A DNA stretch of 50,662 nt from an uncultured Rhodospirillales bacterium (lineage in GTDB: Bacteria; Pseudomonadota; Alphaproteobacteria; Acetobacterales; Acetobacteraceae). Made by a program: the position numbers and the translations under genes. The first letter of the stretch is position 1. Each line of letters opens with the position of its first letter. The stretch spans positions 1 through 50,662 of the forward strand of contig CAIYSR010000175.1 of NCBI GenBank assembly GCA_903928895.1, in the 5' to 3' direction. The notes beneath the pieces were generated by a model that saw only the letters and a program-made list of their open reading frames with translations, searched no databases and had not been told where the DNA came from. Of this stretch, positions 1 through 50,662 are shown one piece after another.

Positions 1-11
1 AACGTGTAAAA

Positions 12-75
12 TTTTTTTGTTTCTTTTTTTCAAAAAAGAAAGCGCTTTCTTTTTTGAAAAAAAGAAACAAAAAAC
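12..75. terminator. T/A-rich palindromic bidirectional terminator, copy 1
   Basis: A perfect inverted repeat with arms of about 25 bases (19-43 and 44-68), extended by T and A runs on both sides, so a transcript from either strand forms a hairpin ending in U residues. It lies directly after the stop codon of the minus-strand amidohydrolase, and the sequence around that stop (AACGGATAGAAG read on the minus strand) recurs at the other copies. The contig begins here, so the repeat probably broke the assembly. Confidence 0.75.
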
Positions 76-77
76 TT

Positions 78-1703
78 CTATCCGTTGAAGACTCCGTGGC
101 GGTCGAAGACCGGGTGCCCGGCGAGCAAAGTGAGGTCGGCGCGCGTGGCCGGGATGTCGGTGGCGGGGATGGTGAAGATGTCGCGGTCGAGGATGGCGAT
201 GTCGGCGAGCTGGCCCGGCACGATGCGGCCGCGCTGGTGTTCGGCGAACTGGGTGTAGGCGCCGCACCAGGTGTAGCTGTGGACGGCCTCGGCGACGCTG
301 ATGGCCTCGTGCGGGGCGATCAGGGTGCCGCGGCTGGTGCGGCGCAGGACCTGGGTGGCGATGTTCTGGAACGGGTCGGTCGAGGAGACCGGAGCGTCGG
401 AGCCGGCGGCGGGGTGCAGGCCGGCGTCGAACCAGGTGCGCATGGGATTGCAGGTCTCGGCGCGGGCGCGGCCGATCTGCGTGATGTAGTTGTCGCCGAA
501 TTCGTAGAGGAAGATGCCCTGGGGGACGGCTTCGATGCCACGGGCGGCCATGCGCTCGGTCTGGCCGGGGGCCATGAATTCGCAGTGCTCGATGCGGTGA
601 CGGCGCTCGGCGAGGGGGAACTCGGCGCAATCGGCCTCCTCCATGCCCTGCAGGGTGACCTCGATGCCGGCGTCGCCGATGGCGTGGATGGCGAGCTGCC
701 AGCCCTGGCGGTGGTAGGTGTTGAGCAGGGATTTGAGCATTTCCGGCGGGAACATGAACATGCCGGTGCCGCCGCCGTTTTCGTAGGGCACGCTGACGGC
801 GGCGGTGCGGCCGCCGATGGAGCCGTCGGCGAAGACCTTCATCGCGCCCCAGCGCAGCATGTCGTCGCCCTGCATAGGGCGGATGCCGGCGGCCCAGGCG
901 GCTGCGGCGATGCCCTCGGGGTTGCCGGCCAGACAGCCCCAGACCCGCACCGGCAGGCGTCCCTCGGCATGGGCGGCGCGATAGGCGTCGATTTCCGCCA
1001 TGCCGGCGATCATGCCGACATTGGCGTCCATCACGGCGGTGAAGCCCTGGGTGTTCATGAAGCGGCCGGCGCGCTCGATCGCAGCGACCAGGGCGGCCTG
1101 GTCCGGCGGCGGCATGCGGTCGCGGATGCGGCGCATCGCGCGCTCCAGCACCAGGCCGGTCAAGGCGCCGTCGCGCCGCTCGAAGGCGCCGCCTTCGGGG
1201 TCCGGCGTGTTGTGGCCGATTTCGGCGACCGCGAAGGCGGCGTGGTTGGCGACGCCGACATGGCCGCAGGCGCGGGTGATGAAGACGGAGTGGTCGGGGG
1301 ACGCGGCCTGCAACTCGTCCGCGGTGGGATGGCGGTTGACGTCGAGCCGGGTGTGGTCGTAGCCGCGGCCGAGGACCCAGGCGCCCTTCGGGGCGGTGCG
1401 CGCGGCGGCGCGGATGCGGGCGAGCAGTTCGTCGAGCGAGGTCACCTCCTCGGCGCGCAGATTGACCTGGCCCATGGTGATGCCGAGCGGCAGCAGATGC
1501 TGGTGGCTGTCGTTGAAGGCCGGGACCGCGATGCGGCCGCCGAGATCGATCCGGCGGGTGCGCGGCCCGGCCAGAGCCGCCACGGCGTCGTGCTTGCCGG
1601 CGGCGACGATGCGGTTGCCGTGGATGGCGAGGGCCTCGGCGAAGCCGTCATGCAGGCCGCGGAAGATGCGGCCGCCGTGGATGAGGATGTCGGCGTAGCT
1701 CAT
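78..1703 (-). CDS. YtcJ-type amidohydrolase (amidohydrolase family 3)
   Basis: Predicted metal-dependent hydrolase of the YtcJ/ExoB-like branch of the amidohydrolase superfamily, acting on C-N bonds of small cyclic or amide substrates; the substrate cannot be told from sequence. The 541-residue length fits the family. The N-terminal beta-sandwich strand (ADILIHGGRIF) is followed by the metal-binding HxH (His67, His69 in NDSHQH). Later conserved blocks are HAIGDAG near residue 340, RIEHCEF near 370 and the C-terminal GSDAPVSSTDPF. There is no signal peptide, so it is cytoplasmic. The solute-binding protein gene upstream on the same strand ends 199 bases away with a strong hairpin between them, so this gene probably has its own promoter. 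A T-rich terminator abuts its stop. Confidence 0.88.
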   Translation of the reverse strand: MSYADILIHGGRIFRGLHDGFAEALAIHGNRIVAAGKHDAVAALAGPRTRRIDLGGRIAVPAFNDSHQHLLPLGITMGQVNLRAEEVTSLDELLARIRAAARTAPKGAWVLGRGYDHTRLDVNRHPTADELQAASPDHSVFITRACGHVGVANHAAFAVAEIGHNTPDPEGGAFERRDGALTGLVLERAMRRIRDRMPPPDQAALVAAIERAGRFMNTQGFTAVMDANVGMIAGMAEIDAYRAAHAEGRLPVRVWGCLAGNPEGIAAAAWAAGIRPMQGDDMLRWGAMKVFADGSIGGRTAAVSVPYENGGGTGMFMFPPEMLKSLLNTYHRQGWQLAIHAIGDAGIEVTLQGMEEADCAEFPLAERRHRIEHCEFMAPGQTERMAARGIEAVPQGIFLYEFGDNYITQIGRARAETCNPMRTWFDAGLHPAAGSDAPVSSTDPFQNIATQVLRRTSRGTLIAPHEAISVAEAVHSYTWCGAYTQFAEHQRGRIVPGQLADIAILDRDIFTIPATDIPATRADLTLLAGHPVFDRHGVFNG

Positions 1704-1760
1704 GGCAGTCTCCGCGCATGCGATGCGGCGGGACTTTCCTAGCGGCTACCCCGACCGTCA

Positions 1761-1791
1761 AGGCGCCCTCCCGCATCACGGGAGGGCGCCT
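1761..1791. terminator. strong GC hairpin
   Basis: Perfect 13-bp inverted repeat (arms 1761-1773 and 1779-1791, AGGCGCCCTCCCG) with a 5-nt loop, in the gap between the amidohydrolase start and the solute-binding protein stop. No T-run follows on either strand, so it may be a transcript-end stabiliser rather than a classical intrinsic terminator. Confidence 0.6.
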
Positions 1792-1796
1792 CTGGA

Positions 1797-1896
1797 GCGT
1801 GATCGTTTGAGGCCGACGGGTTAGAAAACGTGAATCACGCGACAAAACAAAGAGCTAGAGCATTATTGGAACGCCTATCAGTTCCGATAATGCTCT
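1797..1896 (+). repeat. 100-bp dispersed repeat, family A copy 1
   Basis: First of two 100-base copies; the other is 8452-8551 in reverse orientation, about 86% identical by eye. It has two foldable parts. GCGTGAT (1797-1803) can pair with ATCACGC (1834-1840). A 16-bp stem (1857-1872 with 1881-1896) closes an 8-nt loop starting GCCTATC. Between copies the second stem differs at several positions but pairing is kept by matching changes on both arms. Here the element lies just after the stop of the solute-binding protein gene, so that gene's transcript reads it antisense. Confidence 0.85.
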
Positions 1897-1902
1897 AAAA
1901 GA

Positions 1903-3483
1903 TTAGACCTTCTTCACGCCCCAGAATACCGGGCTGCCCGACTTCACCACATCGGTGACGTTCGCCCGATAGGCCGTCGGCGTCGTCCACTCGCCGGTGG
2001 GGAAGAACGGGATGTGCTCGAGGGCCAGGTGCTGCATGTCCGCACACACCGCCTTCTGGGCGGCGAGGTCCGGCGCCTCGAACCACTTCTCGCGCAGCGC
2101 CTCCATTTCCGCGTCCACCGGCCAGCCGAACCAGCCGTCCTTGCCGTTGCCGCGCAGCGGCACGTGCCCGCCGGGGTTGGACACCGACAGCCCGCCCCAG
2201 GTGGTGCAGAAGGCGTTCCAGCCGCCCTGCTCCGGCGGCTCATGCTTGGCGCGGCGCGTGACCAGCGTGCCCCAATCCATCAGCGTGTACTGGGAGTTGA
2301 TCCCGATCGCCTTGAACATCGCATCCGTGACCAGCGCCATGGCGGTGAGCTGCGGCTGGTCGGACGGGGACATCAGCGTCACCGGTTCGCCCTTGTAGCC
2401 GCTTTCGGCCACCATCTTCTTGGCCTTGGCGAGGTCGCGCTTGCCGATCAGCAGCTCCATATCCACCGTCGAGGCCATCGGCGAGCCGGTGACGAAGATG
2501 CCGGCCTTCTTGCCGAACTCGTCCTTGAAGTCGCCGAGCACGGCGTTCATGAACTCGTCCTGGTCGACGGCGGCCTGCACCGCCTTGAGCAGCTTGGGAT
2601 TGTTGAACGGCGGCAGTTCGTGGTTGACGCCGATGACGCCGAGGGCGGCGAGCGGGCTGATCACTTCGACGCGGACGTTCTTGTCCTTGCGCAACAGCGG
2701 CAGCTGGTCGAACAGCGGGTTCTCCCACCAGTCGACCTCGCCGCGCTGCAGGGCCGACAGGCTGGTGGCGGGATCGGGGATGATTTTCCACTCGACCCGA
2801 TCGAAATTCACCACCTTGCCGCCGGCGAGGTAGCTCGGCTTGCCCTCGCGGGGGACGTATTTTTCGTTCTTCGCGTAGGCCGCCGAGGCGCCGGAGACCC
2901 ATTCGTCCTTCAGGAACCGGAACGGGCCGCTGCCGATGTATTCGCTGATCTGGGTGAAGGCGTCGGTCTTGGCGATGCGCTCGGGCATGATGAAGCAGTT
3001 GTTGTAGCCCAGCGCGTAGCGCATCAGCGGGTATGGTTTCTTCAGCCGGATGACGATGGTCTTGTCATCGGGGGCCGAGATCGAGTCGAGCTGGCCCATC
3101 ATGCGCTGGCCGAACCCGTCGCGCTTGGCCCAGCGGGTGATCGACATGACGCAATCCTTGGCCAGCACCTTTTCGCCGTCGGTGAAGGCCAGCCCGTCGC
3201 GCAGCACCATCTTCCAGGTCAGCCCGTCGGCCGAGACCTCGTCGCCGGCGAGCATTTGCAGATGCGGCATCAGCTTCTCGTCGATGCCGTAGAGCGTGTC
3301 CCACACCATGGCGCCGTGCAGCCAGGCCACCGTCGCCGTCGTCCAGATCGGGTCGGGATTGGCGAGATTGGCCTGCGGGATATAGCGCAGCACCTTTGCC
3401 GTGCCCTGCGCCAGGGCAGGGCGGGCCAGAGAGGTTGCCAGCGCGGCACCGCCGCCGGCCAGAACGCCACGTCGCTTGATCAT
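1903..3483 (-). CDS. ABC transporter solute-binding protein, family 5, Tat-exported
   Basis: Periplasmic binding protein of the peptide/nickel/opine class (SBP_bac_5), 526 residues. The N-terminus reads MIKRRGVLAGG followed by a hydrophobic stretch and ARPALAQ, which looks like a twin-arginine signal peptide with cleavage after Ala-Leu-Ala. Family blocks include LRDGLAFTDGEKVLAKD near residue 110 and FNNPKLLKAVQAAVDQ near 305. An in-frame upstream extension of 64 codons exists, but the ATG at 3483 has AAGGGGAAG just before it and starts the signal peptide. No permease or ATPase gene is nearby, so it must work with a transporter encoded elsewhere. It is divergent from the MlrC-type gene with a 91-base shared promoter region. 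The ligand is unknown. Confidence 0.9.
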   Translation of the reverse strand: MIKRRGVLAGGGAALATSLARPALAQGTAKVLRYIPQANLANPDPIWTTATVAWLHGAMVWDTLYGIDEKLMPHLQMLAGDEVSADGLTWKMVLRDGLAFTDGEKVLAKDCVMSITRWAKRDGFGQRMMGQLDSISAPDDKTIVIRLKKPYPLMRYALGYNNCFIMPERIAKTDAFTQISEYIGSGPFRFLKDEWVSGASAAYAKNEKYVPREGKPSYLAGGKVVNFDRVEWKIIPDPATSLSALQRGEVDWWENPLFDQLPLLRKDKNVRVEVISPLAALGVIGVNHELPPFNNPKLLKAVQAAVDQDEFMNAVLGDFKDEFGKKAGIFVTGSPMASTVDMELLIGKRDLAKAKKMVAESGYKGEPVTLMSPSDQPQLTAMALVTDAMFKAIGINSQYTLMDWGTLVTRRAKHEPPEQGGWNAFCTTWGGLSVSNPGGHVPLRGNGKDGWFGWPVDAEMEALREKWFEAPDLAAQKAVCADMQHLALEHIPFFPTGEWTTPTAYRANVTDVVKSGSPVFWGVKKV

Positions 3484-3574
3484 CAAACTTCCCCTTGTTG
3501 TTGCCGCGACCGGGCTTCCGTTTGCCGCCCGCCGGTGACACGATGACGCAATTCCGGTGCCAAGGAGAAGCCCC

Positions 3575-5074
3575 ATGCGTCTGCTGCTCGCCACCATGTC
3601 GCACGAGACCAACACGTTCTCCCCAGTGCCCACGAAGCTGGCACGCTTCTGCCGCGACGGCACCACGTTGCTCAAAGGCGAGGCGGCGGCCGATTTCTAC
3701 CGCAATACCGGCACCTGCATGGGCGGCTATCTTCAGGTGGCGGCGGAGGCGGGGGCTGCGATCACGGTGGCGGTGTGTGCGAGCGCGCCACCGTCCGGCC
3801 GGGTCGATGCCGAAGCGTTCGAACTTTTCTGCGGTTTGATCACCGACGCGGTCGCCGCCGGGGGCTGGGACGGTATCATGCTGGACCTGCACGGGGCGAT
3901 GGCGGTCGAAACCTTCGAGGACGGCGAGGGCGAACTGCTGCGGCGCATCCGGGCGATCGACCGCGCGACGCCGATCTGCGTCGCCTACGACATGCATGCC
4001 AATGTGTTTGCCGACATGGTGGTCAACGCCGATGTCGTGGCGGGCTACCACACCTATCCGCATATCGACATGAAGGAGACCGCGATCCGGGCCGGCCGGG
4101 CGCTGCTTGGCGTGATCGCCGGGAAGCTCAAGCCGAGCACCGCCTGGGGCGGCGTGCCGATGCTGCCGCATGTGATGGCGCAGGGCACCCATATGTTCCC
4201 CAACAAGGACCTCCAGGCCAAGTGCGCGGCCTGGGAAGCCAGCGGGCGTGCCGTGGCGGCGTCGCTGTTCGTCGGCTTTCCCCATGCCGACGTCCCGATG
4301 GCGGGACTGTCGGCCGTCGTGGTCACCGACAACAACCCGGCCGATGCGCAGGCGATGGTGGAAGAGCTGCTCGCCTTCGCCTGGAACGCGCGGGAGGGCT
4401 TCACCTTTCAGATCGAGCCGCTGGAGGAGAGCGTGGCGCGGGCGAAGATGCTGGGCGAGGCGGGGCCCGGCGTGGTGCTGCTCGACCATTTCGACAATTG
4501 CGCCTCGGGCGGCACGATGGATACCACCGACGTGCTGCGCGAAATCATCCGCCAGGAGCTCGATGACGTCGTGTTCTTCGGCATCTACGACCCCGACGCG
4601 GTCAAGCAGGCCGCCGGCGCGGGGATCGGCCAGGAGGTCGAGCTTGAGATCGGCGCCAAGCTCGACATGCCGGCGCTGCAATCGGGCAGCCGGCCGTTGC
4701 GTGTGGCGGGCAAGGTGCGGACCCTTTCGGCCGGCTACTACCGCGCCACCGGCGGGCTGAGCCCCGGACTCCAGGTCTATATGGGCACCACCGCGGTGCT
4801 GGATACCGGGCGCGTGCAGATCGTGCTGCTGAGCCGCCATATCGAGCCGACGGCGCAGGAGATGATGCGCATCCTCGGCATCGACCCGGCGGCCAAGCGC
4901 TTCATCGCGATCAAGAGCCGGGTCCACTGGCGCGCCGATCTCGGCAAGCTTGCGCGCGAAATCGTCGAATGCGCGGGGGTGGGGGTCTGCACGTCGGACT
5001 ACGGGCAACTCACGTTCCGCAATGTGCGCCGCCCGATCTATCCGCTGGACCCGGAAATGACGTTGAACGGATAG
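3575..5074 (+). CDS. M81 family metallopeptidase (MlrC / microcystinase C-like)
   Basis: A 499-residue member of the MlrC family, named for the last enzyme of microcystin degradation; most family members have unknown substrates and occur next to peptide or amino-acid uptake genes. The start MRLLLATMSHETNTFSP is diagnostic. Conserved metal-site blocks are LDLHGAM near residue 107, YDMHANV near 138 and YHTYPHID near 158, with ASGGTMDTTDVLR in the C-terminal half. The ATG at 3575 is preceded by AAGGAG with 7-nt spacing; an upstream GTG at 3557 was not used. It is divergent from a solute-binding protein gene, an arrangement that suggests hydrolysis of the compound that protein captures. The stop codon is part of a T-rich terminator repeat. 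Confidence 0.88.
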   Translation: MRLLLATMSHETNTFSPVPTKLARFCRDGTTLLKGEAAADFYRNTGTCMGGYLQVAAEAGAAITVAVCASAPPSGRVDAEAFELFCGLITDAVAAGGWDGIMLDLHGAMAVETFEDGEGELLRRIRAIDRATPICVAYDMHANVFADMVVNADVVAGYHTYPHIDMKETAIRAGRALLGVIAGKLKPSTAWGGVPMLPHVMAQGTHMFPNKDLQAKCAAWEASGRAVAASLFVGFPHADVPMAGLSAVVVTDNNPADAQAMVEELLAFAWNAREGFTFQIEPLEESVARAKMLGEAGPGVVLLDHFDNCASGGTMDTTDVLREIIRQELDDVVFFGIYDPDAVKQAAGAGIGQEVELEIGAKLDMPALQSGSRPLRVAGKVRTLSAGYYRATGGLSPGLQVYMGTTAVLDTGRVQIVLLSRHIEPTAQEMMRILGIDPAAKRFIAIKSRVHWRADLGKLAREIVECAGVGVCTSDYGQLTFRNVRRPIYPLDPEMTLNG

Positions 5075-5076
5075 AA

Positions 5077-5141
5077 GTTTTTTGCTTCTTTTTTTCAAAA
5101 AAGAAGGCCTTCTTTTTTTGGAAAAAAAGAAGCAAAAAAAC
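5077..5141. terminator. T/A-rich palindromic bidirectional terminator, copy 2
   Basis: Near-perfect palindrome of about 65 bases centred at 5107/5108, built from GCTTCTTTTTTTC and its complement, with T-runs on one side and A-runs on the other. It differs from copy 1 at the stem centre (GAAGG/CCTTC instead of GAAAGC/GCTTTC), and both arms changed together. It separates the MlrC-type gene from the Rieske gene. Confidence 0.8.
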
Positions 5142-5165
5142 TGCATCCGTTAAGGGGAGCCGACC

Positions 5166-6272
5166 ATGAACGATTTCGCGCCCGTTGCCATCCATGCCGA
5201 TCCCGCCTTGTCGGATACGCTGCCGGGGTGGGTCTATACCTCGGAGGCGCATCTCGCGGTCGAGCGGGAGAAGCTGTTCTTCAAGACCTGGCATTATGCC
5301 GGGGCCACGGACGAGCTGCCCAATGCCGGCGATTATCTCACCGCGCGGCTGCTGGACCAGTCGATCCTGGTGATGCGCGGGCGCGACGGCGGGCTGCGCG
5401 CGTTCTACAATGTCTGCCAGCACCGCGCGCACGAGCTGCTCGAGGGCAGCGGCAATGCGCGCGTGGTGACCTGCCCCTATCACGCCTGGTCGTACCATGA
5501 TGACGGCAGCCTGCGCACCGCGCGCGGGGCCGAGCGGCAGCCGTTCTTCGATCCCGACCGGTTCTGTCTCAAGCCGGTGCGGATCGAGGTGTTCGCCGGG
5601 CGGTTCATCTTCTTCAACCTCGATCCCGCCGCCGCCTCGCTGGCGGAGACGGCGGGCGAGCTCGCCGCCGATATCATCGCCGAAACGCCAGATTTTGCTG
5701 CCTTGCGGCCGACCACGTCGAACCCGCCGCGGCCGATGCAGGCGAACTGGAAGGTAGTGCTCGACAATTTCCACGAGTGCTACCACTGCGGCCCGGCCCA
5801 CCCCGCCTTCGCCGACCTGATCGACATGGCGTGCTACCGCACCACGACGACGGGGCTGTGGTCGAAGCAGAAGGGCCAACTCGCCCGGGCGGACAACAAG
5901 GCCTATCCGGTGGCGGCTCAGGCCAACCACATGACCGTCTTCTGGTTCCTGTGGCCCACCACGACGTTCGGCTTCCTGCCGGGCAGCCCGTCCTTGTCGG
6001 TGACATCGACGATGCCGCTGACCGCCGGCACCAGCGTGCGGCGGTTTCACAACTTCGCCTTGCCCGGCGCCCCCGTCGATGAGGCCAAGCGCGTCTATGG
6101 GCAGACCGTGCTCGGGCCGGAGGACGTGGCGATCTGCGAGTCGGTCCAGCGCGGTCTCAACTCGCGCGGCTATACCGCCGGGCGTTTCGTGCATGACCCC
6201 GAGGGCGGCCAGACGACGGAAGCGGCGGTTCACCATTTCCATCGTCTGTATGCCGAAGCCATGGAATTCTGA
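5166..6272 (+). CDS. Rieske non-heme iron oxygenase, alpha subunit
   Basis: Terminal oxygenase of an aromatic-ring-hydroxylating or quaternary-amine-type Rieske system, 368 residues. The Rieske 2Fe-2S site is Cys84-X-His86 and Cys103-X2-His106 (NVCQHRAHE and CPYHAW). The mononuclear iron site follows with NWKVVLDNFHECYH near residues 194-207, where His207 and His212 are the likely ligands. The length and sequence flavour resemble glycine-betaine/carnitine-type monooxygenase alpha subunits more than naphthalene-type dioxygenases, but that is a judgement by eye. AAGGGGAG precedes the ATG by 8 bases. No reductase or beta subunit gene is adjacent, so electrons must come from a partner encoded elsewhere. 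Cytoplasmic. Confidence 0.9.
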   Translation: MNDFAPVAIHADPALSDTLPGWVYTSEAHLAVEREKLFFKTWHYAGATDELPNAGDYLTARLLDQSILVMRGRDGGLRAFYNVCQHRAHELLEGSGNARVVTCPYHAWSYHDDGSLRTARGAERQPFFDPDRFCLKPVRIEVFAGRFIFFNLDPAAASLAETAGELAADIIAETPDFAALRPTTSNPPRPMQANWKVVLDNFHECYHCGPAHPAFADLIDMACYRTTTTGLWSKQKGQLARADNKAYPVAAQANHMTVFWFLWPTTTFGFLPGSPSLSVTSTMPLTAGTSVRRFHNFALPGAPVDEAKRVYGQTVLGPEDVAICESVQRGLNSRGYTAGRFVHDPEGGQTTEAAVHHFHRLYAEAMEF

Positions 6273-6302
6273 CTGCGCTCGTAGAGAAAAAGGAAAACCT
6301 AT

Positions 6303-6318
6303 ACGGAACGTCTTCCGT
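6303..6318. promoter_or_regulatory. small palindrome upstream of the FNR-like gene
   Basis: ACGGAA-CGTC-TTCCGT, a 6-bp inverted repeat with a 4-nt spacer in the 122-base gap between the Rieske stop and the regulator start. It is too short to be a good terminator and has no T-run. It could be an operator for either gene; nothing else in the sequence identifies the binder. It is not an FNR box (TTGAT-N4-ATCAA), and none was seen here. Confidence 0.3.
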
Positions 6319-6394
6319 CCTGCGTATAAGTACCCATTCGAATTTCACGGGTTTATGCTAACGTTGGTCTCTCCGATTGCGTATCCTCACCGCC

Positions 6395-7216
6395 ATGGAC
6401 ACGAAATGGTCCAGTAGCCGAATTGGTGGGGGGCGACGGGAAACCGTCGCGGGCCGAATGCGCGATATCCGCGAGACGGCGATGCGGCCGGCGCAGCCCG
6501 GAGCGATGCGGCTGGAGACGGGGTGCGACCAATGCGGCGCGCGGGCCAGCAACGTGTGCAGCACCCTCGCCTTCAAGGACCTCGACCGCCTCGCCCGCAT
6601 CGCGGAGCCGATGATTTTCGCGCCGGGGCAGAGTTTCATCCGCGAGAGCTCGCCGGCGGAGCATTTCTTCAATATCACCTCCGGCACCGCCCGGCTGTTC
6701 AAGATGCTGGCGGACGGCAGGCAGCAGATCACCGGATTCGCCGGCGAGGGGCATTTTCTCGGCCTCGCCGTGCCGACCGCCTATGCCTATGGCGCCGAAG
6801 CGGTCGACACGGTGCGCCTGTGCCGCTATCCGCGCCAGCGCCTGATGCGCCTGCTCGCCGAATTTCCGGCGATGGAGCGGCGCATGCTGGAGGAGGTCTC
6901 CAACGAACTGGTTGCGGCTCAGGAGCAGATGCTGCTGCTCGGCCGCAAGAACGCGCGCGAGCGCATCGCCTCCTTCCTGGTGCGCCGCATGGCGATCACG
7001 CCGCTGCGCCATGGCGTCGCGCTGCCGCGGATCGCCATGGTGCGACTGCCGATGGCGCGCCGCGACATCGGCGACTATCTCGGGATGACCATCGAGACCG
7101 TCAGCCGGACCCTGGGGACCATGAAGCGGGAGGGGATGATCGCCATCCCGGACCCCGCCCGGATCGTCATCCAGCGCCCCGCCGCGCTGCTCGCGCTGGC
7201 CAACGGCCTGGCCTGA
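6395..7216 (+). CDS. FNR/Crp-family oxygen-responsive transcription regulator
   Basis: Cytoplasmic regulator, about 273 residues from the ATG at 6395. The N-terminal cysteines Cys44-X2-Cys47-X7-Cys55 and a central Cys143 (VRLCRYP) match the 4Fe-4S ligand set of alphaproteobacterial FnrN/FnrL proteins, so it is probably an oxygen sensor. A cyclic-nucleotide-binding-like beta barrel spans about 75-150. The winged helix at about 222-245 carries ETVSR, whose Glu, Ser and Arg match the FNR recognition helix, so the site should be TTGAT-N4-ATCAA. The start is uncertain: a TTG at 6377 and ATGs at 6458 and 6482 are in frame and no clean ribosome site marks any of them. It probably controls genes outside the window. 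Confidence 0.88.
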   Translation: MDTKWSSSRIGGGRRETVAGRMRDIRETAMRPAQPGAMRLETGCDQCGARASNVCSTLAFKDLDRLARIAEPMIFAPGQSFIRESSPAEHFFNITSGTARLFKMLADGRQQITGFAGEGHFLGLAVPTAYAYGAEAVDTVRLCRYPRQRLMRLLAEFPAMERRMLEEVSNELVAAQEQMLLLGRKNARERIASFLVRRMAITPLRHGVALPRIAMVRLPMARRDIGDYLGMTIETVSRTLGTMKREGMIAIPDPARIVIQRPAALLALANGLA

Positions 7217-7232
7217 GGCAAGGCGTGCGGGG

Positions 7233-8432
7233 TCACGCCTTGAGCGACAACTCCTGCGCGACGACGCCGGCCCAGTAGGCCACGCCGAGCGGGATCATCG
7301 CGTCGTTGAAGTTGAAATGCGGCGTGTGCACGCCGTGGAAACTGCCGTCGGGATTGACGCCGTTGCCGATGAACATGAAGGCGCCGGGCTTCTCCTTCAT
7401 CATGAAGGCGAAATCCTCGCCGCCGGTGCGCGGGGCGGCCTTGGCATCGACATTGGCGGTGCCCACCACGGTTGACGCGGCGGCGGCGGCGACCTCGGTC
7501 TGCTCGGCCTGGTTGACCAGCGGCTCCGCCACCCAGTCGAACATCAGTTCCGCCGTGGCGCCGTGCAGTTTCGCCAGGCCATGCGCGAGTTCGGTGATGC
7601 GGCTCTCGATGATGTCCTTCACCGGCGGGTTGAAGTAGCGCGCGGTGCCGCCGACCACGATTTCGGCGGGCATGACGTTGCAGGATTCGAGCGCCCCGCC
7701 ACCAATATGGCCGACGCTGATGACCGCGGTGTCGAAGGCCGAGATGTTGCGCCCGACGATGGCTTGCAGGCCGAGCACGAAATGGGCCTGGACGATGGAG
7801 AGGTCGGTCGACAAATGGGGCGAGCTGCCGCCGTGGCCGCCGGTGCCGCGGAAGCGGGCATGGAAGATGCAGCCGCCGGCCATGAAGCCGCCGGTGTTGA
7901 TGGCGAATTGGCCGACCGCGGTGCCGGGCATGCAATGCAGCCCGTAGATGGCATCGCAGGGGAAGCGCTCGAACAGCCCGTCGCGCAGCATGGCGAGAGC
8001 GCCGCCGCGGCCCTCCTCGGCGGGCTGGAAGATGAGCTGGACGGTGCCGCTGAAATCGCGATGCGCCGCCAGATGGCGGGCGGCGCCGAGGAGCATGGTG
8101 GTGTGCCCGTCATGGCCGCAGGCATGCATCCGGCCGGTGGCGGTGGAGGCGTAGGGCAGGCCGGTCTGCTCGACGATGGCGAGCGCATCCATGTCGGCGC
8201 GCAGGCCGATCGAGCGCTGGCCGGGCAGCTTGCCCTTGATAGTGGCGACAATGCCGGTGCCGCCGATGCCGGCGACATGCTCGATCCCCCATTCCGTCAG
8301 CTTGGCCGCGACCAGGGCCGAGGTGCGGTGCTCCTCGAGCCCGAGTTCGGGATGGGCGTGGATGTCGCGGCGGATGGCGACGAGCTCGTCGAGATGGGGC
8401 GCGATGGCCTCGATCACATTGGTATGCGGCAT
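7233..8432 (-). CDS. M20 family amidohydrolase (hippurate hydrolase / N-acyl amino acid amidohydrolase type)
   Basis: Zinc-dependent amidohydrolase, 399 residues, of the M20D group that includes hippuricase, IAA-amino-acid hydrolase and carboxypeptidase Ss1. Motifs are HPELGLEEHRTS near residue 30, MHACGHDGHTTM near 100 (metal ligands), FQPAEEGRGGA near 135 (general base Glu) and GGEDFAFM near 345. It cleaves an acyl group from an amino acid in the cytoplasm; the acyl chain cannot be predicted. The ATG at 8432 has AGGAAA upstream. A longer frame reaching 8477 arises only because the adjacent dispersed repeat happens to be open. The idnD-like gene upstream on the same strand could share a transcript, but the repeat lies between. 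Confidence 0.88.
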   Translation of the reverse strand: MPHTNVIEAIAPHLDELVAIRRDIHAHPELGLEEHRTSALVAAKLTEWGIEHVAGIGGTGIVATIKGKLPGQRSIGLRADMDALAIVEQTGLPYASTATGRMHACGHDGHTTMLLGAARHLAAHRDFSGTVQLIFQPAEEGRGGALAMLRDGLFERFPCDAIYGLHCMPGTAVGQFAINTGGFMAGGCIFHARFRGTGGHGGSSPHLSTDLSIVQAHFVLGLQAIVGRNISAFDTAVISVGHIGGGALESCNVMPAEIVVGGTARYFNPPVKDIIESRITELAHGLAKLHGATAELMFDWVAEPLVNQAEQTEVAAAAASTVVGTANVDAKAAPRTGGEDFAFMMKEKPGAFMFIGNGVNPDGSFHGVHTPHFNFNDAMIPLGVAYWAGVVAQELSLKA

Positions 8433-8451
8433 GATGGTTTCCTGTCGAACT

Positions 8452-8551
8452 GGAGCTTCATCGGAACAGATAGGCATTCCGATGAAGCTCCATCTCTTTG
8501 TTTTGTCGCGTGATTCACGTTTTCCGACCGATCGGCCTCAAACGATCACGC
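8452..8551 (-). repeat. 100-bp dispersed repeat, family A copy 2
   Basis: Inverted copy of the 1797-1896 element, also exactly 100 bases. It starts at the stop codon of the idnD-like gene (base 8551) and its hairpin (8452-8467 with 8476-8491) ends 19 bases before the M20 start codon. The minus-strand transcript reads this copy sense, the reverse of copy 1. Stem changes relative to copy 1 keep pairing: three A-T/G-C or A-T/T-A swaps change both arms. Confidence 0.85.
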
Positions 8552-9579
8552 TAGAACGCGATCTGCACCTTCATCGCCCGCGTGCGGTCGGTCGCAAGGT
8601 CGAACGCCCGGATGGCGTGATCGAGGGGGATAATTTCGGTCAGCAGCGCGGCGACGTCAATCGCGTTGCGCGCCAGCAGTTCCACCGCCATGGCGAATTC
8701 GGCGTGGAAGCGGAAGGTGCCGCGCAGGGTGATCTCCTTGGCCACCACCAGGTTCAGCGGCACCGCGGTCTCCGCCCCGCCATTGCCGACCTGCACCAGG
8801 GTTCCGCCGGGGCGGAGGGCGGCGATGGCGGAGGCCACCGCGAGGCCGCTGCCGGAGGCCTCGAAGGCCACGTCGAAATGCCCCTTGTCGCGGCCGTACT
8901 CGGCCATCGCGGCGCTGTCGGCGCCGACATTGACCGTCCGGTCCGCCGCCAGCCGGCGGGCCAGGGCGAGGGGTTGATCGAGCAGATCGGTCACCACCAC
9001 CTCGCGCGCCCCGGCGTGGCGGGCGACCATGGCGCAGAGCATCCCGATCGGTCCGGCGCCGGTGACCAGGACGCGGCGGCCGAGCAGGGCGCCGGCCTGG
9101 CGCACCGCATGCAGGCAGACCGACAGCGGCTCGGCGAAGGCGGCCCGCTCGGACGGCATCTCGGCCTTGACCGCCTGGCTCTCGTGGCAGACCAGTTCCT
9201 CGCGGAAGCCGCCCTGGACATGGGGGCTGCGCATGGCGCTGCCGAAAAACCGCATGTCGAGGCAGTGCTGCTGGGCGCCATCGAGGCAGAATTTGCAGAT
9301 GTTGCAGGGCAGGCTCGGGTTGACCGCCACTTTGTCGCCCGGCCGCACCCGCGTTACCGCGGCGCCGGCGGCGACGATGGTGCCGGCGATCTCGTGGCCC
9401 AGCACCATCGGCTGCTGCACCCGCACCGTGCCGAAGCCGCCGTGATGGTAGTAGTGGAGATCCGAGCCGCAGATGCCGCCATGGTGGATCCGCACGGTGA
9501 CGTCGTGCGGTCCTGCCGCGCCGAGCGCCATCTCCTCGACGCGCAGCACATGCGGTGGGTGAATGACGACGGCTTTCAT
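8551..9579 (-). CDS. zinc-dependent alcohol dehydrogenase, L-idonate 5-dehydrogenase-like
   Basis: Medium-chain dehydrogenase, 342 residues, predicted to oxidise a sugar acid or polyol with NAD(P)+ in the cytoplasm. The N-terminus GICGSDLHYYHHGG is typical of L-idonate 5-dehydrogenases; its Cys and the GHE motif bind catalytic zinc. The structural zinc lobe is Cys92-X2-Cys95-X2-Cys98-X7-Cys106. The cofactor fold begins VLVTGAGPIGMLCA near residue 170, and VTDLLDQPLALA follows the second strand. GAGGAGGGA precedes the ATG. L-idonate specificity is an assignment by resemblance; sorbitol or threonine-type relatives are alternatives. The gene is divergent from the patatin gene. Confidence 0.82.
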   Translation of the reverse strand: MKAVVIHPPHVLRVEEMALGAAGPHDVTVRIHHGGICGSDLHYYHHGGFGTVRVQQPMVLGHEIAGTIVAAGAAVTRVRPGDKVAVNPSLPCNICKFCLDGAQQHCLDMRFFGSAMRSPHVQGGFREELVCHESQAVKAEMPSERAAFAEPLSVCLHAVRQAGALLGRRVLVTGAGPIGMLCAMVARHAGAREVVVTDLLDQPLALARRLAADRTVNVGADSAAMAEYGRDKGHFDVAFEASGSGLAVASAIAALRPGGTLVQVGNGGAETAVPLNLVVAKEITLRGTFRFHAEFAMAVELLARNAIDVAALLTEIIPLDHAIRAFDLATDRTRAMKVQIAF

Positions 9580-9648
9580 GGCATGATCCCTCCTCGATCG
9601 CTGCCTGCATCACGCCTGCCGCGCTGCCTTGTCAACCCAGGAGACCCT

Positions 9649-10782
9649 GTGCCCGCCTCCCCTCCCCCGCTCCGCCCGTCCGGCTATGACAAGAAGGTCG
9701 CCCTCGTGCTCCAGGGCGGCGGCGCCCTCGGCAGCTACCAGGCCGGCGCCTATGAGGCCATTGCCGCCTCGCCCTACAGGCCGGACTGGGTCGCCGGCAT
9801 CTCGATCGGCGCCATCAACGCCGCCCTCATCGCCGGCAACCCGCCGGAGCGGCGCACCGAGCGGCTGCGCGAATTCTGGGAAGCCATCACCACCCAGACA
9901 CCGCGCCTGCCCGCCCTCTTCGGCGCCGCCCTTTTCGATCCTGGCCGCCGCCAGGCCGCCTCGCTCCAGGCCCTGCTGTTCGGGCAGCCCGGATTCTTCG
10001 CGCCGCGTCCGCAGTTCGGCCAGACCACCTCGTTCTACGACACCGCCCCGCTGCGCCAGACCCTGGAACGCCTGGTCGACTTCGACCGCATCAACGCACG
10101 CGGCACGGCCGGCAGCATGGCCTTCAGCGTCGCCGCGGTGAATGTCCGCACCGGCAATTTCGCCTGGTTCGACAACCGCTATATGACGATCCGGCCCGAG
10201 CATGTCATGGCCAGCGGCGCCCTGCCGCCGGGCTTTCCCCCGGTCGAGATCGACGGCGAGCATTACTGGGACGGCGGCCTGATCTCCAACACCCCGCTGC
10301 AATACGTGATCGACCACTCGCCGCGCTTCAGCCGCCTGGTCTTCCAGGTCGACCTCTTCGCCGCCCGCGGCGCCGTGCCGACCACGCTCGACGAGGTTTC
10401 CGAGCGCGACAAGGATATCCGCTACTCCAGCCGCACCCGCGCCGGCGACACCGCCGCGCGCGACGGGCACGACCTGCGCTACACCATCAATGCGCTGTGG
10501 GAGCGCCTGCCCGACGAGCTCAAAGCCACAACCGAGGCGCGCACCCTGTACGAATACGGCTGCATCACCACCATGGATGTGGCCCAGCTCATCTACCGCC
10601 CCGCCACGCGCCAGGGCGCCTCCAAGGACTACGAATTCAGCCGCCAGACCATGCAATCCCGCTGGGACCAGGGCCACGCCGACGCCAGCGCCACCCTCGA
10701 TGCCGCCCCCTGGCTCGCCCCCATGCCGCCGGGCACCGGCACCCGCAGCTTCGACGTCCTCCGCCCCGAAGGCGGCAACTGA
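9649..10782 (+). CDS. patatin-like phospholipase with DUF3734-type C-terminus
   Basis: Serine-aspartate dyad acyl hydrolase, 377 residues, probably acting on membrane or storage lipid esters. The oxyanion loop GGGALG (residues 23-28), nucleophile GISIG (Ser52) and catalytic Asp in DGG near residue 208 are all present. The C-terminal third (KDIRYSSRTR, TINALWERLP, WDQGHADA) matches the DUF3734 extension. The GTG at 9649 was chosen because CAGGAGA lies 5 bases upstream; an ATG at 9583 would overlap the leader of the divergent gene and lacks a site. An SDR gene follows after 20 bases, so the two are probably one transcript. Sense-strand composition is markedly C-rich, unlike the genes to its left. 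Confidence 0.87.
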   Translation: MPASPPPLRPSGYDKKVALVLQGGGALGSYQAGAYEAIAASPYRPDWVAGISIGAINAALIAGNPPERRTERLREFWEAITTQTPRLPALFGAALFDPGRRQAASLQALLFGQPGFFAPRPQFGQTTSFYDTAPLRQTLERLVDFDRINARGTAGSMAFSVAAVNVRTGNFAWFDNRYMTIRPEHVMASGALPPGFPPVEIDGEHYWDGGLISNTPLQYVIDHSPRFSRLVFQVDLFAARGAVPTTLDEVSERDKDIRYSSRTRAGDTAARDGHDLRYTINALWERLPDELKATTEARTLYEYGCITTMDVAQLIYRPATRQGASKDYEFSRQTMQSRWDQGHADASATLDAAPWLAPMPPGTGTRSFDVLRPEGGN

Positions 10783-10802
10783 CCACCAGGGAGACCCACA
10801 GG

Positions 10803-11486
10803 ATGCACGGCAAAACGATCGTTCTCACCGGTGCGGCCGGCAATCTCGGCCGCGCCGTCACCTCGAGCCTGCTCGCCGGTGGCGCCAACGTCATCGCGCT
10901 GGACCGCCCCGGCCCCGGGCTCGCGGCGTTGCAGGGCGTCCACACCATCGCCATCGCCGATCTCGCCGACGAAGCCGCCTGCACCAGCACCTTCTCCGGC
11001 ATCGCCGCCACCTTTGGCCGCATTGACGGCGTCGTCCACACCGTCGGCGGCTTCGCCTATGCCGGTCTCGCCGACAGCGGCCCCGCCCTGTTCGAACAGC
11101 AATTCCGCATGAACGTGCTGACCACGCTGAACGTCCTGCGCGCCGCCATCGCCCATATGCGCATCGCCGGCCATGGCAGCATCGTCGCGGTCGGTGCCGG
11201 CGCCGCGCTGCGCGCGCCCTCCGGCATGGCGGCCTATGCCGGCGCCAAAAGCGCCGTCCACCGCCTGGTCGAAAGCTTCGCCGACGAGTTGAAAACCCAG
11301 CACATCCGGGTCAACGCCGTCCTGCCCTCGACCATGGACACGCCGCAGAACCGTGCCGACATGCCGGACGCCGACCCCGCGCTATGGACCAAACCGTCCG
11401 AAGTCGCTGAAACCATCGCCTTCCTGCTGTCGGATGCGGCCTCCGGCATCACCGGCGCGCTGGTCCCGGTGGCGGGGCGGGGGTAG
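10803..11486 (+). CDS. short-chain dehydrogenase/reductase with altered active site
   Basis: A 227-residue Rossmann-fold protein. The cofactor loop reads TGAAGNLG, closer to the extended-SDR TGxxGxxG than to the classical TGxxxGxG. The catalytic Tyr-X3-Lys is present (AYAGAK near residue 147-151). The serine normally 13 residues before the tyrosine is an alanine in VGAGAALRAP, so the usual Ser-Tyr-Lys triad is incomplete. A nicotinamide-pocket helix and a C-terminal SGITGALVPVAGRG tail are normal. Many patatin/DUF3734 genes in alphaproteobacteria sit beside an SDR. Whether it reduces a substrate or has another role is open. Confidence 0.8.
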   Translation: MHGKTIVLTGAAGNLGRAVTSSLLAGGANVIALDRPGPGLAALQGVHTIAIADLADEAACTSTFSGIAATFGRIDGVVHTVGGFAYAGLADSGPALFEQQFRMNVLTTLNVLRAAIAHMRIAGHGSIVAVGAGAALRAPSGMAAYAGAKSAVHRLVESFADELKTQHIRVNAVLPSTMDTPQNRADMPDADPALWTKPSEVAETIAFLLSDAASGITGALVPVAGRG

Positions 11487-11533
11487 GCAAGGCCAGGAGC
11501 CTGGGGCCCCTGGACCCCCGTTCATTCGGGGAT

Positions 11534-11605
11534 GGTTTGAATTCAAGAGGGGCGCCTGCCCTGCCGTTTCGACGGCTGAGTAGGCGCCCCTCTTCAATTC
11601 AAACC
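11534..11605. terminator. long inverted repeat, 24-bp arms
   Basis: Arms 11534-11557 and 11582-11605 are complementary over 24 bases with one mismatch, around a 24-base loop. They lie in the 205-base convergent gap between the SDR and sodB. The arms contain GAATTCAAGAGGGGCGCC. This looks like a transcript end or a palindromic repeat. Confidence 0.6.
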
Positions 11606-11624
11606 CTCTTAACCGATTGCGGGT

Positions 11625-11667
11625 CCGGGGGCTCTGAGCCCCCGGCGGGTCCAGGGCAGAGCCCTGG
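11625..11667. terminator. two stacked GC-rich hairpins downstream of sodB
   Basis: CCGGGGGCTC (11625-11634) pairs with GAGCCCCCGG (11636-11645), and CCAGGGC (11651-11657) pairs with GCCCTGG (11661-11667). Read on the minus strand they follow the sodB stop codon by about 25 bases. No T-tract is present. The GGGTCC spacer occurs in both and the block looks like a repetitive intergenic element. Confidence 0.5.
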
Positions 11668-11691
11668 CCTTCCCTGCCCCCGCGCCCCGTC

Positions 11692-12291
11692 TCAGAGCTG
11701 GGCGGCGGCGTATTCGTAGTTGGCGAGCTTGTTCAGCCAGTTGTCGACGTAGTTCGGGCGAACGTTGCGGAAATCGAGGTAGTAGGCGTGTTCCCACACG
11801 TCGCAGCCCAGCAGCACCTTGCCTTCGCCGGTGGCGAGCGGGTTGGAGCCGTTCGGGGTCTTGGTGCATTTCAGCTTGCCGTCGGTGCCGAGCACGAGCC
11901 AGGCCCAGCCGGAGCCGAACTGGGTGGTGGCGGCGGTCTTGAAGGCATCCTTGAAGGCCTGGACCGAGCCGAAATCCTCGGTGATCTTGGTTTCGAGCTT
12001 GCCCGGGATGCCGCCGCCGTGGGCCGACATATTTTCCCAGAACACGATGTGGTTCCAATGCTGGCCGGCATTGTTGAACACGCCGGCGAGGCCGGCGTCG
12101 TTGTGGGAGAGCTTCACGATCTCTTCGAGCGACTTGCCCTGCAGCGCCGCGTTGGCGGCGACGAAGCCGTTGAGCGCGGTGACGTAGGCGTTGTGATGCT
12201 TGCCGTGATGCAGTTCCAGGGTCTCCTGGCACATGCCGTTGGCGGCGAGTGCGGAGGTGCTATAGGGCAGGGCGGGAAGTTCGAAGGCCAT
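11692..12291 (-). CDS. sodB: superoxide dismutase, iron-type
   Basis: Fe/Mn-family superoxide dismutase, 199 residues, cytoplasmic, converting superoxide to peroxide and oxygen. Metal ligands are His28 (LELHHGKHH), His81 (HWNHIVFW), Asp164 and His168 (DVWEHAYYLDF). The outer-sphere glutamine is Gln77 within NNAGQHWNH, the position used by iron enzymes; manganese enzymes place it elsewhere. No signal peptide. CCGGAGC lies upstream of the ATG. It is divergent from the squalene-synthase-like gene, with a 107-base gap. Regulation cannot be read from the sequence. Confidence 0.95.
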   Translation of the reverse strand: MAFELPALPYSTSALAANGMCQETLELHHGKHHNAYVTALNGFVAANAALQGKSLEEIVKLSHNDAGLAGVFNNAGQHWNHIVFWENMSAHGGGIPGKLETKITEDFGSVQAFKDAFKTAATTQFGSGWAWLVLGTDGKLKCTKTPNGSNPLATGEGKVLLGCDVWEHAYYLDFRNVRPNYVDNWLNKLANYEYAAAQL

Positions 12292-12398
12292 GTGGGCGTG
12301 CTCCGGGGTTGGCGTTTCTGTGGCGTGCCTATCAGCTATGGTCGCGCGCGCGATTGGTCAAGCTTGCATGGGCGACAGTTTCGCGCCAACTGCCGGTC

Positions 12399-13169
12399 AT
12401 GACCGCGCTTTCCCCCCTGGGCGCCCTGGTGCGCCGGCATGATCCCGACCGGTTCCTGACGGCATTGTTCGCGCCGGCGGAGAAGCGGGAGGCGCTGTTC
12501 CTGCTCTATGCCTTCAACCACGAGCTCGCCCGCGCCCGCGAGGTGACCTCCGAGCCGACGCTGGCGCTGATCCGGCTGCACTGGTGGCGCGAGGTGGTGG
12601 AGGGCACGCGCCGGCGCCATGAGATCGCGGGGCCGCTGGGCGAGGCGCTCGATGCAGGGGTGTTCGCCGCCGCGGACCTGCTCCCGCTGATCGACGGCCG
12701 CGAGGCGGAGACCGAGCCCTCGATCCCGACGATCGCCGAATTCCGTTCCTATGTCCTGTCCACCGCGGGCGGGCTCGCCGCCGCGGCGGGCGGCGTCCTG
12801 GGCGCCGACGCAGCGACCCGCTTCCGGCTGCGCACGCTGGGCGGGGCCTATGGCGTGGCCGGCGTGCTCCGCAGCCGGTTTGCTCTGGCGCGGCAGGGGC
12901 GCTGCCTGTTGCCGGAGGATTTCCTGGGCGGCCAGGGCCTGGCACTGGACACCGTGCGCCATCATCCGGAGGCGGCGGATGTCGGCGGGCTGGCCGCGAT
13001 CGGGCGGATGATGCTGGCGGAGGGCGCCGGCGGGTTCCCACGCACGGTGATCGCCGCCGCGCTGCCGGCGGTGCTGGCGCGGCGCGACCTCGTCCGACTG
13101 CCTGTGGCGGCGCGCGGGATCGGCGACCGTCTCGCGGTGGTGGCGGCCTACGCGCTCAGCCGGGTGTGA
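12399..13169 (+). CDS. squalene/phytoene-synthase-like protein, NDUFAF6 type
   Basis: A 256-residue all-helical isoprenoid-synthase-fold protein. The block AFNHELARAREV near residue 39 followed by IRLHWWREVVEG aligns with the mitochondrial complex I assembly factor NDUFAF6. The aspartate-rich DxxxD metal motifs needed for prenyl transfer are not seen at the expected places, so it is probably not a catalytic squalene synthase. In alphaproteobacteria such proteins are plausible ancestors of NDUFAF6 and could help assemble NADH dehydrogenase. The ATG at 12399 begins the conserved domain, but there is no strong ribosome site. The 3' end overlaps the convergent epoxide hydrolase by 14 bases. Confidence 0.75.
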   Translation: MTALSPLGALVRRHDPDRFLTALFAPAEKREALFLLYAFNHELARAREVTSEPTLALIRLHWWREVVEGTRRRHEIAGPLGEALDAGVFAAADLLPLIDGREAETEPSIPTIAEFRSYVLSTAGGLAAAAGGVLGADAATRFRLRTLGGAYGVAGVLRSRFALARQGRCLLPEDFLGGQGLALDTVRHHPEAADVGGLAAIGRMMLAEGAGGFPRTVIAAALPAVLARRDLVRLPVAARGIGDRLAVVAAYALSRV

Positions 13170-14319
13170 GGCCCGCCCGCAGCGGCCGGTAGAACGATCG
13201 GATATCGGCGGCGAGCAGATCGGGCTGCTCCATGGCGGCGAAATGGCCACCGCGCGGCATCTCGGTCCATTGCCGGACGTCGAACACCCGCGCCACATAG
13301 CTGCGCGGCGGGTGCAGGATCTCCTTGGGGAAATGGGCGAAGCCGACCGGCGGCAGCACCCGCTCGCCGGCAGCGAAATGCAGGGGCTTGGCCTTGTTTT
13401 CCTTGTAGATGCGCAGCGAGGAGGTGATGTTGCCGCTGAACCAGTAGATCGCGATATTGGCGAGCAGGTCGTCAAGCGGGATCGCGCGGGCGATCTCGCC
13501 GCCGCAATCGGACCAGGTGCGGAATTTCTCGGCGATCCACCCGGCCAGCGCCACCGGCGAGTCGGTCAGCCCGTAACCGAGGGTCTGCGGCTTGGTCGAC
13601 TGGATCGAGAAATAGCCGCCCTCGCTGTCGCGCCAGCGCAGCGCGGAGGCGACATAGGCCTGCTCCTCCGCCGTCAGCGGCTGGTCCGCCGCCACCTGGA
13701 GCGAGGAGATCATGAAATTCAGATGTGCGCCGATCACAAACTCCGGCAAGGTCCGCGCCAGCCAGATCGACACCGCCGAGCCCCAGTCGCCGCCCTGCAC
13801 GCCGAAGCGCTCGTAGCCGAGGGTCTGCATCAGCTTGCCCCACAGCGCGGCGATCATGGCCGGGCCGCAGCCGGGCGCGGTGGGGCGGCCGGAGAAGCCG
13901 AAGCCGGGGAGCGAGGGCACCACCACGTCGAACGCATCGGCCGGATCGCCGCCATGCGCGCCGGGGTCGGTCAGCAGCGGGATGATGCGCTCCATCTCGA
14001 CGAACGAACCCGGCCAGCCGTGGCTGATCAGCAGCGGCAGCGGCGCCGGCCCCTTGCCCCGCGCGTGCACGAAATGCACGGCGAGCCCGTCGATTTCGAG
14101 CATGAATTGCGGCAGCGCGTTGAGCCGCGCCTCGACCGCGCGCCAGTCGAACCCGTCCCGCCAATAGGCCGCGAGGTCCTTGAGGAAGCGAAGCTCGGTG
14201 CCATAGGACCAGGCGGCGTCATTGACGTCATCGGGCCAACGGGTCCGCGCCAGCCGCGCCCGGAGGTCCGCCAGGTCGGCCTCCGGCACCGCGATGCGGA
14301 ACGGAACCGGCCCGCTCAA
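13156..14319 (-). CDS. epoxide hydrolase, EHN-domain alpha/beta hydrolase
   Basis: A 387-residue epoxide hydrolase of the microsomal/juvenile-hormone type. The N-terminal EHN domain spans about 5-110. The oxyanion motif HGWPGS is at 100-105, the nucleophile Asp178 is in GVQGGDWGSAV, and the base His is in GGHFAAMEQP near residue 363. Epoxides are opened through an ester intermediate to diols. The start is a TTG at 14319, whose bases overlap the stop TGA of the upstream gene as TTGA; no ATG or GTG gives a sensible protein, so translation is probably coupled to the upstream protease-like gene. No signal peptide. Confidence 0.85.
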   Translation of the reverse strand: MSGPVPFRIAVPEADLADLRARLARTRWPDDVNDAAWSYGTELRFLKDLAAYWRDGFDWRAVEARLNALPQFMLEIDGLAVHFVHARGKGPAPLPLLISHGWPGSFVEMERIIPLLTDPGAHGGDPADAFDVVVPSLPGFGFSGRPTAPGCGPAMIAALWGKLMQTLGYERFGVQGGDWGSAVSIWLARTLPEFVIGAHLNFMISSLQVAADQPLTAEEQAYVASALRWRDSEGGYFSIQSTKPQTLGYGLTDSPVALAGWIAEKFRTWSDCGGEIARAIPLDDLLANIAIYWFSGNITSSLRIYKENKAKPLHFAAGERVLPPVGFAHFPKEILHPPRSYVARVFDVRQWTEMPRGGHFAAMEQPDLLAADIRSFYRPLRAGLTPG

Positions 14320-15284
14320 TGGAGCCTCGGTCCGCGCAGGTAGCTGGTGCGGTCGGCCGATTTGATGCGGATGGTCTGGCCCTCGCCGTCGCGGTGGATG
14401 CGAATGGACACGACCACCCCGGGCCGGCCGCTCGCCCATACCTTGCGCCACAGTGCCGGCAGATCGGTGATCTCCTCATCGTCGACCGCCACGATCCGGT
14501 CCCCGGCCTGGAGCCCGGCGAGCGCCGCCGGCCCGGTGTCGGAGACGCCGCCAACGACCAGCCCGCCCTCGCCTTCCATCGCGTACATGCCGAGCCACGG
14601 CCGCGGCGGGCTCGTGCGGCCGGTGGACAGCAGGTTCTCCAACAGCGGCCGCAGCAGCGCGATCGGCACCACCATGTTCATATCGGTGCGGCGCTTGCCG
14701 TCGCCTTGTTGCAGGATCAGCGAGCCGGTGCCGACCAGCTTGCCGGCGCGGTCGATCATCGGCGAGCCCGACCAGAACGGGTGGGCCGGGGCGGCGAAGA
14801 TCGCATTGTCGATCAGGTATTCCCAGTAGCCGGCGAATTCCTGGCGGCCGACCACCTTGGTCTCGATGGCATGGTGGCGGCCACCGGCAGCGGCGATGAT
14901 GGCCTCGGTGCCGATCGGCAGCAGGTCGGAATCGCCGAGCTCCATCACCGGCATGTCGAGCTTGCCCAGCGCCTGGACCAGGCCGAAGCCGGTGGCGGCG
15001 TCGAACGCCAGCGGATGGCCGGGCGTGGCCCGCCCGTCCGCGGTGATCAGCCAGATGGTCTCGGCCTCGGTGATGAGATAGCCGATGGTCAACACCAGCC
15101 CGTTGTCGCGGATGATGACGCCGTTGCCTTGCCGCTCCGTGCCCAGGGAGCCGGCGGTGAAGGCGTCGGAGGGTACATTGGCGCGCAGGCCGACCACCGA
15201 GCGCAAGGCGCGCTCGAGGTCGAAATCATAATCGGCCGGATCGGGCTGGAGATTGGCGGGAATGTCCCACTCGGGCGTCGGCAT
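14316..15284 (-). CDS. HtrA-like serine protease homologue with PDZ domain, active site degenerate
   Basis: A 322-residue trypsin-fold plus PDZ protein without a signal peptide. The protease part aligns with HtrA around GNGVIIRDNGLVLT, ELGDSDLLPIG and FWSGSPMIDRAGKLVG. At the catalytic His position (TNNHVV in DegP) it has TIGYLI. At the Asp position (TDLALL) it has TGFGLV. The serine of WSGSP is kept. A PDZ domain covers about 235-310 (GGVSDTGPAALAGLQAGDRIVAVD). It is therefore probably a binding or scaffold protein rather than a protease. An ATG at 15284 starts a plausible N-terminus; the reading frame stays open far upstream but that part is antisense-like. It precedes the epoxide hydrolase with TTGA overlap and follows aarC by 86 bases. 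Confidence 0.8.
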   Translation of the reverse strand: MPTPEWDIPANLQPDPADYDFDLERALRSVVGLRANVPSDAFTAGSLGTERQGNGVIIRDNGLVLTIGYLITEAETIWLITADGRATPGHPLAFDAATGFGLVQALGKLDMPVMELGDSDLLPIGTEAIIAAAGGRHHAIETKVVGRQEFAGYWEYLIDNAIFAAPAHPFWSGSPMIDRAGKLVGTGSLILQQGDGKRRTDMNMVVPIALLRPLLENLLSTGRTSPPRPWLGMYAMEGEGGLVVGGVSDTGPAALAGLQAGDRIVAVDDEEITDLPALWRKVWASGRPGVVVSIRIHRDGEGQTIRIKSADRTSYLRGPRLH

Positions 15285-15370
15285 TGCAGGCCTTGGGCTG
15301 GAGGATGTCGCGTGCAGGTAATATTGGCGCACATCGTGCCAACCGCAACCGCTTCCCGCCCGGCAGCGGT

Positions 15371-18027
<2,657 letters not shown>

Positions 18028-18037
18028 CGCCTGCCCG

Positions 18038-19060
18038 CTACGCCGAGGCCGCCGCCTCGAAGGCCTTCAGGCCAGACTCGATGGTGTCGCGGTCAAGGCC
18101 GCGGGTGATGAAGACGATGCGGCTGGTGCGGGGATCGCCCTCGGGCCAGCCGTCCAGCAGTACCGGCTCATGGAACATGTGCTGGACCCCATGGATCGCC
18201 ACCGGACGGGTCTGGCCGACGAGGTTGAGGATGCCCTTCACCCGCAGCAGGCTCTCGCCGCGGGTGCCGATCAGCATTTCCAGGCAGGTGCCGACGCCCT
18301 GCCAATGCAGTGGCTCGGTGAAGGTCAGGCAGAACGACTGGATCGCGCCGTCATGCCGGCCCGGCGCCGGGCCAGGCGTGACGGGGACGCCGGCGAAGGC
18401 GGCGGCATCGAGCCAGCGGCGGACATCGCCGATTTTTCCCGTCGCGTCGAACAGGCCGCAGTCCAGGATGGCTCCGGGATCGACCACGCCGTGATCGGCG
18501 GTCAGCACGGGCGCCATCGGGTTGAGCGCGCGCAAGCGGGCGCGCAGGGCAGCGTCGTCATGCGGCAGATCGGTTTTCGACAGCACGATGCGGTCCGCCA
18601 TCGCGACCTGGCGGACCGCCTCCTCCTGGCGATCAAGCTGCCCCAGCGCGTGCACCGCATCGACCACGGTGACGATGCCGTCGAGCCGGAAGCGCAGCGC
18701 CACCGACACGTCGCCGAGCAGTGACTGCACGATCGGCGCGGGATCGGCGAGGCCGGTGGTTTCGACGACCACGCGGCTGATTTCGCGCGCATGCACCCGC
18801 GGCAGCAGATCGCGCAGGGCCCGCACGAGGTCACCCTGCACGGCGCAGCACAGGCAGCCCGAGGGCAGCAGCACGGTGGTGTCGGTGATCTTGTCGACCA
18901 GGATGTGATCGAGGCCGATCTCGCCGAACTCGTTCACCAGCACGGCGGTGCCGGCCATGTCCGGCCGGCGGACGAGGCGGTTCAGCAGCGTGGTCTTGCC
19001 GGCGCCGAGGAAGCCGGTCAGCACCGTCAGCGGGACGGTTTCAGCCATGGCTGTGGCCAT
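18038..19060 (-). CDS. CobW/COG0523 GTPase, putative zinc metallochaperone
   Basis: G3E-family GTPase, 340 residues. The P-loop [10 protein letters not shown] is at 15-24, the metal-binding CLCC of the family at 69-72 ([12 protein letters not shown]), and the guanine-specificity SKTDLP near 160. The C-terminal CobW domain follows. COG0523 proteins are metal chaperones; several zinc-linked ones are controlled by Zur. The start ATG at 19060 (or 19048) overlaps the 3' end of hisI, so the two are translationally coupled. A zur-like gene is divergent from hisI. That context favours zinc over cobalt (cobalamin) as the metal, as an inference. Confidence 0.85.
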
Positions 19061-19454
19061 GCCCGTACAGCGCCTCGGGAGAAATCAGGGGCTGTGCGAT
19101 TTCGACCAGCTTCTCATCCCGCACGGCGCGGTAGAAGCAGTCCCGCCGCCCGGTGTGGCAGGCGACGCCGACTTGATCCACGAGCAGGAGGAGGGTGTCA
19201 CCGTCGCAGTCGAGTCGCAGCTCATGCAGCTTCTGTTGCTGCCCGGAGCTTTCGCCCTTGCGCCAGAGCTTGCCGCGGCTGCGCGAGTAGTAGCAGACCC
19301 GGCCGGTGGCCAGGGTCTCGGCGATCGACTCGCGGTTCATCCACGCCATCATCAGCACCTCCAAGGTGTCGTGCTGCTGGGCGATGGCGGGGACAAGGCC
19401 ATTGGCATCGAAGCGGATGGCGTCGAGGATGGTGTCTGTGGTGTTCTCGCTCAT
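19041..19454 (-). CDS. hisI: phosphoribosyl-AMP cyclohydrolase
   Basis: HisI, 137 residues, the third step of histidine biosynthesis, opening the adenine ring of PR-AMP. The core [13 protein letters not shown] and the zinc cysteines Cys83, Cys99 and Cys106 (RLDCDGD and ACHTGRRDC) are intact, as are the magnesium aspartates 82, 84 and 86. The tail GHGHSHG is unusual and could bind metal. It is not next to other his genes, but is coupled to a COG0523 GTPase and divergent from a zur-like gene, a context reported for second, Zur-regulated hisI copies. Since the zinc ligands are conserved, it is not a zinc-independent replacement. AGGATAAGG precedes the ATG. Confidence 0.92.
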
Positions 19455-19497
19455 GCCGCCTTATCCTGCCACCCGGGATTTCGTGCAAAGCCTTTCG

Positions 19498-19974
19498 ATG
19501 ACCGACAGCTTCTCCACCCACACCACGCGGCTGCTCGATCGCGCAGAGAAGCTCTGCGAGACGCGGGGTGTCCGGCTGACCGGGCTGCGCCGGCAGATCC
19601 TCGGACTTGTCCTGGAAGCGGAGAGCCCGACCGGGGCTTACGATCTGCTGGAACGGCTGCGCCAGAGCCGCGGCCCGGCGGCGCCGCCGACGGTCTATCG
19701 CACGCTGGAATTTCTGCAGGAGCAAGGGCTTGTCCATCGGCTGGAGCGGCTGTCGGCCTTTGTCGGCTGCGTCGACGCGCATGGGCACGACCAGGGCCAT
19801 CCGGTGCAGTTCCTGATCTGCCGGACCTGCCACAAGGTGACGGAACTCGACGACCACGACCTCGCCGACGCCCTCGCCGCCGCGGCGAAGCGCCTCGGCT
19901 TCGCCGTCAGCGGGGCGACGGTCGAGGCCGAGGGCTTGTGCCGCACCTGCGCAACGGCGCCTCCATCCGCCTGA
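19498..19974 (+). CDS. zur: Fur-family regulator, probable Zur
   Basis: A 158-residue Fur-family repressor. The winged helix (RLTGLRRQILGLVLE, PTVYRTLEFLQEQGLVH) spans about 22-82. The structural zinc cysteines are Cys108-X2-Cys111 and Cys148-X2-Cys151, with a His-rich segment DAHGHDQGHP at 94-102 for the sensory site. The overall pattern is like Zur more than Fur, PerR or Irr, and the neighbours (hisI, COG0523 GTPase) support it. The ATG at 19498 was chosen because it starts the domain; its leader lacks a good ribosome site. I looked for a Zur-type palindrome in the 43-base gap to hisI and did not find one. Confidence 0.82.
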   Translation: MTDSFSTHTTRLLDRAEKLCETRGVRLTGLRRQILGLVLEAESPTGAYDLLERLRQSRGPAAPPTVYRTLEFLQEQGLVHRLERLSAFVGCVDAHGHDQGHPVQFLICRTCHKVTELDDHDLADALAAAAKRLGFAVSGATVEAEGLCRTCATAPPSA

Positions 19975-19985
19975 CCCACTGCCGC

Positions 19986-22043
19986 TCAGGCGGCTCGGAT
20001 GCCGGTCAGGAAGCGACCGACCCCCTGTTTCAAGACCTCGCCCTGGCGGGCGACGTCACCAGAGGCGGATTGGACATGGCAGGCGGCGTGGCCGGTTTCC
20101 CCGGCCGCGAGGCTGACGCCGCCGATATTGGCTGACACCTGGCCGGTGCCCATTGCCGCCTCCTGCACGTTGCGCGCGATCTCCTGGGTGGCGACCCCCT
20201 GCTGCTCCACGGCAGCAGCGATGGTGGCGGCGATCTGACTCATGTTGCCGATGGCACGGCCGATCACCTCGATGCGCTGGACGGTGCCGCCGGTCGCGGT
20301 CTGGATCGCGCTGATCTGCTGGCCGATCTCCTCGGTGGCCTTGGCGGTGCGGTTGGCCAGGGCCTTCACCTCGGAGGCGACGACGGCAAAGCCCTTGCCG
20401 GCGTCGCCCGCCCGGGCGGCCTCGATGGTGGCATTGAGGGCGAGCAGGTTGGTTTGTCCGGCGATCTCGTTGATGATCTTCACCACCGTCTCGACGCTCT
20501 GCGCCATCTCGGCAAGGCCCTGGATGGCATGCGTCGTCGCCTCGGCCTCGCGCACCGCCTCGGTGGCCATCACCGCGGACTGGCCGACCTGACGGCTGAT
20601 CTCATTGACCGAAGCGGCGAGTTGTTCGGCCGCGGCAGCGACGGTTTGCACGTTGGTTGTGGCCTGCTCGGCGGCGGCGGCGACGCCGGTGGCCTGGCGG
20701 GTGGTTTCCTCCGCCGTGCCGGTCATGCTGGCGGCGGTGGCGCCGAGCTCGGTCGAGGCGGCGGCCAGGGCTGCGAGCGTGCCGCTGACCTCGGTCTCGA
20801 AGGCGGCAATCAGCCCGTCCATCGTCGCCTGCCGGCGCATGGTGGCCTGCTGCGCCGCGGCCTCGGCGGCGGCCAGACGGTCGTTCTCGATGCCGGCATC
20901 CTTGAAGGCATGGACCGCCGCGGCCATCCGCCCGATCTCGTCGAACTGGCCGCGATGCGGGACCTCGACGCTCCAGTCGCGCTGGGCGAGGCGGCCCATC
21001 ACGCCGGTCATCGCCACCACCGGACCGGCAATGGCGCGGCCGATCAGCCAGGCGAACCCCAGGCCGAGGGCGATGCCCCCGGCGGATAGCGCGAGCACCA
21101 GCCGCTCGGTGGCGGTCACCGTCGCCTCGGTGTCGGCGGTGACGGCATCCGCGTCCCTGGCGGCGGAATCGGCGACGGCGGCAGCGGCGACGGCGATGCT
21201 GTCGCCGAGCTGCTTCATGCTGCCGTGGACATGGGCGTCGATGCTCCCCGCGAGGGTGACGATGCCGCGATAAGCGGCGATGTAACTCTCCGACTGGGCG
21301 GCGATGTCCTCCGCATTGCGATGGTAGTCGGCGCCTGAGGTGACGCTATCGAGTGCGAGCAGCGTGGCCTCGAGATCGCCGATGACGCCCTCGGCCTGCC
21401 CAGCGAGGGCGGTGTCGCCACGGCCGATCGCCTTGTTGACGGCGAGCCGGAGCTGCATGAGCTGGATCAGCGCGGCATTGGCCATCCCGGCTGCTGTGCT
21501 GTCATGCGCCTGGGCGGCGAGGGTACGGATCTCGTCAATGCTCGTGTAAAGCCGGGCGCCGGTGGGATCGAGCGTGAAGGCCACCGCCCGGTGCTTGGCG
21601 GCGTTCATCGCCGCCGCCTCATCCAGCCCGGTGGCGTAGGCGGGAAGCGCATCGCGCATACCGATGTAGCGCTGTCGGCGTTCGGCGTTGGTGCTGGCGC
21701 CAATCCGCTCGGCAACGATGTCCTGGAGCGGCTTGAGGCCGGCGCGGGCGGCATCGGCAAACGCGACATCGCCGGTGGCGGCAAGCAGGTCCGCGCTGTG
21801 GCGGACGGCGCCGAGGGCCAGGAGCGCGTCCTTGGCGACGGCACGGGAGGTGGCGACCATCTGATAGCGGGCAAGCTTGTGTTGGATATTGGCGACCGCC
21901 AGGTAGCCGGTGGCGCTGACGGCAGCGAACAGGGCGAGCACGAGGCCAAATCCGCCCATGATCTTGGCCCGCACGGGGAGGTTGGCAAGCCGTGCCGTCC
22001 GAGCAGCGGCAGCCGGTTTTGGCGGCAAGGGTGGAGTGGGCAT
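19986..22043 (-). CDS. methyl-accepting chemotaxis protein
   Basis: A 685-residue transmembrane chemoreceptor. A proline-rich cytoplasmic N-terminus precedes TM1 (about 29-52). The periplasmic, mostly helical sensor of about 260 residues (53-315) suggests a four-helix or helical-bimodular sensor. TM2 spans about 316-338, a HAMP domain about 340-392, and the signalling domain runs to the end, with the conserved tip [24 protein letters not shown] around 540-565. No CheB/CheR pentapeptide is seen at the C-terminus. The ligand is unknown. It converges on zur with an 11-base gap and has no other chemotaxis gene nearby. Confidence 0.92.
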
Positions 22044-22166
22044 GGGATTGGCCTCATGAGGGGCCGGGCTGCGTCCCGGAACACCGGCATCATGAGGAGC
22101 AAAGCTTTATGCGGCGTTACCGCCGCGGCCCAGGCGGCGCGATCCTAGACGATCGCGCCGGCCGGC

Positions 22167-22273
22167 CTAAGCAAACCCTCTCAGCTTTGCGCTCTTGCTG
22201 AATGCTAAGCTGGCTTTCGCCTGCAAGATGTTTGCAAATGCATCCATGGGCTGTCCTGCGAAAGCCTGCTTAG
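22167..22273. repeat. ~105-bp dispersed repeat, family B copy 1
   Basis: The stretch from CTAAGCAAACC to GCCTGCTTAG is repeated at 26274-26377 at roughly 88% identity by eye. The ends CTAAGCA and TGCTTAG are inverted. It is rich in GATGTTTGCAAATGCATCC and GCTCTTGCTGAA. Read on the minus strand it begins at the stop codon of metC, so the gene's TAA is inside the repeat. Confidence 0.85.
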
Positions 22274-23457
22274 GGCTCGTTGGCGTGCAGCCGCTTCATC
22301 GCCTGATCCAGGTCGGCGATGAGGTCGGCCGGGTGTTCGAGGCCGACATGCAGGCGCATCATCGGGCCGCCGAAATCGCCGCTGCCGGCGGTGCGCGGCA
22401 TGGTGCCGCTGGGCAACGCCAGGCTCTCGAAGCCGCCCCAGCTGGCGCCCATGCCGAAGAGTTGCAGGGCCTCGGCCACCGCTTCGATCTTTTCGGGGGC
22501 GAAGCCGGGCTGGAAGACCACGCCGAACAGGGAGCAGGCGCCGGTGAAGTCGCGCTTCCAGATGTCGTGGCCGCGGGCGCCGGGCAGCGCAGGGTGGAGG
22601 ATTTCCTTCACCTCGGGACGGCCGGCAAGCCACTGGGCGACCTCGATGGCCGATTTCTCCTGGCGTTCCATGCGCACCGCCATGGTGCGCACGCCGCGGA
22701 GCGCGAGCCAGCAATCGTCGGGGCTGGCGTACATGCCGAGTTGGCCCGAGGTGCTGCGGACACGCTCCCAGTCGGGGTCGCTGTTCACGGTGATGGAGCC
22801 GAGCAGCACGTCCGAATGGCCGCCGACATATTTGGTCAGCGCCTGGATGGATACGTCGACGCCATGGGTGAAGGGCTGAAAATGATGGATGCCCCAGGTG
22901 TTGTCCATCAGCACCTTGGCGCCGTGCGTCTTGGCCACCGCGGACAGCGCCGGCACGTCCTGGACCTCGAAGGTGTGGCTGCCGGGACTTTCGAGGTAGA
23001 GCACCTTGGTGCTGGGCCGGAACAGCAGCGCGATGCCGGCGGCGTCGATGCAGGGGTCGTAGTAGGTGGTGGTCACGCCCATGCGGCTGAGGAAGTTGTC
23101 GCAGAAGCCGCGGACCGGGCCATAGACGGAATCGGGGATCAGCACATGGTCGCCGGCACCGAGATAGGCCAGCAGCGGCACGGTGCAGGCGGCGAGGCCG
23201 GAGGAGACGATCTGGCAGCGGGTGCCGCCTTCGATGTCGGCGATGACGTTCTCGAGCGGCCAATGGGTCGGCGTGCCGGCGACGCCATAGGTCAGCACCT
23301 GCTCCAGGCGGCGGGCCTGGTTGGTGCGGCGCTGGGCCATGTTTTCGACCAGCACGGTGGAACCGCGATGCACCGGCGGGTTGACGAAGCCATACACATG
23401 GGTGCCGGCGCGGCCGTTATGCGAGAGCCTTGTGAAGAGGTTTTTGCTGTCGGTCAT
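22270..23457 (-). CDS. metC: cystathionine beta-lyase (Cys/Met metabolism PLP enzyme)
   Basis: A 395-residue PLP enzyme of the Cys/Met family; the alternatives gamma-lyase and synthase are harder to exclude by eye. It probably cleaves cystathionine to homocysteine, pyruvate and ammonia. Features are YGVAGTPTHWPLE near residue 55, the cofactor-phosphate contacts SSGLAAC near 85, a substrate-binding DNTWG near 180, and the PLP lysine in ALTKYVGGHSD near 210. The MASWGGFESL region with SSG-like loop points to beta-lyase. The ATG at 23457 overlaps the upstream sulfurtransferase stop as ATGA. The stop codon lies in a dispersed repeat. Confidence 0.87.
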   Translation of the reverse strand: MTDSKNLFTRLSHNGRAGTHVYGFVNPPVHRGSTVLVENMAQRRTNQARRLEQVLTYGVAGTPTHWPLENVIADIEGGTRCQIVSSGLAACTVPLLAYLGAGDHVLIPDSVYGPVRGFCDNFLSRMGVTTTYYDPCIDAAGIALLFRPSTKVLYLESPGSHTFEVQDVPALSAVAKTHGAKVLMDNTWGIHHFQPFTHGVDVSIQALTKYVGGHSDVLLGSITVNSDPDWERVRSTSGQLGMYASPDDCWLALRGVRTMAVRMERQEKSAIEVAQWLAGRPEVKEILHPALPGARGHDIWKRDFTGACSLFGVVFQPGFAPEKIEAVAEALQLFGMGASWGGFESLALPSGTMPRTAGSGDFGGPMMRLHVGLEHPADLIADLDQAMKRLHANEP

Positions 23458-24290
23458 GGTCCGGTCTCCACTTGTGTGTCGGTTCGGCCGCCCCATTCGG
23501 TCCAGGAGCCGTCATAGACGGCGCCGGCGGGCAGGCCGGCGCGGGTCATGGCCAAGGTGAGGATGCAGGCGGTGACGCCGCTGCCGCAGGAGGTCACCAC
23601 GGGGCGGGATCCATCCACCCCGGCGGCAGCGAGGCGCGCCTTGAGCTGGTCGACCGGCAGCAGGGTCTGGTCGGGTGCCAGGAGTTCGGTGTAGGGCAGG
23701 TTGACGCTGCCCGGCATGTGGCCGGCGCGAATGCCCGGGCGGATTTCCGGGACTTCGGCGCGGAAGCGGTTGCCGGCGCGGGCGTCGAGCACCAGTTCGG
23801 CTTTGGAGGTGACGTTGGCGATGATGTCACCGACGCCGCGCAGGCGCTGGCCGCGGTAGGCCGGCAGGAAGTGGCCTTCGGCGGGGGGCGGGGCGTCACC
23901 GGCTTCGGTGATGCGGCCTTCCTTGATCCATTTGGGCAGGCCGCCGTCGAGCACGGCGGCTTTGTCGTGGCCGAAGAGGCCCATCAGCCACCAGCCGCGG
24001 GCGGCGGAGGCGAGGCCTTTCTGGTCGTAGAAGACGATCATGCTGGTGTTGGACACGCCGTAGGCCGCCATGATTTTGGCGAAGCGGCCGGGGGTGGGAA
24101 CCATATGCGGCAGGGTGGTGTCGGGATCCGCGACTTCGTCGATATCGAAGAAGCGGGCGCCGGGGATATGGGCGGCGCGAAATTCCGCCATCGCGTCCTT
24201 GGGCTCGTTGGGCAGATACTTGGTTGTGTCGAACACAACAACCTCTCCCAGATAATCTGCCAGCCACTCCGTAGAAACCAAAGGCTTCAC
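23454..24290 (-). CDS. sseA: 3-mercaptopyruvate sulfurtransferase
   Basis: Two-rhodanese-domain sulfurtransferase, 278 residues. The active-site loop CGSGVTAC near residue 235 is the mercaptopyruvate type (CGSGVT) rather than the thiosulfate type (CRxGxT). The N-terminal domain has the usual noncatalytic FYDQKGLASAARGWW and DGGLPKWIKEG. It transfers sulfur from 3-mercaptopyruvate to a thiol or cyanide in the cytoplasm. ATGA overlap with metC makes a small sulfur-amino-acid operon. A T-rich terminator lies on its 5' side, at the end of the alanyl-tRNA editing gene. Confidence 0.9.
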   Translation of the reverse strand: MKPLVSTEWLADYLGEVVVFDTTKYLPNEPKDAMAEFRAAHIPGARFFDIDEVADPDTTLPHMVPTPGRFAKIMAAYGVSNTSMIVFYDQKGLASAARGWWLMGLFGHDKAAVLDGGLPKWIKEGRITEAGDAPPPAEGHFLPAYRGQRLRGVGDIIANVTSKAELVLDARAGNRFRAEVPEIRPGIRAGHMPGSVNLPYTELLAPDQTLLPVDQLKARLAAAGVDGSRPVVTSCGSGVTACILTLAMTRAGLPAGAVYDGSWTEWGGRTDTQVETGP

Positions 24291-24326
24291 GCCACTCTCC
24301 CTGAATAAATTCGCAAAAGTTTTTTG

Positions 24327-24348
24327 CTTCTTTTTTCCAAAAAAGAAG
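24327..24348. terminator. T-rich hairpin terminator, copy 3
   Basis: CTTCTTTTTT (24327-24336) pairs with AAAAAAGAAG (24339-24348) over a 2-nt loop, preceded by AAAAGTTTTTTG. It is a half-length version of the palindromes at the contig start and near 5.1 kb. It lies in the 75-base gap between the AlaX stop and the sseA start and probably ends the alanyl-tRNA editing transcript. Confidence 0.75.
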
Positions 24349-24365
24349 ATCTTGCTTTCTTTCTG

Positions 24366-25079
24366 CTACGCCGGCGCAATCACCATTCGCCGGTTTTGCT
24401 TGCCCTTGTTCTCGATCTTGACGATCGTCATGCGTCCGATGAGTCCGGTTCGCGCCACATGCGTGCCGCCGCAGGGCTGGAGGTCGATCGGCGTCGCGCC
24501 GTCACCGATGCGCACCAGGCGCAGCCGTCCGGTGCCGCGTGGCGGCTGGACCGAGAGGGTGCGGACCAGGCCGGGATTGGTGTCGAGCACGGCCTCGTCG
24601 ACCCATTCGGTGCTGACCGGATGGTCGGCGGCGATGAGGGCGTTCAGCGCGGCCTCGACATCCTCTTTCGCCGGCGGGTTGGCGAGGTCGAAATCGAGCC
24701 GGGACTTGTCGGCGTTGACGGCGCCGCCGGTGACCGCGACCCCGGGGAGCACGGCGCAAAGCAGATGCAGGGTGGTGTGCATGCGCATCAGCGCGTGGCG
24801 GCGGGCCTCGTCGAGGGCGCAGGTGACTTCGGCGCCGATCGGCGGCAGGGCGGCGCCGGCGGCGGGAATGTGGCGGATTGCCTCGCCGTCGCCCTTCAGC
24901 GTGTCGGCGATGGCGGTCTCGCCGCCGGGCCAGCGCAGGGTCCCGCTGTCGCCGGCCTGGCCGCCGGAGCGGGCGTAGAAAATGGTGCGATCAAGCTCGA
25001 TCGACTCCGCGGTGGCGGACACGACGCGCGCACTGCAGGTCATCAGCGCCGCATTGTCCATGTAGAGCCGTTCGGTCAT
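24366..25079 (-). CDS. alanyl-tRNA editing protein AlaX
   Basis: Trans-editing hydrolase that removes serine or glycine wrongly charged on tRNA(Ala), 237 residues, resembling the editing half of alanyl-tRNA synthetase. The motif FYARSGGQAGDSG is at about 35-47. Zinc ligands are in HTTLHLL near 100 and CGGTHVA near 205. The ATG at 25079 has GGAAGGA 8 bases upstream. No downstream gene on the same strand shares the transcript before the terminator. Confidence 0.9.
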   Translation of the reverse strand: MTERLYMDNAALMTCSARVVSATAESIELDRTIFYARSGGQAGDSGTLRWPGGETAIADTLKGDGEAIRHIPAAGAALPPIGAEVTCALDEARRHALMRMHTTLHLLCAVLPGVAVTGGAVNADKSRLDFDLANPPAKEDVEAALNALIAADHPVSTEWVDEAVLDTNPGLVRTLSVQPPRGTGRLRLVRIGDGATPIDLQPCGGTHVARTGLIGRMTIVKIENKGKQNRRMVIAPA

Positions 25080-25160
25080 CCGCGGTCCTTCCAAGTTGCG
25101 CGGACAGACTACCGCGCCGGGGCGGCGCTGCCCACCCGGCGGCGCGCAAGGCTGGGCGGA

Positions 25161-26042
25161 TCAGTCGATCTGGGCCGCCTTGACCAGTTCGCGCACCGCG
25201 GCGGCGGCGGTGGGGCCCTTCACCGCTTCGCGCCACAGCGATTCGGCGACGCGCTGATGCGCCGCGATGGCCTCATCGGCGCCGGTGATCATGGCCACGC
25301 CGAGGGCCGCACTCGGCGCCGTGTCGGGCCGGAACGGATTGACCGCCAGGGTGGCGCGGTCGCGGGCGCGCAGGATCTTGAAGGTGCCGGACGGTTCGGC
25401 GGCGGGCAGCAGGCCGAACTGGAGGCCCATGGGTTCGGCCTCCATCATATCGGCGACGTGCATCAGCTCGGCTGCCGCGGCCTGGCGGCAGAGGCGCCGC
25501 ATGCGATCGGAGACGGGCAGGCCGGGCGCAATGCCGTGTTCGAGAAACTGACGCATCCTTGTGGCGGGGATCATGTTGATGATGCTGGGCCGGCGCGAGG
25601 TGTACATGCGCTTGCGGGCGCCCAGGATGCCCAGAATCTGCTCGGCCGCCGCGCGCGCGACGGCGCGGTCGGTGCCCGGCTGTTCCGCCGCTTCGGCCAG
25701 GGCGGCGGCCAGGGCGTTGTCGTAGACCTCGGTGGTGGTGAGGTAGCACAGGATGCCATCGACCTGGAGGAGCTGCTCGGCGGTCTCCTCGATCTGGCGG
25801 ATGCGCTCCATGTAGCCGACCGGGCGATTGTAGTATTCGACGCCAATGCCGAGCAGCGACAAAGGCGATATCTTGAGCAGTTCGGCCAGCCGCTGAATGG
25901 TGTCGAGCTTGATCACCTCGCCCTTCTCGTAGCGGTAGAGGGCGGCGCGCGAGACCCCGAGGCGGGCGGCGATCTCCTCGGCGCGCAGACCGGATTCGAG
26001 GCGGTAGGCGCGCAACTGCTGGCCGATTTCGGTGAAGCGCAT
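25161..26042 (-). CDS. XRE-family transcription regulator with large C-terminal domain
   Basis: A 293-residue DNA-binding protein. An XRE helix-turn-helix occupies about 6-60 (IGQQLRAYRLESGLRAEEIA, SRAALYRYEKGE). The remaining 230 residues, rich in helices and with TTTEVYDNALAAALAEAA, look like an effector or dimerisation domain. I recognise no metabolite-binding motif. It is preceded by AAGGG and by overlapping inverted repeats at 26063-26113 that are good candidates for its own operator. Target genes are unknown; the neighbours on both sides are an AlaX protein and glxR/hyi. Confidence 0.8.
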   Translation of the reverse strand: MRFTEIGQQLRAYRLESGLRAEEIAARLGVSRAALYRYEKGEVIKLDTIQRLAELLKISPLSLLGIGVEYYNRPVGYMERIRQIEETAEQLLQVDGILCYLTTTEVYDNALAAALAEAAEQPGTDRAVARAAAEQILGILGARKRMYTSRRPSIINMIPATRMRQFLEHGIAPGLPVSDRMRRLCRQAAAAELMHVADMMEAEPMGLQFGLLPAAEPSGTFKILRARDRATLAVNPFRPDTAPSAALGVAMITGADEAIAAHQRVAESLWREAVKGPTAAAAVRELVKAAQID

Positions 26043-26062
26043 GGTGAGAGCCCTTTCAATCG

Positions 26063-26113
26063 CTGAGACAGCCCGCACGATCGGCGGCGGCTGTCTCAGA
26101 ATTCTATTCTGAG
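26063..26113. promoter_or_regulatory. overlapping inverted repeats upstream of the XRE gene
   Basis: CTGAGACAGCC (26063-26073) is a perfect inverted repeat of GGCTGTCTCAG (26089-26099), and CTCAGAAT (26095-26102) is a perfect inverted repeat of ATTCTGAG (26106-26113). The middle element is shared, so three half-sites of the form TCTGAGA occur and the two pairings exclude each other. This suits cooperative binding of an autoregulatory XRE dimer. The mutually exclusive pairings could also form alternative RNA hairpins in the leader. Confidence 0.6.
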
Positions 26114-26194
26114 CCCATCTTATGGGTAAACGCCAGGTTAATTCAACTCGTCGCCGCGGCGTGGGACGGCGGCTCACGGATTTATGACACAGGC

Positions 26195-26232
26195 AGGACG
26201 GAATCACCGGGATTGCGCAGTGATTCCGTCCT
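26195..26232. terminator. perfect 13-bp hairpin
   Basis: AGGACGGAATCAC (26195-26207) pairs with GTGATTCCGTCCT (26220-26232) around a 12-base loop. It lies in the 331-base gap between glxR and the XRE gene, downstream of glxR and upstream of the family B repeat. No T-run follows. The gap otherwise holds the regulator's operator region and the repeat. Confidence 0.5.
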
Positions 26233-26273
26233 GGCATCGCCTTGTTCCGCGCCGCCCGGGCGCGCCCGCGCCC

Positions 26274-26377
26274 AAGCAAACCCCCTCAGGTCAGCGCTCT
26301 TGCTGAAAGCTAAGCTGGCTATCGCCTGCACGATGTTTGCAAATGCATCCGTGGTCCGTCCCGCGAAACCTGCTTAG
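26274..26377. repeat. ~105-bp dispersed repeat, family B copy 2
   Basis: Second copy of the 22167-22273 repeat, same orientation. Its end TGCTTAG overlaps the stop codon of glxR (TAA on the minus strand at 26374-26376). Both copies therefore sit at the 3' end of a minus-strand gene and contribute its stop. Confidence 0.85.
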
Positions 26378-27252
26378 GCAGTCTCGATGCCAGCCAGGTG
26401 CTCGATGGCGCGGACCATCGCCGAGTGGTCCTGCTCGGCCCCGCCCAGGGCGGTGACGACCGAGAACATCTGCTGCGCCAGCGCGGTGTTGGGCAGGGCC
26501 ATGCCCATTTCCTTGGCCGAGGACAACGCGAGGTTGAGGTCCTTCTGGTGCAGGCGGATACGGAAGCCCGGGTTGAAGGTGCGGTTGATCATGCGCTCGG
26601 CATGGACTTCGAGGATGCGCGAGGAGGCGAAGCCGCCGGACAGGGCCTGGCGGACCTTGGCGGGGTCGGCGCCTGCCTTTTTGGCGAAGGTCAGCGCTTC
26701 AGAGACGGCCTGGATGTTCAGCGCGACGATGATCTGATTGCAGACCTTGCAGACCTGGCCGGCGCCGGCCTCGTTGCCGACATGGGTGATGTTCTTGCCC
26801 ATCAGCTCGAACAGCGGCAGCGCGCGGGCGAAGGCGGCTTCGGTGCCGCCGGCCATGATGGTGAGGCTGGCGGCCTTGGCGCCGACCTCGCCGCCGGAGA
26901 CCGGGGCATCGACGTAGTCGCAGCCGAGCTTGTTGATGCGTGCGGCATAGTCCTTGGTGGCGATGGGCGAGATCGAGGACATGTCGATCACCAGCTTGCC
27001 CTTGGTCAGCCCCTCGGCCACGCCGTGGGCGCCGAACAGGACGGCTTCGACGTCGGGGGTGTCGGGGACCATGACGATGATCACATCGGAGGCTTCGGCG
27101 ACGGCGGCGGCGTCACCCAGGACATGGGCGGCGGCGCGGACCTCGTCGGCCAGGCTGCGGCGATCGGGCACGTAAAGCTCGTGGCCGGCAGCCTTGAGGT
27201 TGAGCGCCATCGGGCGGCCCATGATGCCCAGGCCGATGAATCCGATTTTCAT
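26374..27252 (-). CDS. glxR: 2-hydroxy-3-oxopropionate (tartronate semialdehyde) reductase
   Basis: A 292-residue beta-hydroxyacid dehydrogenase. The cofactor motif GFIGLGIMGRPM is at 4-15. The substrate block DAPVSGGEVGA is near 120. The catalytic Lys is in GAGQVCKVCNQI near 168, with NIQAVSEAL after it. These make GlxR/GarR the best match: reduction of tartronate semialdehyde to D-glycerate. The close hydroxypyruvate isomerase gene upstream (25-base gap) fits the glyoxylate-to-glycerate route. GGGAGA precedes the ATG at 27252; longer in-frame N-termini are not family-like. Confidence 0.88.
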   Translation of the reverse strand: MKIGFIGLGIMGRPMALNLKAAGHELYVPDRRSLADEVRAAAHVLGDAAAVAEASDVIIVMVPDTPDVEAVLFGAHGVAEGLTKGKLVIDMSSISPIATKDYAARINKLGCDYVDAPVSGGEVGAKAASLTIMAGGTEAAFARALPLFELMGKNITHVGNEAGAGQVCKVCNQIIVALNIQAVSEALTFAKKAGADPAKVRQALSGGFASSRILEVHAERMINRTFNPGFRIRLHQKDLNLALSSAKEMGMALPNTALAQQMFSVVTALGGAEQDHSAMVRAIEHLAGIETA

Positions 27253-27277
27253 GTGAGGTCTCCCGATTGATGTTGGG

Positions 27278-28057
27278 TCAGACGCCGAAGGCCTGGCGCC
27301 AGGCAAGGCCGGCGAGCGTGTCGCCGGCGGGGCGGTATTCGCAGCCGATCCAGCCGTCGTAGCCCAGTTCGTCGATGCGGCGGAAGACGTAGGGCCAGCC
27401 GATTTCGCCGGTGCCGGGTTCGTTGCGGGCGGGGACATCGGCGAGCTGCATGTGGGCGATGATGGGCATATGCAGTTCCATCCGCTTGGTGATGTCGCCC
27501 TCGGTGATCTGGCAGTGGTAGATGTCGAACTGGAGGCTGACTTTCTCGGCCCCTATGGCGGCGATCACGGCGGCAGCCTGGGCCATGGTGTTGAGGTGGA
27601 AGCCCGGCATGTCGCGGTGGTTGATCGGCTCCAGACACAGGCGGACGCCGGCGGCGGCGGCCAGTTCGGCGGCCCAGCCGATGTTCTGTGCATAGAGCGC
27701 GGCGGCGGTGCCGAAGGCGACCTCCGGGCCCGGGATGCCGGCCATGCAGTGGACGAGTTTGCAGTCGAGCGCCGCGGCGTAGTCGAGCGCCTGCTTCACG
27801 CCGTCACGGAACTGGGACTGCCGGCCGGGCAGCGAGGCCATGCCGCGCTCGCCCTTGGCCCAATCACCCGGCGGCATGTTGAACAGGACCTGGGTGAGCC
27901 CGTTGTCGTCGAGCCGCCGGCGGATGTCGGCGGCGGGGAAATCGTAGGGAAAGAGGAATTCCACCCCCTTGAATCCGGCCTGTGCGGCGGCGGCGAAGCG
28001 GTCGAGGAAGGGGACCTCGTTGAACATCATGGACAGGTTGGCGGCGAGACGGGGCAT
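27278..28057 (-). CDS. hyi: hydroxypyruvate isomerase
   Basis: A 259-residue TIM-barrel isomerase (E. coli Hyi is 258) that interconverts hydroxypyruvate and tartronate semialdehyde. The start MPRLAANLSMMFNEVPFLDRFA is characteristic. Metal-site residues lie in CLEPINHRDMPGF near 143, QFDIYH near 175 and the C-terminal IGCEYRPAGDT. GGAGGA lies 7 bases before the ATG. It forms a probable operon with glxR downstream. The usual partner, glyoxylate carboligase (gcl), is not in the window. Confidence 0.92.
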   Translation of the reverse strand: MPRLAANLSMMFNEVPFLDRFAAAAQAGFKGVEFLFPYDFPAADIRRRLDDNGLTQVLFNMPPGDWAKGERGMASLPGRQSQFRDGVKQALDYAAALDCKLVHCMAGIPGPEVAFGTAAALYAQNIGWAAELAAAAGVRLCLEPINHRDMPGFHLNTMAQAAAVIAAIGAEKVSLQFDIYHCQITEGDITKRMELHMPIIAHMQLADVPARNEPGTGEIGWPYVFRRIDELGYDGWIGCEYRPAGDTLAGLAWRQAFGV

Positions 28058-28189
28058 CGGGCGGTCCTCCACGGTTGGCCGGACCCTAGCCGGACGGGGG
28101 CGGTTTGGGTAGGCGGGGGGCTTGGGCGGGCTGCGGGCGCATGGCAGACTGCGCGCAGAAGGCCGCCACGGCCAGCAAGGGGAACGCAG

Positions 28190-28966
28190 ATGAACGATAC
28201 CGCCATCATCACGACACAGCCGGTGCGGGACCAGGTCAGTCCCGCCGAGTGGCAGGCGCGGGTCGATCTGGCGGCCTGCTATCGGCTGGTCCATCACTAC
28301 GGCATGGATGAGATGGTGGCGAACCACATCTCCGTTCGCGTGTCGGGCGAGCCGGGGCGGTTCCTGCTCAATCCCTACGGCTTGTTGTATGACCAGATGA
28401 CGGCGTCGTGCTTCGTCAAGGTGGACGAAGAGGGGCGCACATTGTTCGACACCACAGGGCTCGGCGCGAACAAGGCGGGGTTCGTGATCCACAGCGCGGT
28501 GCACATGGCCCGGCATGATGTGGATTGCGTGATCCATACCCACTCGCTGGCGGGGATGGCGGTGTCGGCAATGGAATGCGGGTTGCTGCCGATTGCGCAA
28601 TCGTCCATGCGCTTCAGTGATATCGGCTACCACGAGTTCGAGGGCCCGGCTTTGAACCTGGATGAGAGGGCGCGGCTGGTGGCCGATCTCGGCGATCGCG
28701 AAGTAATGATCCTGCGCAACCACGGCCTGCTGGTCACGGGGACGAGCATCGCCGAGGCGTTCAACAACCTGTTCCGGCTGGAGCGGGCGTGTCAGTTGCA
28801 GGTGATGACATTGTCCTGCAACACGCCGCTGCGGATGCCCTCGCGCGAGGCGGTGGCGCAGACCAACCGCATCTTCATGCCGACGGGCGAGCGCCGCCGC
28901 GGGCTGCTGGAATGGCCCGCCCTGCTGAAGCGCCTGGACCGTATCGATCCGAGTTTTCGCGACTGA
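28190..28966 (+). CDS. class II aldolase/adducin family protein
   Basis: A 258-residue zinc-dependent aldolase-fold protein. Zinc histidines lie in CVIHTHSLAGMA near 107-114 and LRNHGLLV near 175. The family includes fuculose-1-phosphate aldolase and also many proteins of unknown function. Divergent from hyi-glxR across a 132-base gap, so perhaps controlled with them and feeding two-carbon aldehydes into the same route, but that is inference. AAGGGG is 7 bases before the ATG. Followed by a perfect hairpin. Confidence 0.85.
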   Translation: MNDTAIITTQPVRDQVSPAEWQARVDLAACYRLVHHYGMDEMVANHISVRVSGEPGRFLLNPYGLLYDQMTASCFVKVDEEGRTLFDTTGLGANKAGFVIHSAVHMARHDVDCVIHTHSLAGMAVSAMECGLLPIAQSSMRFSDIGYHEFEGPALNLDERARLVADLGDREVMILRNHGLLVTGTSIAEAFNNLFRLERACQLQVMTLSCNTPLRMPSREAVAQTNRIFMPTGERRRGLLEWPALLKRLDRIDPSFRD

Positions 28967-28970
28967 TACG

Positions 28971-29011
28971 AGCCACTGGAATGCCGGACCCTTGCAGCCA
29001 TTCCAGTGGCT
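28971..29011. terminator. 13-bp hairpin after the class II aldolase gene
   Basis: AGCCACTGGAATG (28971-28983) pairs perfectly with CATTCCAGTGGCT (28999-29011) over a 15-nt loop; the pairing extends outward with one mismatch. It begins a few bases after the stop at 28966. No T-run follows. Confidence 0.65.
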
Positions 29012-29056
29012 GGTATCGCGCGCCGGGTTGGTGGGCGGCGGCCCGCAAAAAGAGAC

Positions 29057-29109
29057 TCATCCCAGCCACCGTTGACCCATGCTTCATGGGTCAACGGTGG
29101 CTGGGATGA
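29057..29109. terminator. very long perfect hairpin in a convergent gap
   Basis: The arms 29058-29080 and 29086-29108 are perfect reverse complements over 23 bases (24 with the flanking T-A), with a 5-nt loop GCTTC. It begins CATCCCAGCCACC. It sits between the class II aldolase (plus) and the flavodoxin (minus) genes. It would fold strongly from either strand, but no T-run is present. Confidence 0.7.
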
Positions 29110-29191
29110 AGACGCGGAGCGTTCATCCGCCTCATCGCCCCCCGCGAAGCAAGCTTGAGGGTGAACGCACCAGCGCGCGCGCTGCCCCCGA

Positions 29192-29764
29192 TCAGCGCGC
29201 CTCCGCCATACCCCCGATCAGCCCGGCCAGCCGCGCCACCCGCCGCCCCAGATAGGCCGCGGTGAGCAGGTCCCCCGCCTGCGGCCCGCCGTCGCCGATT
29301 TCGGCAACCACGCCCGCCTGGCACCCGAGCCGGTTGCGGCCCTGCGGATCGATCCCGCCGGGAATGTCGAGATTGCACCAGATCATCCCGTGCTGCGCCG
29401 CCAGCACGCCGAAATAGGCCAGCGTCGCCGCCTGGTCGCCGTTCGGACACGCCCCGCAGGTGAAGCCGGCTGCAACCTTGTTCGCCCAGCGCTGGCCCGT
29501 CCAGCGCTCGCTGGTCGCATCGGCGAAGGCTTTGAACGGTGCCGCCGGGCCGCCCATATAGGTCGGGCTGCCGAAGATGATGGCGCCGCTGCGGTCGAGC
29601 CTTGCGAGCAGCGCGGCATCGATGAAACGGCCCTCGACGATCGCGGCCCCCCTGATTTCGTACAGCGTCACGGCGCCGAAATCGCCGGCCCCCTGCGCCA
29701 CCGCGCGCGCCAGTTGCGCCGTCGCCCCGGCCGCGGAGAAATAGACGATGGCGATCTCAAGCAT
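29192..29764 (-). CDS. flavodoxin-fold NAD(P)H:quinone oxidoreductase (WrbA-like)
   Basis: A 190-residue flavodoxin family protein, likely an FMN quinone reductase. The FMN phosphate loop is SAAGATAQLA at 10-19, and the second FMN loop FGSPTYMGGPAAPFKAF near 64-80 is typical of WrbA. A CGACPNGDQ segment near 103 has a CxxC-like pair. It is 8 bases downstream of the MAPEG gene and probably cotranscribed with it. Confidence 0.82.
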   Translation of the reverse strand: MLEIAIVYFSAAGATAQLARAVAQGAGDFGAVTLYEIRGAAIVEGRFIDAALLARLDRSGAIIFGSPTYMGGPAAPFKAFADATSERWTGQRWANKVAAGFTCGACPNGDQAATLAYFGVLAAQHGMIWCNLDIPGGIDPQGRNRLGCQAGVVAEIGDGGPQAGDLLTAAYLGRRVARLAGLIGGMAEAR

Positions 29765-29772
29765 CGCGACGC

Positions 29773-30198
29773 CTAGAACACCGCCGCCGCCGCCCGCAGC
29801 GCCAGCGCCAGCGCCAGCAACACCAGCGAACTGAGGGTGAACACCGCGAACCGCACCATGATCACGTTCACCGTCGCCTGCACCAGGCTATGCACCACCC
29901 GCAGCGCCACATAGGCCCAGGCCAGCCCGGCATTCGGCCCCGCCCCGGCGCCCGCCAGCGCCAGCACCAGCGCCACCGCATAGAACAGCGTCGGCTGCTC
30001 CATCAGGTGATTGTAGTTGTCCGCCTTCCAGCGCACCTCGGGCGGCAGCGCCGCCGCCAGCTCCCCCGGCGCCCGCCGCGGATCGAGCGAAACCTTCGCC
30101 CGCCGCATCGCCGGAATCCGCACCGCATACATCCAGCCCCACATCACAAAGCTCCACAACACCAACGCAATCACCGGCGCCAACACTGGGCTGTGCAT
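29773..30198 (-). CDS. MAPEG family membrane protein
   Basis: A 141-residue protein with four predicted transmembrane segments (about 5-25, 67-85, 90-108 and 113-135). The conserved motif of the MAPEG family is visible as NYNHLMEQPTLFYA near 60. Members include glutathione transferases and leukotriene-type enzymes; bacterial members are mostly of unknown function and act in the inner membrane, often in detoxification. It lies upstream of a flavodoxin and divergent from a TetR-family gene, a pairing that would suit an electrophile-stress response. Confidence 0.85.
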   Translation of the reverse strand: MHSPVLAPVIALVLWSFVMWGWMYAVRIPAMRRAKVSLDPRRAPGELAAALPPEVRWKADNYNHLMEQPTLFYAVALVLALAGAGAGPNAGLAWAYVALRVVHSLVQATVNVIMVRFAVFTLSSLVLLALALALRAAAAVF

Positions 30199-30282
30199 GA
30201 ACCCCTCCCCTCCCGACAGAGCCCCACGCCCTATCCCGCACTAACCCTATGACGCCCCCCCGCCCTCGTCCAATCTCCACAG

Positions 30283-30310
30283 TTGACACATACCAACCAG
30301 TCGGTATTTT
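30283..30310 (+). promoter_or_regulatory. promoter and operator of the tetR gene, leaderless
   Basis: A consensus -35 TTGACA (30283-30288) is separated by 16 bases from TATTTT (30305-30310). The palindrome TACCAACCAGTCGGTA (30291-30306) sits between and overlaps the -10. That palindrome is the kind used by TetR-family repressors. Transcription should begin about 6-7 bases after the -10, at or next to the ATG at 30316, and no ribosome site precedes that ATG. Confidence 0.75.
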
Positions 30311-30315
30311 CTCTC

Positions 30316-30948
30316 ATGCCCACCCCAGCCACCCCCCCCAACGCCCGCACCCGCCTCCTTCACGCCGCCCTCGACGTGATCCGCGCCCAGGGCTACGCAG
30401 CCACCACGCTCGACGATCTCTGCGCCTCCGCCGGCGTCACCAAGGGCGCCTTCTTCCACCATTTCCCTTCCAAAGAAGCCCTCGGCGTCGCCGCCGCCGA
30501 ACACTGGTCCACCACCACCGCCGCCTTCTTCGCCACCGCCCCCTACCACCACCATGCCGACCCGCTCGATCGCCTCCTCGGCTACATCGATTTCCGCGCC
30601 GATCTCCTCCAAGGCCCCCCGGCCGCCTTCACCTGCCTCGCCGGCACCCTGGTCCAGGAAGTCTTCGACACCAGCCCCCCCATCCGCATAGCCTGCGCCG
30701 AAGGCATCTTCGCCCACGCCCAACGCCTCGAACCCGACATCGAAGCCGCCATCGCCCAGTACGGCGTCCCCGACCTCGACGCCCGCTCCCTCGCCTTGCA
30801 CACCCAGGCCGTCCTCCAGGGCGCCTTCATCCTCGCCAAAGCCCAGGGCGGCCCCGAACTCGCCCGCGAAAGCGTCGCCCACCTGCGCCGCTACATCCTC
30901 CTCCTCTTCCGCCCCCACAGCCCCCACGGAGCCCCCCATGCCAACTGA
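30316..30948 (+). CDS. TetR-family transcription repressor
   Basis: A 210-residue TetR regulator. The DNA-binding helix-turn-helix lies at about 31-50 (TTLDDLCASAGVTKGAFFHHF), typical of the family, followed by a ligand domain with no recognised specificity (PYHHHADP, FTCLAGTLVQEVF). It is likely autorepressing through the palindrome in its promoter, and the operator also faces the MAPEG gene. The ATG at 30316 lacks a ribosome site and lies where transcription should start. The next gene begins 11 bases before this one ends. Confidence 0.87.
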   Translation: MPTPATPPNARTRLLHAALDVIRAQGYAATTLDDLCASAGVTKGAFFHHFPSKEALGVAAAEHWSTTTAAFFATAPYHHHADPLDRLLGYIDFRADLLQGPPAAFTCLAGTLVQEVFDTSPPIRIACAEGIFAHAQRLEPDIEAAIAQYGVPDLDARSLALHTQAVLQGAFILAKAQGGPELARESVAHLRRYILLLFRPHSPHGAPHAN

Positions 30949-31704
30949 ACCCAGCCCGTTCATCTGGTACGAACTCATGACCACCGACCCCACCGCCGCG
31001 AGCGCCTTCTACGGCGCCGTCGTCGGCTGGACCGTGACCGACAGCGGCCAGCCCGGCATGGACTACCGCATCATCCAGGCCGGCTCCTCCGGCATCGGCG
31101 GCGTCCTGACCCTCCCGCCCAATGCCACCGGCATGGAACCGGGCTGGTTCGGCTACGTCGCCGTCCCCGATGTCGACGCCACCATCGCCGCCGTCACCCA
31201 ATCCGGCGGCAGCCTCTGCATGCCCGCCACCGACATCCCAATGTCGGCCGCATCGCCATGATCCGCGACCCCCAGGGCGCCGCCCTCTACATCATGGCCC
31301 CCGCAAACGCCGGCATCAGCACCGCCTTCGCCCGCGGCAAACCGGGCCACGCCGGCTGGAACGAACTGCGCACCACCGATGCCCCCGCCGCCTTCGCCTT
31401 CTACAGCGCCCATTTCGGCTGGGGGAAATCCGGCGAGATGGATATGGGTCCGATGGGCCCCTACATCCTCTTCAACACCGGCGCCGAGCAGACCGGCGGC
31501 ATCATGCGCAGCCCCAACTTCCCGCACCCGATGTGGCTCGCCTACTTTACCGTCGACGACATCGATGCCGCCGCCGCCCGCCTGCAAACCGCCGGCGGCA
31601 GCCTCGTCTGGGGCCCCCAGGAAGTCCCCGGCGGCGATCACGTCCTCCACGGCCGGGACCCCCAAGGCGCCCTCTTCGCCCTCCTCGGCCCGAAACACGC
31701 CTGA
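30938..31704 (+). pseudogene. two-domain VOC (glyoxalase-like) protein, frameshifted
   Basis: Two partial reading frames together make one VOC protein of about 255 residues: 30938 onward to about 31240 (ending in frame 1 at GGSLCMPATDIP) and about 31238-31704 (continuing NVGRIAMIRDPQGAALYIMAP). A base seems lost in the C-run ATCCCAATG near 31237-31240; adding one C restores TDIP-NVGRIAMI. The first domain covers about 1-110 and the second about 130-250, both with the beta-alpha-beta-beta-beta glyoxalase fold. The start ATG overlaps the TetR stop. It may be a true pseudogene or one sequencing error. Confidence 0.8.
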
Positions 31705-31706
31705 GC

Positions 31707-32189
31707 ATGACCCCCATCAAGCCCTGCCTCTGGTTCAACGGCCGGGCCCAAGAGGCCGCGCGCTTCTACGTCTCGCTCTTCGCCGATGCCACCATCGGCG
31801 CCATCTCCCGCTACGGTGCCGGCGGCCGCTTCCCCGCCGGCACCGCCCTGGTCGTCGAATTCACCCTCGCCGGCCGCCCCTTCCAGGCCCTCAACGGCGG
31901 CCCCGAATACGCCTTCACCCCGGCCATCTCCCTCTCCATCGCCTGCCCCGACGCCGCCGAGGTCGACCGCATCTGGACCGCGCTCACCACCAACGGCGGC
32001 ACTCAAGGCCGCTGCGGCTGGGTCACCGACCGCTTCGGCGTCTCCTGGCAGGTCGTCCCCGACGGCCTCGGCGCCCTCCTCTCCGACCCCGACCCCGCCC
32101 GCGCCGGCCGCGCCATGAAGGCGATGCTCGGGATGAGCAAGCTCGACCTCGCCGCCATGCAGGCCGCCGCCGGCCCACAAGCCACCTGA
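31707..32189 (+). CDS. VOC family protein, PhnB-like
   Basis: A 160-residue glyoxalase-superfamily protein (PhnB/DUF1338-like group of single-domain VOC proteins). It starts MTPIKPCLWFNGRAQEAARFYVSLF and ends with a helical KAMLGMSKLDLAAMQAA. The metal residues cannot be fixed by eye. The sequence QVVPDGLGALLSDPD is typical of this group. The gene starts directly after the frameshifted VOC gene and probably belongs to the tetR operon. Confidence 0.85.
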   Translation: MTPIKPCLWFNGRAQEAARFYVSLFADATIGAISRYGAGGRFPAGTALVVEFTLAGRPFQALNGGPEYAFTPAISLSIACPDAAEVDRIWTALTTNGGTQGRCGWVTDRFGVSWQVVPDGLGALLSDPDPARAGRAMKAMLGMSKLDLAAMQAAAGPQAT

Positions 32190-32312
32190 ATCCGCCCAAC
32201 CGCCTCATGGCCGGGCTGCACCCGCCGGGGTTGCGCCGCCGCGCCCAGGCTGAGCAAATCACGTCCTGACAACGGTCGGCCCCAACGGCCGAAGCGACAG
32301 GAGCGAAACCCC

Positions 32313-33497
32313 ATGACCAAGAAACCCCGCGGCCGGCTGTTTTTCGCCAATCCCGGCCCCACCAACATCCCCGACTCGATCCTCCACGCCCAGGCCCACC
32401 ACGCGGTCGACTTCATGGACGCCGACTTCATGGCGCTCTACCAGGGCTGTGTCGACGGCGTGAAGCGCGTGCTCCGCACCACCCAGCATCTGTTCTTCTA
32501 CACCGGCTCCGGCCACGCCGCCTGGGAAGCCAGCCTGGTCAACCTGCTCTCCCAGGGCGACCGCATCCTCATCATCGAAACCGGCAATTTCTCCGAATCC
32601 TGGGGCCGCATGGCCGCGGCGCTCGGCATCGAAGTCCAGACCGTGGCCGCCGACTGGCGCACCGGCGTCGACATCGCCGCCGTCCAGGCCGCCCTGGCCG
32701 CCGACACCGGCCACGCCATCAAGGCCGTCTGCGCCGTCCACAACGAGACCGCCACCGGCATGGTGCTGCCGCTGCCCGCCATCCGCGCCGCCATCGACGC
32801 CGCCGGCCATCCCGCCCTGTTCCTCGCCGACACCATCTCCTCGCTCGGCTCGATCGATTTCCGCTTCGACGAATGGGGTATCGATTGCGCCGTCGGCGGT
32901 TCGCAGAAGGGCCTCATGCTGCCCACCGGCCTGTCCTTCACCGGCGTCTCCAACAAGGCGATGGAGGTCCACAAATCCTCCAAGCTGCCCAAGGCCTATT
33001 TCAACTGGACCGCGATGCTCACCCGCCCGCACAAGAGCTTCATCGGCACCGTGCCGACCAGCTTCTTCTACGGCCTGCAGGAAGCCATGCGCCTGATCCA
33101 TGATGTCGAAGGGCTCGACGACGTCCTCGCCCGCCACCACCGTCTCGGCGAAGCCGTCCGCCGCTGCGTCCAGCATTGGTCCGGCAACAACGGCCCGCAA
33201 TTGTTCGGCACCACGCCGTCGCGCCTGTCCGACTCCGTCACCGCCGTGCTCATGCCGGAAGGCTGCAACGCCGAGGACATTCGCAAAACCGCCCTGTCGC
33301 GCTTCAACGTCTCGCTCGGCGGCGGCCTCTCGCGCCTCAACGGCAAGGTCTTCCGCATCGGCCATCTCGGCGACCTCAACGAGCCCATGATCCTCGGCAC
33401 CCTCGCCGTGGTGGAACTGGCGTTCAAGATCAACAACGTGCCCCACACCAACGGTGGCGTCGACGCCGCGATCGCCTACCTCGCCGACGCCGGCTGA
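32313..33497 (+). CDS. class V aminotransferase, serine-glyoxylate / alanine-glyoxylate type
   Basis: A 394-residue PLP enzyme. The N-terminal GPTNIPDSILHA, the PLP lysine in GGSQKGLMLPTG near 198 and the C-terminal FRIGHLGDLNEPM match the SGAT/AGAT/PucG group. It would transaminate glyoxylate with serine or alanine to glycine. The nearby hyi-glxR pair, 4-6 kb away, also handles glyoxylate-derived compounds, but no shared promoter links them. The FAH gene ends convergently 34 bases after this stop. Confidence 0.85.
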   Translation: MTKKPRGRLFFANPGPTNIPDSILHAQAHHAVDFMDADFMALYQGCVDGVKRVLRTTQHLFFYTGSGHAAWEASLVNLLSQGDRILIIETGNFSESWGRMAAALGIEVQTVAADWRTGVDIAAVQAALAADTGHAIKAVCAVHNETATGMVLPLPAIRAAIDAAGHPALFLADTISSLGSIDFRFDEWGIDCAVGGSQKGLMLPTGLSFTGVSNKAMEVHKSSKLPKAYFNWTAMLTRPHKSFIGTVPTSFFYGLQEAMRLIHDVEGLDDVLARHHRLGEAVRRCVQHWSGNNGPQLFGTTPSRLSDSVTAVLMPEGCNAEDIRKTALSRFNVSLGGGLSRLNGKVFRIGHLGDLNEPMILGTLAVVELAFKINNVPHTNGGVDAAIAYLADAG

Positions 33498-33511
33498 GCC
33501 GGACGCCTGCC

Positions 33512-33530
33512 CTTCCGGCTCAGCCGGAAG
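33512..33530. terminator. short palindromic terminator
   Basis: CTTCCGGCT and AGCCGGAAG form a 9-bp stem with a single central base. It lies in the 34-base convergent gap between the aminotransferase and the FAH-family gene. With such a short gap it probably ends both transcripts. Confidence 0.55.
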
Positions 33531-33531
33531 C

Positions 33532-34407
33532 CTATCCTTCCGGCTGAATGGTCACCGTCAGGGCCCCGATCTTCTCGATCGTGGCGGTGACCTGATCGCC
33601 CACGCTCAGGAACGTGCCCTTGGGCGCGCCCACTCCGGCCGGCGTGCCGGTCAGGATCACGTCGCCGGGGTCCAGCGTCATGATCCGCGAGGCGGTGGCG
33701 ATCTGCTCGGCGATGCTGAAGATCATCCCGCCGGTCCGCGCGTTCTGCTTGGTCTCCCCGTTCACGCTCAGCGACAGCGCGAGGTCCATGGCATCGCCGA
33801 TCTCGTCGGCCGGGATCAGGCGCGGACCCATCGGGCAGCAGGTGTCGTGGCCTTTGCCGGCGACCCAGTCGAGCTTGTAGAACGTCTCCGGCGCCCGGTT
33901 GTGGTCGCGCGCGGAGAAATCGATCGCCACCGTGTAGGCCGCGACATGATCGAGCGCATCCGCCACCGTCACATTGCGCGCGGTCTTGCCGATCACCAGC
34001 GCCAGCTCGACCTCCCAGTCCATCGCATTTGTGCCGATCGGCTTGCGCACGGTGGCGCCGGGCCCGACCACGGCGTTGCGCGGCGGCTTGAAGAAGAAGA
34101 ACAGGCGCTGCGCCTCCTTGCGCAAATCCTGCACCCCCATCTCGGCAGAGTGGTCGTAGTAATTGGCTCCGGCGCAAAGGATCTTGCCGGGGAACTGGAG
34201 CGGTGCCAGCACTTCGAGATCATCCGCCAACGCCGGCGCCGTGGGTTTCGCCGCCCGCAGATGCGCCACCCAGCGCGGCCAGTCCTCGAACAGCGCGGCA
34301 ACGGTGGCGGGGGCGCCGAGGTCGGTCAGCCGGTAGGTCTTGCCGTCGATGGTGGCACAGCCGATGGCGGCGCCATCGAGCCTGAGGGTCTGAAGCGCGA
34401 GGGTCAT
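33532..34407 (-). CDS. fumarylacetoacetate hydrolase family protein
   Basis: A 291-residue FAH-fold hydrolase, divalent metal dependent; the family cleaves C-C bonds or decarboxylates small acids. Motifs are CAGANYYDHSAEMG near 85, the metal Glu in EVELALVIGK near 140, VAIDFSARDHN near 165 and DVILTGTPAGVG near 240. The ATG at 34407 overlaps the upstream solute-binding protein stop as ATGA, so translation is coupled. It is the last gene of a run with two solute-binding proteins, an SDR and a thioesterase, and could act on the imported compound. Confidence 0.88.
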   Translation of the reverse strand: MTLALQTLRLDGAAIGCATIDGKTYRLTDLGAPATVAALFEDWPRWVAHLRAAKPTAPALADDLEVLAPLQFPGKILCAGANYYDHSAEMGVQDLRKEAQRLFFFFKPPRNAVVGPGATVRKPIGTNAMDWEVELALVIGKTARNVTVADALDHVAAYTVAIDFSARDHNRAPETFYKLDWVAGKGHDTCCPMGPRLIPADEIGDAMDLALSLSVNGETKQNARTGGMIFSIAEQIATASRIMTLDPGDVILTGTPAGVGAPKGTFLSVGDQVTATIEKIGALTVTIQPEG

Positions 34408-35921
34408 TTCCACTTTGCCAGATAGAAGCGGGGGAGTTCGTCGGGATAGGGCTTGAAGTCGAGCTGCCGGGAGAAGCCGTAGGTGGTCACCGAGGTGTAG
34501 AGCGGCAGGATATGGGCGTTCTCGCTGATGCGCTTGAGCGCGGCGCTGTAGGCGAGCTTGCGCTGGGCCGGATCGGTGCTGGTGCCGCCTGATTTGACCA
34601 GGGCGGTGATTTCGGCGTCACGGCTCTGGTCGGTGTTGGTGCCGCCGAAGAAGTAGGGAAGGATCGCCGAGGCGTCGTTGATCGAGTAGCTGCCCCAGTT
34701 GCCCAATGTCAGCGGCGCGCTGCCGTCCAGCGTGCGGCGCAGCGCGGCCGACACCTGGAGATGGCTGATCCGGGCATTGATGCCGACGGCGCGCAGATAG
34801 TTCTGCACCGCGCCTTCGACCGGGGCGATGAAGTAGGAGACGATCTCGGTCTCGAACCCGTTGGGATAGCCGGCCTCGGCCAGCAGCGCCTTGGCCTTGG
34901 CGGGATCGTAGTCGTAATGGACCGCGACCGAGGCGTCGCAGCCGAACTGGGACGGGTAGCAGGCGGTATCCGGCACCCGCGCGCCGCCCTGGATCAGCTT
35001 CTCCGCGATGGTCTTGCGGTCGATCGCATGGGCGATCGCCTGACGGACCTTGACCTTGGTCATCGGATTGTCCGCCCCGGTGCGCCCGGCGCCGTCCATG
35101 CCGAGGAAGTTCACCCGCATGGTCTCGGCCCGCATCCCCTGGAGATTGGGCATGCGGGCGACATTTTCGAAGTTGTCGGGGATGAAGTTCCAGGTCCAGT
35201 CGGCCTTGTTGCCGATCAGCTCGTTCAGCGCGGTGGTGGCGTCGGTCACCTCATGGACGACAAGACGGCGGATCGCCGGGCGGCCTTTGGGACTGTCCTT
35301 GTAGTAGCCCTCGTAGCGCTCCATCTCGATCCACGAGACGCCATCGACCTTGGCTATCCGGTACGGCCCGGCGCCGATGGGCTGGCGCGAGTAGCCGTCC
35401 TTGCCCATCTTCTCGCGGCTCGCCTTGGGCCAGATCGGCGTGACCATCGACAGATATTCGGTCGCCGCCGGAAACACCTGCTTGAGCTTCACCCGCACCG
35501 TGTAGTCATCGACCTTCTCGGCCCCCGCCATCCACGCATAGTTGGACGGCACCGAAACCAGCTTGTCCGTCAGGATGCCGTTCAACGTATAGACCACGTC
35601 ATCGGCGCTGAACGGCGTGCCGTCGTGGAACGTCACGCCGCGGCGCAGGGCGAACTCGATGGTGGTGTCGTCGACATATTTCCACGCCGTCGCCAGCGCG
35701 CCCTTGACCGTGAACGTCTCGGGATCGCGGGCGAGCAGGCCGTCAAAAGCCTGGGTGTGCATCACCAGCCCGGCGCGCAGCTCGTTGTAGTAGGGGTCGA
35801 CATCGGGGATCTGGTCCCAGATCACGACCCGCAGCGTGTCCGCCGATTTCTGAGCCGCCGCCGGTCCAGCCATGAGGCCAAGGGCGGCGACGGCGCCAAA
35901 CAGGATGCTGCGCGTGCTCAT
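34404..35921 (-). CDS. ABC transporter solute-binding protein, family 5 (first of a tandem pair)
   Basis: A 505-residue periplasmic dipeptide/oligopeptide-type binding protein. A Sec signal peptide ends in PAAAQ (about residue 24). Family blocks are GVTFHDGTPFSADDVVYTLN near 95-115, and WNFIPDNFENVARMPNL near 260 is shared with its neighbour. It is about 60% identical by eye to the next gene (35926-37449). The stop of the paralogue and this start are 4 bases apart, and the WK codons before that stop (TGGAAG) serve as the ribosome site. No permease genes are present, and the ligand is unknown. Confidence 0.9.
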   Translation of the reverse strand: MSTRSILFGAVAALGLMAGPAAAQKSADTLRVVIWDQIPDVDPYYNELRAGLVMHTQAFDGLLARDPETFTVKGALATAWKYVDDTTIEFALRRGVTFHDGTPFSADDVVYTLNGILTDKLVSVPSNYAWMAGAEKVDDYTVRVKLKQVFPAATEYLSMVTPIWPKASREKMGKDGYSRQPIGAGPYRIAKVDGVSWIEMERYEGYYKDSPKGRPAIRRLVVHEVTDATTALNELIGNKADWTWNFIPDNFENVARMPNLQGMRAETMRVNFLGMDGAGRTGADNPMTKVKVRQAIAHAIDRKTIAEKLIQGGARVPDTACYPSQFGCDASVAVHYDYDPAKAKALLAEAGYPNGFETEIVSYFIAPVEGAVQNYLRAVGINARISHLQVSAALRRTLDGSAPLTLGNWGSYSINDASAILPYFFGGTNTDQSRDAEITALVKSGGTSTDPAQRKLAYSAALKRISENAHILPLYTSVTTYGFSRQLDFKPYPDELPRFYLAKWK

Positions 35922-35925
35922 CGGA

Positions 35926-37449
35926 TTACTTCCACGTCGCCATGTAGAAGCGCGGCAGCTCGTCCGGATAGGGCTTGAAGTTGAGCTGCTTGCTGACGCC
36001 GTAGGTGACGACCGAGTTGAACAGCGGCAGGAACATGACGTTCTCGGTGATCATCTTGATCGCGGCCGAGTAGTTCTTGCGGCGCTCGTCGGGGTTGATG
36101 CTGGAGCCGCCAGCATCGACCAGCTTCTGCAGCTCGGGATTGCGGATGTAATCCTGGGTGCCGCCGTTGACGAAGGCCGGCAGGTAGGCCGAGGCGTCGT
36201 TGATGGAGTAGCTGCCCCAGTTCGAAAGCACCATCGGGTTGCTCCCCTCGATCCCGCGCTGGATGACCGCGCTGACCTGGAGCTGCGAGATCTTGGCCTT
36301 GATGCCGACCGCGGCGAGGTAGCCCTGGGTGGCGGCGGCGAATTGCGGCAGCAGGAAGGTGACCAGCTCGGTCTCGAAGCCATTGGGGTAGCCGGCCTCG
36401 GCGAGCAGCGCCTTGGCCTTGGCGGGGTCGTAGTCGTAGCGCACGGCGGCGGCCTGGTCGCAGCCGAACTGGGTGGGGAAGCAGGGCGTGTCGATCTGGC
36501 GCGAGCCACCTTTCATCAGGTTCTTGGCCATGTCGCCACGGTTGATGGCGTGGGCGATGGCCTGCCGCACCTTGACCTTGGTCAGCGGGTTGTCGGCCCC
36601 GGTGCGACCGGCGACGTCGAGCCCGATATGGTTGACGCGCATCGCCTCTCCCCAGATCGCGTTGAGGTTGGGCATGCGGGCGACATTCTCGAAATTGTCG
36701 GGGATGAAGTTCCAGGTCCAATCGGCCTTGCCGCCGAGCAATTCGTTCAGCGCCGTCGTGCTGTCCGTCACCTCGCGCAGGATCAGCTTGCGGATCGCCG
36801 GCTTCGGCTTGGGGCTGTCGGCGTAGTAGTCCTCGAAGCGCTCGAACTCGATCTGGCTGACCCCGTCAACCCTGGTGATCTTGTACGGCCCGGCGCCGAC
36901 CGGGGCCTTGGAATAGGCCTCGACGCCGACGCGCTCGCGATAGGCTTTCGGCATCACCGGCAGCACCATCGCGATATACTCGATGGCGGCAGGAAAAATG
37001 CGCTTGAGCTTCACCCGCACGGTGAAATCGTCGACCTTCTCGGCCCCCTGCATCCAGGAATAGTTGGACGGCACCGAGAGCAGCTTGTCGGTCAGGATCG
37101 AATTGAAGGTATAGACCACGTCATCGGCGCTGAACGGGCTGCCGTCGTGGAACTTCACCCCCTTGCGCAGGGTGAATTCAAGCGTGGTGTCGTCAGTGTA
37201 TTTCCACGAGGTCGCCAGCAGCGGCTTGATCGCGAAGGTTTCCGGGTCGCGATAGACCAGCCCGTCCCAGGCGTGATGGGAGATGACGATCCCGTCGCGG
37301 ATCTGGTTGTAGTAGGGCGTGATGTCCGGGACCTGGGTGTAGTTCACCGCGCGCAGGGTGTCGGCCGATTTCTGCGCCTGCGCCGGGGCGGCGATGGCAA
37401 GGGCGGCGAGGGCGGTGGCGGCGGCGAACAGCTTCGCGTGGCGGATCAT
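35926..37449 (-). CDS. ABC transporter solute-binding protein, family 5 (second of a tandem pair)
   Basis: A 507-residue paralogue of the adjacent solute-binding protein, beginning with a Sec signal peptide (MIRHAKLFAAATALAALAIA, cleaved near AQAQ). The shared tail YPDELPRFYMATWK closes both proteins. The ATG at 37449 has GGGAGC 8 bases upstream; in-frame codons farther up have no leader. Two binding proteins feeding one transporter would broaden ligand range, but permease genes are absent from the window. The SDR gene lies 100 bases upstream in the same direction. Confidence 0.9.
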   Translation of the reverse strand: MIRHAKLFAAATALAALAIAAPAQAQKSADTLRAVNYTQVPDITPYYNQIRDGIVISHHAWDGLVYRDPETFAIKPLLATSWKYTDDTTLEFTLRKGVKFHDGSPFSADDVVYTFNSILTDKLLSVPSNYSWMQGAEKVDDFTVRVKLKRIFPAAIEYIAMVLPVMPKAYRERVGVEAYSKAPVGAGPYKITRVDGVSQIEFERFEDYYADSPKPKPAIRKLILREVTDSTTALNELLGGKADWTWNFIPDNFENVARMPNLNAIWGEAMRVNHIGLDVAGRTGADNPLTKVKVRQAIAHAINRGDMAKNLMKGGSRQIDTPCFPTQFGCDQAAAVRYDYDPAKAKALLAEAGYPNGFETELVTFLLPQFAAATQGYLAAVGIKAKISQLQVSAVIQRGIEGSNPMVLSNWGSYSINDASAYLPAFVNGGTQDYIRNPELQKLVDAGGSSINPDERRKNYSAAIKMITENVMFLPLFNSVVTYGVSKQLNFKPYPDELPRFYMATWK

Positions 37450-37549
37450 CGGTCGTGCTCCCATGGGTTGGCGTCGACGGTAGAGGCGCGGCGGCCAGGC
37501 GGCAAGGCGGCCACCGCGGTTGTTTCTGTGGCGTTCGAAGAGAGGATGT

Positions 37550-38332
37550 TCAGCCCATCGACGAATTGAACGCGCCGCCATCGAGGACCAGGTTCTGGCC
37601 GACGATGAAGCTGGAGGAGACGGCGCAGAGGAAGGCGCAGGCATCGCCGAATTCGGCCGGATCGCCGGCCCGTCCGGCCGGCGTGTCCTTCATCCGGTGA
37701 GCGATCTCCTCCTCCAGGCTGCGCCCCGACTTGGCGGCAAACCCGGCCATCGTGCCCTTCAGCCGGTCGGTCAGGAACGGCCCGGGCAGCAGCCCGTTGA
37801 TGGTGACGTTGTGGCGCGCGACCTGGCGGGCAAGCCCCGCGACAAACCCGGTCAACCCGGCCCGCGCGCCGTTGGACATGCCGAGATGAGCGATCGGCGA
37901 TTTCACCGAGGCCGAGGTGATGTTGACGATACGGCCGAACTTGCGCGCGATCATGCCGTCGACCACGGATTTGATGAGGAAGATCGGAGTCAGCATGTTG
38001 GCATCGACCGCCTTGATCCAGTCCTCGCGGTCCCAGTCGCGGAAATCGCCGGGCGGCGGGCCGCCGGCATTGTTGACGAGGATGTCGGGCTCCGGACAGG
38101 CGGCCAGAGCCGCCGCACGCCCGGCCTCGGTGGTGATGTCGCCGGCCACCGTGGTGACCTTGGCCCCCGTGGCGGCGCGGATTTCGGCAGCGGTGGCTTC
38201 GAGCGTCGCCGCCGTGCGGGCGGTGATGACGAGATCGACCCCCTCGCGTGCCAACGACATGGCGCAGGCGCGGCCGAGGCCCTTGGAGGCGGCGCAGACG
38301 ATGGCCTTCTTGCCCTTGAGTCCGGTATCCAT
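37550..38332 (-). CDS. SDR family protein lacking the catalytic Tyr and Lys
   Basis: A 260-residue SDR-like protein. The N-terminal loop is CAASKGLGRACA and the second motif NNAGGPPPGDF. The Ser of NITSAS is present, but the position of the catalytic Tyr reads Ser and that of Lys reads Arg (GMSNGARAGLTGF). This matches a known BKR-like SDR subgroup with an imperfect catalytic set, so dehydrogenase activity is uncertain. AAGGGAG precedes the ATG. It belongs to the thioesterase-SDR-SBP-SBP-FAH run with a 24-base gap to the thioesterase. Confidence 0.85.
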   Translation of the reverse strand: MDTGLKGKKAIVCAASKGLGRACAMSLAREGVDLVITARTAATLEATAAEIRAATGAKVTTVAGDITTEAGRAAALAACPEPDILVNNAGGPPPGDFRDWDREDWIKAVDANMLTPIFLIKSVVDGMIARKFGRIVNITSASVKSPIAHLGMSNGARAGLTGFVAGLARQVARHNVTINGLLPGPFLTDRLKGTMAGFAAKSGRSLEEEIAHRMKDTPAGRAGDPAEFGDACAFLCAVSSSFIVGQNLVLDGGAFNSSMG

Positions 38333-38356
38333 GTGGTGATCTCCCTTTTTACTCGG

Positions 38357-38791
38357 CTAACGCTGGATTTTTTCCATTTCCGCGCGGATCGCATCCGGGA
38401 TCGGCACCGGGCGCATGGTGGCGCGGTCGCAATAGACATGGACGAAATGGGCCTCGGCGGAAACGACGTCATTGTCCTCGCGGAACACCCCGCAGGCATA
38501 GCGCACCGAACTGCGGCCGAGCTTTTCGATGGCGATCCCGATGCTCACCGCGTCGGGATAGGAAATCTCGGACAGATAGCGGCAGCCGGTTTCGGCGACG
38601 ATGCCGATCACCGGGCTGGTGGCGATGTCGAGCAGCCCGTTGGTGATCAGGAAGCGGTTCACCGCGGTGTCGATCCACGAATAATAGATGACGTTGTTGA
38701 CGTGGCCGAACGGGTCATTGTCCATCCACCGCGTCGTGATCGGGGTGAACCAGCGGAAATCGGCGCGGGTCGGGGGCTTGGGGCGGCTCAT
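38357..38791 (-). CDS. acyl-CoA thioesterase (4HBT hotdog fold)
   Basis: A 144-residue hotdog-fold thioesterase. The active-site motif DNDPFGHVNNVIYYSWIDTAVNRFL begins near residue 24, where Asp25-type residue and the helix are typical of 4-hydroxybenzoyl-CoA thioesterase relatives. It hydrolyses an acyl-CoA of unknown chain type in the cytoplasm. First gene of the minus-strand run. The ATG at 38791 has only a weak GGACC upstream. Divergent from copC. Confidence 0.87.
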   Translation of the reverse strand: MSRPKPPTRADFRWFTPITTRWMDNDPFGHVNNVIYYSWIDTAVNRFLITNGLLDIATSPVIGIVAETGCRYLSEISYPDAVSIGIAIEKLGRSSVRYACGVFREDNDVVSAEAHFVHVYCDRATMRPVPIPDAIRAEMEKIQR

Positions 38792-38924
38792 GCTTGGTCC
38801 GAATACTGGCAGGGGCGGATAACACATGGTTTGCCGGACGCGGGCAAGCCGGGCCGGCTTGGTGGACAGGCCTGCCGGTGGGGAGTAGATCGGCGACGGC
38901 ATCTTGATCGAGACGGCACCGACG

Positions 38925-39281
38925 ATGGTATTTCTGCTGCGGGTTGTAATCGGGCTCGCTTTGCTGGCCTTGCCGCTGCCGGCGCTGGCGCATGCCATCC
39001 TGCTCGACGGCACGCCCGCAGCGGGGCAAACGATCCCGTCCGGCACGCTGCACGTCGCGCTGCGCTTCAACAGCCGGATCGATGCCGCCCGCTCGCGCAT
39101 CACGCTGCTGCATGACGGGGCCTCGCGCGTGCTGAAAATCGCCGCCGGCGCCACGCCGGACATCGTTGTCTCCGACATCGCGATCGCCCCGGGCGCGCAG
39201 GTGCTGCGCTGGCAGGTGCTCGCGGTGGACGGGCACATCACGCGCGGCGAAATCCGCTTCACCGCGGGGGCCGGGCAGTGA
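38925..39281 (+). CDS. copC: CopC-domain periplasmic copper-binding protein
   Basis: A 118-residue secreted protein. The signal peptide (1-22) ends in ALA and the mature protein begins with His23-Ala, giving the amino-terminal histidine used in the Cu(II) site of CopC. Asp102 and His104 (VDGHITRG) are the other ligands. It carries copper or shuttles it to CopD. A TTG farther up was rejected. The stop overlaps the copD GTG as GTGA. Confidence 0.88.
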   Translation: MVFLLRVVIGLALLALPLPALAHAILLDGTPAAGQTIPSGTLHVALRFNSRIDAARSRITLLHDGASRVLKIAAGATPDIVVSDIAIAPGAQVLRWQVLAVDGHITRGEIRFTAGAGQ

Positions 39282-40921
39282 GCCTGCTGGTCGACCTGTT
39301 CGGCTATCTCGCCATCGTCATCCACGGGCTGGTGATCGCGGCGCAGTCGGTCGCGGTCGGCTCGGTGCTGTTCCTCGTGCTGCTCGCCCGCCCACTCGGC
39401 TGGATGCTGGGGCCGGCGGATGCGGCGGTGCGGGCGGCCACGCTGCGCCTGGTTCGCTGGGGTGCGCTCGGCCTGGTCGTCGCCGAGGCGGCGCGGCTGG
39501 GGCTCGATGGCGCGGTCCTGATCGGCACGGTCGAGCTGACGGTAGCGGAGGTGGCCACGGCTGCCTTCGCCGAGGCGGGGTTGGCCAAAATCCTGGCGGC
39601 GCTGCTGTTGGCCGTGCTGGCACGGCCGCGCATGCCGGGGCTGCTGCTGCTGGCGCTTGCGGCGGCGATCCTGGCGGCGGGAACGGCGACGACCCATGCC
39701 GCAGCCCGGCTCGACAACCGAGACATCCTGCTGGCCGCCGCCGCGCTGCACCAGTTCGGCGCGGCGCTGTGGATCGGCGGCATTCCGGCCTTCGTCGCCG
39801 CGCTGGCACGGGTGGACGAGCGCGCCGGCTGGCGCGTGCTGGGCGAGCGGTTCTCGCGTATCTCGACGCTCGGGGTCGCCTGCATCCTGCTCAGCGGCGG
39901 CGCCCTGTCATGGTTCTTCATCCGCGACCCCTCCGGCTTCTACGGCACCGCCTATGGCGTCATGGTGGGGGCCAAGATCGGCTTGTTCCTGATGCTGCTG
40001 GCCCTCGGCTACGGCAATTTCCGCGCCGTCGGCCTGCTGCGCGCCGGCGATGCCGGCAAGGTGGTGCGGCTGCGCCGCTTCGCCGAGGCCGAGATCGGCA
40101 TCGGCTTCTCCATCTTCTTCGCCGCCGCCTCGCTGACCTCGGTGCCGCCGGCGATCGATCTCAGGGCCGACCGGGTGAGCGTGCAGGAGATCATCGCGCG
40201 CAACACCCCGCGCCTGCCGCGGCTGGTCTCGCCCGATCACGACGTGTTGACCCTGCCCGCCCTCCAGGCCCAGCTCGACGCCGAGGCCGCGGCCAATGCC
40301 GCCAAGCCCTCGCCCGCCTTCGTGCCGGGCTCGGGCGAAATCCCGCCGCGCAATGCCGAGGACATCGCGTGGTCCGAATACAACCATCACTGGTCCGGCC
40401 TGTTCGTGGTGGCGATCGGGCTGCTGGCGCTGCTCAACCGGGCCGGATTCGGGCCGGCGCGGCACTGGCCGCTGGTGTTCCTGGGGCTGGCCGCCTTCCT
40501 GTTCGTGCGCTCGGACCCCGAGGTCTGGCCGCTCGGACAGATCGGATTTTTCGATTCGCTGCGCGATGTCGAGGTCTTGCAGCACCGCTTTTTCGTGCTG
40601 CTGATCGTGGTGTTCGGGCTGTTCGAATGGCGCGTCCGGGCGTTCGGCTGGCGCAGCCGCGGCGCGGCGCTGGTGTTTCCGCTGGTCACCGCGATCGGCG
40701 GCGCGGCACTGCTGACCCACAGCCACGCCATTGCCAACATCAAGGACCAGCTGCTGATCGAGCTGACCCACACGCCGCTGGCGCTGGCCGGGATCGCGGC
40801 GGGGTGGGCGCGCTGGCTGGAAATCCGCCTCGATCCGCCCGAAAGCCGCTGGGCCGGCTGGGTGTGGCCGGTCTGTTTCGTGCTGGTCGGCGCGATCCTG
40901 CTGATTTACCGTGAGGCATGA
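39278..40921 (+). CDS. copD: CopD-family copper transport membrane protein
   Basis: A 547-residue multi-spanning inner-membrane protein, probably copper uptake. Two halves, each with several transmembrane helices, are joined by a hydrophilic segment (about 275-365). Histidines near helices (IHGLVIAAQS, TTHAAARLD, LHQFGAALWIGG) are candidates for copper passage. A C-terminal half of about 180 residues (YNHHWSGLFVV, THSHAIANIKDQ) with extra helices is longer than the simplest CopD. The GTG start overlaps copC, and a response regulator overlaps the 3' end. Confidence 0.85.
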   Translation: MSLLVDLFGYLAIVIHGLVIAAQSVAVGSVLFLVLLARPLGWMLGPADAAVRAATLRLVRWGALGLVVAEAARLGLDGAVLIGTVELTVAEVATAAFAEAGLAKILAALLLAVLARPRMPGLLLLALAAAILAAGTATTHAAARLDNRDILLAAAALHQFGAALWIGGIPAFVAALARVDERAGWRVLGERFSRISTLGVACILLSGGALSWFFIRDPSGFYGTAYGVMVGAKIGLFLMLLALGYGNFRAVGLLRAGDAGKVVRLRRFAEAEIGIGFSIFFAAASLTSVPPAIDLRADRVSVQEIIARNTPRLPRLVSPDHDVLTLPALQAQLDAEAAANAAKPSPAFVPGSGEIPPRNAEDIAWSEYNHHWSGLFVVAIGLLALLNRAGFGPARHWPLVFLGLAAFLFVRSDPEVWPLGQIGFFDSLRDVEVLQHRFFVLLIVVFGLFEWRVRAFGWRSRGAALVFPLVTAIGGAALLTHSHAIANIKDQLLIELTHTPLALAGIAAGWARWLEIRLDPPESRWAGWVWPVCFVLVGAILLIYREA

Positions 40922-41298
40922 TGACCAAGGCGGCACATATCCTGCTGGTCGACGACGATCCCTCGGTGCTGGAACTGACCGGCGAACTGCTGGAGATGTC
41001 CGGCTATACGGTGGTGCGCGAAGGCACCGGGCGGGCGGCGGTCGAGCGGCTGCTCGCCGGCGAGGCCTTCGATGCGCTGGTGACGGACCATTCGATGCCG
41101 GAGATGACGGGGGAGGAGCTGATCCTGCGGGTGCGGCTGCTGGCGCCCGACCTGCCGTGCCTGCTGGTGACCGGCCATGGCGACGGCATCGACCTGGCCG
41201 AGGGCATCACGATGCTGCGCAAGCCGTTCCGCGCGATCCAACTGGCCGGGGCGATCGAGGCGCTGCTGGCCGCGGGGCGGCAGGAACACGGGCGCTAG
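40918..41298 (+). CDS. single-domain response regulator (CheY-like)
   Basis: A 126-residue receiver domain with no output domain. The acidic pocket is Asp12, Asp13; the phosphorylated Asp57 lies in LVTDHSMPEM; Thr85 and Lys102 complete the site. It overlaps copD by ATGA, so it is cotranslated with copper genes. No histidine kinase gene is adjacent, so the partner is elsewhere. It might connect copper to a phosphorelay, but its role is not visible. Confidence 0.85.
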   Translation: MMTKAAHILLVDDDPSVLELTGELLEMSGYTVVREGTGRAAVERLLAGEAFDALVTDHSMPEMTGEELILRVRLLAPDLPCLLVTGHGDGIDLAEGITMLRKPFRAIQLAGAIEALLAAGRQEHGR

Positions 41299-41313
41299 AG
41301 GCAGGCGGAAGAA

Positions 41314-41337
41314 GTTCTTTTTGTGAACAAAAAGAAC
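41314..41337. terminator. T-rich hairpin terminator, copy 4
   Basis: GTTCTTTTTGT (41314-41324) pairs with ACAAAAAGAAC (41327-41337) across a 2-nt loop, 16 bases after the stop of the response regulator. It is followed by CAAAAAAAC. It probably ends the copC-copD transcript. Confidence 0.7.
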
Positions 41338-41423
41338 CAAAAAAACTTTTTGCCCGTTTCTTGCCTCCTGCGCGGCTCGTCACATCCGTCCTCGCCGCAG
41401 GCAACAACGGGTAAAGTTTTTTT

Positions 41424-41449
41424 GCTTCTTTTTTTCCAAAAAAAGAAGC
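41424..41449. terminator. T-rich hairpin terminator, copy 5
   Basis: GCTTCTTTTTTT (41424-41435) pairs with AAAAAAAGAAGC (41438-41449), preceded by AACGGGTAAAGTTTTTTT. Together with copy 4 it makes an outward-pointing pair around about 75 bases, in the 233-base gap before the omega-aminotransferase gene. Confidence 0.75.
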
Positions 41450-41531
41450 CCTTCCTACCCTTGACTTGCTTCACTGCCACCCTGGGGTGTAACCTCTCGC
41501 GCTTCGACAGTCCCCGAACGAGGTCCCCGAC

Positions 41532-42932
41532 ATGAATCCGCCGCTCCTGAATTCGGCCGCCGCGCGCGACATCGCCAACGTCCTGCACCCCAACACCGAC
41601 CTCAAGATGCACCAGGAAAACGGCCCCGTGGTGATTTCACGCGGCGAGGGTGTTCGCGTGTTCGACGATGCCGGCAAGGGCTACATCGAGGCGGTGGCCG
41701 GGCTGTGGTGCGCGGCACTCGGCTTCTCCAACGAGCGCCTGGTCGAGGCGGCGGCGCGGCAGATGCGCGAACTGCCGTTCTATCACGGCTTCACCAGCAA
41801 GTCGCACGGCCCGATGATCGATCTGGCCGAGATGCTGATCCAGCGCGCGCCGGTGCCGATGAGCAAGGTGTTCTTCGCCAATTCGGGCTCCGAGGCGAAC
41901 GACACCGCAATCAAGATGGTGTGGTATTTCAACAACGCGGTCGGCCGGCCCGAGAAGAAGAAGATCATCGGCCGGGTCAAGGGCTATCACGGCATCACCA
42001 TCGCCTCGGCCTCGCTGACCGGGCTGGCCACCAACCACCGCGCCTTCGACGTGCCGCTGCCCGGCTTCCTGCACACCACCTGCCCGCATTTCTACCATGG
42101 CGGGCTGCCCGGCGAGACCGAGGAGGAATTCGCCACCCGCTGCGCCGATGATCTCGAAAAGCTGATCCTGGCCGAAGGGCCCGAGACGGTGGCGGCGATG
42201 TGGGCCGAGCCGATCATGGGCGCCGGCGGCGTCATCGTGCCGCCCAAGGGCTATTTCGAGAAGATCGGCGCCGTGCTCAAGAAATACGACGTGCTGCTGG
42301 TCGCCGACGAGGTGATCTGCGGCTTCTGGCGCACCGGCAACTACTGGGGCTCGGGCACGCTCAACGTGAAGCCCGATATCCTGACCTGCGCCAAGGCGCT
42401 GTCCTCGTCCTATCTGCCGATCTCGGCGGTCATGGTGAACGAGCGCATCTTCCAGGCATTGTCCGACCAGAGCCACGCCATCGGCACCTTCGGCCACGGC
42501 TTCACCTATTCCGGCCACCCCGTGCCGGCGGCCGTCGCGGTGGAGACGCTGAAAATCTACGACGAGACCCGCATCGGCGACCACGTCCGCACCGTCGGCG
42601 CGGTGCTGCAATCCGAGCTGCGCCGCCGCTTCAGCGATCATCCGCTGGTCGGCGAAGTCCGCGGCGTCGGCCTGATCGGCGCCATCGAGCTGGTCGCGAA
42701 CAAGACGACGCGCGCCAATTTCGACGCCGCCGCCAAGATCGGCGCCCGGCTCGCCAAGATTTGCGAAGGCAACGGCGTGATCAGCCGCGGCCTGCCCGGC
42801 GACGCGCTGGCCTTCAGCCCGCCGCTGATCATCAGCGAGGCGGAAATCCACGAGATGCTGGATGTCGTGGGCAAGTCGCTCGACGAGCTCGCCGTGCAGC
42901 TCAAGCGCGAGCAGATATCGGTCGTCCGCTAA
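41532..42932 (+). CDS. class III omega-aminotransferase
   Basis: A 466-residue PLP enzyme. The cofactor blocks are FFANSGSEANDTAIK near 112, VADEVICGFWRTG near 260 and the PLP lysine in CAKALSSSYLPISAV near 288. Sequence flavour matches beta-alanine/pyruvate- or GABA/pyruvate-type omega-transaminases. It transfers an amino group from an amine or omega-amino acid to pyruvate or glyoxylate. GAGG lies just before the ATG. It is a single-gene transcript between terminators. Confidence 0.87.
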   Translation: MNPPLLNSAAARDIANVLHPNTDLKMHQENGPVVISRGEGVRVFDDAGKGYIEAVAGLWCAALGFSNERLVEAAARQMRELPFYHGFTSKSHGPMIDLAEMLIQRAPVPMSKVFFANSGSEANDTAIKMVWYFNNAVGRPEKKKIIGRVKGYHGITIASASLTGLATNHRAFDVPLPGFLHTTCPHFYHGGLPGETEEEFATRCADDLEKLILAEGPETVAAMWAEPIMGAGGVIVPPKGYFEKIGAVLKKYDVLLVADEVICGFWRTGNYWGSGTLNVKPDILTCAKALSSSYLPISAVMVNERIFQALSDQSHAIGTFGHGFTYSGHPVPAAVAVETLKIYDETRIGDHVRTVGAVLQSELRRRFSDHPLVGEVRGVGLIGAIELVANKTTRANFDAAAKIGARLAKICEGNGVISRGLPGDALAFSPPLIISEAEIHEMLDVVGKSLDELAVQLKREQISVVR

Positions 42933-42956
42933 GCGCAATGCGATCGGGGGGCGGCC

Positions 42957-43484
42957 TCAGGCCGTCCCCAGCCGCTGCACCACGAAGCCCACCGCCGCCT
43001 CGAACGAGGCGAACACCGCGTGGGCGCCCTTGACCATCATCAGGTTGTCGATCAACCCGAAGTCGCGGCACAGCATGCCCTGCGCGTCACGAAACCAGGC
43101 GCCCTCGGGCGTGAGCGGGCCGAGGGCCGCGACCTTGTCCTGCCAGCGCCTCGGGTCCTCGGTCCAGCCGACCACGAGTTTGCCGAGGCCCTTGGCCAGG
43201 CCCATCTCGTAGCAGGTGCCGGCATCCATTGAGGCGCCGCGAAACGGCGTCATGTTGGCGACAATGGCATCGCAGCGCGCCACCAGCGCCTCGTCGGCGG
43301 CGCAGATGCGCGCGGCCATCACCTCCGGATCGGGGTCGGCGACATCGCCCTGGTTGTCCATCGGAAACCAGCCGACCGCGCCAAGCCCGGCGCAGATCGA
43401 TTTCATCGCCGCCGCCCGCGCGAGCGGATCGGGCAGGAACACCTCGGGGCCGGCGAGGTAGATTTCAGGGCGGCCGTGGATCAT
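42957..43484 (-). CDS. nucleoside 2-deoxyribosyltransferase
   Basis: A 175-residue member of the nucleoside 2-deoxyribosyltransferase family, which swaps the base on a 2'-deoxyribonucleoside. It begins MIHGRPEIYLAGPEVFLPD, and the signature GASMDAGTCYEMGLAKGLGK is near 90-110; Asp and Glu there are catalytic candidates. An ATG at 43484 with GGAG upstream is the start. It converges on the aminotransferase and is divergent from paaA. Nucleotide salvage or nucleotide-sugar roles are open. Confidence 0.82.
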   Translation of the reverse strand: MIHGRPEIYLAGPEVFLPDPLARAAAMKSICAGLGAVGWFPMDNQGDVADPDPEVMAARICAADEALVARCDAIVANMTPFRGASMDAGTCYEMGLAKGLGKLVVGWTEDPRRWQDKVAALGPLTPEGAWFRDAQGMLCRDFGLIDNLMMVKGAHAVFASFEAAVGFVVQRLGTA

Positions 43485-43540
43485 CGGGATGGCTCCGGCG
43501 GTTTGGGTCTTGATCGGGCGGAGAGAGCGAAGGCAAGGCT

Positions 43541-43562
43541 GTTCTTTTTTGCAAAAAAGAAC
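43541..43562. terminator. T-rich palindrome, copy 6
   Basis: GTTCTTTTTTG (43541-43551) is the perfect inverted repeat of CAAAAAAGAAC (43552-43562). It lies in the divergent 218-base gap between the deoxyribosyltransferase and paaA, where a terminator is not expected for either gene, so it may be a relic repeat, or stop read-through arriving from outside. Confidence 0.6.
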
Positions 43563-43702
43563 CAAAAAACCTTTATCCACAAGGGCTTCGCTTGCCCGCA
43601 GGTCCGGCTTTCCGCGAACAGGTCGTCATGTTACATCAAGAGCTTGCGCGGCGTCGTGACCCGATGTGGCGCTGGGAACGTCCGCTGCTCAGGGAAATCA
43701 GC

Positions 43703-44683
43703 ATGTACGCGCAGGGCCTTAACCAGTCCGATCCGGCCGCGGTGACAGCCTCGCCCGAGGCCGCGCGCTTCCAGGCCCGCATCGACGCCGAGGACAAGAT
43801 CGAGCCGAACGACTGGATGCCGGAGGCCTATCGCCGCACCCTGATCCGCCAGATCAGCCAGCACGCCCATTCCGAAATCATCGGCATGCTGCCCGAGGGC
43901 AACTGGATCACCCGGGCGCCGAGCCTGCGGCGCAAGGCCGCGCTGCTGGCCAAGGTGCAGGACGAGGGCGGCCACGGGCTCTACCTCTATGCCGCCGCCG
44001 AAACGCTGGGGGTCACGCGGGAAGACCTGGTGGACCAGTTGCTCGCGGGCAAGGCCAAGTATTCCAGCATCTTCAACTACCCGACCCTGACCTGGGCCGA
44101 TATCGGCGCGATCGGCTGGCTGGTCGACGGCGCCGCGATCATGAACCAGATCCCGCTGTGCCGCTGCTCCTTCGGCCCCTACGCGCGGGCCATGATCCGG
44201 GTCTGCAAGGAGGAGAGCTTCCACCAGCGCCAGGGCTACGAAATCATGCTTACGCTGTGCCGCGGCACGGCAGAGCAGAAGGCGATGGCGCAGGATGCGC
44301 TCGATCGCTGGTGGTGGCCGTGCCTGATGATGTTCGGCCCGCCGGACGCCGCGAGCCAGCACTCCGACACCTCGATGATGTGGAAAATCAAGCGCTTCAC
44401 CAATGACGGGCTGCGCCAGAAATTCATCGATGCGACCGTGCCGCAGGGCCACTACCTCGGCCTCAGCTTTCCCGACCCGGCGCTGCGACTGAACCCGGAG
44501 AGCGGGCACTGGGAACACGGGCCGATCGACTGGGAGGAATTCCGCCGCGTGGTCGCCGGCGGCGGGTTCTGTGCCGCCGATCGGCTCGACGCGCGGCGCC
44601 GCGCGCATGACGAGGGCACCTGGGTACGCGAGGCCGCCGCCGCCTTCGCCGCCAAGCGCACGGCGCGCAAGGAAGCGGCATGA
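43703..44683 (+). CDS. paaA: phenylacetyl-CoA epoxidase subunit A (catalytic)
   Basis: Diiron oxygenase subunit of the PaaABCE complex, which epoxidises the ring of phenylacetyl-CoA; 326 residues (E. coli PaaA is about 309). Diiron ligand blocks are HAHSEIIGM near 53, [11 protein letters not shown] near 87 and [12 protein letters not shown] near 170. The ATG at 43703 has AGGGAAA 6 bases upstream, and earlier in-frame starts at 43592 and 43628 have none. First gene of paaABCDE, joined to paaB by ATGA overlap. Confidence 0.94.
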
Positions 44684-44967
44684 GCACGCCGGCCACCCCG
44701 ATCTGGGAAGTCTTCATCCGCAGCCGCTCCGGCCTGGCGCATCGCCATGTCGGCTCCGTCCATGCCGCCGATGCCACCCTGGCCCTGCAGGCGGCCCGCG
44801 ACGTCTACACCAGGCGCGGCGAGGGGCTGTCGCTGTGGGTGGTGCCGTCATCGGCCATCGTCGCCTCCGATCCGGCGGACAAGGAAATGATGTTCGAGCC
44901 GACCGGCTCGAAAATCTACAGACATCCGACGTTCTATGAGGTGCCGGACGAAGTGGGCCATATGTGA
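44680..44967 (+). CDS. paaB: phenylacetyl-CoA epoxidase subunit B
   Basis: A 95-residue small subunit of the epoxidase, of unclear function (a bridge in the complex). The core [25 protein letters not shown] is typical. ATG overlaps the paaA stop as ATGA, and its stop overlaps the start of paaC. Operon position is the canonical A-B-C-D-E. Confidence 0.93.
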
Positions 44968-45701
44968 TGGTGACGACGTCCATCACCGTCGATGACACCG
45001 GCTTCCTGCGGCTGGTGCTGGCCCGCGCCGACGATGCGCTGGTGCTCGGGCATCGGCTGAGCGAATGGTGCGGTCATGCGCCGATCCTGGAAGAGGATTT
45101 GTCGCTGGCCAATATCGCGCTCGATCTGATCGGCCAGGCGCGATCGCTCTACGCCCTCGCCGGCGCCGCGAGCGGACATGACGAGGACCAGCTCGCTTAT
45201 CTCCGCGATGACCGGCAATACCGCAATCTGCTGATGCTGGAGCAGCCCAACGGGGATTTCGCCTGCACCATCGCGCGGCTGTTCCTCTACAGTGCCTATA
45301 TCGATCCGTACTGGCGGATGCTTGCAACCAGTGGCTCCGAGCTGGCGCCCGTGGCGGCCAAGGCGGCCAAGGAGAGCGCCTATCACCTGCGCCACAGCGC
45401 CGAATGGCTGATCCGCCTCGGCGACGGCACCGCCGAGAGCCATCGTCGCGCGCAGGACGCGCTGGAGCGGCTGTTCCCCTGGACCGGCGAGATGTTCGAA
45501 CCATTGCCGGATGACGTCGCCGTGCCGGTCGCAGTGTGGGACGCGCAGGTCGATGCCGTGCTGGCCGAGGCGACGCTGGCCCGCCCTGCGCCGAAATGGC
45601 AGCAGACCGGCGGGCGGGCGGGGCGGCATAGCGAGCATCTCGGGCATCTGCTGGCAGAGATGCAGCATCTGCAGCGGGCGTTTCCGGGCGCGACATGGTG
45701 A
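44967..45701 (+). CDS. paaC: phenylacetyl-CoA epoxidase subunit C
   Basis: Structural partner of PaaA, 244 residues from the ATG at 44967; a GTG at 44964 is an alternative. It is helical with GHRLSEWCGHAPILEEDLSLANIALDLIGQA near 28-58, characteristic of PaaC, which has the fold of a diiron protein without a productive metal site. The stop TGA of paaB shares its A with the ATG. Confidence 0.93.
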   Translation: MVTTSITVDDTGFLRLVLARADDALVLGHRLSEWCGHAPILEEDLSLANIALDLIGQARSLYALAGAASGHDEDQLAYLRDDRQYRNLLMLEQPNGDFACTIARLFLYSAYIDPYWRMLATSGSELAPVAAKAAKESAYHLRHSAEWLIRLGDGTAESHRRAQDALERLFPWTGEMFEPLPDDVAVPVAVWDAQVDAVLAEATLARPAPKWQQTGGRAGRHSEHLGHLLAEMQHLQRAFPGATW

Positions 45702-46177
45702 GCGACCTGCACGACCGCGCCTGGGCGGCGGCGGCTTCGGTGTGCGATCCGGAAATCCCGGTGCTGACGATCGCCGATCTCGGCGTGCTGCGCGCCGTCC
45801 GGGTGAGCGGCGATGCCGTCGAGGTCGAGATCACGCCGACCTATTCCGGCTGTCCGGCAATGAACATGATCCAGATCGAGATCGAAACCGCATTGCACGA
45901 AGCCGGCATCGCCGGGCGGGTGCTGACGACGCTGTCGCCGGCCTGGACGACGGAATGGATGACCGCTGACGGCCGGCGCAAGCTGCTGGAGTACGGCATC
46001 GCGCCGCCGCCGCCCTCGGGGTCGCGTCGCGCCTTGTTCGGCGAGATTGCGGTCGCCTGCCCGCGCTGCGCGTCGGCCGATACCGAGCAGCTCGCCGAGT
46101 TCGGCTCGACCTCGTGCAAGGCGCTGTGGCGCTGCCGCGCCTGCCGCGAGCCGTTCGATCTTTTCAAATGTCATTGA
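45695..46177 (+). CDS. paaD: phenylacetate pathway protein D (MIP18/DUF59 plus zinc-ribbon)
   Basis: PaaD, 160 residues, thought to help install or mature the Fe-S cluster or diiron site of the epoxidase. The MIP18/DUF59 core DPEIPVLTIADLGVLR begins at residue 18; the C-terminal cysteine pairs CPRC and CRAC (about 125 and 150) resemble a zinc ribbon. A 7-base overlap with paaC and 10 with paaE mark coupled translation. Confidence 0.92.
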   Translation: MVSDLHDRAWAAAASVCDPEIPVLTIADLGVLRAVRVSGDAVEVEITPTYSGCPAMNMIQIEIETALHEAGIAGRVLTTLSPAWTTEWMTADGRRKLLEYGIAPPPPSGSRRALFGEIAVACPRCASADTEQLAEFGSTSCKALWRCRACREPFDLFKCH

Positions 46178-47229
46178 GCATGTTTCAGACCCTGCGTATC
46201 GCCGACCTGCGGCGCGAGACCGATGACTGCGTGTCGCTGACCTTCGACATTCCGGTCGCCCTGCAAGCCCGCTTCGCCTTCACGCCGGGACAGTACCTGA
46301 CCCTCCGCGCGACCCTCGACGGCGCGGAGGTGCGGCGGAGCTACTCGATCTGCTCGGGGCCGCAGGACGGCGAAGTGCGGGTTGCGATCAAGCACGTGCC
46401 GGGCGGCGTGTTTTCGCAGTTTGCCAACACACGGCTCGCTGCCGGTGACCTGATCGAGGTGATGCCGCCGGAGGGGCGGTTCGGGGCGGCGTTGGGCGGC
46501 GGCACCTATGTCGGCATCGCCGCCGGGTCCGGCATCACGCCGGTGCTGTCGCTGCTCAAGGCGGTACTGGCGGGTGACACAAATGCACGGTTCGTGCTGC
46601 TCTATGGCAGCCGGACGACGGCCTCGATCCTGTTCCGCGGCGAGCTGGAAGACCTCAAGGATCGCTATCTGGATCGGCTCAGCGTGATCCATTTGCTCTC
46701 GCGCGAGGAACAGGACGTGCCGGTGCTGAGCGGGCGGCTGGATGCCGCGAAGTTGCGGGCGCTGCTGCCGGCAGCGGTGGCGCCGGGGGAGATTGCCGAA
46801 GTGTTCCTGTGCGGCCCCGGCGCGATGATCGCGATCGCCGAGGCGGTGATGGCGGAACTCGGGGTCGACCCGGCGAAGCTGCATGCGGAGCGGTTCACGC
46901 CGTCAACGCCGGCACGGCCGCTTGTGGTGGCGGTGCCGGGGGCAGCGCCGTTCGCCACCGCGACCATCATCCATGACGGCAAAACCAACCTGATTCCGCT
47001 GGCCGCGGGCGAGCCGGTGCTGGAGGCGGCGATCCGCGCCGGGCTCGACCTGCCCTGGTCCTGCCGTGGCGGCATGTGCAGCACCTGCCGGGCGCGCTTG
47101 ACCGAGGGGACGGCGGCGATGGAGACGAATTATGCGCTGGAGCCATGGGAACTCGCCGCCGGGTTCGTGCTGACCTGCCAGGCCCATGCGACGAGCGCGC
47201 ATGTGGTGGTCGACTACGATGCGGTATAG
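46168..47229 (+). CDS. paaE: phenylacetyl-CoA epoxidase reductase subunit E
   Basis: Flavin and 2Fe-2S reductase feeding electrons from NADPH to PaaA, 353 residues from the ATG at 46168; 46180 aligns better with E. coli PaaE and is an equal choice. The FAD loop RRSYSICSG is near 68, the NADPH loop YGSRTT near 149, CGPGAMI near 215. The ferredoxin cysteines are in CRGGMCSTC near 295 and a fourth near 328. No paaK, paaG, paaF or paaR is seen in the window. Confidence 0.92.
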   Translation: MSLSMFQTLRIADLRRETDDCVSLTFDIPVALQARFAFTPGQYLTLRATLDGAEVRRSYSICSGPQDGEVRVAIKHVPGGVFSQFANTRLAAGDLIEVMPPEGRFGAALGGGTYVGIAAGSGITPVLSLLKAVLAGDTNARFVLLYGSRTTASILFRGELEDLKDRYLDRLSVIHLLSREEQDVPVLSGRLDAAKLRALLPAAVAPGEIAEVFLCGPGAMIAIAEAVMAELGVDPAKLHAERFTPSTPARPLVVAVPGAAPFATATIIHDGKTNLIPLAAGEPVLEAAIRAGLDLPWSCRGGMCSTCRARLTEGTAAMETNYALEPWELAAGFVLTCQAHATSAHVVVDYDAV

Positions 47230-47259
47230 TCGCGGCGGATCGAGGAGGTAACGGCGGCG

Positions 47260-47502
47260 TTGCGAAGCCTGGTGACGGTGGCGGCCTGGGCGTTGTTCGT
47301 GCTCGGCTGGGGCACGCTGCTGGCGGCTGCGTTTCGGGTGCGGATCGCCAAGCGCTACCGCTATCAACGCTATGCCATGGCCGGCGCCGGACTGTTCTAC
47401 TTGTGGGAAACCGGCGGCGTGCCGCAGGCCGACATGTTCGCCTTCATTCTCGCCACCGTCGGGCTGATCATCACGCTGTGGGCGGTGCTGCTGAACCGGT
47501 AG
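47260..47502 (+). CDS. small two-TM membrane protein
   Basis: An 80-residue unrecognised protein with hydrophobic segments at about 5-25 and 55-77 and a positive linker KRYRYQRYAM. The start TTG at 47260 lies 11 bases after GAGGAGG (47242-47248); a GTG at 47272 is also possible. It follows paaE by 30 bases and is likely cotranscribed, but no paa role is known. Confidence 0.6.
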   Translation: MRSLVTVAAWALFVLGWGTLLAAAFRVRIAKRYRYQRYAMAGAGLFYLWETGGVPQADMFAFILATVGLIITLWAVLLNR

Positions 47503-47621
47503 GACGATTGCAGGTTGGCCGTTCACGGTCAGCGCGATCTCGCTCGGTGCTTGATCGCGCAGCACCGGGCAACGCGCTCCCCTTCCGGTGGACTCCGCTC
47601 GGGACGGGGGGACGTTCCCGC
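47503..47621. other. 119-base gap, possible gene remnant
   Basis: No gene is confirmed. The minus strand from 47565 encodes SEIALTVNGQPAIV and then loses resemblance; that run looks like the start of a 2Fe-2S subunit of a molybdenum hydroxylase. It could be chance. Otherwise I see no promoter or hairpin of note. Confidence 0.25.
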
Positions 47622-48833
47622 TCAGTCCGGCGGGTGCAGCGAAAGGCCGGTGATGGCGCCGCGCGCCGCGCCGATTGCCCGCTCCACCGCCGCCGGGTGA
47701 TGGTGCCAGCCCTGCGCGCTGAGGCCGGCGAGATGGTCCAGCACCGCGGCATGGGCCTCGAGCCGGACGGAGGCGCGGGCCGCGGCGGCGGCGGGGTGCG
47801 CCGGCTCGGCGGCCGCCACGGCATCGCGCAAGGCACTGAATTCGGCCGCCTGCTCGGCGGTGAAGACCAGATCCGCGGCGCGCAGCGCCTGCTGTCGCAG
47901 CGCGAGATCGAGCGGCTCCGCCGGCGCCGCGGTGGAGCGTGCGGCGAGCGCCTCGGCGGCGTGGCCAAGCTCTGCGAGGGCCGCGCGCAGCGCCAGGCCC
48001 TGAGTGCGCGGCAGGTCTTCGCTGCCCTGCCCCGGCGGAATCGGCTCATGCCCATGGGGATGGTCCTGGCCGTGCCCATGCGCCGGTGCCACCGGCGTGG
48101 TGCAGTCGCAGTCGATGGTCATGGCGGCGCTGTTGTAGCTGAGCCGGTTGGTGATGTTCACCCGTGTCACCGCGGTATCGTTGAAGCGCGATCCGTTGGT
48201 GGCGCCGATGGCCAGGCTGGTCATGGCGTCGGCGCGAAAGCTGCAACCACCCACCGCGTCGTCCAGAGCCACCGGGTCGATCAGCACCGCGCGCTGCTGG
48301 TCCTCGGCTTCCTGCCAGTGTCCGGTGATGTCGATCGACGCGCTCCCGCCCTGGCCGATCAGGGTGCCGCCGGCCTTGCCATTGACGTTCACCTTGATGC
48401 CGTCGCCGCCCGGCAGCTTCCGGCCGTCAAGCCGGATCTCCAGGCGCCTGTCCTTGTGCAGCACCCGCAGCGTGGCGGTGCCGCTGCAACTGCCCTTCCC
48501 CGTTGTCAGCATGGCCTGGAAGCCACCATAGGCCTCGGCATGCACACTCACACTGCAATCGGTTTCCTTGCAGCCCTTGGCCACATCGGGGCTGAAGACG
48601 TAGCGTTCGAAGCAGGTGAGCACCGTGCCGGTGGTGCGTGGCCCGGTCCAGCTGGCGTTGACCGCCGAGATGCCGCGCACGGAGGCGCCGCGGACGTGCA
48701 GCGTGGTCCAGGCATCATTGTCGCCGTCATCATAGACGCCGAGCGTATAGGCGTGGTTGATCTTGATCCGGCAGCGCGCCTCGTCCGGCACGTAGGTCCA
48801 GGACTCGACTTCGTAGATATCGTTGGTTGCCAT
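47622..48833 (-). CDS. unrecognised Cys-rich, His-rich-linker protein
   Basis: A 403-residue protein I cannot assign. It divides in three: a beta-rich N-terminal part (about 1-245) with cysteines at 21, 74, 88, 93, 116, 197, 242 and 244; a linker rich in His and Pro (251-270; HGHGQDHPHGHEP); and an Ala-rich helical C-terminal part (about 275-403). No signal peptide or TM helix is visible, although eight cysteines would suit an exported or metal-binding protein. AAAGGGGACGAGG precedes the ATG at 48833; the frame upstream to 48995 has no ribosome site. Its neighbours do not suggest a function. A metal or secreted-structure role is a guess. Confidence 0.75.
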   Translation of the reverse strand: MATNDIYEVESWTYVPDEARCRIKINHAYTLGVYDDGDNDAWTTLHVRGASVRGISAVNASWTGPRTTGTVLTCFERYVFSPDVAKGCKETDCSVSVHAEAYGGFQAMLTTGKGSCSGTATLRVLHKDRRLEIRLDGRKLPGGDGIKVNVNGKAGGTLIGQGGSASIDITGHWQEAEDQQRAVLIDPVALDDAVGGCSFRADAMTSLAIGATNGSRFNDTAVTRVNITNRLSYNSAAMTIDCDCTTPVAPAHGHGQDHPHGHEPIPPGQGSEDLPRTQGLALRAALAELGHAAEALAARSTAAPAEPLDLALRQQALRAADLVFTAEQAAEFSALRDAVAAAEPAHPAAAAARASVRLEAHAAVLDHLAGLSAQGWHHHPAAVERAIGAARGAITGLSLHPPD

Positions 48834-49060
48834 CCGCCTCGTCCCCTTTGCCGTGTTGCGGCTTGCCGGAGGACTTGCCCTGGACTGCTGATCACGCCGC
48901 ACCCGCCCGCGCGACACGCCGATCATCGATCCGGCCGACTGTCCCCGCTTTATCGCCTGTGACGCCATTGTAGCAAATCCGATTGGCGGCGGCAACGAAA
49001 AGCCGCTTGCCCGGCAATCGCCGCCGGGCCTAACTGGACCGGCAAGGGAGGAGTCCCGTT

Positions 49061-50329
49061 ATGTCCGACCACAATACCTCCTGCGACGCCGGGCTCGGCG
49101 ACGGGCAGCCGGCCGGTTCGCGCCCGGGCGCGATGGATGCGATCCGGCCGGACCGGACGGCGACGCCGCTTGTGGGGCTGCGGGTGGTCGAGTTCGTGCA
49201 CATGATCATGGGGCCGACCTGCGGGCTGGTGCTCGCCGACCTCGGGGCGGAGGTGATCAAGGTGGAGCCGACGCCGGATGGGGATAATACGCGGCGGCTG
49301 GGGGGGAGCGGGGCGGGGTTTTTCGCGTTTGGCAATCGCAACAAGCAAAGCCTCGCGGTCGATCTGAAGTCGGAAGAGGGGATGACGCTGGTGCGGCGGC
49401 TGCTGGCGACGGCGGATATCGTGGTGGAAAATTTCCGGCCGGGGGCGATGGACAAGCTGGGGCTGGGGTATGCGGCGTTGTCGGCGGAGAATCCTCGGCT
49501 GATCTATTGTTCGTGCAAGGGGTTCCTGCCGGGGCCGTACGAGCATCGGGTGGCGCTCGATGAGGTGGTGCAGATGATGGGGGGGCTCGCCTATATGACG
49601 GGGGATCCCGGCCGGCCGTTGCGGGTTGGGTCCTCCGTCAATGACATCATGGGGGGGATGTTCGGGGCGATCGGGATTTTGTCGGCGCTGCATGAGCGGC
49701 ATGCGACCGGGCGGGGGCGGCATGTGCAGGTCGGGCTGTTCGAGAACAATGTTCTCCTGGTTTCCCAGCATATGGCGCAGTTCGCGGTCAGCGGGGTCGA
49801 GGCGCCGCCGATGACGAAGCGGCTGCCGGCGTGGCCGGTGTACGATATCTTCGAGGTCGCGGACGGGCAGGTGTTTGTCGGCGTGGTGACGGATACGCAG
49901 TGGCAGGTGTTCTGCGAGGCGTTCGGGCTGGCGCATCTGGCGGCCGATCCGGAATTGGCATCGCGGCGGCAGCGAGTGGAGGCGCGGGGGCGGACGATTC
50001 CGCAGGTGGCGGCGGCGTTTGCCGGGTTGACGCGGGCGGCGCTGATGGACAAGTGCGAGCGGCTGGGGCTGCCGTATGCGCCGATCGCGCGGCCGGTGGA
50101 ATTGTTCGACGATCCGCATTTGAACGCATCCGGCGGGTTGGTGCCGATGGTGCTGCCCGACGGGATCGCGGTGAAGCTGCCGGCGCTGCCGCTGGGGTTC
50201 GATGGGGTGCGGCCGGGGCTGCGGCGCAATCCGCCGGCGGTGGGGGCGGATGGGGCGGCGGTGGCGGCGGGGCTCGGGTACAGCGCGGAGGAGATTGCGC
50301 AGTTGAGGGGGCTCGGGGTTCTGGGGTAG
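49061..50329 (+). CDS. class III CoA-transferase (CaiB/BaiF family)
   Basis: A 422-residue family III CoA-transferase moving CoA between carboxylic acids through a covalent aspartyl-CoA. The catalytic Asp is in GSSVNDIMGGMFGAIG near 195. Blocks are VVEFVHMIMGPTCGLVLADLGAEVIKVEP near 42-70 and GRGRHVQVGLFENN near 220. An N-terminal extension of about 35 residues precedes the core. AGGGAGGAG lies 8 bases before the ATG. The last gene of the window, with G-rich third positions. Its substrate cannot be told. Confidence 0.9.
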   Translation: MSDHNTSCDAGLGDGQPAGSRPGAMDAIRPDRTATPLVGLRVVEFVHMIMGPTCGLVLADLGAEVIKVEPTPDGDNTRRLGGSGAGFFAFGNRNKQSLAVDLKSEEGMTLVRRLLATADIVVENFRPGAMDKLGLGYAALSAENPRLIYCSCKGFLPGPYEHRVALDEVVQMMGGLAYMTGDPGRPLRVGSSVNDIMGGMFGAIGILSALHERHATGRGRHVQVGLFENNVLLVSQHMAQFAVSGVEAPPMTKRLPAWPVYDIFEVADGQVFVGVVTDTQWQVFCEAFGLAHLAADPELASRRQRVEARGRTIPQVAAAFAGLTRAALMDKCERLGLPYAPIARPVELFDDPHLNASGGLVPMVLPDGIAVKLPALPLGFDGVRPGLRRNPPAVGADGAAVAAGLGYSAEEIAQLRGLGVLG

Positions 50330-50346
50330 AGGAACGGATCGTGTTT

Positions 50347-50380
50347 GTTTTCGTTACTATTAATAAATCGTAACGAAAAC
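50347..50380. promoter_or_regulatory. AT-rich inverted repeat after the CoA-transferase
   Basis: GTTTTCGTTAC (50347-50357) is a perfect inverted repeat of GTAACGAAAAC (50370-50380), separated by an AT-rich 12-base loop. It is unlike the surrounding high-GC DNA. It could be an operator for a gene off the contig or a terminator; no T-run follows. From here to 50592 I see no gene, only G-rich low-complexity sequence of doubtful quality. Confidence 0.4.
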
Positions 50381-50592
50381 GGCGTGCATGCACCGGGAAT
50401 TTCAACGGGCTTTTGAAAAGATGGGGTGGTTGGGGGTGAGGGGTGGGGTGGGGGCGCCACGTTCACCTTGGCGGGCAGCATCACCCCGGCCTCGGTCTGC
50501 TTCGCAGCCCGAGCCCGCAAGCGGGAGAGGGAGAAATCGACTTTTGGCGGGTTTGGGGGGGCGGGCGGGCCTGGGGTTGGGGGGTGGGGGGT

Positions 50593-50662
50593 AGATCGGA
50601 AGAGCACACGTCTGAACTCCAGTCACTAATGCGCATCGCGTATGCCGTCTTCTGCTTGAAAA
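50593..50662 (+). other. Illumina TruSeq adapter contamination
   Basis: AGATCGGAAGAGCACACGTC begins at 50593, continues through the standard adapter to CAGTCAC at 50626, then an 8-base index (TAATGCGC, 50627-50634), then the P7 end with one mismatch to the reference, then AAAA. It is sequencing-library sequence, not genomic. Short frames across it encode the known adapter artefact peptides RKSTRLNSSH and TGVQTCALPI. Confidence 0.97.

Follow-up and report, generated by a model that had tools for sequence, protein, structure and literature searches.

The window, our term for the whole 50,662-nucleotide stretch that was analyzed, comes from an uncultured Rhodospirillales bacterium and carries two copies of a two-hairpin repeat beside genes of its minus strand. 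Both copies lie where a sequence-only reading had placed them; the limits given here count the TA ends as part of the repeat. The features of the locus are as follows, with the hairpins taken from the fold and pair counts.

1759..1795, minus strand: G+C-rich hairpin just past copy 1, read by eye
1793..1897, plus strand: copy 1, two-hairpin repeat, ends included (TG on the left, TA on the right); model R1, 118.1 bits
1797..1840, plus strand: hairpin 1 of copy 1
1797-1803/1834-1840, plus strand: P1 stem of hairpin 1, copy 1
1804-1808/1826-1830, plus strand: P2 stem of hairpin 1, copy 1
1811-1814/1819-1822, plus strand: P3 stem of hairpin 1, copy 1
1831-1833, plus strand: three-base TGA bulge of hairpin 1, copy 1
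1832..1836, plus strand: GAATC (GANTC, CcrM site), overlapping both TGA bulge and P1 3' arm, copy 1
1841..1855, plus strand: unpaired, conserved linker of copy 1
1856..1897, plus strand: hairpin 2 of copy 1, 17-bp stem 1856-1872/1881-1897, loop 1873-1880
1862-1864/1889-1891, plus strand: variable triplet of hairpin 2, copy 1
1903..3675, minus strand: family 5 extracellular solute-binding protein gene; 5 bases separate its stop TAA (1903-1905) from copy 1, which follows it
7233..8432, minus strand: M20-family amidohydrolase gene, downstream of copy 2
8451..8553, minus strand: copy 2, two-hairpin repeat; model R1, 114.6 bits
8451..8492, minus strand: hairpin 2 of copy 2, stem 8476-8492/8451-8467, loop 8468-8475
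8484-8486/8457-8459, minus strand: variable triplet of hairpin 2, copy 2
8493..8507, minus strand: linker of copy 2
8508..8551, minus strand: hairpin 1 of copy 2, layout as in copy 1
8512..8516, minus strand: GAATC of copy 2
8551..8553, minus strand: stop TAG of the dehydrogenase gene, which is the left end of copy 2
8551..9579, minus strand: zinc-binding alcohol-dehydrogenase-type gene, upstream of copy 2; its best NCBIfam match is L-idonate 5-dehydrogenase, under that model's cut-off

The gene positions and orientations described earlier were correct: copy 1 is antisense to its flanking gene, while copy 2 is in the sense of its flanking genes, overlaps the stop codon of one and leaves 18 bases to the ATG (8432) of the next. 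Copy 1 sits between the G+C-rich hairpin and the solute-binding-protein stop codon. The identity of about 86% estimated by eye agrees with a repeat finder, which paired 1796-1895 with 8453-8552 at 87% complementarity. Hairpin 2, described as having a 16-bp stem, has 17 bp by our count. Within it pairs 2, 7, and 9 differ on both arms between the copies (AT to GC, AT to TA, and TA to CG), pairs 12 and 17 are wobble in one copy and Watson-Crick in the other, and the loop GCCTATC is identical, all as had been claimed; an eighth loop base differs (A versus T). When each arm received its observed number of substitutions at random positions, three or more compensated doubles arose with P of ∼0.0013 and all 17 stem pairs were kept with P of ∼0.00009. 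In the repeat sense, both copies folded better than 200 of 200 dinucleotide shuffles (z of −8.69 and −7.61); the opposite strands gave z of −4.23 and −5.10. The first, bulged hairpin had not been noticed in the sequence-only reading.

A search for further copies located 29 places scoring at least 50 bits in the same genome, both window copies among them, and all 26 scored candidates from that genome matched a covariance model of the fold. With the own genome counted, the model matched at least 91 of 150 genomes of the family and at least 29 of 289 in a sample of the class; these counts are lower bounds, since 26 candidates were scored per genome for the family, 13 for the class, and 15 for a phylum sample. 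The latter returned at least 22 matches including the own genome, all from the same class, but provides no outgroup test, because the genomes listed were all of one class (207 more aside). Named relatives carrying the repeat are Acetobacteraceae or Rhodospirillales assemblies, and in other families of the class the model finds two-hairpin elements, many with TAGAG...CTCTAG ends. A plasmid search with an own-genome copy gave no match; the same search with a class-level relative gave nine records without an annotated feature. By eye, we also saw hairpin 2 alone (C153:4270 and C37:11039), hairpin 1 plus linker alone (C21 and C150:61652), and hairpin 1 in tandem (genome G011).

Pairing across copies was evaluated in an alignment. 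Among 111 core matches, 77 had the standard 42-base hairpin 2 with no more than four unpaired positions; six of these rows were dropped by eye, leaving 71 copies, 20 from the own genome and 51 from others. This choice of rows favors core conservation and hairpin 2 pairing, and the structure used for counting is the fold of the window copies, themselves among the 71 rows. Over this set, 26 of 33 pairs had changed on both sides. Paired cells made up 92.7% of 2,343 (74.0% when shuffled), and the covariation score was 0.529 compared with 0.186 for shuffled and at most 0.098 for slid controls. A tree-aware test for covarying pairs found four with E of <0.05, all structural; the remaining 29 of the 33 pairs were without significance. 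Pair counts, model matches, and the tree-aware test support preserved pairing in further copies, both within this genome and elsewhere in the class.

Whether the repeat moves can be read from sites at which relatives lack it. The copy at C145:26377 is missing in relative G003, where the homologous flanks are 6 bases apart compared with 110 in the own genome. The site lies between convergent genes, which share a stop TTAA in G003 but each end in a separate TAG in the own genome, an arrangement indicating that insertion would have duplicated at least TA and at most CTAG. In G004 the site of window copy 2 is empty. At that site the dehydrogenase stop, aligned by eye, is TAG in G004, G003, and G001 and TAA in G002; G003 carries a different, A/T-rich insert, and G002 and G001 have other DNA after the gene. 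For window copy 1 no empty site was found in the relatives compared, which have other DNA beyond the gene, nor was one found for C145:43892, where flanks are not colinear in relatives. The empty-site relatives are ∼77 to 85% identical at the flanks, and precise loss may be an alternative to insertion at both sites. The earlier suggestion of a mobile palindromic unit nevertheless fits the behavior of the element, with two sites empty in relatives.

The ends of the repeat often coincide with stop codons. In 68 of the 71 copies there was enough flank for a count in which genes were called from open frame and codon usage alone and a stop was accepted from −1 to +2 bases from the end. A gene stop was found at an element end in 28 of these 68 copies, at the left in 22 (exactly at position 0 in 19), at the right in 10 (all exactly at 0), and at both in 4. 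For comparison, 8 of 53 YTAR sites in the window are gene stops. Under looser rules, the full set of 111 core matches had 27 stops placed precisely at the left end. TA was present at the left end of 48, the right end of 58, and both ends of 42 of the 71 copies, with both in only 9 of the 20 own copies. All six frames were closed in 48 of 71.

We consider it probable that both repeats are copies of a nonautonomous mobile element of the CIR (CcrM-associated intergenic repeat) type. We infer that a transposase acting in trans would insert the element at TA within a YTAR-like site (CTAG, TTAG, CTAA, or TTAA), duplicating the TA. In genes rich in G+C, the stop codons TAG and TAA would be safe places to insert, as the TAG end carried by the element puts the stop back; insertions elsewhere within genes would be lost. 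If a propagating lineage needs the hairpin DNA or its transcript, the fold would be kept there, and resident copies would start out with compensated stems inherited from distinct sources and afterwards decay with no bias toward either strand. Copies with a common stem triplet were 86.6% alike elsewhere compared with 82.9% (permutation p of 0.03), a slight likeness by which the window copies appear to have inherited part of their difference from distinct source subfamilies. Such insertion at TA/YTAR with duplication, if true, would let the element enter the gaps between tightly packed genes and leave the genes unbroken.

An IS5/IS427-type transposase would be the first candidate mobilizer, by the TA target common to the repeat and IS5-type elements; the part of the IS literature consulted lists mostly 2-bp duplications for the IS427 group (PMC3281130, Table 2). 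An autonomous partner with the repeat's ends was found in none of 66 stretches holding IS5-type transposases (30 plus 36 loci, a subset of the matches, some overlapping or stopping at contig ends). Six of the 66 had TA-bounded inverted ends unlike those of the repeat, one starting GAGCGCG. Separately, locus L263 has one further inverted pair with a TAA duplication, and L266 contains a repeat-like end.

A GANTC site lies at the bulge in 69 of 71 aligned copies and 18 of the 20 own copies, a frequency to be read with the fact that the core used for picking copies includes this site; the window background is 0.93 per kb. A second GANTC, in the P3 loop, occurs in 27 of 71 copies, all from other genomes (27 of 51; 0 of 20 own), and none of the 20 own copies has GANTC in a terminal loop. 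The RAMA domain scored over its cut-off in all eight genomes searched, and among 14 controls only Caulobacter was positive. The CcrM-like methylase of the own genome matched NF050803 over 347 of 350 positions at 617.7 bits, below the 830-bit cut-off, and also has PF01555 and PF18755. Control of element activity through CcrM methylation at GANTC is a guess.

The compensated stems could also have arisen without selection in an inert repeat, through arm-to-arm copying (quasi-palindrome correction). Such copying would yield what is seen at three adjacent pairs of hairpin 2, which in the own genome average 3.33 Watson-Crick types yet are Watson-Crick in 59 of 60 cells; the rest of the stem averages 1.36 types, with 250 of 280 cells Watson-Crick. 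However, it leaves exchange at only three positions unexplained and would tend to erase the three-base bulge of hairpin 1, which is kept while its stems differ between genera, and we regard this origin as unlikely. We are similarly doubtful of a composite account, a passenger that targets stop codons and has its hairpin rebuilt by arm copying in transposition, with the hypervariable yet fully complementary triplet of hairpin 2 as footprint and the bulge GANTC making activity dependent on CcrM methylation and, through it, the cell cycle.

Quite unlikely, in our judgment, is a structured 3' untranslated region RNA (an mRNA stabilizer, RNase site, or attenuator) with the compensated changes reflecting selection on the transcript. 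Strong covariation surrounds the conserved, asymmetric TGA bulge, the repeat-sense strand folds better than its opposite, and in 22 of 68 copies a same-strand gene stops at the left end, so that those copies are probably transcribed; some Sinorhizobium meliloti repeats appear in RNA data, according to the portion of that report seen (PMC2873474). Yet relative to transcription the two window copies point in opposite directions, and one-sided changes within genomes show no clear favor for G-U over A-C: G-T accounted for 37 events in 48 cells, A-C for 30 events in 33 cells, and other mismatches for 43 events, with the raw G-T excess owing much to the pair at columns 22-31, G-U in 25 of 71 rows. 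Strand polarity was accordingly set aside as a sign of RNA selection, there being no clear bias in event counts. Its lack is what decay of resident copies predicts, and the earlier proposal that selection kept the structure in the two window copies themselves is unsupported. Nor did the scans detect expression signals. Intrinsic-terminator-like sites were called at neither copy, in line with the earlier view that the element is not a simple directional terminator, and promoter scans likewise called neither, so both roles were rejected for the window copies. The terminator scan also made no call at the G+C-rich hairpin 1759-1795. No Rfam family reached its gathering score in the window; around copy 1, eight weak matches with E up to 5 were all under gathering scores. 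An RNA role of the repeat is unproven.

Spread of a REP/REPIN-type repeat by a RAYT (IS200/IS605-like Y1) transposase is very improbable: hairpins do occur as separable modules by eye, but PF01797 (Y1_Tnp), detected in 5 of 14 controls, Caulobacter among them, was found in 0 of 10 element-rich genomes, and Y1 transposases are not expected to duplicate their target.

A nonautonomous CIR-type element thus remains our preferred reading. CIR elements of Caulobacter were reportedly described by Chen and Shapiro in 2003. In the sections of a review available to us, CIR are ∼110 bp, have two arms and a linker, TA ends, and GANTC, stay out of genes with their reading frames closed by stops, and occur in alphaproteobacteria (PMC2229807). 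The repeat, 103 to 105 bp in the window copies, is like them in size, multiple copies, two-arm-plus-linker fold, conserved GANTC, and a host with a CcrM-like methylase, with TA ends in most copies, a likeness judged from the published description rather than by comparison with Caulobacter or Brucella CIR1-4 sequences. It differs in host group and in having GANTC at the bulge, with a second one in the P3 loop of some copies from other genomes, whereas the sections seen place the CIR site at or partly in the terminal loop (PMC2229807; Delihas 2007). They also mark CIR target duplication as unknown and call for more information on movement (PMC2229807; Delihas 2007), whereas duplication is indicated at one site here. 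The convergent-gene empty site, together with the ends at stop codons, offers a testable answer, insertion at TA/YTAR with duplication.

Other families share some of these traits. RIME elements of Sinorhizobium are said to go back to Osteras in 1995. As partly described in the source consulted, RIME and the AB and C motifs are likewise repeated intergenic palindromes conserved in sequence and structure (PMC2573895). REP repeats with GTAG or CGTC tags are also short, palindromic, and intergenic in the extracts seen, which report CGTC repeats missing in Acetobacteraceae (PMC3733652); the present repeat is unlike them in that no Y1 transposase was found in 10 element-rich genomes. The MITE-like RUP, ERIC, and Correia elements, as far as the excerpts go, are likewise ∼100 to 150 bp, with TA ends and stable folds, and nonautonomous, RUP being tied to IS630-Spn1, but they pair 5' end with 3' end, whereas this repeat consists of two arms and a linker (PMC2229807). 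In S. meliloti, 56% of 186 small-RNA candidates fell in repeat-bearing intergenic regions, by the part of the report seen (PMC2573895), and the covariance model built here is a means of annotating repeats that otherwise contaminate small-RNA predictions.

The sequence-only reading placed two copies of a repeat in the window, and both were confirmed at those places:

1793-1897, + strand: two-hairpin repeat, copy 1
1862-1864/1889-1891 (alignment columns 72-74/99-101): hairpin 2 triplet, hypervariable yet complementary in the copies of the source genome (G000)
8451-8553, - strand: two-hairpin repeat, copy 2

The stem with compensatory changes that it described is the second hairpin; the changes are present, and the stem measures 17 bp rather than 16 bp. 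As proposed, three pairs are altered on both arms (pairs 2, 7, and 9), and two (pairs 12 and 17) shift between wobble and Watson-Crick pairing. When equal substitution numbers were placed at random in this stem, the probability of at least three compensated doubles was ∼0.0013. Folding revealed an additional first hairpin, in which a three-base TGA bulge lies between P1 (7 bp) and P2 (5 bp) and an internal loop between P2 and P3 (4 bp).

The source assembly (5.57 Mb in 191 contigs, one of them the window) contains 29 places scoring at least 50 bits against a 102-bp copy. A repeat model was built from 71 aligned copies; the window copies score 118.1 and 114.6 bits against it, and all 26 scored candidates of the source genome match. 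With the source genome included each time, matches were found in 91 of 150 genomes at the family level, in 29 of 289 in a class sample, and in 22 of 249 in a third sample. All matches in the third sample fall within the class, but because its composition is known in part only, they cannot serve as an outgroup control. Exact matches to a 23-base core comprised 28 stretches, every one titled as Acetobacteraceae or a Rhodospirillales metagenome assembly, in a search that possibly excluded the records closest to the source genome. Head-to-tail tandem copies with one common CTAG occur at L009 (G000 C134:11703-11907), L079 and L100 (G022 C163), and L104 (G011 C137), and hairpin 1 alone is in tandem in G011. 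Related ends (GTTCCGATnnnGCTCTA type) flank a different middle at L034 (G000 C28:15689-15775), L038 (C129:23840), and L039 (C140:1505).

Under the structure into which the window copies fold, 92.7% of cells over the 71 copies are paired, and 26 of 33 pairs changed on both sides. The covariation score was 0.529, versus 0.186 for shuffled and ≤0.098 for slid controls. A purpose-built tree-aware test, in which substitutions assigned by parsimony were redistributed among the branches of a FastTree tree (60 replicates; 5,253 column pairs), yielded four pairs at E < 0.05, all structural; the remaining 29 structural pairs do not reach this level. Three of the four form the hairpin 2 triplet. In the 20 source-genome copies, this triplet has a mean of 3.33 pair types, with 59/60 cells Watson-Crick and 19 copies exactly complementary; the other pairs of the stem have a mean of 1.36 types, with 250/280 cells Watson-Crick.

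The claim that selection kept the structure is not supported for these resident copies: pairing is conserved among copies, but one-sided departures within genomes comprise 37 G-T, 30 A-C, and 43 other mismatch events, which favor no strand clearly. Source-genome copies sharing a triplet resemble one another slightly more over the remaining sequence (0.866 versus 0.829; p = 0.03). Together, these observations fit intact-fold source subfamilies that seed resident copies, which later decay. Simple arm-to-arm copying is argued against by the TGA bulge, which is retained although the adjoining stems differ between genera.

The suggestion of a mobile palindromic unit was supported by two sites that lack the element in relatives. 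Copy 2 coincides with the stop of a dehydrogenase gene. The G004 counterpart of this gene, which lacks the element, has TAG as its aligned stop, and the next start follows 28 bases later. The same site holds a different insert in G003 and other DNA in G002 and G001. A copy on contig C145 lies between convergent genes, each with its own TAG at one element end; in G003, the two genes have a common TTAA end, with 6 bases in place of 110, and G004 and G002 carry other inserts. Among 68 copies with sufficient flank, 28 have a gene stop at one end or both: 22 at the left end, where 25 copies have such a stop no farther than 60 bases away; 10 at the right end, where 22 copies do; and 4 at both ends. 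By the same rule, gene stops account for 13/334 TAG and 8/53 YTAR sites of the window. TA is present at the left end of 48/71 copies, the right end of 58/71, and both ends of 42/71.

Other repeats were also observed. The copies of a second family (window 22165-22263 and 26270-26368) are 88% identical, and its tail joins two-hairpin repeat copies at L020, L033, and L035. Two of these three junctions carry TAG, as though each family inserted at the ends of the other. A/T-rich intergenic hairpin repeats (window 1-89, 5063-5151, 24317-24361, and 41307-41459) have further source-genome copies 93 to 95% identical; similar hairpins occupy sites in G003 and G004 where the source genome has the two-hairpin repeat. 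Paralogous stretches at window 34401-37210 (spacing, 1,522 bases; 70 to 77% identical) are probably duplicated genes.

No Y1 transposase was found in 10 element-rich genomes. IS5-type transposases (PF13340) matched in 13 of 14 genomes, 12 above the cutoff. In 6 of 66 IS5-type stretches, TA-bounded inverted ends delimit elements of 836 to 868 bp; one of these, from the same genus, starts GAGCGCG, and one adjoins a repeat end, with a CTA common to both. This arrangement is seen at L287 (G074 C44:34335-34544 region), where the IS5-type element has ends GGTCCTGTGGACA and its junction with the two-hairpin repeat is CTA(G). For Paracoccus IS427-group elements, one account gives a duplication of mostly 2 bp (PMC3281130). 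Because none of the 66 stretches bears the repeat's own ends, it is from the common target that we infer a link to IS5-type transposase.

CcrM-associated intergenic repeat (CIR) elements, as outlined by Delihas (2007; PMC2229807), are ∼110 bp long, consist of two arms joined by a linker, end in TA, contain a conserved GANTC, and occur in Caulobacter, Brucella, and other alphaproteobacteria; that outline has them absent from genes and their mobility unresolved. Among the open-licence papers that searches for such repeats listed, the CIR review included, none names the Acetobacteraceae element in its title or abstract opening. The source genome encodes a CcrM-like methylase, and GANTC is present in 21 of 23 matches inspected outside the family, 18 of the 23 having TGANTC on one strand or the other, in a search whose model is itself biased to the motif. 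In the source-genome copies, the GANTC occupies another position than in CIR elements. Since size, architecture, TA ends, and GANTC agree with the published description, we consider the two-hairpin repeat a probable further element of the known CIR kind.
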